A stretch of DNA of 64,000 bases from Bolinopsis microptera (lineage: Eukaryota > Ctenophora > Tentaculata > Lobata > Bolinopsidae), in assembly GCF_026151205.1 (NCBI RefSeq), contig NW_026971775.1, forward strand, positions 60,312 to 124,311, read 5' to 3'. Under the pieces are notes generated by a model, which saw only the letters and a list, made by a program, of their open reading frames with translations, had not been told where the DNA came from and made no database searches. This document shows positions 1-64,000 of the stretch, in pieces. Position 1 is the stretch's first letter. Each line of letters begins with the position of its first letter. A program made the translations under genes and the position numbers.

Positions 1-519
1 TACTAGTTAACATAATAAAACTACTAGTTACCATAGTTACACTACTAATTACCATAGTTACACTACTAGTTACCAAAGTTACACTACTAGTGTCTAGTAA
101 CCATATTTACTCTACTAGTTACCATAGTTACACTATTAGTCACCATAGTAACACTACTAGTTACCATCGTTACACTACTAGTTACCATAGTTACACTACT
201 AGTTACTATAGTTACGCTACTAGTTACCATAGTTACACTACTAGTTACCATAGTTACACTACTATTTACCATAGTTACACCACTAGTTACCATAGTTACA
301 CTACTAGTTACCATAGTTACCATAGTTACACTACTAGTTACCATAGTTACACTACTAGTTACCATAGTTACACTACTAGTTACCATAGTTACACTACTTG
401 TTACCATAGTTACACTACTAGTTACCATAGTTTCACTACTAGTTACCATAGTTACACTACTAGTTACCATTGTTACACTAATAGTTACCATAGTTACACT
501 ACTAGTTACCATAGTTACA
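1..519. repeat. 21-bp minisatellite
   Basis: Tandem copies of a 21-bp unit (ACTACTAGTTACCATAGTTAC and close variants), about 24 units, entering from the left edge of the window. The unit length is a multiple of three and lacks stops in some frames, so both strands show long but meaningless open frames. Related units occur at 38340-38412, 56062-56100, 61208-61372 and 62056-62088, so it is a dispersed family. Confidence 0.95.
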
Positions 520-727
520 GTTGGGCTGAAATAAAATGGAAAAAGTTTAACCATATTGGTGGACATTTTTTTTTCTTCAACGATCTTCCAGCAAGAAGAT
601 TTAAGATGACCGATCGCCAGGACTTTTGTCCTCGAAATGGCTCCTTTTCGTCACCAACTTTGTTCTTATCGGCTAGATAGAGAACTTAGTTTTTGAGTCA
701 TCGACAAACAAATTCCATTTCGTGCAG

Positions 728-1247
728 ATTGGAAATTGTTTGAAGCAACTCTAATACATGAAGTGAACGGGACAGTTATTGGAACAAGAGAAGAAGGTTT
801 GCTCGTTGTAAGTTTAGTAAATAAGACAAGTGGAGAAAAGATGAACGGGACCGTTTGTCCTGGTAACTTTAATTGGTACACTGCTAATACGTTCTGTCGC
901 TACCTTGGAAACGAACAGTGTGGGGCAGCAAACCGAACAATTACTGGAATCTCATTTCCGAGTGAGTTTTTTATTACATTTTTCTTCTGAACATTGATAT
1001 TAAGTTTAAACACGGTACGTGGTAATATTTATATTACGAGGGTTTGTAAACCCAGGTAAATTTTTGCAACCAATAATATAATTCAGGCCGTTTTTATTAC
1101 AACAAACAATAAAGTCAATGATACTGAATGAATTGATCTGCAAAGATATTAACAACAAAGATACAAAATCTGAATGCTTTGTAAACGTTTCAACAGACAG
1201 TTGCAGAAACAATCAGAGTGTGTGGCTGTATTGTACCAACGAAACAG
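728..1247 (+). CDS. SRCR domain exon pair (partial gene or relic)
   Basis: Two exons, 728-965 and 1087-1247, encode a scavenger-receptor cysteine-rich domain, an extracellular ligand-binding fold. The first exon reads GLLVVSLVNKTSGEKMNGTV then CPGNFNWYTANTFCRYLG, matching the SRCR core in which a GTVC strand precedes an AxxxCRxLG helix. The second ends SVWLYCTNETG. Both align with exons 7204-7444 and 7554-7705 of the receptor downstream, and the phases agree: module flanks are phase 1 and the internal intron is phase 2. The internal donor here is the weak GTTTTT at 966, where the other copy has GTGAGT. No signal-peptide exon is visible. It may be a 5' module of the downstream gene, a separate gene, or a decaying copy. 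The direct join 1247 to 6553 is out of phase, so another exon would be needed between them. Confidence 0.6.
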
Positions 1248-1507
1248 GTTATGTACTCCTATTTCATACCATGTGACTTTTCAGATTATGACAGAAGTTA
1301 TAATTAATTCGAATCATGTACTATGTATTAAATCATGTGTATTTTAATATACATACCTTACTCGGGAATATTATAGCGGGTTAATTTATGACTGGGAAAA
1401 TTAATGACCGGAAAAAATATGGCGGACTTTCCCAAAACCCGCCAAATTATCCCGGTCATGTATTTACCGGTGGCCGACCTTTCAAGTTTTTTTTCAGAGG
1501 TCAACAT

Positions 1508-1925
1508 ATTACAATGCTGGCAAGCATTACCGTCGCCCTTATATTCACAATACTATTTACCCCCTATACTAGTATATCCCCTTTATTGTTTTCCAGGCAT
1601 TAAGACTCATCGAAAGTAGTTCAGCAGGCATATTTAAGTTCAAAACATTCTAATTCAATGTTAAAGATGACAGGAATAAGAAATAGTTATGTGGAGGTTT
1701 TTAAGAAATTTGCGCAAAATACGCGCCAGCATGTTATACGAAATTAGGTAAAAACCCCAAAATCGCCATATTCAGGTGCCTTAAAAACCATGTTAAAATT
1801 GAGTTAGAGATCTTTGCAGGGCGTCTAGACCTTGTCCAAATCGACTGTAAAAAAATTGTTGTTTTCAGGAGTATCGGGAAGTGGGTTTTCTGGAACCCCT
1901 GTTTTACAACAGATTGTCGTGAAGC
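1508..1925 (+). repeat. Repeat family A, copy 1
   Basis: About 420 bp running from the GCTGGCAAGCATTACCGT end to the AGATTGTCGTGAAGC end. Other copies are at 1926-2438, 6106-6522 (inverted) and 21741-22164. It is non-coding; short reading frames in it are not conserved between copies. Confidence 0.85.
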
Positions 1926-2438
1926 ATATCACAGTGCTGGCAAGCACGACCGTTGCATTTATTGTGGGTATACTATGTACCCCATTTACTATTATATCCC
2001 CTTTACTATTATACCCCCTTTACTATTAAACCCCCTTTACTATTATACCCCCTTTGGTACACGTTACAAGCCTCTTTCGTGCACGCGAAGCGTGCACTCC
2101 GGCCGCCGCCTCCGGCAGGAGTTTTTCAGGCATTAAGACTCATCAGAAGTCGTTCAGCAAATTTATTTTTAGTTCAAAACATTCTAATTTGATGTCAAAG
2201 ATGACAGGAATAAAAAATAGTTATGTTGAGATTTTTAAGAAATTTGCATAAAATACTCGCCAGCACTGTTATACGAAATTCGGTAAAAAACCCAAAATCG
2301 CCATATTCAGGTGCCTTAAAAACCATTAAAATAGGGCGTCTAGACGTTGACCAAATCGACTGCAAAAAAAAGTTTCAGGTTTCAGGAGCATCGGGAAGTG
2401 GGTTTTCTAGAACCCCTGTTTTACGATAGATTGTCGTT
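1926..2438 (+). repeat. Repeat family A, copy 2
   Basis: Direct neighbour of copy 1, with an extra run of TTTACTATTATACCCCC-type repeats (1979-2055) and a GC-rich insert around 2060-2125 that the other A copies lack. Confidence 0.85.
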
Positions 2439-2455
2439 ATACATACATATTCAGG

Positions 2456-3640
2456 GATAGACGCTTTGCCAGTCAATTGTAGCCTGTATTTAATTGTCCA
2501 TAGATTCAAAAGTATAAAAGATACAGCCATTTCCGACCACAGGTCTTGAAAATAATTGTTTACACTTTAGTTTACATTGAATAAACAAATTATTTGACGT
2601 CATGAACACCCCTTGATGACGTCATCAAGTTAACCGTTTTTAAAACTTGATTTTTGACAAAGTAATAACTTTTAAAAATGATTTTACACCATTAAAAAGT
2701 AATTGTATTCAAAATCTGAGGAAATTTTTACCTTAGATAATTGTTCAAGCATTCTGAAAATCTACCGGAAAGTTTTTCTAGCTTGCTCCTTCATAAAGAT
2801 ATTCGTCATTGAAGTTTGTGCTTTTTTGAAGAATTATTTTATAAAAACGTCAATTTTGCGATTTAGTATTCTCTGGTGTTGGGCCATGCCTTGGGTTGTG
2901 GAGCTCAGTTCTGCTTCCTAAAAGTATAAATTGTGCATTAGGCTGGTTTTAAAGTTAAAAATCGAAAAGTTGCACACGTGGGGACACGCCCAAATTGATA
3001 GAAAATTGCTAAAATCACTGAAAATTGCTGTTTTCGTCATTTTCTGTCAACTTTAGAGTGCCGTTGTGATTACAGTTCTTCTTGAAATACTTTGAATCTT
3101 TGCATGCTTATCAAATTATGTATAAACCAATTACATGCAAAAATTTACGGCGATTCAATATTGGATGCGCACGCAACGTCCGCTCAAAGTTTGCACGTGC
3201 GAAAGGTGAGAATTTTGCTCATTCGTGATTTCCAAGAAATTCTGCTTTGCCACGACAGTTTAATGTCAATATAAATAAATTTAATGCCAACTTGAATGAG
3301 TATTAAGTGGCATATTCAGTCATTGATCGACCGATATGCTTACCTAAACACAAGGAAATGTTTTTAAAGGAAAAATTTCGAAATTGTTGAAACTTCCTCC
3401 TTATTAATGAAGATATCAGTTTATATTTCGACTTTATAAAGTACCCTGACATTATAATCAAAAAGAGATGATATTTGACCAAAACCCATAATCATGGGTA
3501 GAGTGGACCGCTGCCAGTGTCTCTCTTTCCCAAACAAAAGGAAATGATATTAATTTGATTGACCGTTCTCAAATGCAAAATGATACCGAGAATGAAATCG
3601 GTCGCTCGCTTTTCCCATTCATTTACAATTGTAATAGAGT
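2456..3640 (+). repeat. Repeat family B, copy 1
   Basis: About 1.2 kb non-coding repeat beginning TAGACGCTTTGCCAGTCAAT and ending in GAAATCGGTCGCTCGCTTTT. Its landmarks recur in order in the copies at 3853-5013 and 22193-23345: TTGATGACGTCATCAA near 2613, TTGCACACGTGGGGACACGC near 2971 and a GAATGAAATCGGTCGC end. Confidence 0.85.
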
Positions 3641-3852
3641 AATAGATTAAAAAGAACTACCCAAAGGCAGCTGTACTCGGCAATAAAGATTCAATAAACT
3701 TCAGCTAATTCAATAAGTAATAACTACCACCCTTACCCCGAAATACTAGGTATCGACCCGAACGCAACCCAAAGAGATTTTTACAGCATCTGATTGATGT
3801 ACCTAATCAATCGAAACTTATTACAATTCGTAAGCCGTGAATGATGTATATG

Positions 3853-5013
3853 ATGTATAGACGCTTTGGCAGTCAATTGTAGCCTACATTTAAGTGTCCG
3901 TAGATCCAAAAGTATAAACGATACAGTCATCTCGAACCACAGGTTTTAAAGATAATCGTTTAAACTTTAGTTTACATTGTATTGAAAAATAATTTAACGT
4001 CATCATCATCACTTGATGACGTCATCAAATTAAGTGTTTTTAAAACTTGATTTTTGACAAAGTAATCATTTTTCAAATCGATTTTACACCATTAAGGAGT
4101 AATTATATTCAAAATCTGAGGACATTTTCATCTTAGATAATTGTTCAAGCATTCCGAAAATCTACCGGAAAAGTTTCCTACCTTGCTCCTTCATAAAGAT
4201 ATTTGCTATTGAAGTTAGTGCTTTTTTAAAGAATAATTTTATAAAAACACAAAAGTTGTGAATTAGTATTCTCTGGTGTTGGGCCATCCCTTGGGTTGTG
4301 GAGCTCAATTTTGCTTCTTAAAGGTGTAAATTGTGTTATAGGCTAGTTTTAAAGTTAAAAATCAAAAAGTTGCACACGTGGGGACACGCCCAAATTGATT
4401 TAAAATAGCTAAAATCACTAAAAATTTTGATTTTCACGATTTTTATCAATTTTGGAGTCCCCTTGTGATCCAAGTTCTTTTTGAAATCTTCTGAAACTTT
4501 TCATGCTTATCAAACTATATATTAAATACCACTATGCAAAAATTTACGGTGATTCAATATTGTATGCGCATGCAACGTCCGCTCAAAGATTGCACGTGCG
4601 AAAGGTGAGAATTTTGCCCATTCGTGATTTCGAATATTTTTTGCTTTCCACGATATTTAAATGGCATTATATATGAATTTAATGCCAACTTGAATGAGTA
4701 AAAAGTGCCATATTCAGTCGGTTATCGACAAATATACCTACCTAAACACAAGGAAACGTTTTCAAAGGCAGAATTTCGAAATCGTTGAAATTACCTCCTT
4801 ATTAATGAAGTTTCGACTGTGTAAATTATTCTGACATTATAATCAAAATGAGATGATATTTGACCAAAACCCATAATCATGGGTAGAGTGTACCGCTGCC
4901 AGTGTCTCTCTTTTCAAAACAAAAGGAAATGATATTAATTTGAGGAACCGTCCGCTAATGCAAATTGAAACCGAGAATGAAATCGGTCGCTCACTTTTCC
5001 GATCCCATTTAAT
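3853..5013 (+). repeat. Repeat family B, copy 2
   Basis: Second full-length copy in direct orientation, separated from copy 1 by about 200 bp of unrelated sequence (3641-3852). No coding potential. Confidence 0.85.
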
Positions 5014-5361
5014 AATGAATAAGCTTTATTACAACTAGCAGGAACCCGTCTAACCCTAAAGTGGTGTCAAGACTCAAGAGACTAAAATAATTATTACCTA
5101 TTTAATTCGCGTTTTTGACACCACTTGGGGGTCCAAATTTTGGGCTCTAAAACTCCTATTTCTTGGTCAATTTTTTATTTTTTCATGCTGATTTGAAGGC
5201 CATTAAAGCATTTGACCCAGTCAAAAAAGTTTCAGTTGTATATCTTTTACGGTTTTTGCGGAAAGTCGTGTTAAAGTTGATGCCGTGGTGTCAGTAAAAT
5301 GGTACAGATATATATGTATATATATATATCGTCTCGCTTTATATATAGTAAGATTCGTAAG
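5014..5361. other. Unassigned spacer between B copies
   Basis: AT-rich sequence with no recognisable gene. It contains a TATATATG/TATATATA tract at about 5308-5345 and no match to families A or B that I can see. Confidence 0.5.
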
Positions 5362-5745
5362 CCGTGAATGAATGGGAAAAGCGAGCGACCGATTTCATTC
5401 TCGGTTTCAATTTGCATTAGCGAGCGACCGCGATTTCATTCTCGGTATCACGTTTCCTTGTGTTTAGGTATGCATATCTGTCGATAACAGACTGAATATG
5501 GCATTAAATTTACATATAATGCCATTTAAATATCGTGGGAAAGCAGAATATATTTGAAATCACGAATGAGCAAAATTCTCACCTTTCGCACGTGCAAACT
5601 TTGACGGATGTTACTCGTCTAAATTTCTTCGAAGTAGCGCGCGCCGCTTTCTTCTCGACGGCAAGTGCTACGAAGCTAGTAGCGCGCGCCGGGCCAGATC
5701 ATTAACAATGGTCAAGTGCAAACTTTGAGCGGACGTTGCAACTTA
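5362..5745 (-). repeat. Repeat family B, truncated inverted copy
   Basis: Inverted 3' part of family B: GAATGGGAAAAGCGAGCGAC at 5370 through the TTCGCACGTGCAAACTTTGA region at 5585-5610. A GC-rich insert of about 110 bp containing two GTAGCGCGCGCCG motifs (5633-5695) splits it before the last family B piece at 5715-5745. Confidence 0.75.
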
Positions 5746-5759
5746 CTATAAACAAGAAA

Positions 5760-6100
5760 ATAATTTAACTGAGAATGGTATATCTGAAGATATACCATTT
5801 GGGTTGGCTAAAGTCTATAAAATGTGTATAGATATACCGGTTTTATAGAAGATACGTTTCTTGAAGGTGGTATATCTGCAGATATACCATTTTGTTTTCA
5901 TGATCGTTAAAAGCTAAAATGGTATATTGTAACGTATACCAGTTTTGGAAAAATAAAATTTCACTTTTTTTCAAAAATTTCTTCAAAATTGTTCAAAAAA
6001 AGTTCCAAAGATGCACCTTTTCACCCTGAAGACTATGTGCTACCTGCGCAAAATTGGTATATGTTCAGATATACCAGTTTTGCATGTGGTCCCTCATATA
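5760..6100. repeat. Cluster of GGTATATC hairpins
   Basis: At least three near-perfect palindromes of the form GGTATATCTGNAGATATACC, at about 5777, 5872 and 6056, plus weaker ones at 5838 and 5919, at irregular spacing. They lie in the spacer of the A/B foldback. No gene is visible. Confidence 0.7.
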
Positions 6101-6105
6101 TATCA

Positions 6106-6522
6106 CGACAATCTGTTGTAAAACAAGGGTTCCAGAAACTAAACCCACTTCCCGATACTCCTGAAACTTGAAATTTTTTAACAGTCGATTTGGTCAACGT
6201 CAAGACGCCCTGCAAAATTTCAGATCTAGCTAACTCAATTTTAACATGGTTTTTGAGGCACCCGAAGATGGCGATTTTGGGATTTTACCTAATTTTGTAT
6301 AACATGCTGGTCCGTATTTTGTATTTTGCGCAAATTTCTTAAAAACCTCCACATAACTATTTTTTATTACTGTCATCTTTAACACTGAATTAGAATGTTT
6401 TGAACTTAAATATACCTGCTGAACTACTTTCGATGAGTCTTAATGTCTGGAAAACAATAAAGTCTGGAAAACAATAAAGAATATAATGGCAACGGTAATG
6501 CTTGCCAGCATTGTGATATAAG
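6106..6522 (-). repeat. Repeat family A, inverted copy
   Basis: Inverted counterpart of copies 1 and 2, ending in ACGGTAATGCTTGCCAGCAT. It stops about 30 bp before the first recognised exon of the receptor gene at 6553. Confidence 0.85.
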
Positions 6523-6552
6523 GTCCGTGTTGCTCAACACATTTCATTCCAG

Positions 6553-6989
6553 TTATATAACTTACAAATCAACAGATAAGTGGAGCCCTGTTGTTGATAA
6601 CGAACGTATCACTGCTGATCTGGATACTTCTTACCTGCACCTTAGAACTATCAGCACTGTGGGTAGTTGGGAGCGTATAGTGATATCTTTCTTTAGTGAG
6701 GGAGGAAGCGGAGGAAGTATTGGTATCAGTACTCCTGACAACTATTTTCTCTTCTCTTGTCAGATACGCAACGCTCGCTTCGAGAGTCTAGTACCTGCAG
6801 ATACAGATAAACACTGGGTAGTAGAGAGACGTGGCTACGGGATCATAGTATATTGTAATGGAAAACAGGTACTCAACATAACAGCATCATTTGAAACGTG
6901 TAGTGATGTAAGATGGAACACTGTTTGGGGAAGAGAAGTGAGCAGAATGGAGCTTAGAACATCCAACGTTACCTCTTATTATAATATAG
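6553..6989 (+). CDS. Receptor exon 1: N-terminal extracellular domain
   Basis: About 145 residues forming one domain. Landmarks are the stretch WERIVISFF, then DTDKHWVVERRGYGIIVYCN, GKQVLN, the Cys in ETCSDVRW, and a closing VSRMELRTSNVTSYY. The alternating hydrophobic pattern suggests an all-beta extracellular fold. The W...G..I.CNG.VL...C...W pattern resembles a domain common in secreted and membrane proteins of early animals, loosely like the farnesoic-acid methyltransferase-like domain, but I do not assign a family. Acceptor TTTCATTCCAG ends at 6552; donor GTGAGT is at 6990 (phase 1). Confidence 0.75.
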
Positions 6990-9900
6990 GTGAGTGCTTT
7001 GGTAGTATAGTACAGAAGTGGGTGACAATGTAATTATTTTAAGAAGTGTAGTTGAATTTCTATTTTAGACATTGTTTGATCCGATACTGCAATCCATTGT
7101 ATCATTAAACCAGTCATGGGAGGATCAATGAATGTTGAATGAGGGTAAATTCGCTTTTTTAAAAAATATGATTCTTCACTAACTGCTATCATAATCGTTT
7201 CAGAGCGTGTATGGGAGTTAGAGAGAGCATCTCCTATCAACATGGTGACTGGAACGAAAAGACTTAATGATAGCGGGGGTCTTTTGGTCGCAACATTTTT
7301 TAACAAGCAAACTGGTAAGGTGAAAAATGGAACAGTTTGCAAGGAAGCGTTTAACTGGTATTCGGCACAGCTTTTTTGCCGGTCAATTGGACATCACTTC
7401 TCAGACTGGGGAAGTTACCCGAGAAACATGAAATATGTTCCTGAGTGAGTTTCATCTATATGTCAACATTTTAGTTTCTGTTGCAATGGAAATTCTGTAT
7501 TTTTACTATTTTGAACATCCGAAAATTCCACTCCCAACCATTTATTCATTCAGGGATTGGCTGAAACGAACTGACATGTCAATAGTAATGGGTGACGTAA
7601 GCTATAAAGAGAATGATATTGACATATCAGATTGCGATTACCGCATTTTGAAACGCAATTGTCAGCATGAGGACAATATTTGGCTCCACTGCTTTAGTAA
7701 TACAGGTATAGTTAACCTTAAAAAGTTATAAGCTTAAACTTATCAATAAACTTTCTAATTAAGTTACGATTTATTTCATTACACAATTAGTACTAAATAG
7801 CCCGTATAAGCGCTACGACATGAAAATAAAATAATAGGGCATTAGCTGATGGATTTTCGTTTTCGATCTATTTTTCAAAATAACAACATTCCACTGTTCA
7901 GGATGTGTCGACGAAATTTTGCAGCAATCAAACGAAAATTGTACTGTGACTAATATCGGCGGATTTTTGAGATACTTGTGTTATGATGAGAGTAGAAAAG
8001 AGTACTTTCACAAGTGTGCTTATTCGAAAACCACCTATTATGTAACAGGCACTGCAGAGAGTAACACACTCTTTAGTGTCTCTACTGTCTGTAAAAATGA
8101 CCCGTATGGTTATCAGGCATGTGGTTTTTATACGAAAATAAACTTACAGAACATTTATTTCTGCGGAGGTTATTTTAGGAATGATACAAATCTAGAAGTA
8201 CAGCAGTTTGTAGAGTGTGACCAGAACTGTAGAAGAAATTCTGGCGAGGAATCATCACAGAGCTCCATCGACGGGAACAACAAATTGCCGTGTAACGACA
8301 AATGCAAAGTTGGCGACTGTAAGGATGAGAGTGTATGTGAGGGTCACACATACGGAGTTTATTGTGTTAGTTATTTTGGAAATCGTTATATACCTGTATC
8401 CTGGGTTTGTGACGGAGCTGCTCATTGTGATAACGGGGAGGATGAGAAGCACTGTAACAACACCACATTACCAACCTGTATACATTATGCTGTGAAAGTG
8501 CAGCAGGGAAAGGACATTACAGTCCCCATATTTAACTACACCAGGTGTAGTGTATTTGATATCAGTGGTAAATACTCGTACGATAACACATATCCGTACC
8601 GGCACATAAGACGTTATTCGTACTGTTACGGATATCTAGACCAGACAAATTGCACTGATGTAAACAGAGTGGGTGGTTACTGTTTGATCAATGGTTTCAT
8701 GTCGAGTATATCAAAGTACGTGTTCTGTGGAAGTGAATTTAAGCTGATCAATGAAAAGATTAGTCTCTGTGACGATAATCTAGAAAACGATTGTAGGTCA
8801 ATATCTGCGGACTGTGTTGTTCACAAGCACAAACTCTGTGATGGAGTTAGTGACTGTGAAGATAATAGTGATGAGACCCTTGACATATGCCACCTAACAA
8901 CAGTGGGATTCTTCAACTGTATTCGTAGTTTTGGTGGCGATAGAAATATAACAATACCCATAAAATGGATAATGGACAACCAAACCGATTGTCTCAATGG
9001 AAAAGATGAAAAAAGAAACCTTTGGAAATATTGTGGAGAGAAAAATGATTTGACTTATAGAGTTGTCTTAGGAGACAAAACCTGCCAGGATATTTTGTTT
9101 TGTCCTGGAGATTCCGATCAAGGCTATGTTGATTTTGACTTTCTTTGTGATGGTGTAAACTCTTGTGAGATTGAAAATGAGGTCTGCAGAATTTCGCGAG
9201 ATTTCCCAAGTATCAATACGACTGCTGTGAATGAAAGATGTGCTGGACGAGATTTATGCAAATCATTGGACTCTAAAAATTTAACATGTCATATACGGGA
9301 ATATCAGGGGCCAGCAGGATCTGCTTTCGGTGTCAATATAATGCTCAATGTGCCGTCCTTTCAAGTAGACTGCAATAGTCTTTTCGGTGAATATTATGTG
9401 TTTATCAGTTGCTTGGGTTTATGCTTAAACTCCACGTGTCCTATCCAAGACACTTTTCTAGAACATGATTCATGTCGTGGTCAGTATCCTGACCGAGTCA
9501 AAACTCTGGCAAACAACAATAAACTGACTTTTGTGACAATGTCCGATGTAGGTGAATATGAAAATACAATTTTCCAATGTAAGAATACTAAATGTTTAAA
9601 GTACAGCCAAGTTTGCGACCTTGTTGATGACTGTGGTGACATGTCGGATGAACGAAACTGTACAAATCATATAGTTTGTGAGAATACAAACAACCGGACA
9701 GATCAAGTAAAAGAGCACTTGATATCTCATTCTCAGAAGTGTGATGGTAGATTTGATTGTTTTGATCTTTCAGATGAATGCAATCTAGAGTGTGGCAAAG
9801 AAATCCTCCAAAACTGGTTCTTGAAACTTTATTGCTGGTTGTTGGGCCTCTTAGCAGCAATTTTTAATATCATCACCGTGTGCAAAGTAGCGAGTTGTAT

Positions 9901-11098
9901 TAAAGACTCTGAAACAAGAAGCAATCTATACACTACAGTACTAATTTGTGTAATCGGAATGGGTGATTTCCTTATAGGTGTCTACTTGATCGTACTATCA
10001 GTATTCGACAGCATTATTTTCGGAGAGGATTATTGCAGGAAGCAAGCTGAGTGGTTATCAGGAAATTCTTGTTCTGTTCTTGGAGTTATCAGCACTGCTG
10101 GATCACAACTTTCTTTATTTTCGATGACTCTTTTAAGTTTGATCAGGATGTGGGGAATTCTGAACAGCTCTCTTAGAATGAGCGTTCCAGCCCGTGTCAA
10201 TAAAAGAGCAATAGCAAAAGGTATTGGGATCGTTATTGGAATCGTTACTGCTTCGCTATCAGTGGCAATCATACCATTGGTCCCCGCCTTAGAGGACTAC
10301 TTTGTGCAAGGTTTCTTCTATGATCCACTCTACAAGCTATTTATCGGATTCCCGAACAAAATCAAGCATATTAAAATTCTTCAAGCATACTACAAAACTG
10401 ACAATTTGTTGGCAAATACAACTTGGGCTAAGATTGGCGAGAAAGTTGATGGAATGTTCAACCAAAGCTTGAGTAGAAGTGCAGTTCACTTTTATGGAAA
10501 TGATGGTGTGTGCCTCTTCAAATATTTTGTTCGAAGTGACGATCCTAGAAGAAACCGTATAACATCGGATTTAAAAACAGACATGAACGACGTGAAAGGA
10601 AATATGATAGTCTGGCTTATGCTGGGAGTCAATCTTTTCTGCTTTGTGGTGATAACTGTGTCTTATTTGATGATCAATATTATATCTCGGAAATCATCAA
10701 GGAATTCTGGGCAAAATAGCAATCCAGATGCTGTCCGCAGAAACCGAGCAATACAGACCAGGATTGCGCTGGTCATAGCCACAGATTTCGCCTCTTGGGT
10801 TCCATTTATAATCATCAGTGGGCTCCACAATCTCGAAACAATTGATGCTACAGATTGGTACGTGAGCTTCGCTATGATAGTACTACCCCTCAATTCGGTC
10901 ATAAACCCTTTACTATATAATAACACTCTCAGAGAGTTGTTTGGTGAAGCTTTCAGAAATTTTGCTGCTAGATGTTCGAGAGGCGCTACATCTTTAAGAT
11001 TGCAACTGCAAGTTACTGCAGTAGAAATGGGAGATCAAATTGAGGGAGCATCGCAAGTAAGAGCAAACGAAGATATCGTCGTGGAAACGCCAATTTAG
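6553..11098 (+). CDS. SRCR/LDLa seven-helix receptor, four 3' exons
   Basis: Cell-surface receptor predicted to bind an extracellular ligand and signal through a G protein. Exons are 6553-6989, 7204-7444, 7554-7705 and 7902-11098, ending at a TAG stop. Introns are GT-AG in phases 1, 2 and 1, and the joined frame is open for about 1341 codons. Order: a W/C-rich extracellular domain, an SRCR domain, a Cys-rich segment, about six LDLa repeats, then seven helices. The first codon is incomplete (phase 2 start), so a signal-peptide exon must lie upstream, probably before or within the repeats at 1248-6552. The terminal exon carries the 7TM part unspliced. It resembles invertebrate LDLa-containing LGR/GRL101-type receptors but has no leucine-rich repeats. 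Ligand unknown. Confidence 0.88.
7204..7705 (+). CDS. Receptor exons 2-3: SRCR domain
   Basis: Exons 7204-7444 and 7554-7705 join in phase 2. Reading: SGGLLVATFFNKQTGKVKNG, TVCKEAFNWYSAQLFCRSIG, then a second half with DISDCDYRILKRNC and NIWLHCFSNTG. This matches the SRCR pattern of six or so Cys with the conserved GTVC and xFCRxxG elements. The module is flanked by phase-1 introns, so it can be inserted or duplicated without breaking the frame. It is paralogous to 728-1247. Confidence 0.8.
7902..11098 (+). CDS. Receptor exon 4: LDLa repeats and 7TM domain
   Basis: LDLa-type repeats are seen at about 8284-8457 (VCDGAAHCDNGEDEKHC), 8812-8890 (LCDGVSDCEDNSDE), 8950-9033 (degenerate), 9137-9186, 9568-9661 (VCDLVDDCGDMSDERNC) and 9733-9782 (KCDGRFDCFDLSDEC). 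The CDG...C...SDE calcium-binding pattern is clear in most. Helices: TM1 about 9820-9890, TM2 9928-10005, TM3 10070-10150, TM4 10210-10290, TM5 10604-10685, TM6 10756-10830 and TM7 10857-10920. TM6 has ATDFASWVPF and TM7 has LPLNSVINPLLY, as in LGR-type receptors. The DRY motif is replaced by LIRMW. The TM4-TM5 segment is unusually long (about 105 residues). The frame continues upstream of 7919 through the acceptor at 7901, so no start codon should be placed in this exon. Confidence 0.9.
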
Positions 11099-11163
11099 AT
11101 GGAATCATAGACCTACTAATTATAAGGTGAGATTCTACAGATTTACATAAAATGCTTTATTAA

Positions 11164-13836
11164 CCCATTAGGGACGATAGGGTCGTTTACGACCCACCTT
11201 TTCTAGAGGCTATAGAGGACAAACCATAATACTAAACGCAACGAATCTTTCGCACATATGCTCAAAATTTATTGGGCTACATTATTGACTTTCCAGTCGA
11301 GACCCAATTAATTACTAACAACTAAATAATTAGGCTAATTAGTCGTCATAATTGGAAAATATTTCACTTTACTTCTTGCCTTGATTGGGACATTAAAACT
11401 TTATGTAGGCTTATTTTGTTGAGGACAAAATAGTTGCGGGCAACGATTTCCTTGAGACATATGAAAAGCCCGTGATAATCAGATGTTCACAAACAGAGCT
11501 AGACGCTGTTTACTAACTGCGGTCGCATACGACCCACTCGTCCGGGTCGCAAACGACCCATCACGGTTTTTCGGCTTTAACTTCTGAAACAAAGACGTTA
11601 GGATAAAATGAAATAAAAAGCATAAGTTAAAAACATATGGTCAATACTGTGTGACTCTAACTTTTTTAAAATAAAGAATTTGGGTCATTAACGACCCACT
11701 CGGCTCACTTGCTTATTACTACATATGTCCATGTAACTTCTTGAATTCAGCCTAAAGCATGACATCATAAGTTCAAAATCGCCTCTCAGCAAGTGATAAT
11801 CATCATAAACTGCGAAAAATCGGTTAAATGGGTCATTAGCGACCCACTAAGACCACAAAATTGATTAATTAAATATAATGTTGTCAAACTTTTACAAATA
11901 TTAGTATAAAAACATGTTATATCTTGGTCATTACTCCTGTACGTTGATTTAACTTTTAAAATCGATCAACTGGGTCAATAACGACCCACTCGGAAGTTGA
12001 ACCACCTCATCAATTATTATCAGTATCATGCTGTTCCACCATCAAGAAAGACACTCGTAGGTCTTAATTCCACGCAAACCACGGGTGGCTGACTACTAGC
12101 CCTTCTGAGATCCAGGGCCAACTGAAGGGCCGTCATCACTCATCAAAGAGCTGCGAGAATAACACTACTGCATTTGCCTGGAGTTGCGTCCTGACATTAA
12201 TACTATGGTGCGTGGAAATCTGTACCGAAAGGACCGTGGCCGTGCCGCAAAAGAAAAGGAATCGGCCCTCGTTCCTAACTTGCTAGGTAATAGCCATGCT
12301 GTTGTTGTTGCTTATTAGATTCTGTTACCTTTTTCGTCAATTTCGAATCTTGGTAAACGACCTGCTACAACCCACCGCTTGAGACCCAGGGTCCCACGGT
12401 GATCAGATCATGTCACTCAAGAAAAATCCCCTGAACGAAGTATACGAGATATCATGTAACCTTGGGTAAATACTGAAAGACGAGTGGTCAAATTGCATAT
12501 TCTAATCCAACATGCCAATATGTTTTTTTCATTCCTAGAAAGTACGAGAATAACTAAACAACCGCTGCATTCAGATGGCTACATCTACAGCTCTGTGAAG
12601 AAGGACAAGGAAAAAGCCCCCCCCCCCCCCCCCCCCCATTTGGCTGGCGGTGCTGCAACCTGCAATCTCTCAGACAACTACCTCGTTTTGGGTAACAAAC
12701 CCCGCAGCAACGAGGCAGCTTTCAAAACGAAAACAAGTATTACGTAATCGGCCGAGAGGGAGGGGAGTTTCCAACTGATTAAGCTTGTGTAATTTTGACA
12801 TAATAGCTATGTGGTGGGGGGGGGGGGCGTAAAAATTGTCCAATAAGTGATAAAGGAATATATGAACGGCCCCTAAGAAGTAAAGAAAGGGAGCGGCGAA
12901 GAGAGTAGATGCAGCCATCGGAAATCTGAATCCAGCAGTTGTATAGTTCTTCTTGGACGTTCTAGGAATCGGGAAAAGATAGGCATGTTGTTTGCTGTCT
13001 CACGACATTACGGTCGTGTACTAACAGCTGATAAACTCACCTACCTATCAATCCAATTCTGCCCATTATTCGTCAGTCATTGGGTGACGTGATCTGCAGA
13101 TTACCGTGAGACTCCAGATCTCAGAAGGGCTAGTAGTCAGCCACCCGTGGTTTGCGTGGAATTAAGACCTACGAGTGTCTTTCTTGATGGTAGAACAACA
13201 TGATACTGATAATTAATGTCGTGGTTCAACTTCCGAGTGGGTCGTTATTGACCCAGTTGATCGATTTTAAAATTTAAATCAACGTACAGGAGTAATGACC
13301 AAGATATAACATGTTTTTATACTAATATTTGTAAAAGTTTGACAACATTATATTTAATTAATCAATTTTGTGGTCTTAGTGGGTCGCTAATGACCCATTT
13401 AACCGATTTTTCGCAGTTTATGATGATTATCACTTGCTGAGAGGCGATTTTGAACTTATGATGTCATGCTTTAGGCTGAATTCAAGAAGTTACATGGACA
13501 TATGTAGTAATAAGCAAGTGAGCCGAGTGGGTCGTTAATGACCCAAATTCTTTATTTTAAAAAAGTTAGAGTCACACAGTATTGACCATATGTTTTTAAC
13601 TTATGCTTTTTATTTCATTTTATCCTAACGTCTTTGTTTCAGAAGTTAAAGCCGAAAAACCGTGATGGGTCGTTTGCGACCCGGACGAGTGGGTCGTATG
13701 CGACCATAGCTGTATCTTTTAAAGTAAACGAGATACAGATTAGCTTTTTTGGATATCTCATTTTTGCTGTAAAGTGACCTAGTGTGTTAAACGGCATCAA
13801 AATCGGCAAACTTTAAAACTCGTCGTCCCTAATGGG
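11164..13836. mobile_element. piggyBac-like foldback element
   Basis: Flanked on both sides by TTAA (11160-11163 and 13837-13840), with terminal inverted repeats CCCATTAGGGACGA. Both are hallmarks of piggyBac-type insertion. Inside, about 590-bp arms are inverted copies of each other (about 11520-12112 and 13115-13705). The palindrome-like motif GGGTCRNNNRCGACCC occurs many times in both arms, for example 11186, 11545, 11684, 11829 and 11970, with mirrored copies in the right arm. No transposase is visible, so it is non-autonomous. Confidence 0.85.
12113..13114. other. Core of the piggyBac-like foldback
   Basis: Single-copy centre between the inverted arms. It holds a run of 21 C (12617-12637) and a run of 12 G (12816-12827). 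A short open frame starts at 12205 (MVRGNLYRKDRGRAAKEKES) with a possible donor near 12286. I cannot tell whether this is a captured exon or chance, and I make no gene call. Confidence 0.5.
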
Positions 13837-13841
13837 TTAAA

Positions 13842-15611
<1,770 letters not shown>

Positions 15612-16510
15612 TCCTTCTCTCAAGCTGCGCACATGCTAGCTCCAGAGTGTATAGGAGTTTATGTTACAGTGTAGAGGAGTTTATCTTACAGTGAAATACA
15701 GAGACTGACCTCAGTCCCATTTCCTGGTTTAGTTTAGCTGTCTCTAAATGTACTGTGATTTACTGTTCTATTTGCTGTTCTATTTTCGTGATTATATATC
15801 GCTTGTTAAGGTGCTATTTATGCCGTTATCTTTAAATTCTGATTATTTTTAGACATTAGGTATTTATGTTTTAGTACGGATTTTGTTGTCTTACGTTCCC
15901 CATTCGTTCAGGAACTATTTATACTTGTAGTTAAAATAAACTTTTGAAACTATCTTAGCTTTCCAAAGGCTACCCACAAATGAAGTCTCGTGCTTGAATA
16001 GTATAGAAAATGAAGCTACAGTTTGCGTGAGTAAAAAACTCAAAATATCTCAGAACAGTAAACTAAAATAAGACACAGTGTTTTTCCAGTAAATTGAGGA
16101 ATGAAGAACTAACAATGAGATAAATCGATTATCTAAGTTTCGATTGTTTTGCCTTTTAATTCAGTGTCTATCGAAGAAACTGAAAAAAGAGCAATAACAA
16201 ACTTTCCGGATTGCAACATTGCCATGTTCCGAAAATAATCGCCGCGCTAACAAAACATGCGCCATTCTTTAAAGTATTCGCCATGTTGTGATTTATTTGC
16301 AATGCTGCGCGCAAATGATGCAAATATTTCATAAGGAGGCAATAAATCAGCTACTTTAAAGCTATAAAAACAAGTTACTCTGGTTACCATGGTTACATGT
16401 AAGTATAACCAGTTATCTCTCTCAGACTTGTAGCAGTGTTGGTGGTTCAGACTGCAAGTGTTGATGTCTTCCATCTGCTCGCCCAGCCTGCCAGGTCTGT
16501 ACACCTTTAC

Positions 16511-16668
16511 ACACAGGGGGACTAAAGTGCTAAGAAACTGCTGCTAACTGCTGCTAACTGCTGCTAACTGCTGCTAACTGCTGCTAACTGCTGCTTATAA
16601 CTGCTGCTAACTGCTGTTAACTGCAGCAGTTAGCAGCAGTTTCTTTGCACTATAATAGTCCCCTGTGT
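16511..16668. mobile_element. Small hairpin element with CTGCTAA repeats
   Basis: Imperfect inverted ends ACACAGGGGGACTAAAGTGC and, reversed, ACACAGGGGACTATTATAGT flank a short tandem array of AACTGCTGCT units (16537-16620). MITE-like; I see no clear target-site duplication, so the superfamily is open. Confidence 0.65.
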
Positions 16669-16820
16669 TATACAGAGATAATTTGATTTTAGTGTGAGGT
16701 TCGATATTTATATGTCCAATCGAATACTTCATGATCATTAACCCATTATGCTTTAAAACGATTATGATCGACTTCTGGTTGATTTCATTACAGTGTAATG
16801 ATATGATTGAAACGTTACAG

Positions 16821-18190
16821 CGTGACTGTGGAGGTTGGAAAACCGTTCAACCTAACATGTGTTGCCCCAAACGGAGAGAACACGTTCCAGTGGTTCCATG
16901 AGGAGTCCATACCTAATGGGTTAGTTATACTACTAGTTACCATAATTACACTAATACTAGTTCCAGTGGTTCCATGAGGTGTCCATACCTAATGGGTTAG
17001 TAATTAGTCCATACCTAATGGGTTAGTAATACTACTAGTTACCATAGTAACACTACTAGTTACTAATGCTCTAATGGGTTAGTTATACTAAGAATACTAG
17101 AATTTGAGGCGTCCATACCTATTATTATTACCTAATGGGTTAGTTATTTATTACCTAATGGGTTAGTTATACTGTATATATATATATAATAACATCTATA
17201 ATGGGTTAGTTATACTATATATATACTACTACTACTATGTCGGAGCTAAGTCCGATCTACGCCAGAAAACCCCCTCCATATATCCCTGTCCCGCATCAGG
17301 GTTCGCAGTTCCTCTTTAGAGTTTGTCCCAACTTCCTTCAGTAACATAGTTATACTAAGAATACTAGAATTTGAGGATTCCCTAATGCTCTAATGGGTTA
17401 GTTATACTAAGAATACTAGAATTTGAGGATTCCCTAATGCTCTAATGGGTTAGTAATACTAAGAATACTAGAATTTGAGGATTCCCTGATGCTCTAATGG
17501 GTTAGTTATACTAAGATTACTAAAATTTGGTACAACACGTCTCTAACACGTCTCCAACACATCTCTAAAACGTCTCTAACACGTCTCTAAAACGTCTCTA
17601 ACACGTCTCTAACACGTCTCTAACACGTCTCTAACACGTCTCTAACACGTCTCTAATACGTCTCTAACACGTCTCTAACACGTCTCTAACACGTTTCTAA
17701 CACGTCTCTAACACGTCTCTAACACGTCTCTAACACGTCTCTAACACGTCTCTAACACGTCTCTAACACGTCTCTAACACGTCTCTAACACGTCTCTAAC
17801 ACGTCTCTAACACGTCTCTAACACGTCTCTAACACGTCTCTAACACGTCTCTAACACGTCTCTAACACGTCTCTAACACGTCTCTAACACGTCTCTAACA
17901 CGTCTCTAACACGTCTCTAAAACGTCTCTAACACGTCTCTAACACGTCTCTAACACGTCTCTAACACGTCTCTGACACGTCTCTAACACGTTTCTAACAC
18001 GTCTCTAACACGTTTCTAACACGTCTCTAACACAGGGTGATGGCTACCCCCTACACTGGAGCTGGTAACGGTTTATCAGCTGTTCTCTCAATTCCAGCAG
18101 CTGAACAAGCTGACGGGGGTTTTTATCAGTGCAGAGTTACGTCCGGAGATAACATCATTTACAGTGATGTAGCCACTGTCTCTCTTCACT
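16821..18190 (+). CDS. Ig domain 1 (two exons)
   Basis: Exons 16821-16919 and 18036-18190, phase-2 join. Cys in FNLTCVAP, Trp in FQWFHEES, and the second Cys in QADGGFYQCRV define the Ig fold. The intron holds junction-derived repeats (16940-17520) and the 11-bp array. Confidence 0.85.
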
Positions 18191-21100
18191 GTTAGTTGCA
18201 TAGTGTTTACTTCTTTATATTAAGTCACTGTGTTTAACCTTCTTCTATTTCCCATATTACATTTATTTATTTATTAATTATATTAATAATTATGTAATTA
18301 ATTATATATTTATTAATATAAATAATTATGAATATTCCCGTAGATTTCTCAACGATAACAGCTCAAGTGAAAGCAGTGTCAGTAAACTCAGCAGCAGGAG
18401 CTGTCAGGACCACACTACCCTGTAATATTCCGTCTAGTGTCAGTTCTCCTGCAGCCAAAGTACATTGGTACAAAGGTAGGTCTATAGTTAGCATTTCCAC
18501 TGGATATTGTTTAGGATTATATTACCTATTCTTTAAGACTTTCTTTGAAGATTCTTCCTTTGAGATTTTCAGGGTTGTTAACGATAATTTTCTTCATAAC
18601 AATAAAAATCACTATAATAACATACTAATTAAACTAATTACAACACTACAAATTTATTACATTTATTGAGTATTATATAACGCGATGGAAATATTTTGAG
18701 CGGGTGATATCCTGTCCAAACCCAGGATACATGTAACATGAAGACTTTGTTGTAACTTTGTATGAAAAGCATTAATACTTTATAACTATTTTTCAGACAA
18801 CATATTGGTGGAGAAGATAAACGCGTTTGTTGTTCACGCCAACACCTTACTCAAAGTGGAATCTCTTCCCAGCATTTCCATCACTGACAACTCACTGGTT
18901 TGTCCTCAACACACGTATCTACTTTATAATGCTACTAGCAATATTCTGATCTTACAGCAACATCGATGGTAGTTGTGAATATAACCTTTCCTGGGGACCC
19001 CCAATATGTAGATATTATGCTTAGTTTGCATAATACGTAGATATTATGCAAGCTCGCATAATATTTAGATATTATGCTTAGTTTGAAAACAGCCTTGTAA
19101 CTTAAAATGACCCATTAAGTACTAAGCAATATCTAATAACAGCCTTGTAAAGTTGTAACTTAAAATGACCCATTGTAACTTAAAATGACCCATTAAGTGC
19201 TTAGCAATATCTAATAAGCACTCTACAAGGTCCTGTTCAACATAAAGAAGGAAATGGCCGGACAGTACAGGTGTGAGGCTGAGGTGACTAGTGATCACAT
19301 ATCTGTGAAGAAACAAACTGTGATGACCTACAATCTCACTGTCTCTAAAGGTAACATGTTTATCATAGTAAAATAATAGTGAAATAATAGTGAAATAATA
19401 GTGAAATAATAGTGAAATAATAGTGAAATAATAGTGAAATAATAGTGAAATAATTACATTTTGTTTACACATCTTGTATGGAATATTCTAATTTACCCCG
19501 TTATCCCTAACTTGGGTATTTCTTCAGAGTTCGGAGATGTTAACTACAGTTCCACCACCCTGCTTGTTAACGGAGGTTCAGTAACAGCTGGAGAGACTGT
19601 TACACTGTGTTGCGGTACTGTCGGGTATCTTAACGGTAAGTGTACAGTGGGGCACTGTGTTGTGGTACTGTCGGGTATCTTAACGGTAAGTGTACAGTGG
19701 CCGGGCACTGTTTCCAAATCAGCCAAAAAGAAACAGAATCTTAAATCAGGGAAAAATTAAAGTTACAACTTGTGGGTATGATTAATTTTTTAACCTCAAA
19801 CAAGTCAATCATAATACACTAAAAACTAAACAGAATTAATATAATTATTATTAGGACCTACTTCTCACTAACTAATCATATATTAAGACAATAAAACTAT
19901 CGGACTACGATGTATGGGGACTTGCCACCCCATGGAAACATTCAAATATATTCACTCTGTTATATCGTTTCCTCAAACTATTTGTTATATGTGTTGATAG
20001 TATTAAAACTGCTTAGTACTTATCACGGTTCTTTTGCGATAGTCAAAACGCGACAACTAGCGCTGGATGGCGACAACTAGCGCTATCCAGCGCTAGTTGT
20101 CGCCATCCAGCGCTAGTTGTCGCTATCCAGCGCTGGATAACGCTGGCCAGCGCAAAATATATATGTTCGATAATTGTCGCTATCCAGCGCTAGTTGTCGC
20201 CATCCAGCGCTAGTTGTCGCCATCCAGCGCTAGTTTTCGCCATCCAGCGCTAGTTGTCGCTGGCTATGCGACACTGTCGCACGCGATAGTTTGCGATGGC
20301 CAGCGCAACTGGCCATCGCAGAAAACAGTTCGATAACTAGCGCTGGATAGCGACAACTAGCGCTGGCCAGCGCTGGCCAGCGCTAAGCGATAGCCAGCGC
20401 TGGCCATCGATATCCAGCGCAAATTTTTTGCGCTATTACTCGTCAGCTAGCGCTGGCCAGCGCTAGTTGTCGCTATCCAGCGCTAACCAGCGCTAACCAG
20501 CGCTAACCAGCGCTAACCAGCGCTAACCAGCGCTAACCAGCGCTAACCAGCGCTAGCCAGCGCTAGCCAGCGCTGGCCAGCGCTAGCTGACGAGTAATAT
20601 CGCAACTATATTGCGCTGGCTGACAAGTAATACTAATATCGAGCGTGCTAAATCACTCTACAGTCGATCTTCGAGATTGTTCTAAAAGGGCCCCCGATGG
20701 TTGTAACCAACTTCAATCGATGTATTTTCGGACGCTAATTCCGAATCAACCCCCATGGGCCCATGACATAGGGTTAAAATGCTCTCCTGACGAGATATTG
20801 GCGAAAAACTGTACATGTATCGATCACGTGATATGACCGTATAAGGAAGTTAGTTTAATTTCTCGTTATTGTTAGGGTTTCAGCAAATGTTTTTGTTAAG
20901 GATTGGGTTAGGGTTAGGGTTGAAATCAGATTAGAGGGTTAGGGTTTCGAAAAGTCGTTCAGAACCAGCTAGAGTCAGAGAATGGGTTAAAAAAGTCACG
21001 TGACAGTCGAGTGTAAAGTGATTAATCATCATCCAAGTAATATCGCAAGTATATGATTTTGATACATTGCGCTGGCTAGCGCTGGCTACCGCTGGCTAGC

Positions 21101-24100
21101 GCTGGCTAACGCTGACTAGCGCTGGATAGCGACAACTAGCGCTGGCTAGCGCTGGATAGCGACAACTAGCGCTGGCTAGCGCTGGATAGCGACAACTAGC
21201 GCTGGATAGCGACAACTAGCGCTGGCTAGCGCTGGCCAGCGCTGGCCAGCGCTAGCTGACGAGTAATAGCGCAAAAATTTTGCGCTGGATATCGATGGCC
21301 AGCGCTGGCCAGCGCTGGCTATCGCTTAGCGCTGGCCAGCGCTAGTTGTCGCTATCCAGCGCTAGTTGTCGCTATCCAGCGCTAGTTATCGAACTGTTTT
21401 CTGCGATGGCCAGTTGCGCTGGCCATCGCAAACTATCGCGTGCGACAGTGTCGCATAGCCAGCGACAACTAGCGCTGGATAGCGACAACTAGCGCTGGAT
21501 GGCGACAACTAGCGCTGGATGGCGACAACTAGCGCTGGATAGCGACAATTATCGAACATATATATTTTGCGCTGGCCAGCGTTATCCAGCGCTGGATAGC
21601 GACAACTAGCGCTGGATGGCGACAACTAGCGCTGGATAGCGCTAGTTGTCGCCATCCAGCGCTAGTTGTCGCGTTTTGACTATCGCAAAAGAACCGCAAT
21701 GGGGTGGCATGTGCCTCAATAAAAATATTACAAACATTTATCACAATGCTGGCAAGCATAACCGTTGCCCTTATATTCACAACACTATGTACCCCCTATA
21801 CTATTATATCCCCTTTATTGTTTTCCAGGCATTAAGACTCATCGAAAGTAGTTCAACAGGTATATTTAAGTTCAAAACATTCTAATTCAATGTTAAAGAT
21901 GACAGGAATAAGAAATAGTTATGTGGAGGTTTTTAAGAAATTTGCGCAAAATACGCGCCAGCATGTTATACGAAATTAGGTAAAAAACCCAAAATCGCCA
22001 TATTCAGGTGCCTTAAAAACCATGTTAAAATTGGGTTAGAGATCTGAAACTTTGCAGAGCGTCTAGACCTTGTCCAAATCGACTGTAAAAAAAATTTCAT
22101 GTTGCAGGAGTATCGGGAAGTGGGTTTTCTGGAACCCCTGTTTTACAACAGATTGTCGTGAAGCTATATATGTATATATATATGTATATATGTATAGACG
22201 CTTTTGCAGTAAATTGTAGCCTACATTTAAGTGTCCGTAGATTCAAAAGTATAAAAGATACAGTCATTTCGAACCACAGGTTTTAAAGATAATTGTTTAT
22301 ACTTTAGTTTACATTATATCGAAAAATAATTTATCGTCATCATCATCACTTGATGACGTCATCAATTTAAGTGTTTTTAAAACTTGATTTTTGACAAAAT
22401 AACAACTTTTCAAATCGATTTTAAAGCATTAAGGAGTAATTTTATTCAAAATCTGAGGACATTTTCATCCTAGATAATTGTTCAAGCATTCTGAAAATCT
22501 ACCGGAAAGTTTTCCTACCTTGCTCCTTCATAAAGATATTCGCTATTGAAGTTTGTGCTTTTTTGAAGAATAATTTTATAAAAACACAAAAGTTGTGAAT
22601 TAGTATTCTCTGGTGTTGGGCCATCCCTTGGGTTGTGGAGCTCAATTTTGCTTCCTAAAGGTCTAAATTGTGTTATAGGCTAGTTTTAAAGTTGAAAATC
22701 GAAAAGTTGCACACGTGGGGACACGCCCAAATTCATTTAAAATAGCTAAAATCACTAAAAATTGTTATTTTCACGATTTTTACCAACTTTGGAGTCCCGT
22801 TGTGATCCAAGTTCTTTTTGAAATCTTCTGAAACTTTTCATGCTTATCAAACTATATATTAAATAACACTATGCAAAAATTTATGGTGATTCAATATTTT
22901 ATGCGCACGCAACGTCCGCTCAAAGTTTGCACGTGCGAAAGGTGAGAATTTTGCTCATTCGTGATTTCGAATATATTCTGCTTTCCCACGATATTAAAAT
23001 GGCATTATATATGAATTTAATGCCAACTTGAATGAGTAAAAAGTGCTATATTCAGTCTGTTATTGACAGATATGCCTACCTAAACACAAGGAAACGTTTT
23101 CAAAGGTAAAATTTCGAAATCGTTGAAATTACCTCCTTATTAAGTTTCGACTGTGTAAATTATCCTGACATTATAATCAAAAAGAGATGATATTTGACCA
23201 AAACCCATAATCATGGGTAGAGTGAACCGCTGCCAGTGTCTCTCTTTTCCAAACAAAAGAAAATGATATTAATTTGAGGAACCGTCCGCAAATGCAAATT
23301 GATACCGAGAATGAAATCGGTCGCTCGCTTTTCCCATTCATTCACGGCTTACGTATTGTAATAAAGCTTATTGAATGGGAAAAGCGAGCGACCGATTTCA
23401 TTCTCGGTATCAATTTGCATTTGCGGACGGTTCCTCAAATTAATGTCATTTTCTTTTGTTTGGAAAAGAGAGACACTGGCAGCGGTTCACTCTACCCATG
23501 ATTATGGGTTTTGGTCAAATTATTATATCAATTTATCATTAAATATTTCAACAATATCAATAACTTATGGTTGATTCTTCACACTTAGAAAAATATATTT
23601 AAAAAATTTACTCTGCACTAAAGAATAAATAATTTATATTATGTAAATCAACTATATTATCTCCCCATCTTCTCATAGTCATTTTATCAAAGCGGTAGAA
23701 ATCCAAGTATTTTTTAATACGCGGTGCGCAAGGAATTCCGTTGAAAAAAAAATGAAAAAAAAGAAAGTATGTTTGCAGGTGAGGTACCCACCTACACATG
23801 GTTCACATCCAGTGAAGGAGGAGGATCAGTGCAAATAACAACAGGGTTAAGTGACTTTGGGAGGACTCTAGCGGTCACCACGACCAGCTCTCAATCTTAC
23901 TCTTGTAGATCCTGCTTGGGTGATTCCTGTCAGAGCAGCGCTGTTACTGCTAGTGTTACACCAGGTAAACCGTTACTGCTGGTGTTACACCAGGTAAACC
24001 GTTACTGCTAGTGTTACACCAGGTAAACCGCTACTGCTAGTGTTACACCAGGTAAACCGTTACTGCTAGTGTTACACCAGGTGTTTGTTTGTTTGGGGCT

Positions 24101-27100
24101 GGCTTTTACACCAGTCAATGTTTACTCAAAATATATAATAATTGTAATAATCAATATTAATCCCCGAAGGGCACGCAAATTACATGCCATGAAACTCATA
24201 GTTATTTCGTCTAGATTTTATCAGTTGATTCTGATGACCCTGATCTGCAAACACATTTAAAAGCTTAAACGTTTGTGGACACGTTCATTGAAGTTTGAGG
24301 AAATTGGTAAATTTCTAAAACAGCGTTTTTGACGATAGTGGTTTAATTTTAACAATTATTAATCTAGCGTGTTCATAAGTTCTGAACATTAGCCACGTGA
24401 CCCATACTCCCATATGCACTGCTCAAAAATAAAATGTATTGCTTTTAGGCACTATTATGTAAAAAATGTCACATTTTTGTGACATTGTTTACCATAGCTG
24501 CCCAATTAGCATTTTTTGGTCTAAAATATAGTAGATTAGGTCAATCTAACAATTATGATACAATGTAGGCCTAAAGGGCAGTGATCGAACGGCTTTAAGG
24601 CAACATTTCGTAAACTTTGTCACACTCAGAATACGGGACCTCTTTTCTACTGTGAGGTGTCCTCAAAACCCTTTCAACTCATTATTTGATAGTTCTTCTG
24701 CCAATCATAGCCCTAAAATATGTTGTTTTGGAAAATTAACAAATACATGCACTTGGCTATTGGGAAATGATGTAAATTCTGTCACATTATATGGAATTTG
24801 AAATTCTGGGTGAATTTCCGAAATCATTTATATCTGATTTTGGTTTGGAAGGCGGGAAAACTCTATATGAGGACGATACACGGATACAGTTGATTGAAGT
24901 ATAGGGCAGTTGATGTAAACATCGTCACAAAATGATACGAAATCGTAAATGGACACGTTCATGTTGAAGTTTAAGGATATTGGTAAACCAAAAAAAAAAT
25001 AACGTGTTCAGAAGTTCTGGACATTAGCCACGTGACCCATACTTCCATATACACGGCTCAGAAATAAAATTTATTGTTTTTAGGCACTATAATGTAAAAA
25101 ATGTCACATTTTTGTGACTGTGTTAACCATAGCTGCCCAATTAGCATTTTTTTGGTTTAAAATATAGTAGATTAGGTCATTCTAACAATTGTGATACAAC
25201 ATTTGGCTAAAGGGCAGGGATCGAACGGTTTTAAGGCAATATTTCGTAAACTTTGTCACACTCAGAATACGATACCTCTTTTCTACTGTGAGGTGTCCTC
25301 AAAACCCTTTCAACACATTATTTGATGGTTCTTCTACCAATCATAGCCCTAAAATATGTTGTTTTGAAAAGTTAGCAAATACATGCACTTATTGGGAAAT
25401 GATGTAAATTCTGTCACATTAGGGTAAAGCACATAATTTTGTCATTTTTTGGCAATTTTCCGACTGCCTGATATAAACCATGGGTTTTAACCTCGTCTGA
25501 AATTCCGATTTAGATGAAACCTCCACCATGTTATAGTAGACAGTCTAGGCAAGTTCTATCACAAAAATGATCGAAATTGCTGGGGTTGAAGATGTTCAAA
25601 AAAATTATTTTGAAAAAATGACAAAATTAGGTGACTTTACTTAATTTTGTCGCCCCGAACCTAATTTTGTCACTTGAAGATTGTGCAAAAAGTAACCGTT
25701 TCTCGGTATTTTAGACTACCTGGATGCATCATTCGAGCGCTTTTTTACCAACATTGACCTCAAAAATCCCAAAGATATGATGTTTTCATAGTTTTGTAGC
25801 TTGATGAAAAGATGACACTTTTTGGGTATATAATCTTAGAAAATAGCCCCCAAATGCCCCTGAAACCACTGGTATCTTGAAAAACAATTGGTTCTAGGTC
25901 TAGGTTGAAATTTTCATGTCTGTAGATAGATCACTTGCTTAGTAATTTCATCAATTATTTTTTTAGTCATTTTAGATTGAAAAAATCAGATTATCCACCT
26001 CGGCGAAAATATGCTATTATAAGTGTTATGCTATTATAAGTGCCTTATACATATCCTATGGGCAAAAAAACTTCAGAATAGTTGTATAAGGCCATTTTCA
26101 ACACAATCTGTGATTTACAAGAAATTTGAGAAAGGTCGATTTTTTTGACAAAATTAGGTACTTTTGGCAAAATCGAACCTAATTTTGTCACCCTCTGTAA
26201 CTTAAACAATAATTGCGCTAGAGACTTGAAAATTTGTACGTATACTTCTGCTGTAGAAGATATTTGAAATATGCAATGGCATGAAGCTAGCTCAATTACT
26301 TTTGAAATAGCAATAAATCAAAATTTTGAAAATTCCTTAAGAAAACCTTAAGGATCTTATTTATTTTTCGGGTTAACAGTTTCGCCTTCATTTTTGACAC
26401 AGATGCAAAAGAGCTAAAAACTTAAACTTTGTAGGAGCAGTTTCAGCAAAGTCTAAGCTTTCTTTTTATACACAAACCTTTTCTTTCAAGCTGAAATTCC
26501 GAGCCGAGGCAGTTTTTCAGAGCAAAATGACAAAATTAGGTACCCTGACAAAATTACGTGCCTTACCCTATATGGAATTTAAAATTTTGGGTAAATTGCC
26601 GAAATCATTTATATCTGATTTTGGTTTGGAAGGCGGGAAAACTGTATATAAGGACGATGCACGGATAGAACTGATTCAAGTATAGGGCAGTTGATGTAAA
26701 AATTGTCACAATAATAATAAGGGCAGTTGATATGAAAGAAAATCTATCTAACTAATGCAATGGCTGATGAGACGAAATTTACATTTTTTTTGAACTTATT
26801 TTGAAGAAACATGCCTCGATTAGAATTCAATATTCTTCCAGGAATTATTAGTAGGTTATTATTCAGCAAATCAGAACTCAAGTTTAACAATTCTGAGTTT
26901 AATTTTACTAAGTTACCGAAATGTGACGAAATTCACTTTTCCTGCCCCAACAGTATAATTTCAATGTGATGAAAAATGGGCATGGGTTTCTATATTTCCT
27001 TATCTCTGAATTAATCATTTCAAACTATAATTAGGACTGTTGATGTGAAAGAAAGTGTATCTAAATTTTACAATGACGTATGTGACGAAATTTACATTTC

Positions 27101-30100
27101 TTGACCCTATTTTGAAGAACCATACCCCGATTAGAATTCAATATTCTTCCAGGAATTATTGGTAGGTTATTTTTCAGCAAATCAGAACTCAAGTTTAACA
27201 ATGCTGAGTTTGATATCACTAATTTACCGAAATGTGACGAAATTTACTTTTCCTGCCCCAACAGTATAATTTCAATGTGATGAAAAATGGGCATGGGTTT
27301 CTATATTTCCTGTATAAATCCATTCCAACTATAATAAGGGCAGTTGATATGAAAGAAAATCTATCTAACTAATGCAATGGCTGATGTGACGAAATTTACA
27401 TTTCTTGCCCCTATTTTGAAGAATCATACCTCAATTAGTATATAATGTTACTTTATCACCATCACTATGTCGATAAATTAGTTATTTTGCCAACACGGAG
27501 CAAATAAAGTTATTATTTTTTTTTGTGACGAAATTTACAAATTTTTACCCTGTTCAGGTGTTGAAATTTATCCAATGTTAACATATCACATTATCACTGC
27601 CATATAATAATTTATATGACCGGCGTATGGTTGAAATATTGTTAATTGACCCATAGTACGTAATATAGGGTGTTTAAGTTGGTATACTAATATTTACTCA
27701 ATTTCACACATGTTGAGATATCATACAAATTTATGTGACTAAATTTACCTTTTTCTGCCTTCTGTATTTGTATTTGCCTATAACAATGAAATATGTGAAC
27801 AATTCCAAACACATTCAGCTCACAAAATAATGCTAGACTGTTCGGCATTTCTTGTCAGGATGTCATAAACATCCCTCATATAAATTTCTTAAATGTGTGA
27901 CAGAGTTTACATGGAGCTACCATTTAAGGAAAAAAGTCGCTAAATATGTAGATAATAGTCATATACAGCTATTCTATGAATTGGAAATTCGAAAATTTGG
28001 TCAAACACGGCAACAAGGGGTCCATATAAACTCCGTCACGTTTTTATAGTGTGACAAAGTTTACAACTCACTGCCGGGCGCATTTAATCGATATCTTATC
28101 GTCTGATATAGATATCGTTATGCGACAAAGTTTATCTAGAGGATGAAACGATTATCTTAGGGTAAGAGGGTTTATATAGTTTCATAGTGTGACACATTTT
28201 ACATCATCGTGCCGTTCAGTAGGGTCACTAATATTTACCAATATCCTCAAACTTCAATGAACGTGTCCTTATATAAAATTCTTTACTTGATAATACTGTC
28301 GTAGGTGTTTTATCAGTATAGGTTTGCGCTAGTTGGCAGTGAAATATGGAATGTGCTGTCAGGATGGCACGATAAGTGATTTAGATGGGACACTGATATA
28401 ATAGTGAAAGTTGAGCTGCATATAATAGGTTGCTATTAAGTGTCGGCTGTTCTAACGGTGTGCTAACTATTCTCGGTAGTTGATTTGTTGAGTGCCTGAT
28501 CTTGCTGATTTACGTAGCCCGGGTAAATTATGTAACAGAAAAGTTGGCCATTCTTCATCGTTTCCTGTGCTTTGTAGTTCTATCATTACACGCTTTGCTG
28601 ATTTCTTATAAATGCTTATTGAGAAAATGCTAGATGGGCAAGTTATGCGATTAATGTTGTGCTCGGTAATAGCTAATATAGGACCTTTATACAGAACACT
28701 AGCGCGTAGATCTGGTTGAGAGTACGTTGTTAGCCAGTCGATATTGTCGTCATAAGATGTGCCATACTTTGGTAAATCGGGAGGAAATAAGTCTTTTATT
28801 GACGACGGCAGAAGGCCAGGCATGTAATTTATCTTGTGCGTAAACCGTTACTGCTAGTGTTACACCAGGTAAACCGTTACTGCTAGTGTTACACCAGGTA
28901 AACCGTTACTGCTAGTGTTACACCAGATAAACCGTTACTGCTAGTGTTACACCAGGTAAACCGTTACTGTTAGTGCTACACCAGGTAAACCGTTACTGCT
29001 AGTGTTACACCAGGTAAACCGTTACTGCTAGTGTTACACCAGGTAAACCGTTACTGCTAGTGTTACACCAGGTAAACCGTTACTCAATAGACCACTATTT
29101 AATATTACATAACAAACCGGCTAAAATAATATAATACGGGAAAGTGAAAATGCAATTAACTAGAAAACATTCAAATGTAAAAATGAAATAACGCTGAAAT
29201 GGTAACCATGGTAACGAAATGTCCCTCTCAGCTGCTACTAAGATAAAGTTCACTGCTGTTCCAGCAGACTACTACCTTCACGAGGATGGAGTGACACAGG
29301 GAGCTATATCTCTTACTTGCACTACTAATCTAGGAGAGGTTTGTAGTAAAACATCAAATAAAACAGGCGGGAGACACTGCACGTGATGCCCTTATAAGGA
29401 GACATGATATATCAAACTTTAGTTTTGAGATGACGTAACTTTAGCTTTTTTTGGTTCCTTCTAATTTCTTCGACCTTTTAGTTAAAGAAAATGTATTGTT
29501 ATTTATGATTGAGACATTAACCCAAGATTTGGTTACAGGGTAACTGGATCAAGAATGGTGTTTCTGTCTCATTCCCTATAGACCAGCCCAACCCAGCTAA
29601 TTCTGGAATATACCAGTGTTATGTGAAAAACAGTGACTCCTGGCTCATGAAGTCTACTCAAGTCCTCGTTACTGGTGCGTTATAGGGACACTTAGCAGTT
29701 ACACTTAGTTGAGTGTGATGATAGTGGAAGTGAAATGTAGAAATTTTAGCGCTAGATAACATCAAGCGCTAATAACACAACAGTACATTAAAAAATAAAT
29801 ACATTTCAGAAAAGTTGTCAGTGACAAATAACACAACAGTACATTAAAAGATAAATACATTTCAGAAAAGTTGTCAGTGTCAGTGACAAATAACACAACA
29901 GTACATTAAAAGATAAATACATTTCAGAAAAGTTGTCAGTGTCAGTGACAAATAACACAACAGTACATTAAAAGATAAATACATTTCAGAAAAGTTGTCA
30001 GTGTCAGTGACAAATAACACAACAGTACATTAAAAGATAAATACATTTCAGAAAAGTTGTCAGTGTCAGTGACAAATAACACAACAGTACTTTAAAAGAT

Positions 30101-33100
30101 AAATACATTTCAGAAAAGTTGTCAGTGTCAGCGACGGCCCCAAGTGAGCTGAACACTACTACTAAAGGATCTGTTTCTTGTACAGTGGGTGGCTACCCAG
30201 CTCCTGAGGTAACCATCTTCAAAACAGATCTCAACAAGGACGACACAGTGAGTACATTATAAGCTTGGTGACACGTTTTTGCTAGTGTTGGTGACACGTT
30301 TTTGCTAGTGTTGGGGACACGTTTTTGCTAGTGTTGGGACACGTTTTTACTAGTAGTTAGGGCACGTTTCTTGCTAGTACTTGGGGACAAAAAACGTGTC
30401 CCCAACTACTTTGGGGCACGTTTTTGCTAGTGTTGGGGACACGTTCTTGCTAGTGTTGGGGACACGTTTTTGCTAGTAGTTGGGGCACGCTTCTTGCTAG
30501 TACTTGGGGCACGTTTTTTCTAGTACTTGGGGCACGTTTTTGCTAGTGTTGGGGACACGTTTTTGCTAGTAATTGGCGACAAAAAACGTGTCCCCAACTA
30601 CTTTGGGGCACGTTTTTGCTAGTGTTGGGGACACGTTTTTGCTAGTATTTGGGAGCAAGTTTTTGCTAGTATTTGGGAGCACGTTTATGCTAGTAGTTGG
30701 GGCACGTTTTTGCTATTAGTTGGGGACGGATTTTTGCTAGTATTTGGGATCAAGTTTTTGCTAGTAGTTGGGCACGTTTTTTAGCAGTTGGGGCATGTTT
30801 TTGCTAGTACTTGGGGGCACGTTTTAGTTGGCGACGTTACTTTATGGCTATCTTTGCGACATGATATGGATCAGATTAGAGTTATCATAAAGAGGTTGGA
30901 AAATAGATTTGCCTTCACTCAAAATACCATGATTTCCTGTAATGTAGTTTAATTATATCACTTTACTTTAATTATAAACCTCCCAGAACATGGTAGCGTG
31001 TGCAGTAGACAAGGCAGATAAAACAAATTGTATTGAACGCAGTGGAAACTCTTACTCGGTTGAAATTGATCACAGTGATCTTGAGTCGTCGGGTAAGGGA
31101 GTGTTTTTTATTTGAAAATTCAATTAATTATTATATATATAAATCGAGCGTTATATTTCAACCATGCAAAATTACGATGACATATTTTGATATACTAATT
31201 GATAAATGGTACTGCAATATAAGTTGCTTAATGTTTGGCCGGATGACAACTAACAAGAAATCAAACATATCATAAATAATTATAAATATTTTGCTCATTA
31301 CAATTCTGTAACAACTGAGAACAAAAAAAACAGTATGTTGAGAACTTTCCAATACTTTTATAAATGATAATTAAAAACATGACGTTATAAAGCAATGAAA
31401 TGGGTTATAATATAGTTTTTATGTTCCTCGCAGTAACTCTATTATTACACCACACCAGGGACATACACGTGTAAAGTTCACCACAAGTACAGGCTATCAG
31501 ATGGGTCAGCTGTTGAGAAAGCTGACGAGAAGTCTGCTCCTGTTGCTATAGGTTTGATAAAACGGAGCTCTTATAGATGCTACTTGAACTAACATCATTC
31601 AAGTCTGTTATAGGGTAGCACTTATAAATGCCAATTATTGAAACCTCGAAGAATACAATAGAATGTTGAAACAATTTGGATGGTAAAATATTAGTGTACT
31701 TATATGGCAATACTCAATGCCCAATTATGTACGCATTGAAATACATATTCAGCAAAGTTTCCTCCTTTAGTTTACTACTTCTCCTTCTTTAGTGTTCCCA
31801 GTGGATGTGTACTCCTTAACCACCACTCCTTCTTTAGTGTCCCCAGTGGATGTGTACTCCTTAACCACCACTCCTTCTTTAGTGTCCCCAGTGGATGTGT
31901 ACTCCTTAACCACCACTCCTTCTTTAGTGTCCCCAGTGGATGTGTACTCCTTAACCACCACTCCTTCTTTAGTGTCCCCAGTGGATGTGTACTCCTTAAC
32001 CACCACTCCTTCTTTAGTGTTCCCAGTGGATGTGTACTCCTTAACCACCACTCCTTCTTTAGTGTCCCCAGTGGATGTGTACTCCTTAACCACCACTCCT
32101 TCTTTAGTGTTCCCAGTGGATGTGTACTCCTTAACCACCACTCCTTCTTTAGTGTCCCCAGTGGATGTGTACTCCTTAACCACCACTCCTTCTTTAGTGT
32201 CCCCAGTGGATGTGTACTCCTTAACCACCACTCCTTCTTTAGTCTCCCCAGTAGATGTGTACTCCTTAACCACCACTCCTTCTTTAGTGTCCCCAGTGGA
32301 TGTATACTCCTTAACCACCACTCCTTCTTTAGTGTCCCCAGTGGATGTGTACTCCTTAACCACCACTCCTTCTTTAGTGTCCCCAGTAGATGTGTACTCC
32401 TTAACCACCACTCCTTCTTTAGTGTCCCCAGTGGATGTGTACTCCTTAACCACCACTCCTTCTTTAGTGTCCCCAGTGGATGTGTACTCCTTAACCACCA
32501 CTCCTTCTTTAGTGTCCCCAGTGGATGTGTACTCCTTAACCACCACTCCTTCTTTAGTGTCCCCAGTGGATGTGTACTCCTTAACCACCACTCCTTCTTT
32601 AGTGTCCCCAGTGGATGTGTACTCCTTAACCACCACTCCTTCTTTAGTGTTCCCAGTGGATGTGTACTCCTTAACCACCACTCCTTCTTTAGTGTCCCCA
32701 GTGGATGTGTACTCCTTAACCACCACTCCTTCTTTAGTGTCCCCAGTGGATGTGTACTCCTTAACCACCACTCCTTCTTTAGTGTCCCCAGTGGATGTGT
32801 ACTCCTTAACCACCACTCCTTCTTTAGTGTCCCCAGTGGATGTGTACTCCTTAACCACCACTCCTTCTTTAGTGTCCCCAGTGGATGTGTACTCCTTAAC
32901 CACCACTCCTTCTTTAGTGTCCCCAGTGGATGTGTACTCCTTAACCACCACTCCTTCTTTAGTGTTCCCAGTGGATGTGTACTCCTTAACCACCACTCCT
33001 TCTTTAGTGTTCCCAGTGGATGTGTACTCATTAACCACCACTCCTTCTTTAGTGTTCCCAGTGGATGTGTACTCCTTAACCACCACTCCTTCTTTAGTGT

Positions 33101-36100
33101 TCCCAGTGGATGTGTACTCATTAACCACCACTCCTTCTTTAGTGTCCCCAGTGGATGTGTACTCCTTAACCACCACTCCTTCTTTAGTGTCCCCAGTGGA
33201 TGTGTACTCCTTAACCGCCACTCCTTCTTTAGTGTCCCCAGTGGATGTGTACTCCTTAACCACCACTCCTTCTTTAGTGTCCCCAGTGGATGTGTACTCC
33301 TTAACCACCACTCCTTCTTTAGTGTCCCCAGTGGATGTGTACTCCTTAACCACCACTCCTTCTTTAGTGTTCTCAGTGGATGTGTACTCCTTAACCACCA
33401 CTCCTTCTTTAGTGTCCCCAGTGGATGTGTACTCCTTAACCACCACTCCTTCTTTAGTGTTCCCAGTGGATGTGTACTCCTTAACCACCACTCCTTCTTT
33501 AGTGTCCCCAGTGGATGTGTACTCCTTAAGCACCACTCCTTCTTTAGTGTCCCCAGTGGATGTGTACTCCTTAACCACCACTCCTTCTTTAGTGTCCCCA
33601 GTGGATGTGTACTCCTTAACCACCACTCCTTCTTTAGTGTCCCCAGTGGATGTGTACTCCTTAACCACCACTCCTTCTTTAGTGTCCCCAGTGGATGTGT
33701 ACTCCTTAACCACCACTCCTTCTTTAGTGTCCCCAGTGGATGTGTACTCCTTAACCACCACTCCTTCTTTAGTGTTCCCAGTGGATGTGTACTCCTTAAC
33801 CACCACTCCTTCTTTAGTGTTCCCAGTGGATGTGTACTCATTAACCACCACTCCTTCTTTAGTGTTCCCAGTGGATGTGTACTCCTTAACCACCACTCCT
33901 TCTTTAGTGTTCCCAGTGGATGTGTACTCATTAACCACCACTCCTTCTTTAGTGTCCCCAGTGGATGTGTACTCCTTAACCACCACTCCTTCTTTAGTGT
34001 CCCCAGTGGATGTGTACTCCTTAACCGCCACTCCTTCTTTAGTGTCCCCAGTGGATGTGTACTCCTTAACCACCACTCCTTCTTTAGTGTCCCCAGTGGA
34101 TGTGTACTCCTTAACCACCACTCCTTCTTTAGTGTCCCCAGTGGATGTGTACTCCTTAACCACCACTCCTTCTTTAGTGTTCCCAGTGGATGTGTACTCC
34201 TTAACCACCACTCCTTCTTTAGTGTCCCCAGTGGATGTGTACTCCTTAACCACCACTCCTTCTTTAGTGTCCCCAGTGGATGTGTACTCCTTAACCACCA
34301 CAACTGGAGAGTTACAGTACGGAAGTGAAGCTACCTTTACCTGTAGTGTTAGGGGAGGCAGAGCTCCTTACAAAGTTGAGATGAAGGTTAGTTAATATAT
34401 TTAACTGTCAGTTTTATTACATGATCTGTATCTTGGTTCCTTTTCTCAAAAAACTGCAGAAGGAGAACGCTCTTCAGTAACCAGCACAACAGTCCTGTCA
34501 TGTATATGTTCATATACGAATTTATATATCTATCATATTATGACCTCCTGATATCTTCAGTTTGGTAGTACTTTGGTATACGTGTTCAGCAACAATGACA
34601 ATGAGCAGAGTCAGGGGGATGGAAAGTGTGTGGGAGATTACGTGAAGACTTGCTTCGGTAGGTTTTGAAATCTGGTTTAATATTATGTTTATTATAAAGT
34701 TATAAGCAGCCATGACAACCATGATGGTACGATTCAACGTTTTTAAATAAAATTATAATATATAAATTTGGCTAATTTTGGTAAACAGTTTTAATTGCAG
34801 TTTATTTTAATGATTTCAATGAATATTGTGTCTAGTCCAATGATTTAGATACATTTTATGTAAATTCCTAAATCAAATGGCCAATCGTTTTATTTCAGGT
34901 AAAGTTTCCAGCGTAAACTACAATCACGAGGGAGAACTGAGCTGTACAGGTTACAACGTGGCGGGTAACTTGACTACATTCTCAGATTCAGAGAGCCTCA
35001 CAACCACTGTCTGTAAGTAATACTTTATATTACTTATAAATACTCGCGTCATAACACGTGCACGCGCGTCACAACACGTGCACAACACGTGCACATCACA
35101 ATTCACAATACAAGTGCGCTTATGTAGAAAGTGAGTAATGACGTCATACTGCAAGTGAACGAATTGTCGAAATCTTTACCCGCAATTGAAAACTGAATAG
35201 TTCTTTGGATATAATGATTGTGGTGATAGTTTCAAATGGTGTGTAACTGTGTGAGATCTAGATCTTCTTAATAAGACTGAGATATTTGTAATCAAGTCTA
35301 AGCTTAATCTTATTGTGTGATAGTGGAAACACTCAACATCCACGCCACCATCATGTAACTATGACACCACTCAACCTACAAAATTCGACGAGGATGGGAT
35401 TCGAACCCACGCGGGCATTGCCCAATGGATTAGCAGTCCATCGCCTTAACCACTCGGCCACCTCGTCCTCATTTAGAACCACATTTTCAATTTATTTTAA
35501 GCCGCCATCATGTAACCATGCCCCCATTAAGCCAACAAAATTCGACGAGGATGGGATTCGAACCCACGCGGGCATTGCCCAATGGATTAGCAGTCCATCG
35601 CCTTAACCACTCGGCCACCTCGTCCTCATTTAGAACCACATTTTCAATTTATTTTAAGCCGCCATCATGTAACCATGCCCCCATTAAGCCATCAAAATTC
35701 GACGAGGATGGGATTCGAACCCACGCGGGCATTGCCCAATGGATTAGCAGTCCATAGCCTTAACCACTCGGCCACCTCGTCCTCATTTAGAACCACATTT
35801 TCAATTTATTTTAAGCCGCCATCATGTAACCATGCCCCCATTAAGCCAACAAAATTCGACGAGGATGGGATTCGAACCCACGCGGGCATTGCCCAATGGA
35901 TTAGCAGTCCATCGCCTTAACCACTCGGCCACCTCGTCCTCATTTAGAACCACATTTTCAGCCCGGTCTACCTTTGTGCAAGTATCTGGAGATTTCTTCC
36001 CCCTCAATAACGCTGACTTGATCCTGACTTGTACCCATTATGAGAGGCCACTTTCTTTCGACCACACTGATGTCACTTGGTATCAGGTATGTTGACTTAC

Positions 36101-39100
36101 TCAGAAGAGTTCAGTAGTAGCAATTCTTTTGTCTAACAAGGGTTCGGGGATAATGAAATCTTTATTTCAATTAAATGATTTTTAAGCTCTTTAATTTTTG
36201 ATGGAAAATGTAAATTTTAGTGCAGAATGTTTCTTCCTTTAAATCTTTATTTTATCGTTATAAGGATGGTAAAAGTATCGTGCCTGATAGCACTGTGTTT
36301 TCTGTAAAGAATGGTCTCGGAGTTTATCAAGTGAGTTGCTATTTATAAATGAAATTTATGCAACTTTAATTTAAAAGAGTAAATGATTGTCCAAATTAAC
36401 TGATTGAGGTTGTAAAAAATACGGATTTTAGGGTAAAGTAGTAGCGGTATTCAAAGATGTAACAGCAACAACTGAAGGCTTATACAAATGCATCAGTGAG
36501 GGTGTGGAGTCTGCTGAAGTCAATGTTTATGTTGGTAGGTGGTATTAAGTAATTATATGACGTTTAATAAATTAAAGACTATCTTATTAATCATTTGGTT
36601 GATATAACTTAAGAGGAAAGACAGCGTACTGGATCCAACTAAACAGAGTAAAACAGAATTCAGTCAGAAAACTACATATTTTGTTGAAAGTAAATTGTAG
36701 TAATGTTCGATTTTTCAGCAAATGGTAAGTGGAAAGAGGATGGCAAAATCTCAAGAAACGGCTGCAGTTAAACTAAGCTGCATCATATTTATTAATTCTC
36801 ATATTTACCATGATCAAACTTGATGTTTTATATATCTATCAAGGCAGCGGTCTGTACATCGTACAATGCACCTGGTTGTTCAAGTATACTCTCTATCATT
36901 GTTAATATCTCGTTATCTCTCCCAGGAGAAGGGTTCGCTCCCTCATCCCCCCTGATGACGGTCCCAGACGGCCAGGTTGGGGTCCCAATGGATATGATGT
37001 GTGTTTCAGAGGGCTACCCTCCACCTACTATTGAGTGGATTATTTACACTAATCAGACGGTCGGGAATGTTACTGAAGTTGTGAAGGTACAACAAAGTTG
37101 TACATTTTATGCACATTTTATACAATAATAATAAAAGTCTCTGCAAGAAAAGCTATTTAGGATAATTTTTGCATACCAGTCATACTGCAGTTGAACTGAT
37201 AGTTGAACTGATAGTTGAACTGATAGTTGAACTGATAGTTGAACTGATAGTTGAACTGATAGTTGAACTGATAGTTGAACTGATAGTTGAACTGATAGTT
37301 GAACTGATAGTTGAACTGATAGTTGAACTGATAGTTGAACTGATAGTTGAACTGATAGTTGAACTGATAGTTGAACTGATAGTTGAACTGCTAGTTAACA
37401 GGGCTCTTTTTCTATTCGTACATGGAAAGGTGGATGTCACTAAATCTATTTAAAGAATATTTCTTCTTAGCAATAGCAACTTTAGTAGAGCCACCATTTA
37501 ATTAATGACCACATAATTTATTAAAACTTGCTTATAAAATTAATTATTTAGGAGAAAACCAAAACTACTTCCAAAATAAACTGGATACCAAAGTATGAGG
37601 CATCCATGAAGATCTTTTGTAAAGCTACAAACGTGAACGGAACAACAACATCAAACACTGTCCTGAGGGTTCTAATGGCTGGTTAGTGATTAACTTTATG
37701 TAGCGTGTGCTATATGGTTATTATGGTAACCATGGCAACCATACTATTATGGTTTCTTGGATACTGAAACTAATCTTGAATTTTATAATTTGACTTATTA
37801 TTTTTGATGAAATGCCAAATATTACAGCTGGTTTGAAGTACAAATCGAAAGTTTTAAATAATTACATTTCCAACACTGTTCAGCGGCAGTGAAAGGCAAG
37901 AAAGATTCAGAACAGGCAGCTATCATAGCTGCTAGTGTGATTGGAGGTATAATCTTGCTGATGTGTATCTTCTTCCTGGTGGTGGGCATCTGCAAACATA
38001 GAAGAGCCACTAAACACGGTGAGACTTATGCAGTTATATACGCTAATCTAACTGCGTTTATAATATTTTAGAGTCAATCTGATCGTACACTGTTGAACCC
38101 CAGGTTACTGATTTAAATCAATATTTAAACAAGTTCCTCATAGTAGTAGAACAGCTGTTGAGAGGGCTCTAAAAAAGCAGTGCAATTAGATTTGTAATCG
38201 CATTTTTTGAAACAAAACCAGTGCGATTATGAAAATAATAAGTGGCTGTCAAATAGGTCAAAAGTGGAGTTATATACCTAATGAGTTAATGCGAACAAGG
38301 ATTAACAGTTTTAATTTAAAACTTGGGCTTGATACAAGTTGTTCTACTAGTTACCATATTTACACTACTAGCAACACTACTAGTTACACTACTAGTTACC
38401 ATAGTTACACTCCAGATTTACATTTTGACTATTTCAGATCAATCAGCTGACAGCACTGTTATTGAGTAAGTATATAGTATAGACTAGAATTTGTATAAAT
38501 TTATATATCTGGACAACAGTTTCCACAATCAAATGATTTGTTCGGATCAGGCGAAGAATCATCTTAGATGTAGTAAGATGCAGTAACTGTGGTTACTATG
38601 GTTACTAAACACTAGGAGTATTATAGAGTTATAGCAAAAGTATTGCCGTCATCAAACATCAATCATTTCCTGATAAAAATACAATTTCTGAACTCGAAAA
38701 AGCGTTAGCAGCATTTAAGAACGTCTTTATGAGTTTATGCTATACGACGACGTTACCACTGAGTTAGATATCCAATTGGCAAATTGACTGTAAACATCGA
38801 ATATAAATATTCTGATCCTCGATAACTATAGTTACACTACTGTAAGTGTAACTATAGTTATCATGTTTCATGTTTAATTCATGTTTAATTCCTGTTTAAT
38901 CCCTGTTTAATTCCTATTTAATTCCTGTTTAATTCCTACTGGTTACCATAATAACCTGAAACTCAAGCCTCCCCACTTTCAGAAATGGTCCGTCTAAACT
39001 AGAACGGAACTGTCTCGTGTCGTGTATAGCGTGTTGTCCTTGTTGTTTCAGATCAGAATCTTCAGAAGCGGGGGATCTAGAAGATGACAAGCCGGAAGGA

Positions 39101-41307
39101 AAATGGAAGTTCCCAGCCCTCCCCCGGTTCTACTTCAAGTCTAAGAAAGTAGACGGTACACCAGATGATGGAGGGAAAGAGAAGAAGGGGCCGTTTGGGC
39201 GTTGGTCTATGGTGGATATTACCAGGATGTCGAAAAGGGAGAAAATTGATGATTCTCCAAGCCCCGTCAGAAAGTCAGCTGGAGCTGAAACTAAAAGGTC
39301 TGATTCAAAGGAAAGTGATGTCCCCCCGACTGAGACCGATGACTCTGAAGCTGTTGATATCCCCGGACGATTGAAAGCTCCTGCTGTGATCCGATCTGTG
39401 TCTCACAATCCTGCTCGTGAGAACACTTCAGATGAAGAGAAGAGGAGGAGGAACAGTGCTGAGGATATACCCCTGGCAATGAGAATTAGTAATTTCTTTC
39501 AGCTGAGAAAAGATGGTCCCACTTTTGTTACGTTTAATGAGGATACGAAACAGTATGAGCGCACTTTAACCAGGACCGGGAAATCCGTTTGAAAAACATG
39601 GAACTTATAAAAGATTTAACTGTTTCGTTAAATAAACATTCTCGTGAAGAGAACAAAAACTACAATGAGTTTAGAAACTGAAAAAATTTTTTCACAGTTT
39701 ATTGGAAATAAAATTGTGTGAGTGATACGTACAACATACAATGGAGGAAATTACTAAGCAGCACTTTGACTGCTTAAAGTGACAATCGATAAAACTAATT
39801 TTGTTGCTCAGCAGCGATTTGGAAAAACTTATACATATATATTTTACAATGGAAATTGTTATTCATTTAATCTATTTACTTATTTCTTTGATATTTATTT
39901 TGATTGACATTTGCTGCATCCATTTCATACAGTAAAATAAGAAAGCCTGTGTTTTAAGGGTATCAAGAAATTAACTCCTATATATAAGATCAAAATCATG
40001 AGTACTATAAATGTTAAATCGGTTCCATGCAATTGTGTGAGCAGGGCATAAATTCGTTGTAATACCAGAAATATATAAATATATATATAAATATACTGAT
40101 TAATCATTCAAAAAATGTATATTTTGCAACACGAACTGCACACATTTTTGATTTGGTGAGAATCAGTGATTTTGGTCAGAACAGAATCCCAAACAGCTAA
40201 TTCTTTCAGAAACAAAGACGCTGCGGCAGATAAGGTTTGTAATTTCAACACTCTTAATTGCTTATAATTTAGTAGATGAACTTTTTGCCCCAAGTGTTCC
40301 CCAGGAAATTCAATTTTGTGCCCCAGGTGTGCCCCAAGTGTGCCTAGCTAGATTATCAAATTACCTCTATATGAAATGTTTAAATGCATTGCTTATTTAG
40401 TTCTAATCAGATAATAATAATGTTAAATTCAGTTCTACCGATACTGAACTAATGTTATATATTACACCCTACTCCTTTATAAATATTGTTTATAAACTAT
40501 TCATTTCAAATTACACGCAGGAGAACCCTTATGCGTCTGTATTTACTCTACAGAAGTATAACTTTAAAGGTAATCTGAAACTGAAAAATCCCTTTACTCT
40601 TCCTCGGTCTGAACCAGAACAGGTATAATAATAGAATAATTAACAAATACCTGGTAAATACCCGGTAAATACCTGGTAAATGCCCGGTAAATACCTGATA
40701 AATACCTGGCAAATACCTGGTAAATATCTGGTGAATACCTGGTAATATATGTTACCCGTTAACCGTTAACTTTATGACTTCATTTCTAGATCTAACTATT
40801 ATTAACACTTTAATCAGACTACGAGGAGATCTACTCTGATATTAAATAGTTTGCAAACATATTTAACATATATGCACATATATGCACATATAAGCATATA
40901 TGCACATATTTAAGCACAATTTCTAAACCAGGAAGATAAGCCGGACAAGTCACAGTACGCAGAAATAATTGGCGAGGTTAAGAACAAGGAAAACATTGAT
41001 CAGGACCTTGACTACGACGAAAAAAGAAGTTCTGACGAAATTATCATAAGTAATTACCTACTTATTTTACCAATCTTTAGGGGACAATTTTCACAAAGAC
41101 CAAAACTAAGCTTCAGCTTATTTTATAAAATAATAAATGCGACCATAGTTAATAAATCTTAAATCAACTTAGAATACAAATTAAGCTGAATTGTTAATTT
41201 CCTCAGATCCTACCATTGTGGGTCCAGCTTCAGAGAAGACTATTTCCGTTAGTTCCAGTGGCACCGGGTCCCTGGTCGAAAGTAAACACGACGATGACAA
41301 AGTGTAG
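16821..41307 (+). CDS. Eight-Ig-domain transmembrane receptor, two alternative tails
   Basis: Type I membrane protein with eight immunoglobulin domains, one membrane helix and a cytoplasmic tail. The joined exons give about 1051 codons with tail A or about 963 with tail B, all in frame. Introns between Ig domains are phase 1. Introns inside domains are phase 0, except phase 2 in Ig1 and phase 1 within parts of Ig2, Ig3 and Ig5-Ig7. The first exon found starts in phase 2 and lacks a signal peptide, so the 5' end was not located. Tail A ends at 39592; tail B ends at 41307. Role is inferred: cell adhesion or recognition. The tyrosine motifs of tail B suggest phosphorylation-dependent signalling. 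Introns are loaded with minisatellites, several of which copy the splice junctions. Confidence 0.85.
16940..17520. repeat. Repeats derived from the Ig1 exon end and donor
   Basis: Copies of TCCATACCTAATGGGTTAGT, which spans the end of exon 16821-16919 and its GTTAGT donor, recur many times mixed with ATACTAAGAATACTAGAATT units. Copies of the donor context lie near 16992, 17022, 17072, 17132, 17160, 17200, 17396, 17450 and 17502. A non-matching insert lies at 17225-17335. Confidence 0.8.
17528..18033. repeat. 11-bp minisatellite abutting a splice acceptor
   Basis: About 46 copies of ACACGTCTCTA with rare variants. The last unit runs into the acceptor CTCTAACACAG of exon 18036, so the array itself supplies the intron 3' end. 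Confidence 0.95.
18344..19350 (+). CDS. Ig domain 2 (three exons)
   Basis: Exons 18344-18475, 18797-18897 and 19230-19350. Motifs are TTLPCNIP, VHWYKG and EMAGQYRCEAEV. Acceptors end in CCCGTAG, TTTTTCAG and CTCTACAAG; donors are GTAGGT, GTTTGT and GTAACA. A diverged direct duplication (19089-19216) lies just before the third exon. Confidence 0.85.
18684..18775 (+). repeat. Dispersed 90-bp repeat, second copy
   Basis: Matches 14249-14340 (ATATCCTGTCCAAACCCAGG, then GTTGTAACTTTGTATGAAAA). Non-coding; origin unknown. Confidence 0.8.
19089..19216. repeat. Tandem duplication before Ig2 exon 3
   Basis: Two to three copies of an AACTTAAAATGACCCATTAA unit with its AAGCAATATCTAATA flank, ending about 14 bp before the acceptor at 19229. 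Confidence 0.8.
19364..19454. repeat. 11-bp minisatellite (TGAAATAATAG)
   Basis: About eight copies of TGAAATAATAG starting 14 bp after the donor of exon 19230-19350. Confidence 0.9.
19528..23964 (+). CDS. Ig domain 3 (two exons, 4.1-kb intron)
   Basis: Exons 19528-19635 and 23779-23964, phase-1 join. Motifs are GETVTLCCGTVG, YTWFTSSEGG and SQSYSCRSC. The intron contains the 20026-21696 foldback and the A/B repeats at 21741-23520, so most of its length is inserted DNA. Confidence 0.85.
19602..19705. repeat. Duplicated donor region of Ig3 exon 1
   Basis: About 50 bp spanning GTACTGTCGGGTATCTTAAC and the donor GGTAAGTGTACAGTGG is present twice in tandem, giving two GTAAGT donors (19636 and about 19686). 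Confidence 0.9.
20026..21696. mobile_element. Foldback element with GCGCTAGTTGTCGC arms
   Basis: Ends CGGTTCTTTTGCGATAGTCA and its inverse mark an inverted-repeat element of 1.67 kb. Both arms (about 20026-20620 and 21060-21696) are built from CAGCGCTAGTTGTCGCYATC and CAGCGCTAACCAGCG-type units and can pair along most of their length. The core 20620-21055 is single copy and holds TTAGGG-like repeats near 20925. No transposase. Inserted in the Ig3 intron. Confidence 0.8.
20640..21030 (+). other. Foldback core homologous to 57960-58270
   Basis: The stretch GACGCTAATTCCGAATCAAC (20731) followed by a GGGTTAAAATGCTCTCCTG block, a CACGTGA site, GGGTTAGGGTTAGGG (about 20925) and AAAGTCACGTGA (about 20992) recurs in the same order in the 57960-58270 core. 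Non-coding as far as I can see. Confidence 0.75.
21741..23345 (+). repeat. Repeat families A and B, adjacent copies
   Basis: A copy at 21741-22164 followed by a full B copy at 22193-23345, the same order as at 1926-3640. A tract of ATATATGTATATATATAT links them. Non-coding. Confidence 0.85.
23365..23520 (-). repeat. Inverted fragment of repeat B
   Basis: About 155 bp of the B 3' end in inverse orientation, forming a hairpin with 23190-23345 around a short loop. Confidence 0.85.
23945..24082. repeat. 29-bp minisatellite carrying a splice donor
   Basis: The last 20-odd bases of Ig3 exon 2 plus its donor (unit containing TGCTAGTGTTACACCAGGTA) are repeated four to five times in tandem. The array resumes at 28842 after a large insertion. 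Confidence 0.95.
24277..28268. mobile_element. Foldback element with GTAAA-TT-GTCAC motif arrays
   Basis: Terminal inverted repeats GGACACGTTCATTGAAGTTT at both ends. The left half carries repeated motifs of the type GTAAAYTTYGTCACA (24606, 24772, 24909, 25246, 25407, 26700). The right half carries the inverse, TGTGACGAAATTTAC (26920, 27070, 27232, 27386, 27523, 27738, 27896, 28184). Direct duplications are present in each half (24390-24880 with 24995-25430; 26690-27000 with 27330-27420). No transposase. It sits inside the 29-bp donor minisatellite. Confidence 0.75.
25422..26568. mobile_element. Nested TA-flanked element
   Basis: 1147 bp starting GGGTAAAGCACATAATTTTG and ending in the inverse form with GTGCCTTACCC, flanked by TA on both sides. 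The duplicated host segment at 24778-24800 shows the uninterrupted site (CACATTATATGG), so the insertion and its TA duplication can be read directly. Tc1/mariner-like insertion is inferred; there is no coding capacity. It also contains several GACAAAATTAGGT motifs. Confidence 0.85.
28269..28841. other. Segment between foldback and donor array
   Basis: Part of the insertion that splits the 29-bp array. On the minus strand 28467-28823 is open for 118 codons (starting MPGLLPSSIKDLFPP). I recognise no family and see no splice or promoter signal; it could be a fragment of a transposon-borne gene or chance. Confidence 0.35.
28842..29091. repeat. 29-bp donor minisatellite, second block
   Basis: Eight to nine further copies of the unit described at 23945, each with CACCAGGTAAACC. 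Together the blocks give about a dozen potential splice donors. Confidence 0.95.
29232..29674 (+). CDS. Ig domain 4 (two exons)
   Basis: Exons 29232-29338 and 29539-29674, phase-0 join. Motifs are GAISLTCTTN, GNWIKNG and NPANSGIYQCYVKN. Acceptors are CCCTCTCAG and GGTTACAG; donors are GTTTGT and GTGCGT. Confidence 0.88.
29771..30133. repeat. 62-bp minisatellite carrying a splice acceptor
   Basis: Six copies (one shortened to 56 bp) of a unit containing AAATACATTTCAG and the first bases of the next exon (AAAAGTTGTCAGTGTCAG). The last copy provides the acceptor at 30113. Earlier acceptors would lead to a stop in the following unit, so they appear non-productive unless the repeats are spliced out. 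Confidence 0.92.
30114..31551 (+). CDS. Ig domain 5 (three exons)
   Basis: Exons 30114-30247, 30987-31092 and 31459-31551. Motifs are TKGSVSCTVGG and GTYTCKVHHK. The core Trp is absent (the expected position reads EVTIFKT). The middle exon adds two Cys (VACAVDKADKTNC). Confidence 0.82.
30258..30826. repeat. Irregular 22-24-bp minisatellite
   Basis: About 25 units of GGGGACACGTTTTTGCTAGT with length variation, beginning 10 bp after the donor at 30248. Two units are inverted (near 30388 and 30581: ACAAAAAACGTGTCCCCAAC). Confidence 0.9.
31766..34276 (+). repeat. 45-bp minisatellite of in-frame splice acceptors
   Basis: From 31802 to 34277 there are 56 copies, at exact 45-bp spacing, of a splice acceptor (TTCTTTAGTGTCCCCAG) followed by the start of the Ig6 exon (TGGATGTGTACTCCTTAACC). 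If exonic, each unit reads VDVYSLTTTPSLVSP, a Thr/Ser/Pro-rich stalk. The frame is the one used by the downstream Ig6 exon, and no stop occurs in the array. Variants (TTCCCAG for TCCCCAG, ACTCATT, GCCACT) mark an internal 810-bp (18-unit) duplication. Open frames on the minus strand here are by-products of the unit length. Confidence 0.95.
34277..35012 (+). CDS. Ig domain 6 (three exons)
   Basis: Exons 34277-34386, 34561-34657 and 34899-35012. Motifs are SEATFTCSVRGG and EGELSCTGYNVAGN; a Cys pair in KCVGDYVKTCF lies between them. The start given is the last acceptor of the 45-bp array; earlier in-frame acceptors are equally possible. Confidence 0.82.
35386..35467 (-). tRNA. tRNA-Ser(GCT) copy 1
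   Basis: 82 nt including the discriminator G. Acceptor stem GACGAGG/CCTCGTC, D arm GCC...GGC, anticodon stem ATGGA/TCCAT with loop CTGCTAA (anticodon GCT, reads AGC/AGT), long variable arm typical of tRNA-Ser, and T loop TTCGAAT. A box TGGCCGAGTGG and B box GGTTCGAATCC are intact. No intron, no encoded CCA, and a short T run just downstream on the minus strand as a Pol III terminator. Confidence 0.96.
35543..35624 (-). tRNA. tRNA-Ser(GCT) copy 2
   Basis: Identical to copy 1 over the mature sequence. Antisense to the Ig-receptor intron that contains it. Confidence 0.96.
35700..35781 (-). tRNA. tRNA-Ser(GCT) copy 3, position-26 variant
   Basis: Same as copy 1 except that the G between D stem and anticodon stem (position 26) is T. 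Stems and both promoter boxes are unchanged, so it could be functional, but the usual dimethylated G26 is lost. Confidence 0.93.
35857..35938 (-). tRNA. tRNA-Ser(GCT) copy 4
   Basis: Identical to copy 1. Its upstream flank (minus-strand sense) overlaps the branch/acceptor region of the Ig7 exon, so the Pol III gene and the splice site are only about 23 bp apart. Confidence 0.96.
35962..36534 (+). CDS. Ig domain 7 (three exons)
   Basis: Exons 35962-36086, 36265-36330 and 36432-36534, all phase-0 joins inside the domain. Motifs are NADLILTCTHYE, TDVTWYQ and ATTEGLYKCISEG. Confidence 0.87.
36719..36724 (+). other. Possible 6-nt microexon
   Basis: CAAATG is bracketed by a strong acceptor (GATTTTTCAG) and a strong donor (GTAAGT). 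In phase 1 it would add Ala-Asn between Ig7 and Ig8 without a frame change. Skipping it also keeps the frame. Speculative. Confidence 0.35.
36926..37681 (+). CDS. Ig domain 8 (two exons)
   Basis: Exons 36926-37086 and 37552-37681, phase-0 join. Motifs are VGVPMDMMCVSEGYPPPTIE followed by WII, and SMKIFCKATNVNG. The GYPPPTIEW motif is typical of I-set/C2-set domains. Confidence 0.88.
37190..37394. repeat. 12-bp minisatellite (ATAGTTGAACTG)
   Basis: About 17 nearly perfect copies in the Ig8 intron. Open frames through it on both strands are artefacts of the 12-bp period. Confidence 0.95.
37884..38018 (+). CDS. Membrane-helix exon
   Basis: Encodes AAVKGKKDSEQAAIIAAS, then the hydrophobic helix VIGGIILLMCIFFLVVGI, then CKHRRATKH as a basic stop-transfer. 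Flanked by phase-1 introns. If the donor GTGAGA at 38019 is not used, the frame runs on for 17 codons (ETYAVIYANL inside) to a stop at 38069-38071, giving a very short tail. Confidence 0.88.
38340..38412. repeat. 21-bp minisatellite copies
   Basis: Three to four degenerate units of the ACTACTAGTTACCATAGTTAC family, about 25 bp upstream of the exon at 38438. Confidence 0.8.
38438..38465 (+). CDS. 28-bp juxtamembrane exon
   Basis: Encodes DQSADSTVIE, phase 1 to phase 2. It is the last exon common to both tails; the next acceptors at 38982 and 40209 both accept phase 2. Confidence 0.75.
38860..38945. repeat. Short tandem repeat before the tail A exon
   Basis: Units of GTTTAATTCCT and variants, about seven copies, ending some 40 bp before the acceptor at 38982. 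Just upstream, 38824-38860 is a palindrome around AACTATAGTTAC. Confidence 0.8.
38983..39592 (+). CDS. Tail A terminal exon
   Basis: About 202 residues of cytoplasmic tail. It opens ENGPSKLERNCLVS then CIACCPCCF, a Cys cluster that is a likely palmitoylation site near the membrane. A basic, Ser-rich segment follows with many SxxE/D, RxxS and KRSDSKES-type phosphosite patterns, ending LTRTGKSV. The final KSV is a weak PDZ-ligand-like end. No tyrosine signalling motif. A polyadenylation signal follows at 39631. Confidence 0.85.
39631..39636 (+). promoter_or_regulatory. Polyadenylation signal of tail A
   Basis: AATAAA 38 nt after the stop codon of the tail A exon, supporting it as a true terminal exon. 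Confidence 0.7.
40210..41307 (+). CDS. Tail B: alternative terminal exon set
   Basis: Exons 40210-40234, 40521-40622, 40932-41049 and 41207-41307 (TAG). The first accepts phase 2, exactly as tail A does, so tail B can replace it. Reading: NKDAAADK, ENPYASVFTLQKYNF...LPRSEPEQ, EDKPDKSQYAEIIGEV...DYDEKRSSDEIII, NPTIVGPASEKTISVSSSG... ending KHDDDKV. SQYAEI fits the ITIM pattern (S/I/V/L-x-Y-x-x-I/V/L), and NPYASV is a related tyrosine motif. No homologous family recognised. AATAAA at 41707 is a candidate signal. Confidence 0.75.
40640..40745. repeat. 12-bp minisatellite (AATACCTGGTAA)
   Basis: Eight to nine degenerate units beginning 18 bp after the donor of exon 40521-40622. Confidence 0.9.
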
Positions 41308-41853
41308 AATTGTATATTTCGATTAAAATGGTTTCCAGTTCGCTGGTTGTATCGACTTATAGCCGATGCTGAAGTGATGTTATATATTTAACCCTACTCC
41401 TTTACAAATATTGTTTATAAATTGGTGGACTTTCATGGATGATAGATATTTAGTTAAAAACGTGCGTCAAATTTTTTAGTTTAGCGTTTATCTGGTGGTA
41501 TAATTAGGAAGTATACAAATTTAGATTATTAGGCAAAACAATTATAAACTGAAAGTAGAAATATTTTTTACTTTTAGTTGGGTTAGTGATGGGATTAGTG
41601 ATTTGTAATTTCAGAATATTTTTATAAAACGTTTGTAATTGAGTAGAGAGGGAGTTTTATTCTGTCATGATTAAAATTTAGTAAATTTAGTGAGGATTAA
41701 CTCTAAAATAAATAAGGATAAATTCTAAAATAAATAATAAAACACAAGCTCTTATATTGATAAAGTTACACAGCACACAAAAACCATAAAGGGCCACAAC
41801 AAATACAAACATATATATTAATGTAAATATAAAATAAGTCATAACAGTTAGTC
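41308..41853. other. Tail-to-tail intergenic region
   Basis: AT-rich, no gene. Contains AATAAA sites around 41707-41740 for the plus-strand gene; no clear signal for the minus-strand GPCR was found. Confidence 0.6.
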
Positions 41854-42152
41854 TCAATAACGCTCAGAGCCTGGCCACGTATGGGCACGTGTTCGTTTGG
41901 GTTTCATACCATCACTGATCCCAAATACTACTGTAAAAATCTCTTTGTTCCTAAAACAATAAATCAGAGAGTTGGAGATTGGCCAGAAAGCAATAGCAAT
42001 GTTAGAAGCTATAGAGAGTTGCACAGGTACACCTATCTGGAGTAGGTCTAACACGCTGGCGCAGAATCTTGGAGAGTAGCCAACTACAGCTGCTATGAAT
42101 ATCAGCGCTATTGTCAGGGAGCACTTCAACTTTGCCATTTTAGTGAGCTGTC
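41854..42152 (-). CDS. GPCR last exon: TM6, TM7, C-tail
   Basis: Begins RQLTKMAKLKCSLTIALIFI (end of loop 3 into TM6). TM6 has VVGYSPRF instead of CWxP. TM7 ends in NSLIYCFRNKE and a short basic tail finishes WPGSERY. Acceptor CAGACGTATCAG ends at 42153. Confidence 0.9.
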
Positions 42153-45100
42153 CTGATACGTCTGAGGTTAGTGAGGTTAGTGAGGTTAGTGAGGTTAGTG
42201 AGGTTAGTGAGGTTAGTGAGGTTAGTGAGGTTAATGAGGTTAGTGAGGTTAGTCAGGTTAGTGAGGTAAGTGAGCTGTCCTGCTACGTCTGAGGTTAGTG
42301 AGGTTAGTGAGGTTAGTGAGGTTAGTGAGGTTAGTGAGGTTAGTGAGGTTAGTGAGGATAGTCAGGTTAGTCAGGTTAGTGGAATTATTGAGGTTAGTGA
42401 GGTTAGTGAGGTTAGTGAGGTTAGTGAGGTTAGTGAAGTTAGTGAGGATAGTCAGGTTAGTGAGGTTAGTGAGGTTAGTGAGGTTAGTGAGGTTAGTGAG
42501 GTAAGTGAGGTTAATGAGGTTAGTGAGGTTAGTGAGGTTAGTGGAATTATTGAGGTTAGTGAGGTGAATGAGGTTAGTGAGGTTAGTGAGGTTAGTGAGG
42601 TTAGTGAGATTAGTGAGCTCTCCTGACTCTTGATACATCTGAGGATGTGAAGTTGTAAAATAAACTTGTAAATATACAATTAAACAAAAAAATGTCCAAT
42701 AAAACAATAATTCATAAAAGTATAATGCTAGTTTGATTTTGAAAGGACAGGTAACAAACGGGCAACTTGTGCGTTCCTGAAAACTTTGGCACTCAAGTTA
42801 CCAATAAAAACACACCATATCTGTAAGAACATTGATCAAAAGAAATTGTTGCAACATTATACTATTATAGGTTGGTTCTTTACCGATTGTTGAAACTCGA
42901 CATGTAGCGTCATTTAGCGTCAGATGACGCTAGATGCCGCTACATGTCGAGTTTCAACTATCAGTAAAGAACCCATGGGTTTAGTTCAATCTTAGATATG
43001 TAAGATTTGACTAGGATGTTATAGTGGTAGTAGTAAACACTGATTAAGATACTCACGAGATAAAGCACCCTTCCTCAAATCGTTTAGTGAAGCCACAAAT
43101 CCAGAGATTGAGCTTTTTCTAGAATCGTGACTTGTTACACTCGGCCTCCTGTCTGATCCCTGGAATTTCAGTTATTAATTAATTAATTAATTATAATAAT
43201 CGGTTATTACTTATTGATAACTTCAAAAAAATTGAAAAAACGTCAAGATAAGAAAATTCAAAATATTGATATCAATTTAGGGATATGGACTGATTTTGTG
43301 TGACTAAGAAATAACCCGGTTACCATAGTAACACAACTAACCCTGCTATTTATCGGAGAAATATTTATCTGAAACTTTACATGTTGTTAATAGTTGTATC
43401 ATGTTGTGATGTATTGTATTTATATAATGTAGTGATTTATATTTATTTACGTCACATATCTGTACCTGATATGAGACAGAGTTAGAGAGACTGTCCCTGT
43501 AGACAGAATAGTTTACCGGGTCCGTCATTCTTCTCCTCTCTTTCTTTTTAGCTTTCCTTTGATTTACCTCTGTGATCCGCCGCTGTCGCTTTGGAGTTAT
43601 CGCAGTTCTTCCGCAGCGCTCTATCAAGATATTGAAATAAGATTAGGATTACTGAGGGGCACTGTGTAGGTAACCAGGTAACCAGGTAACCAGGTAACCA
43701 GGTAACCAGGTAACCAGGTAACCAGGTAACCAGGTAACCAGGTAACCAGGTAACCAGGTAACCAGGTAACCAGGTAACCAGGTAACCAGGTAACCAGGTA
43801 ACCAGGTAACCAGGTAACCAGGTAACCAGGTAACCAGGTAACCAGGTAACCAGGTAACCAGGTAACCAGGTAACCAGGTAACCAGGTAACCAGGTAACAA
43901 TGTAACCAGGTAACCAGGTAACCAGGTAACCAGGTAACCAGGTAACCAGGTAACCAGGTAACCAGGTAACCAGGTAACCAGGTAACCAGGTAACCAGGTA
44001 ACCAGGTAACAATGTAACCAGGTAACCAGGTAACCAGGTAACCAGGTAACCAGGTAACCAGGTAACCAGGTAACCAGGTAACCAGGTAACCAGGTAACCA
44101 GGTAACCAGGTAACCAGGTAACCAGGTAACCAGGTAACCAGGTAACCAGGTAACCAGGTAACCAGGTAACCAGGTAACCAGGTAACCAGGTAACCTTCCG
44201 CAGTAGTCTATCAAGATATCGAAATAAGATTATGATTACTGAGGGGCACTGTGTAGGTAACCAGGTAACCAGGTAACCAGGTAACCAGGTAACCTTCCGC
44301 AGCGCTCTATCAAGATATTGAAATAAGATTAGGATTAAGATGATAATTAAGTGGGTCCCAATCCCCACCGACCATTCTTCTTTGTTTTATGCCCATGTTA
44401 TACTTGCTTCATCATCTCCTTTTTATAACAACCACGGTATCTTTATTGACTAAGCGCATGTTGTAAATGTGTTGAGAAAATTTACATTTCGGTTTTTTTT
44501 GTTAGTCAGAATATGAAACGAGCTTAAACAGATAGAAGATAATAGCGTTATCTAGAGCTTCATTTCATAACAAAAATGAGGGCTTTATAGCGTGTATAAC
44601 ACCTAGAGCTTCATTGAAAAACTAACAGCGGGATCCGGGATTATCAGAATCTATCCCGCTGGCTGGCTTATTATTCAGAGGTGTGTATAATACCTAGAGC
44701 TTCATTGGAGCTGTTAAGGTCTATAAACGGTGCCTGCTTGACATTGTCCTCCGTGAAAACGTTGATTTCAATCTTGGTCACGTGTCTTGGAACCCTGAAA
44801 TACAATGTTTTACCATTGACAAATCAGTGAGGTAACCAGGGCAACCAGGGTAACTAGGGTAACCAGGGTAATCAGTGAGGTCGGGAGAGTGACACAAGTC
44901 GCCATCGAAGTACTGGACGCAGTATATCCGGAGAAAACTTTGATGTAATGAAAATTTTGAATATGTCCTACCGGTAGAAATATTTGAATTTCAGCTTTCC
45001 GCGACTCAAATTTCACTGAATTATGACTGAATGTTTTTGAATGACCATCTTACAAGGTCACTGAGGATGGCACAAGACTCAATTGAGGTACTCAAAGTTC

Positions 45101-48100
45101 TATTCCCAAAGAAAGCTTTGATAAACGGAAAATCATGAGAATATAAAAAGAGGTTGACTCTTACATTTGTTCAGCTGAAGAAGGTAGCTCGTAGGATACC
45201 TTTAACGTTGTGTTCTCAATCTCTAGCTTCTTCACAGTGAGCTGAGATCCTTTGAAAGGTAGTTCCAAGCAATTAGCCACCTCCTGCAACATTGTTCATT
45301 ATATAATATTATATTATATATAATTGTTCATAAGTTAGTTTATGATATTGCCAAAAAGTTAAAAAACAAAAGTACCAAAGATACTAAAATCAGTGCACTC
45401 AAACTAGCATCTGAAGATGTTAAATTTGTTAATGCACTTACTGGAACAATCTCACAGTCGCTAGAAGAGGGAGTGTTCCCACAGGCACTTAAAGTTGCTT
45501 GAGTTGTTCCTATATACAAAAACGGCTCAAAAACAGCAGTCTCTAATTATCGCCCCATCTCATTACTGGCAGCTTTTTCCAAAATTTACGAAAAAGTTAT
45601 GCATGCCAGACTTGTAGAATTCTTGAATCAAAATTCAAGTTTATATGAACGACAGTATGGATTTAGGGCAGGTAGATCTTGTGAACATGCACTTTTGGAT
45701 GCGCAACATACCCTCATCAGCTCATTACATAAAAAGCAAATTTCTCTTCTCCTCCTCATAGATTTTTCAAAGGCTTTTGACATGGTAGATCACAAGATAC
45801 TTCTACACAAGCTTAATCATTACGGTATAAGAGGCATCGCTAATAAATGGTTTAAGTCATACCTTACGAATAGAAAACAATATGTTTATGGAGTACCACA
45901 AGGTAGCATCCTAGGTCCTCTACTCTTTGTCCTATACATTAATGACTTACCTGGCATAAGCACACTAGCAAAGTTTATCTTATACGCAGATGATGCCAAC
46001 ATTATTATATCAGGTAACAACATATATGAGATTAAAGATCAATTGAACCTGCTGTCCCAATCTTTGGTAAAATGGGTTGATGTCAATAGATTACTTATTA
46101 ATCTCAAAAAACAAATTATATGATATTTTCCCGACAGAAGATACCTAATCTCTCCCCAGTTATCATAAACAACGTAAATATCTTGCGCTTGAACGAAGCT
46201 AAGTTCTAAGGTGTGATTCTTGATGAAAAATTAACTTGGTCATCTCACATAAAAGCTCTCAAGTGTAAAATGGCCCGATATGTTGGCATATTGTACAAAA
46301 TCAAATCATACATTCCCTTAGAAGTTAGAATTCAAATCTACCACAGTTTTATTGAATCACACCTAAACTACTGTTCCTTGCTCTGGGGTTTCACGTCCAA
46401 GACCAAAATTGAGTGTTTATTCCGTCAACAAAAGAAAGGTATCAGAGCCGTTATGCCAGGATTCGTGAATCATTTTTATAAAGATGGGATACCTCCTACT
46501 GGTACCAAATCCTTTTTCAGCAACTACTCGATCCTAACCATACACAGCATAATTTTATCTAATTCACTAATTTTCATGAATAAAATTTTCTATTTCCCTA
46601 ATCAGCTCCCTCCTCCCGTAGCAAAAACTATTCACGAAAATGTGCCGACTCGTAACTCGGACGTTATCACTGAAGCTATAGCTATGATCGGTTCAATGAC
46701 TACAATACTGCCACATATAGAAATTCAATATTCTTTAACGGCCCACTCCTTTTTGTAGACGCATCGATAGACGAAGCATTCAATTCAGTGTCATGCCAAT
46801 CGCTGAAGGCGTTCAAATCACAATGTAAGAAAACAATACTGAAGCTGCAGAGGGGGGATGATTGTGTGAATGAGTGGTCCACGAGTAAATTTCTCATCCA
46901 CGAAATCAGTGGCCTCCGTAGGTCCACAAGAAACAGAAATTCCTAACTGTTTTTGCTGCTAATTGGGGCTAAATCCAACGTCCAGAATTAAGTTTAAATT
47001 TGTTTTCTATCACTTTTATACCAAACCAAATGAATGTTATGTTTATAATCTGTAAATCTTTAAAGAGAATCTGTTTGTCGTACAGTGAAATAAATTTTGA
47101 AATTTTGCTTGACGTATTTTCCATTATTTGCAGTTTGTTGCAATTTTATCATTACATTTGTAACGTCTACATAATGTAAATTAAAGAATTAAGATGAAAA
47201 GTTGGGTATGGTAACCGGGTTACCATAGTAACACTACTAACCCTCATTCTTTAGTAGGTAGTGTTACTATGGTAACCGTGTTACCATAGTAACACTACTA
47301 ACCCTCCTTCTTTAGTAGGTAGTGTTACTATGGTAACCGTGTTACCACAGGGACAAAAGGATTTCGCGGCATGTACGAAATCGCGAAATTTCCCATTCTC
47401 CGCGACAAATTTTATGTATAGTTTAATGTATAGCCTGTTAAATTTCGCGGTACCGCGATTTTTGGCCAAAATAATCGCGAAATCCTTTTGTCACTGTGTT
47501 ACCATAGTAACACTACTAACCCTCCTTCTTTAGTAGGTAGTGTTACTATGGTAACCGTGTTACCATAGTAACACGACCAACCCTCTTTCTTTAGTAGGTA
47601 GTGTTACTATGGTAACCGTGTTACCATAGTAACTCTACTAACCCTCCTTCTTTAGTAGGTAGTGTTACTATGGTAACCGTGTTACCGTAGTAACACTACT
47701 AACCCTCCTTCTTTAGTAGGTAGTGTTACTATGGTAACCGTGTTACCATAGTAACACTACTAACCCTCCTTCTTTAGTAGGTAGTGTTACTATGGTAACT
47801 GTGTTACCATAGTAACACTACTAACCCTCCTTCTTTAGTAGGTAGTGTTACTATGGTAACCGTGTTACCATAGTAACACGACCAACCCTCTTTCTTTAGT
47901 AGGTAGTGTTACTATGGTAACTGTGTTACCATAGTAACGCTACTAACCCTCCTTCTTTAGTAAGTAGTGTTACTATGGTAACTGTGTTACCATAGTAACA
48001 CGACTAACCCTCCTTCTTTAGTAGGTAGTGTTACTATGGTAACCGTGTTACCATAGTAACACTACTAACCCTCCTTCTTTAGTAGGTAGTGTTACTATGG

Positions 48101-51100
48101 TAACCGTGTTACCATAGTAACACGACCAACCCTCTTTCTTTAGTAGGTAGTGTTACTATGGTAACTGTGTTACCATAGTAACGCTACTAACCCTCCTTCT
48201 TTAGTAAGTAGTGTTACTATGGTAACTGTGTTACCATAGTAACACGACTAACCCTCCTTCTTTAGTAGGTAGTGTTACTATGGTAACCGTGTTACCATAG
48301 TAACACTACTAACCCTCCTTCTTTAGTAGGTAGCGTTACTATGGTAACCAGGTTACCTACCGTAGTAACGCTACTAACCCTCCTTCTTTACTTACACTCG
48401 CAGCTGCCTCCCCGTTGAGGACTTGTTCAATGCTGTGTTGCAATCTTTGTGTACTCACATCTCCTGGCCTATTCACCGGCTGAAATCATACTATTCTTTA
48501 TCATAAGCACAAATTGGTATTTTAAAGTTTTTAAACCGAGTAAACATTCCAAATATGCGTTTTATGTCCCACGTAGCTAACATTTCTATATTCTATACTG
48601 ATAATCTTAAGATATGTGTTTGTTCGTTCGCATGTAATTACCGAGCGTCTTAATCAAGGAAACGGTTAGAGTTATGGGACTGGTTTTTTCGGTATAATAA
48701 ATAATTTCGACAAAACTTTGACGAACCTAAATGATAAAGGATTTTTAAATCGGTAAGAGCAGTTCTCCCCCATAACAGATTTGCTATAATATCACAATAA
48801 GGTAATTTGGCAGTGTACCTCAAGATTGCCTATCAAGTATCACTATTTCGCATCGTTTTAAAGTTTTAACTACAAATATGTAATGCGTGCTTTCGAATAT
48901 AATGAACGAACCTTCATCTTATTATATGTGCATATATAATATATATATTATATATGTACATATAATATATATATTACAATAAGCGTAACAAAGTAAACGA
49001 TGTTATTGTCCAACTAAAAGTTACATGTTAAAACGAAAATCGTCCTGGATTAGTTAGTTGAGCACTTTGCTGAAAGGAGAAACAAACATGTTTGTATATA
49101 TTACAGTATGTATATTACTCCTACCAAATCATTGTCAGACATGTGTCCAGTTTCCTTCTCTTCTTTAGTAGGTAGTGTTGCTATGGTAGTAGGTAGTGTT
49201 GCTATGGTAGTAGGTAGTGTTGCTATGGTAGTAGGTAGTGTTGCTATGGTAGTAGGTAGTGTTGCTATGGTAGTAGGTAGTGTTGCTATGGTAGTAGGTA
49301 GTGTTGCTATGGTAGTAGGTAGTGGTGCTATGGTAGTAGGTAGTGTTGCTATGGTAGTAGGTAGTGTTGCTATGGTAGTAGGTAGTGTTGCTATGGTAGT
49401 AGGTAGTGTTGCTATGGTAGTAGGTAGTGTTGCTATGGTAGTAGGTAGTGTTGCTATGGTAGTAGGTAGTGGTGCTATGGTAGTAGGTAGTGTTGCTATG
49501 GTAGTAGGTAGTGTTGCTATGGTAGTAGGTAGTGTTGCTATGGTAGTAGGTAGTGTTGCTATGGTAGTAGGTAGTGTTGCTATGGTAGTAGGTAGTGTTG
49601 CTATGGTAGTAGGTAGTGTTGCTATGGTAGTAGGTAGTGTTGCTATGGTAGTAGGTAGTGTTGCTATGGTAGTAGGTAGTGTTGCTATGGTAGTAGGTAG
49701 TGTTGCTATGGTAGTAGGTAGTGTTGCTATGGTAGTAGGTAGTGCTGCTATGGTAGTAGGTAGTGTTGCTATGGTAGTAGGTAGTGTTGCTATGGTAGTA
49801 GGTAGTGTTGCTATGGTAGTAGGTAGTGTTGCTATGGTAGTAGGTAGTGTTGCTATGGTAGTAGGTAGTGTTGCTATGGTAGTAGGTAGTGTTGCTATGG
49901 TAGTAGGTAGTGTTGCTATGGTAGTAGGTAGTGTTGCTATGGTAGTAGGTAGTGTTGCTATGGTAGTAGGTAGTGTTGCTATGGTAGTAGGTAGTGTTGC
50001 TATGGTAGTAGGTAGTGTTGCTATGGTAGTAGGTAGTGTTGCTATGGTAGTAGGTAGTGTTGCTATGGTAGTAGGTAGTGTTGCTATGGTAGTAGGTAGT
50101 GCTGCTATGGTAGTAGGTAGTGTTGCTATGGTAGTAGGTAGTGTTGCTATGGTAGTAGGTAGTGTTGCTATGGTAGTAGGTAGTGTTGCTATGGTAGTAG
50201 GTAGTGTTGCTATGGTAGTAGGTAGTGTTGCTATGGTAGTAGGTAGTGTTGCTATGGTAGTAGGTAGTGTTGCTATGGTAGTAGGTAGTGTTGCTATGGT
50301 AGTAGGTAGTGTTGCTATGGTAGTAGGTAGTGTTGCTATGGTAGTAGGTAGTGTTGCTATGGTAGTAGGTAGTGTTGCTATGGTAGTAGGTAGTGTTGCT
50401 ATGGTAGTAGGTAGTGTTGCTATGGTAGTAGGTAGTGTTGCTATGGTAGTAGGTAGTGTTGCTATGGTAGTAGGTAGTGTTGCTATGGTAGTAGGTAGTG
50501 TTGCTATGGTAGTAGGTAGTGTTGCTATGGTAGTAGGTAGTGTTGCTATGGTAGTAGGTAGTGTTGCTATGGTAGTAGGTAGTGTTGCTATGGTAGTAGG
50601 TAGTGTTGCTATGGTAGTAGGTAGTGTTGCTATGGTAGTAGGTAGTGTTGCTATGGTAGTAGGTAGTGTTGCTATGGTAGTAGGTAGTGTTGCTATGGTA
50701 GTAGGTAGTGTTGCTATGGTAGTAGGTAGTGTTGCTATGGTAGTAGGTAGTGTTGCTATGGTAGTAGGTAGTGTTGCTATGGTAGTAGGTAGTGTTGCTA
50801 TGGTAGTAGGTAGTGTTGCTATGGTAGTAGGTAGTGTTGCTATGGTAGTAGGTAGTGTTGCTATGGTAGTAGGTAGTGTTGCTATGGTAGTAGGTAGTGT
50901 TGCTATGGTAGTAGGTAGTGTTGCTATGGTAGTAGGTAGTGTTGCTATAGTAGTAGGTAGTGTTGCTATGGTAGTAGGTAGTGTTGCTATGGTAGTAGGT
51001 AGTGTTGCTATGGTAGTAGGTAGTGTTGCTATGGTAGTAGGTAGTGTTGCTATGGTAGTAGGTAGTGTTGCTATGGTAGTAGGTAGTGTTGCTATGGTAG

Positions 51101-54100
51101 TAGGTAGTGTTGCTATGGTAGTAGGTAGTGTTGCTATGGTAGTAGGTAGTGTTGCTATGGTAGTAGGTAGTGTTGCTATGGTAGTAGGTAGTGTTGCTAT
51201 GGTAGTAGGTAGTGTTGCTATGGTAGTAGGTAGTGTTGCTATGGTAGTAGGTAGTGTTGCTATGGTAGTAGGTAGTGTTGCTATGGTAGTAGGTAGTGTT
51301 GCTATGGTAGTAGGTAGTGTTGCTATGGTAGTAGGTAGTGTTGCTATGGTAGTAGGTAGTGTTGCTATGGTAGTAGGTAGTGTTGCTATGGTAGTAGGTA
51401 GTGTTGCTATGGTAGTAGGTAGTGTTGCTATGGTAGTAGGTAGTGTTGCTATGGTAGTAGGTAGTGTTGCATTGCTATGGTAGTAGGTAGTGTTGCTATG
51501 GTAGTAGGTAGTGTTGCTATGGTAGTAGGTAGTGTTGCTATGGTAGTAGGTAGTGTTGCTATGGTAGTAGGTAGTGTTGCTATGGTAGTAGGTAGTGTTG
51601 CTATGGTAGTAGGTAGTGTCGCTATGGTAGTAGGTAGTGTCGCTATGGTAGTAGGTAGTGTCGCTATGGTAGTAGGTAGTGTCGCTATGGTAGTAGGTAG
51701 TGTCGCTATGGTAGTAGGTAGTGTTGCTATGGTAGTAGGTAGTGTTGCTATGGTAGTAGGTAGTGTTGCTATGGTAGTAGGTAGTGTTGCTATGGTAGTA
51801 GGTAGTGTTGCTATGGTAGTAGGTAGTGTTGCTATGGTAGTAGGTAGTGTTGCTATGGTAGTAGGTAGTGTTGCTATGGTAGTAGGTAGTGTTGCTATGG
51901 TAGTAGGTAGTGTTGCTATGGTAGTAGGTAGTGTTGCTATGGTAGTAGGTAGTGTTGCTATGGTAGTAGGTAGTGTTGCTATGGTAGTAGGTAGTGTTGC
52001 TATGGTAGTAGGTAGTGTTGCTATGGTAGTAGGTAGTGTTGCTATGGTAGTAGGTAGTGTTGCTATGGTAGTAGGTAGTGTTGCTATGGTAGTAGGTAGT
52101 GTTGCTATGGTAGTAGGTAGTGTTGCTATGGTAGTAGGTAGTGCTGCTATGGTAGTAGGTAGTGCTGCTATGGTAGTAGGTAGTGTTGCTATGGTAGTAG
52201 GTAGTGTTGCTATGGTAGTAGGTAGTGTTGCTATGGTAGTAGGTAGTGTTGCTATGGTAGTAGGTAGTGTTGCTATGGTAGTAGGAAGTGTTGCTATGGC
52301 AGTAGGTAGTGCTGCTATGGTAGTAGGTAGTGCTGCTATGGTAGTAGGTAGTGTTGCTATGGTAGTAGGTAGTGGTGCTATGGTAGTAGGTAGTGTTGCT
52401 ATGGTAGTAGGTAGTGATGCTATGGTAGTAGGTAGTGTTGCTATGGTAGTAGGTAGTGTTGCTATGGTAGTAGGTAGTGTTGCTATGGTAGTAGGTAGTG
52501 TTGCTATGGTAGTAGGTAGTGTTGCTATGGTAGTAGGTAGTGTTGCTATGGTAATAGGTAGTGTTGCTATGGTAGTAGGTAGTGTTGCTATGGTAGTAGG
52601 TAGTGTTGCTATGGTAGTAGGTAGTGTTGCTATGGTAGTAGGTAGTGTTGCTATGGTAGTAGGTAGTGTTGCTATGGTAGTAGGTAGTGTTGCTATGGTA
52701 GTAGGTAGTGGTGCTATGGTAGTAGGTAGTGCTGCTATGGTAGTAGGTAGTGCTGCTATGGTAGTAGGTAGTGCTGCTATGGTAGTAGGTAGTGGTGCTA
52801 TGGTAGTAGGTAGTGGTGCTATGGTAGTAGGTAGTGTTGCTATGGTAGTAGGTAGTGTTGCTATGGTAGTAGGTAGTGTTGCTATGGTAGTAGGTAGTGT
52901 TGCTATGGTAGTAGGTAGTGTTGCTATGGTAGTAGGTAGTGTTGCTATGGTAGTAGGTAGTGTTGCTATGGTAGTAGGTAGTGTTGCTATGGTAGTAGGT
53001 AGTGTTGCTATGGTAGTAGGTAGTGTTGCTATGGTAGTAGGTAGTGTTGCTATGGTAGTAGGTAGTGTTGCTATGGTAGTAGGTAGTGTTGCTATGGTAG
53101 TAGGTAGTGTTGCTATGGTAGTAGGTAGTGTTGCTATGGTAGTAGGTAGTGTTGCTATGGTAGTAGGTAGTGTTGCTATGGTAGTAGGTAGTGTTGCTAT
53201 GGTAGTAGGTAGTGCTGCTATGGTAGTAGGTAGTGTTGCTATGGTAGTAGGTAGTGCTGCTATGGTAGTAGGTAGTGTTGCTATGGTAGTAGGTAGTGTT
53301 GCTATGGTAGTAGGTAGTGTTGTTATGGTAGTAGGTAGTGTTGCTATGGTAGTAGGTAGTGTTGCTATGGTAGTAGGTAGTCTTGCTATGGTAGTAGGTA
53401 GTGCTGCTATGGTAGTAGGTAGTGTTGCTATGGTAGTAGGTAGTGTTGCTATGGTAGTAGGTAGTGTTGCTATGGTAGTAGGTAGTGTTGCTATGGTAGT
53501 AGGTAGTGTTGCTATGGTAGTAGGTAGTGTTGCTATGGTAGTAGGTAGTGTTGCTATGGTAGTAGGTAGTGTTGCTATGGTAGTAGGTAGTGTTGCTATG
53601 GTAGTAGGTAGTGCTGCTATGGTAGTAGGTAGTGTTGCTATGGTAGTAGGTAGTGTTGCTATGGTAGTAGGTAGTGTTGCTATGGTTACAGCTCCACGAG
53701 AGTAGTCTAGAGAGCACTGCTGACAGTTTCCATTCACCTGTCATATTGCAACTTCCTTACAAGGTAATATCACCATAGTAGCACTACCATATAAGGTAAG
53801 ACTGTGATATTGCAACTTCCTTATAAGGTATATATCATTACTTACTTACTCGGTATATACAAGTATACACATTTCCATAACGGTGTAATCTATATAATCA
53901 TCATATATTTGTTGGTGGAAATATGTCGAATCAGTGAAAATTGCCAATCAAATTTTAGAAATCATTAGTGTTTTGCCAAATTTTTGATTACTGATGGAAA
54001 GTGTTAGCTGGATATCACACTTTTTAGGTAATATTATGAAGGAGCAGTGGTATCACACTTTGTAGGCAGCGACTTACTTTATTGGTGAGAGAGTATTTGC

Positions 54101-55687
54101 TGCCTCGACTAGACACTGGAGATTGAGTGAAAGTTGATCGATCAAATCTGAAAAATGGGTTGTGGACATTAAAATTTAAATGATCTAACTTGTCTTGATC
54201 CAACATTCGATTTAAAAACCTGTTGAAAACATATTACACCCTCTTATATAGAATAATAAATTATACTATTACTTACGATGATTCCATTCTCTCTTTACTG
54301 TGATAGTTGGCTGTTGAGGGGCTCAATGCTAATAGTGGGAACTTTATCTTCATTCTACGTATCTCCAGTAGAATATTTACGTAGAAGAAGGATAGGATGA
54401 TAGTGAGGAACGGTAACCATAGCACGTGGCACCAATAGTAACCTGTAAATATTATGAAGGAGCAATAGTAACCTGTAAATATTATGAAGCAGCAATAGTA
54501 ACCTGTAAATATTATGAAGGAGCAATAGTAACCTGGAAATATTATGAAGGAGCAATAGTAACCTGTAAATATTATGAAGAAACAATAGTATCACACTTTG
54601 ATATTATAGTAACTTTGAAATATGCGATTATAAAATTTAGATTTTTTTAAATTTACAAACAAATGAGTTAAGTGATGAGCACATTATATTAAAATTAAAC
54701 TAACAAACTTGTTATATTATCATTACCTGAAATGGGTTTGGGGTACGGTTGAGAGAAATCCGGTGAAATGCTGCACATGAACTTTCTATAGTCCTGTACA
54801 TTTACATGGTTATAATGGTTATAATGGTAACCATGTAAAAATACTTTTACAAAAGTAGTAGTACTAATGAAAGTAAGCAGTATTTAAATTATAGAGGTTG
54901 TAACTACATGTACAAAGTACATGTAGATTGTAGAGATGTAGCTATGAATTGTCACGAACAGAAAAGCCAACCTTATCAATATTGAGTATAACGAGAAAGG
55001 GAGTATGTATAAAGATAGGTAGGACCCACGCCACTGCGCACAGGAGATGAACTCTCTGTCTTGACTTTAACAGGGAACTGTATTGCAGTGGGAGCAGTAT
55101 CGCTAGGTAACGGTCCAAGCCTATAAACACTAGGAGAAGGAACGATACCTGAAACATAACCATAACATAAAGGTTATGGAACATAACCATAACATCAAGG
55201 TTATGGAACATAATCATAACATGAAGGTTATTAAACATAACCATAACATAAAGGTTATGGAACATAACCATAACATAAAGGTTATGGAACATAATCATAA
55301 CATAAAGGTTATGGAATATAACAAGGTAATGTGTAACAGGTTAAATAAACCTTAGCTCATTTTGAAGTCCTCCAATAAAAAAGCTTTTAAGCATTAGCTA
55401 AGATATATATTTGTAAGTTAAACACAAGCATTATTTATATATATATATATATATATTATTATAGATATATATTATTATAGATATACTAACCCTGGTGAGC
55501 AGGATTACAAGGACTTCAGTAGGTTGACAGGTGGAGTTGTGGTGTACCACTGGAGATGTGAGGAAACTGTGCCCTAACGCAGCTACAGCTAGCAGCATGT
55601 CCGCGACTGAAATTAAAACTCGAGTTACATTTGTTTTTAAGTATTTAGCTCTCTTGAGTGGGTCGATCATGACCAAATACCCCTTTA
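41854..55687 (-). CDS. Class A GPCR with long third intracellular loop
   Basis: Minus-strand gene; exons in transcript order: about 55687-55491 (TM2), 55148-54972 (TM3-TM4), 54793-54727, 54442-54277 (TM5), 48479-48396, 45283-45165, 44794-44694, 43620-43466, 43159-43057, 42152-41854 (TM6-TM7, stop). Phases agree at each junction except 54277/48479. TM2 has KTNVTRVLISVADMLLAVAA, TM3 ends FIGLDRYLAI, and TM7 reads ASNIAIAFWPISNSLIYCFR (NSLIY in place of NPxxY). The third loop spans about 220 residues over six exons and is highly basic. TM1 and the start were not found; they must lie above 55687. Rhodopsin-like, ligand unknown. Confidence 0.85.
42155..42650. repeat. 9-bp minisatellite with duplicated acceptor
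   Basis: About 45 copies of GAGGTTAGT. The junction of the last GPCR exon (plus-strand view GTGAGCTGTCCTGATACGTC) recurs at about 42268-42292 (with GCTACGTC) and, more diverged, at 42613-42645. The acceptor and exon start therefore occur up to three times around the array. Confidence 0.92.
42874..42973. mobile_element. 100-bp hairpin (MITE-like)
   Basis: Near-perfect inverted repeat: GGTTCTTTACCGATTGTTGA ... TCAACTATCAGTAAAGAACC, with arms of about 45 bp including GACATGTAGCGTCAT. Target-site duplication not clear. Confidence 0.8.
43057..43159 (-). CDS. GPCR loop-3 exon: Ser-rich
   Basis: Encodes GSDRRPSVTSHDSRKSSISG then FVASLNDLRKGALS. Several RRxS/RKSS patterns suggest basophilic-kinase sites. 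Acceptor AAATTCCAG, donor GTGAGT. Confidence 0.8.
43466..43620 (-). CDS. GPCR loop-3 exon: basic
   Basis: Encodes RCGRTAITPKRQRRITEVNQ, then RKAKKKERRRMTDP and SVYRDSLSNSVSYQ. The KKKERRR cluster could act as a nuclear-import-like or membrane-binding patch. Its acceptor region (TTGATAG and AGCGCTGCGGAA) is repeated upstream. Confidence 0.8.
43621..44345. repeat. 8-bp minisatellite with triplicated acceptor
   Basis: AGGTAACC x66 (43668-44195, two variant units) and x5 (44255-44294). Each block ends at TTCCGCAG, the first bases of the GPCR exon at 43620 on the opposite strand. The acceptor segment CTCTATCAAGATATTGAAAT occurs three times (43619, 44207, 44304), so the exon start is present in triplicate. 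Long minus-strand frames (YLVTWLPG repeats) are artefacts of the period. Confidence 0.95.
44535..44715. repeat. Triplicated donor of a GPCR exon
   Basis: The plus-strand segment TATAACACCTAGAGCTTCAT, covering the donor of exon 44794-44694, recurs at about 44550, 44604 and 44690 with small changes. Confidence 0.8.
44694..45283 (-). CDS. GPCR loop-3 exons (45283-45165, 44794-44694)
   Basis: First exon: EVANCLELPFKGSQLTVKKL ... YELPSSAEQ. Second: VPRHVTKIEINVFTEDNVKQ ... SSNEAL. Phases 0-2-1 agree with neighbours. The alternation LTVKKLEIENTTLKVSYEL and HVTKIEINVF suggests beta strands, unusual for a third intracellular loop. Confidence 0.78.
44816..44880. repeat. AGGGTAACC short repeat
   Basis: Five imperfect units of GGGTAACCA, related to the 8-bp array, 20 bp past the exon at 44794. 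Confidence 0.75.
45337..47109 (+). pseudogene. Decayed non-LTR retrotransposon (reverse transcriptase)
   Basis: A 5'-truncated element with RT motifs: SNYRPISLLAAFSKIYEKV, LIDFSKAFDMVDH (motif A), GVPQGSILGPLLFVLYINDL (motif B) and LYADDANIII (motif C, YADD). The thumb and C-terminal region follow: DEKLTWSSHI, ESHLNYCSLLWG. The frame is broken by TGA at about 45500 (likely CGA decay), stops at 46121 and 46207, and a shift near 46745. It ends with GAAATAAATTTTGAAATTTTG, a tail typical of CR1/Jockey-like elements. It lies antisense in a GPCR intron. Not functional. Confidence 0.88.
47205..48386. repeat. 61-bp hairpin minisatellite
   Basis: About 17 units containing GTAGTGTTACTATGGTAAC, CGT and its inverse, GTTACCATAGTAACACTAC, then TAACCCTCCTTCTTTAGTAG. 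Each unit can fold on itself. The array ends at the donor of GPCR exon 48479-48396. A MITE interrupts it at 47348. Confidence 0.95.
47348..47496. mobile_element. hAT-type MITE with 8-bp target duplication
   Basis: 149 bp with inverted ends CAGGGACAAAAGGATTTCGC and, reversed, CAGTGACAAAAGGATTTCGC. It is flanked by identical TGTTACCA octamers (47340-47347 and 47497-47504) that occur once in uninterrupted units. The 8-bp duplication and CAG terminus fit the hAT superfamily. Confidence 0.92.
48396..48479 (-). CDS. GPCR loop-3 exon after the giant intron
   Basis: Encodes PVNRPGDVSTQRLQHSIEQV then LNGEAAAS. The acceptor TGATTTCAG at 48480 gives phase 0, while the previous exon ends in phase 2. Use of a second AG 11-12 nt further in (exon from 48468) restores the frame. 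Otherwise an unseen exon must lie in the 48480-54276 intron. Confidence 0.65.
48487..49160. other. Intron sequence between arrays
   Basis: AT-rich, no exon recognised. Contains an AT palindrome at about 48925-48975 (ATATATAATATATATATTAT). Confidence 0.6.
49166..53686. repeat. Giant 21-bp minisatellite (about 215 units)
   Basis: 4.5 kb of GTAGGTAGTGTTGCTATGGTA with scattered single-base variants (GTGCTGCT, GTGGTGCT, GTGTCGCT clusters) and one 6-bp slip at about 51470. It lies in the GPCR intron between TM5 and loop 3. The unit is related to the 1-519 family and to the 61-bp array core. Very long frames on both strands reflect only the 21-bp period. Confidence 0.97.
53687..54276. other. Intron remainder
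   Basis: No exon that fits the GPCR phase was found. A short duplicated TGATATTGCAACTTCCTTA segment occurs at 53744 and 53807. Confidence 0.5.
54277..54442 (-). CDS. GPCR exon: TM5
   Basis: Encodes YYWCHVLWLPFLTIILSFFY then VNILLEIRRMKIKFPLLALS, a clear TM5 running into loop 3. Phase 1 to phase 2, donor GTAAGT. Confidence 0.85.
54441..54600. repeat. 33-bp minisatellite carrying a splice acceptor
   Basis: Five copies of a unit containing AATAGTAACCTGTAAATATT. On the minus strand this is the acceptor AATATTTACAG plus the start of the TM5 exon (GTTACTATT), so five acceptors lie in a row. Confidence 0.93.
54727..54793 (-). CDS. GPCR exon: second extracellular loop
   Basis: Encodes DYRKFMCSISPDFSQPYPKP. 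The Cys is the expected partner of the TM3 Cys. Phase 0 to phase 1. Confidence 0.8.
54972..55148 (-). CDS. GPCR exon: TM3-TM4 with LDRY
   Basis: 59 codons, phase 0 both sides: VSFLLLVFIGLDRYLAILLP, then LQYSSLLKSRQRVHLLCAVA and WVLPIFIHTPFLVILNIDK. Conserved DRY and TM4 Trp are present. Confidence 0.92.
55150..55320. repeat. 27-bp minisatellite abutting an acceptor
   Basis: About six units of CATAACCATAACATAAAGGT, starting at the acceptor of exon 55148. Each unit is a partial palindrome (AACCATAAC/GGTTATGG). Confidence 0.9.
55491..55687 (-). CDS. GPCR exon: loop 1, TM2, start of TM3
   Basis: Reads YLVMIDPLKRAKYLKTNVTR, VLISVADMLLAVAALGHSFL, then HHNSTCQPTEVLVILLTR. The TM2 Asp and the Cys before TM3 are in place. 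An internal TTTTAATTTCAG at 55607 looks like an acceptor, but the upstream residues match the class A loop-1/TM2 pattern, so I keep the exon contiguous. The 5' boundary is uncertain. Confidence 0.75.
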
Positions 55688-56385
55688 TATAATAAAGGAT
55701 ATCGATATCATGATATCGATAAATTACTGGAGACTCTTATTTCGTCCCCAGCTCAGTAAGTTAAATTTGTTTAGAATATTTTATCAGAATTTAGCAGATA
55801 TTATGCTTATCATAAAAAGCTTTCTAAAACGTATTTTAATCCTCATCGGTGGTTTTGTGTGATTAATTCTACTAAAGGTTAGTTATCAATTAATTAATTA
55901 ATTATGTATTTTTAATTAAAAGGTTAATTATTTGAAAGCTCAGACCTGTAAGATGGAGAAGTAGAAGCTGAGCTCTTCTTTTCAAAACTTTTTTCGGTTC
56001 TCTTATAAACGCACTGAAAGATAGTAAAACTAATTGAGATTCGCACGGTTTATACCTGAATTAGTTACCATAGTTACACTACTCAGTTACCATAGTTACA
56101 GCCGCTGCTTATTGTGAACTGCAGTACATTGGTTAGTTGTGTACCAGATGACAGTTCTGTTTTTTACTGGTAAAAAAAGTTATTTTCCATGATTTGCAGT
56201 TTGTTGCGATTTTATCTCATTTGACCTCATTTTTTATTTAGATTTGATATATTTTCTAGTAGTTATGTTTTCAGGAGTGCCCATTGGGGTCTTTAGTTTT
56301 AACTTATTATGATGTAAACAATAAACTAGTCCATTAGAGACAATCCCCTTACGAGGGGCCTTCAATCATCAATATTCAACAGTTA
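55688..56385. other. Upstream of the GPCR exons; no TM1 found
   Basis: No TM1-coding exon recognised. Contains two to three 21-bp minisatellite units (56062-56100) and a TTTGCAGTTTGTTGCGATTT segment (56197) resembling 47132. Confidence 0.5.
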
Positions 56386-57959
56386 GGCAAGTTTCCATAA
56401 ACGATATTTTATGATCGTCGCCGATAATCGCTTATTGAGCGCTTTTTCGGCGCTTTTTTTAAAAAAAACCGTTTACAATCGCTTTTTTTACGATTATAAA
56501 CGGTTCAAAAAAAATCGCTTATAATCGACTATAATTGGTGTCATAATTCAAAAAAGCGCTTTTTTGAATTTAAAAGCGCTTATAAGCGCTTTTAAGTGCT
56601 TACTAGCGTCGCTGAGCGATTTGAAAGCGGTTTTCCAGTAGGATTAGCGCAAAAAAACGGGTGGATAAGCGGTTGGCCGGATAAGCGATTCGTAGGCGCT
56701 TTTTTGAACCATTTATAAGCGATTATAAGCGCTTATAATTGGGGTGCAATTTAGCTGTTTGTAAAGCGCAAATAAAGCGCTTATAAGCGCTTTTAAAATT
56801 GAGTCAGGAAAACGCTATATTACATCTTACAACCGCTTATAATCGATTATAAGCGTTTTTTCAGAAATCGCTTATAACAGCTAATTCATCGCTATTTCAC
56901 CGCTCTTACCGCTTTTCCTATCATCCATGGCCAGGTGAGCAGGAATTAAAAAGCGCTTATAAGCGCTTTTTCGATGCTGCCCCTAGCCTGGTCGGAACGG
57001 GGTAGTGCCCGGAATTTAAAAGCGCTTATAAGCGATTTCTCAATTCCCCTTAACCTGGTTGGAACTTTCATGTGCTTTTATGAGCAACCTGGGGTGCACA
57101 GGCAGAGTCAGGATTTAAAAGCGCTTATAGGCGCTTATGATCGCTTTTCTACCGCTTTTTCTATCACCCATGGCCTGGTTGGCAAGAATTATAAAGCGCT
57201 TATAAGCGTTTTTTCAATGCTGCCCCTAACCTGTTCGGAACAGGAGTGTGCCCGGAATTAAAAAGCGCTTATAAGCGCTTTTTCAATGCTGCCACTAACC
57301 TGGTCGGAACGGGGGAGTGCCCGGAATTAAAAAGCGCTTATAAGCGATTTCTCAATTCCCCTTAACCTGGTCGGAACTTGCATGTGATTTTCTGAGCAAC
57401 CTGGGGTGCACCGGCAGAGTCAGGATTTAAAAGCGCTTATAGGCGCTTATGATCGCTTTTCTACCGCTTTTTCTATCACCCATGGCCTGGTTGGCAAGAA
57501 TTATAAAGCGCTTATAAGCGTTTTTTCAATGCTGCCCCTAACCTGTTCGGAACAGGGGTGTGCCCGGAATTGAAAGCGCATATGATCGCTTTTCTACCGC
57601 TTTTCCTATCACCCATGGCCTGGTTGGCAAGAATTAGAAAGCGCTTATAAGCGCTTTTTCAATGCTGCCACTAACCTGGTCGGAACGGGGGAGTGCCCGG
57701 AATTAAAAAGCGCTCATTAGCGCTTTTTTAATGCTGCGCTTATAAGCGATTTCTCAATTCCCCTTAACCTGGTCAGAACTGGAAATCAGTGTGCCCGCTT
57801 ATAGTTATAAGTGCTTTTCTGTGCAACCTGGGGTCACCGGCAGAATCAGGATTTAAAAGCGCTTATAGGCGCTTATGATCGCTTTTCTACCGCTTCTACT
57901 AAATCGCTTGCCCAAATTTTAAGGAAATTCTTGTGAAAAGGCCCTTTGGGGCATGAAAA

Positions 57960-58270
57960 TGATCTATATATGTGTATTTTTGGACGCTGATTCCGAATCA
58001 CCCCCCATGACGTAGGGTTAAAATGCTTCCCTGGAGAGTTATGGGCAAAAATCCGTTTTGGTCACGTGACAGGCTAGGCTAGTAAAATACGAATTCGATT
58101 GTTTAGGGCCCGGGTTAGGGTTAGGCTTGTGGAACGGGTTATGGTTAACTTCGGGGTTATGGTTAGGGTTAGGGTTGGGATTAGGATTTATGTAAAACCG
58201 TTTTGTACGGCTGCAAAACCATAAAAACCAAAGTCACGTGAAATTTTTGGGCGAGCGAATTAGTAAAAGC
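57960..58270 (+). other. Foldback core homologous to 20640-21030
   Basis: GGACGCTGATTCCGAATCAC (57984), a GTAGGGTTAAAATGCTTCCC block, GTCACGTGAC (58061), telomere-like GGTTAGGGTTAGG (about 58120-58180) and AAAGTCACGTGA (58229) occur in the same order and orientation as in the other foldback. Confidence 0.75.
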
Positions 58271-59514
58271 CGAGTTGGACTCCAATATATGGAACAAATA
58301 TTTTACGAGTGTCACCCGTCAATTCTCGCAATCACGTTCAACATTGCGCTTCGCACAAATACGGCGCGCGCTAACATTGACTCTTAAAATAATCGGATTG
58401 CTTTAATGTTTAAGTACCCGGGTTTTTACGCTTGCAGTGGCGCCCCACCTCCCGGTGACACAGAGGCGGTACTTGTGCGAAAAAATGCTTGCAGCCTGGG
58501 CACGGATCTAAGCAATTTTATATTGGGTGTCAAAATTTTGTCCTCATATCTGCAATCTGACGTCGCGCGTGGCAACATGAATACTGCGGGCGCGCGCACG
58601 AAGGCGAGTTGATGCTTTTCTTTACTTGTGAAACAAGTGGCGCGAATTTTACCAGGTGACCCCAAGCTAGTATGTTCATAAGCATAGCCTGGCGTAATTA
58701 AACCCTCTAAACCGCGCAAATAGGCGTGTTTATGCGATTTTAAAATCAAATAATCAGATTTTACAATCTAACTCAGCGCGCGGCTCTTGTAGTGCATACG
58801 TCACTTCTTTTTTATTGGTAGTTGGCGTGCACGTGATCTTTTGCGCGGCTCTAATTGGTTCTGAACGATCACGTGAATGCTAGTCCAATGAGCATTCGCA
58901 CTTTTTTAGGGCGATGAAAGTCGTAATTCACTCAGCCCGAATAAAGATTTGGCGGAATGCAGATAATGACAGGCTGAGCGCCGCCCAGTAACGCGAATTG
59001 TAAGCACCCTGTCACCCGATCTTAAGGTGACGTACGACACTTCGTTTAACAAACTAATTAAAACGTTTTTTGTTTCCCGCTAGGCTCATTGGACCAGGTG
59101 AGCTTGCATGCTTGTGAATGTGATTGTAAGTACAGCTGTACTGTAGTTTATACCTAATTACCCCTACTGCAGAAACTGCAAAGTGCGGGAAATTTTGGGA
59201 ACCAATATATGGTTGCCAAAATCGATGGAGGGTTGGCGGCTAGATCAAAGCTCAACGGCTTTGGATTAGGGGTGGACGATAAAATAAACTTGCTCAGATT
59301 TTAAAATTTTTTTGTAACACTGTTTTCTAGAGACTGTGAGAATTTTCACAATACCAAATTTGTCATACCTTTTTGGAAAGATCAGTGAGTTTCGCCTCAC
59401 TAGCTGGGTGCCATTTGCTCTATCCAAAGCCCTTGCGCTTGCAGTAGCGCGCGCCCACTCACTTCTTGACGTACTTGTGAAACAAGCGCGCCCGAAGTGG
59501 CGCGAAAGCACATG
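58271..59514. other. Right part of the large foldback core
   Basis: Relatively GC-rich, with several GCGCGCGC and CACGTGA sites (58371, 58590, 58780, 58832, 58870). Short open frames on both strands (for example 58426-58749 minus) show no recognisable family. GGCGCGAATTTTACCAG (58639) has a similar stretch near 59495. Confidence 0.5.
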
Positions 59515-61207
59515 GTTAGGTAATGGGAAAAGCGGTAGAAAAGCGATCATAAGCGCCTATAAGCGCTTTTAAATCCTGACTCTGCCGGTGCACCCCAGGT
59601 TGCACAGAAAAGCACTTATAAGCGGGCACTCTGATTTCTAGTTCCGACCAGGTTAAGGGGAATTGAGAAATCGCTTATAAGCGCTTATTAATTCCAGGCA
59701 CTCCCCCGTTCCGACCAGGTTAGGGGCAGCATTGAAAAAAAGCTTATAAGCGCTTTATAATTCTTGCCAACCAGGCCTTGGGTGATGGGAAAAGCGGTAG
59801 AAAAGCAATCATAAGCGCCTATAAGCGCTTTTAAATCCTGACTCTGCCGGTGCACCCCAGGTTGCTCAAAAAAGCACATGCAAGTGGGCACTCTCCAGTT
59901 CCGACCAGGTTGAAGAGAATTGAGAAATCGTTTATAAGCGCTTTTTAATTCCGGGCACACCCCCGTTCCAAACAGGTTAGGGGCAGCATTGAAAAAACGC
60001 TTATAAGCGCTTTATAATTCTTGCCAACCAGGCCATGGGTGATAGAAAAAGCGGTAGAAAAGCGATCATAATGCTTTTTAATCCTGACTCTGCCGGTGCA
60101 CCCCAGGTTGCTCAGAAAAGCACTTATAAGCGGGCACTCTGATTTCCAGTTCCGACCAGGTTAGGGGCAGCATTTAAAAAGCGCTTTTTTATTCCGGGCA
60201 CTCCCCCGTTCCGACCAGGTAAGGGGCAGCATTGAAAAACGCTTATAAGCGCTTTATAATTCTTGCCAACCCATGCCATGGGTGATAGGAAAAGTGGTAG
60301 AAAAGCGATCATAAGCGCCTATAAGCGCTTTTAAATCCTGACTCTGCCGGTGCACCCCAGGTTGCTCAGAAAAGCACATGAAAGTTCCAACCAGGTTAAG
60401 GGGAATTGAGAAATCGCTTATAAGCGCTTTTAAATTCCGGGCACTACCCCGTTCCGACCAGGCTAGGGGCAGCATCGAAAAAGCGCTTATAAGCGCTTTT
60501 TAATTCCTGCTCACCTGGTCATGGATGATAGGAAAAGCGGTAAAAGCGGTGAAATAGCGATGAATTAGCCGTTATAAGCGATTTCTAAAAAAACGCTTAT
60601 AATCGATTATAAGCGGTTATAAGATGTAATATAGCGTTTTCCTGACTCAATTTTAAAAGCGCTTATAAGCGCTTTATTTGCGCTTTACAAACAGCTAAAT
60701 TGCACCCCAATTATAAGCGCTTATAATCGCTTATAAATGGTTCAAAAAAGCGCCTACGAATCGCTTATCCGGCCAACCGCTTATCCACCCGTTTTTGGCG
60801 CTAATCCTACTGGAAAACCGCTTTCAAATCGCTCAGCGACGCTAGTAAGCGCTTAAAAGCACTTATAAGCGCTTTTAAATTCAAAAAAGCGCTTTTTTGA
60901 ATTATGACACCAATTATAGTCGATTATAAGCGATTTTTTTTGAACCGTTTATAATCGTAAAAAAAGCGATTGTAAACGGTTTTTTTTTTAAAAAGCGCCG
61001 AAAAAGCGCTCAATAAGCGATTATCGGCGACGATCATAAAATATCGTTTATGGAAACTTGCCAAAAGTTATTGATTCAATAACTTTACCTGATAATGAGA
61101 CCATTACAAAGTATTCCCGAAAGAGACAGTAGAATCATTATTGAGGAAATGCCTCTAGTCAGGATCTCGTCGGGGTTGTGCATCTTGATGGGAAGTGAAG
61201 GTTTACA

Positions 61208-61372
61208 GTTACCATATTTACACTACTAGTTACCATAGTTACACTACTAGTTACCATAGTTACACTACTAGTTACCATAGTTACACTACTAGTTACCATA
61301 GTTACACCACTAGTTACCATAGTTACACTACTAGTTACCATAGTTACACTACTAGTTACCATAGTTACACGC
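61208..61372. repeat. 21-bp minisatellite copy
   Basis: Eight units of ACTACTAGTTACCATAGTTAC, the same family as 1-519. Confidence 0.95.
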
Positions 61373-62924
61373 TATACATGGGTTCTCAGTTAACTTAAAA
61401 TATCACAATATGATATCTACAAAAATAGATATACTAACAGATATCACAAAATAACTTTAAAACCATAACTAATAACGCAATGCGAGCATTAAATCGCTCC
61501 TTTGTTGTAAGCGTTCTAGCTACCTTTATAGCTCTTTATACAGCAATACAGCAGTTGTTCTATATAACCATAAAACTATAAGCGTGTCAAAGTAAACGAT
61601 GTTATTGTCCAATTAAAAGTTTCATGTGTGAACAACAATCTTCAGGGAAGATTGTTGTCCCTGAGCTGTGTTGTATAATGTTTGCCATTTTAATTGTAAT
61701 TTATAGAAAGCTCCTATTTATAAGTTGAGCACTTTTCTGAAAGTATATTGCAAATATGCAGTATGCGAATATCCAGTGAGGTCGGAATTAGTAACAAAAC
61801 GATAGCTGCATTAATAATTGTAAATACCAAGAAAGCGATTCATGATTAATTTACTACAACTGTTTTATCTCAACTAGTAACGTCACTGGTGTAATCGCTT
61901 CTATTATAGTAGCAAGAAAGTGACTACTTTGACATTAATTCTCAGCTTACAAAATATGTTGAAGTACACAACTTTAACTCAATATATAGCTGAGATAAAC
62001 CTATAATAGATAACCTACAATCTTCGTTTGGTGAACTTGAATATCTTGGAACTTGTTACTACTAGTTACCATAGTTACACTACTAGTTGAATATCTTGCA
62101 ACTTGTTAGGACCAAATAACAATATGACTCTATGATATAGACTTTACACCATGCCGGATCTAACTTTAAGAACTTGTAGAAATCATGGACCCATTAACCG
62201 GATGCTTCCGGATTTATGCCGAAAACCCATATTGGAAAGTTGGAAGAGAACACCCGATCTACACCTGCAAAGCACATTTTGATCACTTGAGCACAAACTT
62301 GGCAAAAAAGACCAAAGTAGTTGCCCAATTTGGTATCTTTCTTTTCTGTAGGCAAAATAACTGATTTTTGTCAATATCTCTACAAATACGCATTTAAGGG
62401 ATTATATTGCTTTATAAGTTGTATATAAATGTGACGTTTGCGGTCATTTTAAGCTAAAATTCAAGTCTCTACGACCTTCCTAGTTCAAGTTACCAATATC
62501 CAATGCCATTTTTTGTTCGCTGAGCCAAAAAAGTTTTTTGTCAATATCTATAAAACGGAGTACTGAAGACCTTATGTTGCTTCATAACTTGTATATAAAT
62601 GTGGCTTTTGCCTTTGTTTTAAGCTCTAGGTGATGTCTATATAACCTTCAAAAGCCAAAATACAAAAAAATCCTATATACGCGACTGAGGGTAATTTAGA
62701 AAATGTGCCATGTAGGGTTGTCTCTCGCGATACAAATTGCGGACCTACACGATTTTGGGTCAGAATGACCTAACGAAGGACCCTGTGTCGTCAGAAATCG
62801 TATACATGGAAGTGCACACTCAACTACTCCCTGCTACTAGAGAATCACACTGAGAAGGTAAAACCGAGCATTACTGAGAACTTGAGAAGGTTAAAAACTA
62901 CTGCTACTACTACTAATCTACTAC
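61373..62924. other. Gene-free stretch
   Basis: No exon, RNA gene or long repeat recognised. A 59-codon frame at 62185-62364 (MDPLTGCFRIYAENPYWKVG start) has no recognisable family. ATAAAACGGAGTACTG and TTTATAAGTTGTATATAAAT segments (62410, 62585) are diverged internal duplicates. Confidence 0.5.
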
Positions 62925-63805
62925 CTTAGTTCCCAAAAATTTGTGTGCCATTATATTGAGCACAATTTATTTGAGCCCGAAAAATTTGGGCAGAAAATTT
63001 GAACTCATTTGGGCGACCGAAAATTTGGGCACAAATTCTTCGAAAAATGAACGATTTTCCACTAAAATTTCAGTTAGATATTTGCCTTAGTTCATTATTA
63101 TTCCTTATTATTCCAGTCATTTTGCTTTCAATTTTAAGCATGTAGGTGGTAGTCTGAGTTGTTCCACATTATGAAATTTACGATCTGCCCAGTAACTAAA
63201 AAAAAAAGGTAAAAAATACAGTGATGATGGCACAGTACAAAATGATAGATATACAATAGTGATATTTAGTCTCTCAATCAGATAGTTTAGTCTACTGACA
63301 CTCAGCATATCTTATCATACCCCTTTCACATACAATTATCATTATGACGCCTCACCAGATGGTCGAAAGGTTTGGAAGAAAATTAGAAGGTTTACATCAT
63401 GATCTATCAAACTAAGCGGCACATACGCTTAGCTTTGGGGGAAACAAAGGTGTACATAATTGTGTGTAGCGAACTACTGTAAACCCGGACCAAAGGTCTT
63501 GAAGTCTAATTCCAGTTATTTCTATTCATTTAAAATATAAGCCTTTTTACTTGGTCAAGCCATGAATGACAGATTAGAAAACTAAAATTTCAAATATTAT
63601 TTCACTTGGATTATATGAAGAAAAAGCCATCTTTCTATAGATTTCAGGGCCACAGGCCAAATGCCAAAAGTTTGGTTAGCAAAAAATTTAGCATACGGAA
63701 AAGATTTATGCAATTAATTTGGTCTGCAAAAAATTTGGGCGAGAGGCCCGCTCAAATTTTTGGTCGCCCAAATTTTTGGGAATGAAGGTATGTTGGAACT
63801 AAGGT
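62925..63805. mobile_element. Foldback element with AAATTTGGGC motifs
   Basis: Inverted ends: TACCTTAGTTCCCAAAAATT at the left and CCAAATTTTTGGGAAT ... GAACTAAGGTA at the right. AAAATTTGGGC-type motifs cluster near both ends (62984, 63012 and 63720-63775, partly inverted). No coding capacity. Confidence 0.7.
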
Positions 63806-63841
63806 ATATATGAAGATAAACAACAGCAAGTAAAGTGAGAT

Positions 63842-64000
63842 AAACATCTGGTAAAATGGCCCTGATAAAAGTCTGGTAAAATGACCCTGATAAAAGTCTG
63901 GTAAAATGGCCCTGATAAAAGTCTGGTAAAGTGAGATAAAAGTCTGGTAAAATGGCCCTGATAAAAGTCTGGTAAAATGACCCTGATAAAAGTCTGGTAA
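63842..64000. repeat. 25-bp minisatellite at the right edge
   Basis: Units of CTGGTAAAATGRCCCTGATA plus AAAGT, about six copies with one shortened, continuing beyond the window. Confidence 0.93.

Follow-up and report, generated by a model that had tools for sequence, protein, structure and literature searches.

Length-variable minisatellites lying across exon-intron boundaries are described from cephalochordates as mirages, the reported examples being the amphioxus genes Adh3, BflGb6 and BflGb9, the last two encoding globins (PMC3087553). Units measure 10-72 bp in Adh3, and the two haplotypes reported for the BflGb6 mirage have 6 and 3 units, each of 150-160 bp. According to the same account, RT-PCR suggests that mirages do not disturb regular splicing, and the repeats are proposed as a source of new introns (PMC3087553). 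A second system is human ABCA7, in which a 25-bp VNTR of intron 18, with alleles from 12 units to several kb, contains the donor of exon 18 (PMC5954066). There the exon-proximal site is described as the one spliced, retention of one unit amounts to 2 ± 1% and is unaffected by VNTR size, and longer arrays lead to more skipping of the next exon. Since the transcript retaining one unit is shifted out of frame and depleted by NMD, this 2% may understate the use of the second site (PMC5954066). The DDX3Y minisatellite was also considered as a relevant system and set aside, being located in a promoter according to its report (PMC3039753).

The window, by which we mean the whole stretch of 64,000 nucleotides analysed here, contains a gene of 22 modelled exons that join into one continuous ORF; the model lacks the 5' end (Table 1). 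The whole modelled protein matches the Pfam profiles Ig_3 (6.5e-32), Ig_2 (1.9e-24), I-set (6.7e-20) and V-set (3.9e-13), and a sequence search of solved structures returned 22 sequences at E <= 0.01 (best 4.1e-07), all of them Ig-domain proteins by name (sidekick, DSCAM, contactin and others). The protein submitted to both searches used an exon 9 start at 30132, six residues short of the in-phase start at 30114 that was otherwise taken. Hydropathy averaged over 19 residues peaks at 3.04 (residues 780-798 of 1018), and a polar cytoplasmic tail is read from the modelled translation. On the strength of the Ig profiles, the hydropathy and the polar tail, the product is predicted to be an Ig-superfamily membrane receptor. 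Four junctions of the gene carry tandem arrays, namely the donors of exons 5 and 6 and the acceptors of exons 9 and 12. A second, haplotype-like copy of the gene lies on another contig (C17, the contig of the window being C16); the two are collinear, with 97.4-99.2% identity beside the array at exon 12, and are probably alleles, a recent duplicate being the alternative.

Table 1. Positions in the window of the gene, of the exons discussed and of the junction arrays.
Feature	Position	Strand	Remarks
Predicted Ig receptor gene	18036..39592	+	stop codon of the joined-exon ORF at 39592
Sister array 1, 50-bp unit over exon 5 donor (19635/19636)	19603..19700	+	2 copies on C16, about 276 on C17
Sister array 2, first part, 29-bp unit over exon 6 donor (23964/23965)	23943..24082	+	
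Sister array 2, second part	28840..29084	+	about 4.7 kb from first part; intervening stretch absent from C17
Sister array 3, 62-bp unit over exon 9 acceptor (exon start 30114)	29771..30135	+	6 copies on C16, 4 on C17
Exon 11	31459..31551	+	end of preceding Ig domain; phase 1 end; donor GTTTGA; unchanged on C17
Branch-like TTTAC before first unit	31771..31775	+	motif match only
45-bp array at exon 12 acceptor	31781..34301	+	TRF
Branch-like TTAAC of last 3' splice site	34246..34250	+	18 nt before TTTAG, 27 nt before CCCAG; motif match only
Exon 12	34277..34386	+	opens the next Ig domain; CCCAG acceptor; start 34268 if the in-phase TTTAG is used instead
Exon 20	37884..38018	+	encodes hydrophobic membrane segment

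A preliminary description of this DNA had reported 56 exactly spaced 45-bp copies before the Ig exon 12, and TRF found the same (period 45, 56.0 copies, 98% match, 0% indel). Besides a pyrimidine tract, the unit carries TTTAG, another AG 9 nt further along (CCCAG, or CTCAG in one unit) and the opening codons of exon 12; the array overlaps the boundary of that exon and is a junction-spanning tandem repeat. As had also been claimed, the unit is 15 codons open in the frame of exon 12 behind a phase 1 exon end, and every copy is a candidate in-phase acceptor: joining exon 11 to exons 12-13 through the array AGs leaves the frame open in 112/112 cases on C16 and in 70/70 on C17. Scored with a small weight matrix built from the gene's other 21 acceptors (leave-one-out median 5.4, range 0.3 to 11.0), TTTAG averages 4.2 and CCCAG 0.2. 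The true junction may therefore be the better-scoring TTTAG at 34268 and not the acceptor first placed at 34277; the two share one phase. The sole yUnAy branch-like motif within the last 70 nt is TTAAC, which recurs in 55/56 units on C16 and in 34/35 on C17. Since a branch-like TTTAC precedes it, the first unit may also resemble a complete 3' splice site. RNA structure prediction for 31552-31870 gave no signal (z-score 0.03).

Like mirages, the arrays of this gene are minisatellites over 5' and 3' exon boundaries with AG/GT splice signals in many units, and their copy number varies, there between haplotypes and here between haplotype-like contigs (56 versus 35 of the 45-bp units). Unlike the mirages as described, they attain 56 and 35 units (a sister array reaches about 276), occupy four junctions of one gene and include a unit that reads as 15 codons, open in the frame of the gene. 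As in ABCA7, a genuine splice site of the gene forms part of the unit, reported there as a donor in a 25-bp out-of-frame unit and found here as an acceptor in an in-frame one. The kind of array is already in print; what is new is the scale and the in-frame unit, and an acceptor array this large with an in-frame unit was not found among the matches listed in our literature search. Tandem alternative 3' splice sites, NAGNAG-like and longer, also set competing AGs before one exon; here, by comparison, there are 112 in-phase AGs, and nearly all units bring a branch-like motif.

The sister arrays indicate which copy of a repeated site can be used. The reading frame is kept by 1 of the 2 exon 5 donor copies on C16 and by 1 of 265 exact donors on C17, by 1/11 and 1/19 exon 6 donor copies (that array has 21 copies on C17), and by 1/6 and 1/4 exon 9 acceptor copies, and in all six array-by-contig cases the frame-keeping copy is the exon-proximal one. 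Moreover, the first acceptor of exon 9 would give short introns (135 and 149 nt) and still the last is required, so that a preference for the site nearest the exon can be told from one for the first transcribed. Because these arrays are readable only through the exon-proximal copy, the same rule would make the 45-bp array intronic and spliced at its last copy. We therefore consider, with a probability of roughly 0.7, that the array is a mirage-type junction minisatellite, mostly spliced at the last copy and removed as intron. We infer that a tandem duplication across the exon 12 acceptor provided the seed, that growth, probably by unequal exchange or slippage, then brought the array to 56 units on C16 and to 35 on C17, and that the last copy serves as the main acceptor. 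Nearly all units resemble complete 3' splice sites; the spliceosome would mainly pick the copy adjoining the exon body (TTTAG at 34268 or CCCAG at 34277, in the last unit), and the array would thereby leave with the intron. An upstream acceptor, if used now and then, would add blocks of 15 residues and no stop, the unit being open over its 15 codons, and array length would thereby be tolerated. The out-of-frame arrays are visible only because their exon-proximal copy works, and may thus not predict what happens in an in-frame array free of such selection. Harmlessness of in-phase arrays was ruled out as the reason for their growth, as the out-of-phase donor arrays of C17 (about 276 and 21 copies) also grow.

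If the first acceptor were constitutive, the whole array would lie in one exon of 2.6 kb (1.6 kb on C17) and encode a fixed stalk, making the protein longer than without the array by 828 residues (C16) or 513 (C17). The 241-nt intron that this acceptor would give is close to many introns of the gene, the branch-like TTTAC stands 18 nt before the first TTTAG, and all 91 units are in frame and without stops. Human data show a general preference for upstream 3' splice sites that is strongest under intron definition (PMC9225289); both this preference and the shortness of the 241-nt intron speak against removal of the array as intron. Nevertheless, the first acceptor of exon 9 also makes a short intron, and there the last alone keeps the frame. 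The absence of stops is weak evidence, since only 6 of the 135 possible changes of the unit make one, and the array substitutions, considered next, bear no clear mark of coding constraint. We regard a constitutive first acceptor as quite unlikely.

The 45-bp array contains 10 distinct substitutions, 6 nonsynonymous and 4 synonymous. This is compatible with neutrality (P 0.32) and fits the exon ratio poorly (P 0.015), and a direct comparison of array and exon counts gave no significant difference (Fisher P 0.13). The array substitutions look neutral, with no clear coding constraint. Constraint on a low-complexity stalk would be loose in any case, which weakens the substitution argument for intronic removal. 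Between C16 and C17 the exons show 19 synonymous but only 8 nonsynonymous differences (pN/pS 0.127, Fisher P 2e-7), a ratio indicating that the exons are under purifying selection. All 22 exons map to C17, where only gapless copies were taken and the exon alignments show no gaps, with AG/GT ends in the expected places, and on both contigs the frame is unbroken. These conserved frames indirectly support the persistence of regular splicing here. They also count, together with the pN/pS, against decay of the gene, in which splicing would have been lost to the junction arrays and the exon frames left as relics; arrays at four junctions, one with 265 exact donor copies (C17), would suit such decay, which we nonetheless hold to be extremely improbable.

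The preliminary description had proposed that the acceptors compete, exon 12 starting at many units, so that 0 to 55 VDVYSLTTTPSLVSP repeats would form a variable, possibly O-glycosylated stalk. Stalks of this general sort exist: GPIb-alpha and PSGL-1 carry coding VNTRs, in-frame S/T/P-rich ectodomain repeats of polymorphic length that lie within an exon and appear in the protein. The 45-bp unit is similarly divisible by 3, open in the gene's frame and rich in S, T or P (8 of its 15 residues), but has its own splice acceptor in each copy and is only putatively coding. The Macrobrachium Rlec lectins are another invertebrate case of variable in-frame repeat number, with 1 to 9 units of 30/33 bp in exon 2; they form a lectin family, and the abstract mentions no splice site in the unit (PMC7536079). 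The 112 open in-phase AGs, the branch-like motif proper to 55 of the 56 units and a TTTAG score within the range of the gene's acceptors are all as competing acceptors would have them. Phase and openness can also come about by chance. Among 81 arrays on both contigs (period at least 8, at least 3 copies, allelic pairs and the 45-bp array included), the period is a multiple of 3 in 28; these 28 offer 84 forward frames, 40 of them open, so that an in-phase open unit arises by chance in about 16% of cases (about 1 in 6) and the phase of the 45-bp unit alone is no surprise. The sister arrays demand a strong exon-proximal preference, one-unit retention in ABCA7 is reported at about 2%, and regular splicing is described as intact with amphioxus mirages. 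A variable stalk is therefore unlikely, and the presence of the array in the protein, as first claimed, fares poorly against the exon-proximal rule, the neutral-looking substitutions and the amphioxus precedent. Of the accompanying claim on copy number, the genomic part stands, array length differing without frameshift (56 versus 35 units, with 0/91 altered in length in a unit split); that the difference reaches the protein is unsupported. Stochastic choice among the 112 in-phase acceptors, giving each allele graded stalk lengths over a range set by the array, is very unlikely in our estimation; it would amount to a length-tunable receptor made by repeating a splice site.

A search of the animal's own genome with exons 11-14 gave 25 matches, 8 of them belonging to the present gene on the two contigs. 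The remaining 17, on C21, C10 and C3, are weaker, with no more than 36% identity (best E 2.1e-8, several close to 1), and are presumably Ig domains; none among them is a single-copy ancestor of the exon 11/12 junction, and TRF found no array above about 130 bp at these loci (3.2-3.4 kb each). Within the C16 gene span, 4 of 23 arrays (period at least 8) contain an exon boundary against 1.8 expected from random placement of one unit (P 0.09). The excess is not significant and gives no ground for regarding junctions as array hot spots. Nor are the 23 independent, since they include the two halves of the split array and several pieces at 20081-21641 that by eye resemble one element.

The gene offers a natural experiment on splice-site choice, with 2 to 265 near-identical copies of donors and acceptors at four junctions. 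At three of them the reading frame dictates the copy used; at the fourth, in-frame one it is silent, and the choice among the 45-bp units is thus free of selection against frameshift. The gene also bears on the proposal that mirages give rise to new introns, as put forward in the amphioxus report (PMC3087553). The repeat contains neither K nor R, and its Asp-N 15-mer would be DVYSLTTTPSLVSPV.

The 45-bp array of the Ig receptor gene comprises 56.0 copies at 98% match with zero indels, and the exon 12 acceptor falls, together with the first codons of that exon, in its last unit; the array is thus an exon boundary repeated. Each unit contains a pyrimidine tract, TTTAG and another AG (CCCAG, in one case CTCAG) 9 nt downstream, and the branch-like motif TTAAC is matched in 55 of the 56 units on C16, the contig holding the window. 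The preliminary description was right that every copy carries a candidate in-phase acceptor: either AG of a unit keeps the phase of exon 11 and leaves the frame open through exons 12 and 13, in 112/112 cases on C16 and 70/70 on C17, the contig with a second copy of the gene. None of the five AGs tested among the ten in unique sequence 5' of the array gives such a frame. With an acceptor weight matrix built from the gene's 21 other acceptors (leave-one-out median 5.4), TTTAG scored 4.2 on average and CCCAG 0.2. The acceptor first assigned to exon 12, at 34277, is in phase and open, but because TTTAG outscores it, the working junction may instead be 34268.

Three further junctions of the gene are tandemly repeated, and we asked which copies of these sister arrays read openly into the adjoining exon sequence. 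In all six array-by-contig cases, the frame was open only from the copy closest to the exon body (on C16 and C17, 1/2 and 1/265 copies at the exon 5 donor, 1/11 and 1/19 at the exon 6 donor, 1/6 and 1/4 at the exon 9 acceptor). At the donors, the first-transcribed copy is also the nearest one. At the exon 9 acceptor the two differ, and it is the nearest copy that is needed, despite the short intron (135 / 149 nt) that would come from using the first. If the gene is functional, as constraint on its exons suggests (8 nonsynonymous and 19 synonymous differences between C16 and C17; pN/pS 0.127), splicing would prefer the exon-proximal site over many near-identical decoys. Applied to exon 12, this rule would make the last unit the main acceptor and leave the remaining 55 units as intron. 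We give this reading, in which the array is removed, a probability of about 0.72, raised from 0.65 because of the amphioxus precedent discussed below (PMC3087553). Counting against it, upstream 3' splice sites are described as preferred overall in human, most strongly with short introns (PMC9225289), and the first 45-bp unit would give a 241-nt intron. The same points favour a constitutive stalk, which we nevertheless consider improbable. The length-variable receptor proposed earlier, with a ladder of isoforms from competing array acceptors, fares only slightly better: array length does differ between the two contigs and the copies are in frame, but the exon-proximal rule and the sister arrays make such a ladder unlikely beside removal of the array. 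Its large arrays, four in a single gene, and its one in-frame unit therefore make the receptor gene well suited to testing splice-site choice directly; it is not a proven length-variable receptor.

Like the amphioxus "mirages", the receptor arrays are tandem repeats across exon-intron boundaries, at donors and acceptors. Mirages are reported in Adh3 and in the globins BflGb6 and BflGb9, at both boundary types and with splice signals in many units; the BflGb6 mirage counts 6 units on one haplotype and 3 on another (PMC3087553). RT-PCR in that study suggests that regular splicing is undisturbed, while its authors allow for cryptic site use and propose that new introns arise from mirages (PMC3087553). 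In human ABCA7, the first two bases of a 25-bp VNTR form the exon 18 donor; one-unit retention is given as 2 +/- 1%, independently of VNTR size, longer VNTRs bring more skipping of the next exon, and alternative transcripts jointly exceed the canonical one in most prefrontal (BA10) samples (PMC5954066). The type of array is therefore already known. What is new is the scale (56 and 35 units, and about 276 in a sister array), as well as the presence of four arrays in one gene, one of them with a 15-codon open unit in the gene's frame.

The phase of the 45-bp array is no evidence of function, since periods divisible by 3 (28/81 arrays) and open forward frames (40/84) would together make about one array in six both in-phase and open. 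The 10 distinct substitutions among 91 array units (6 nonsynonymous, 4 synonymous, 0 stops) fit neutrality (P 0.32) and fit the exon ratio poorly (P 0.015); compared directly, array and exon counts did not differ significantly (Fisher P 0.13).

On C17 the gene lies on the opposite strand, and 22/22 exons keep their frame and AG/GT ends. Identity is 97.4 to 99.2% in blocks adjoining the array and 95 to 98% in outer collinear blocks. We read the two contigs as two haplotypes, the alternative being a recent duplication. The array has 35 units on C17, all in open frame, so that copy number differs between the contigs without frameshift, as had been anticipated. Variant order is identical across the last 12 units, and on C16 the nine-unit motif AFAFBGBBB recurs at a distance of 18 units, a sign that the array grew as blocks of units were duplicated. 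Among 13 other arrays in the region paired by unit and order, copy number differs in 7 and is equal in 6. The share of sequence in tandem arrays (TRF score at least 60) is 20% for C16 and 34% for C17, the two contigs sampled. The exon 6 donor array, unbroken on C17, is split on C16 by an insert of ~4.7 kb (24083-28839). The intron that follows exon 20, which encodes the membrane segment, contains ~3.4 kb on C17 (reverse complement about 33600-37005) that C16 lacks at 38280.

Features of the window (C16:60312-124311; assembly of 264,652,675 bases in 232 contigs, animal as judged from its genes)
Feature	Position	Strand	Remarks
Intronless ORF	7850-11098		1082 aa; LDL-receptor class A repeats and rhodopsin-like 7TM domain
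11-bp array AACACGTCTCT	17534-18033		45.5 copies, 133 on C17; its end directly abuts the acceptor AG of exon 1 as modelled
Ig receptor gene	18036-39592	+	22 modelled exons, AG/GT ends, single ORF, stop at 39592; model without 5' end
Exon 5 donor array	19603-19700; C17 reverse complement 10255-24026		50-bp unit; C16: 2 copies; C17: TRF 276 copies over 13.8 kb, 265 exact AACGGTAAGT sites
Exon 6 donor array			29-bp unit; intact CCAGGTAA copies: 11 on C16, 19 on C17
Exon 9 acceptor array			62-bp unit; 6 copies on C16, 4 on C17
Exon 12 acceptor array	31781-34301		45-bp unit
157-bp tandem units	35344-35960		3.9 copies, intronic; four tRNA-Ser(GCT) genes, minus strand
Reverse transcriptase domain	45503-46123		RVT_1, 1.3e-32
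21-bp array	49166-53686		215 copies; C17 array matched by unit and order, 7 copies

The receptor protein matches the Pfam domains Ig_3 (6.5e-32), I-set (6.7e-20) and V-set (3.9e-13), and its hydrophobicity peaks in exon 20 (3.04 over 19 residues), ahead of a long polar tail. The reverse transcriptase is presumably non-LTR-like. The 157-bp array ends on the A of the exon 15 acceptor AG.
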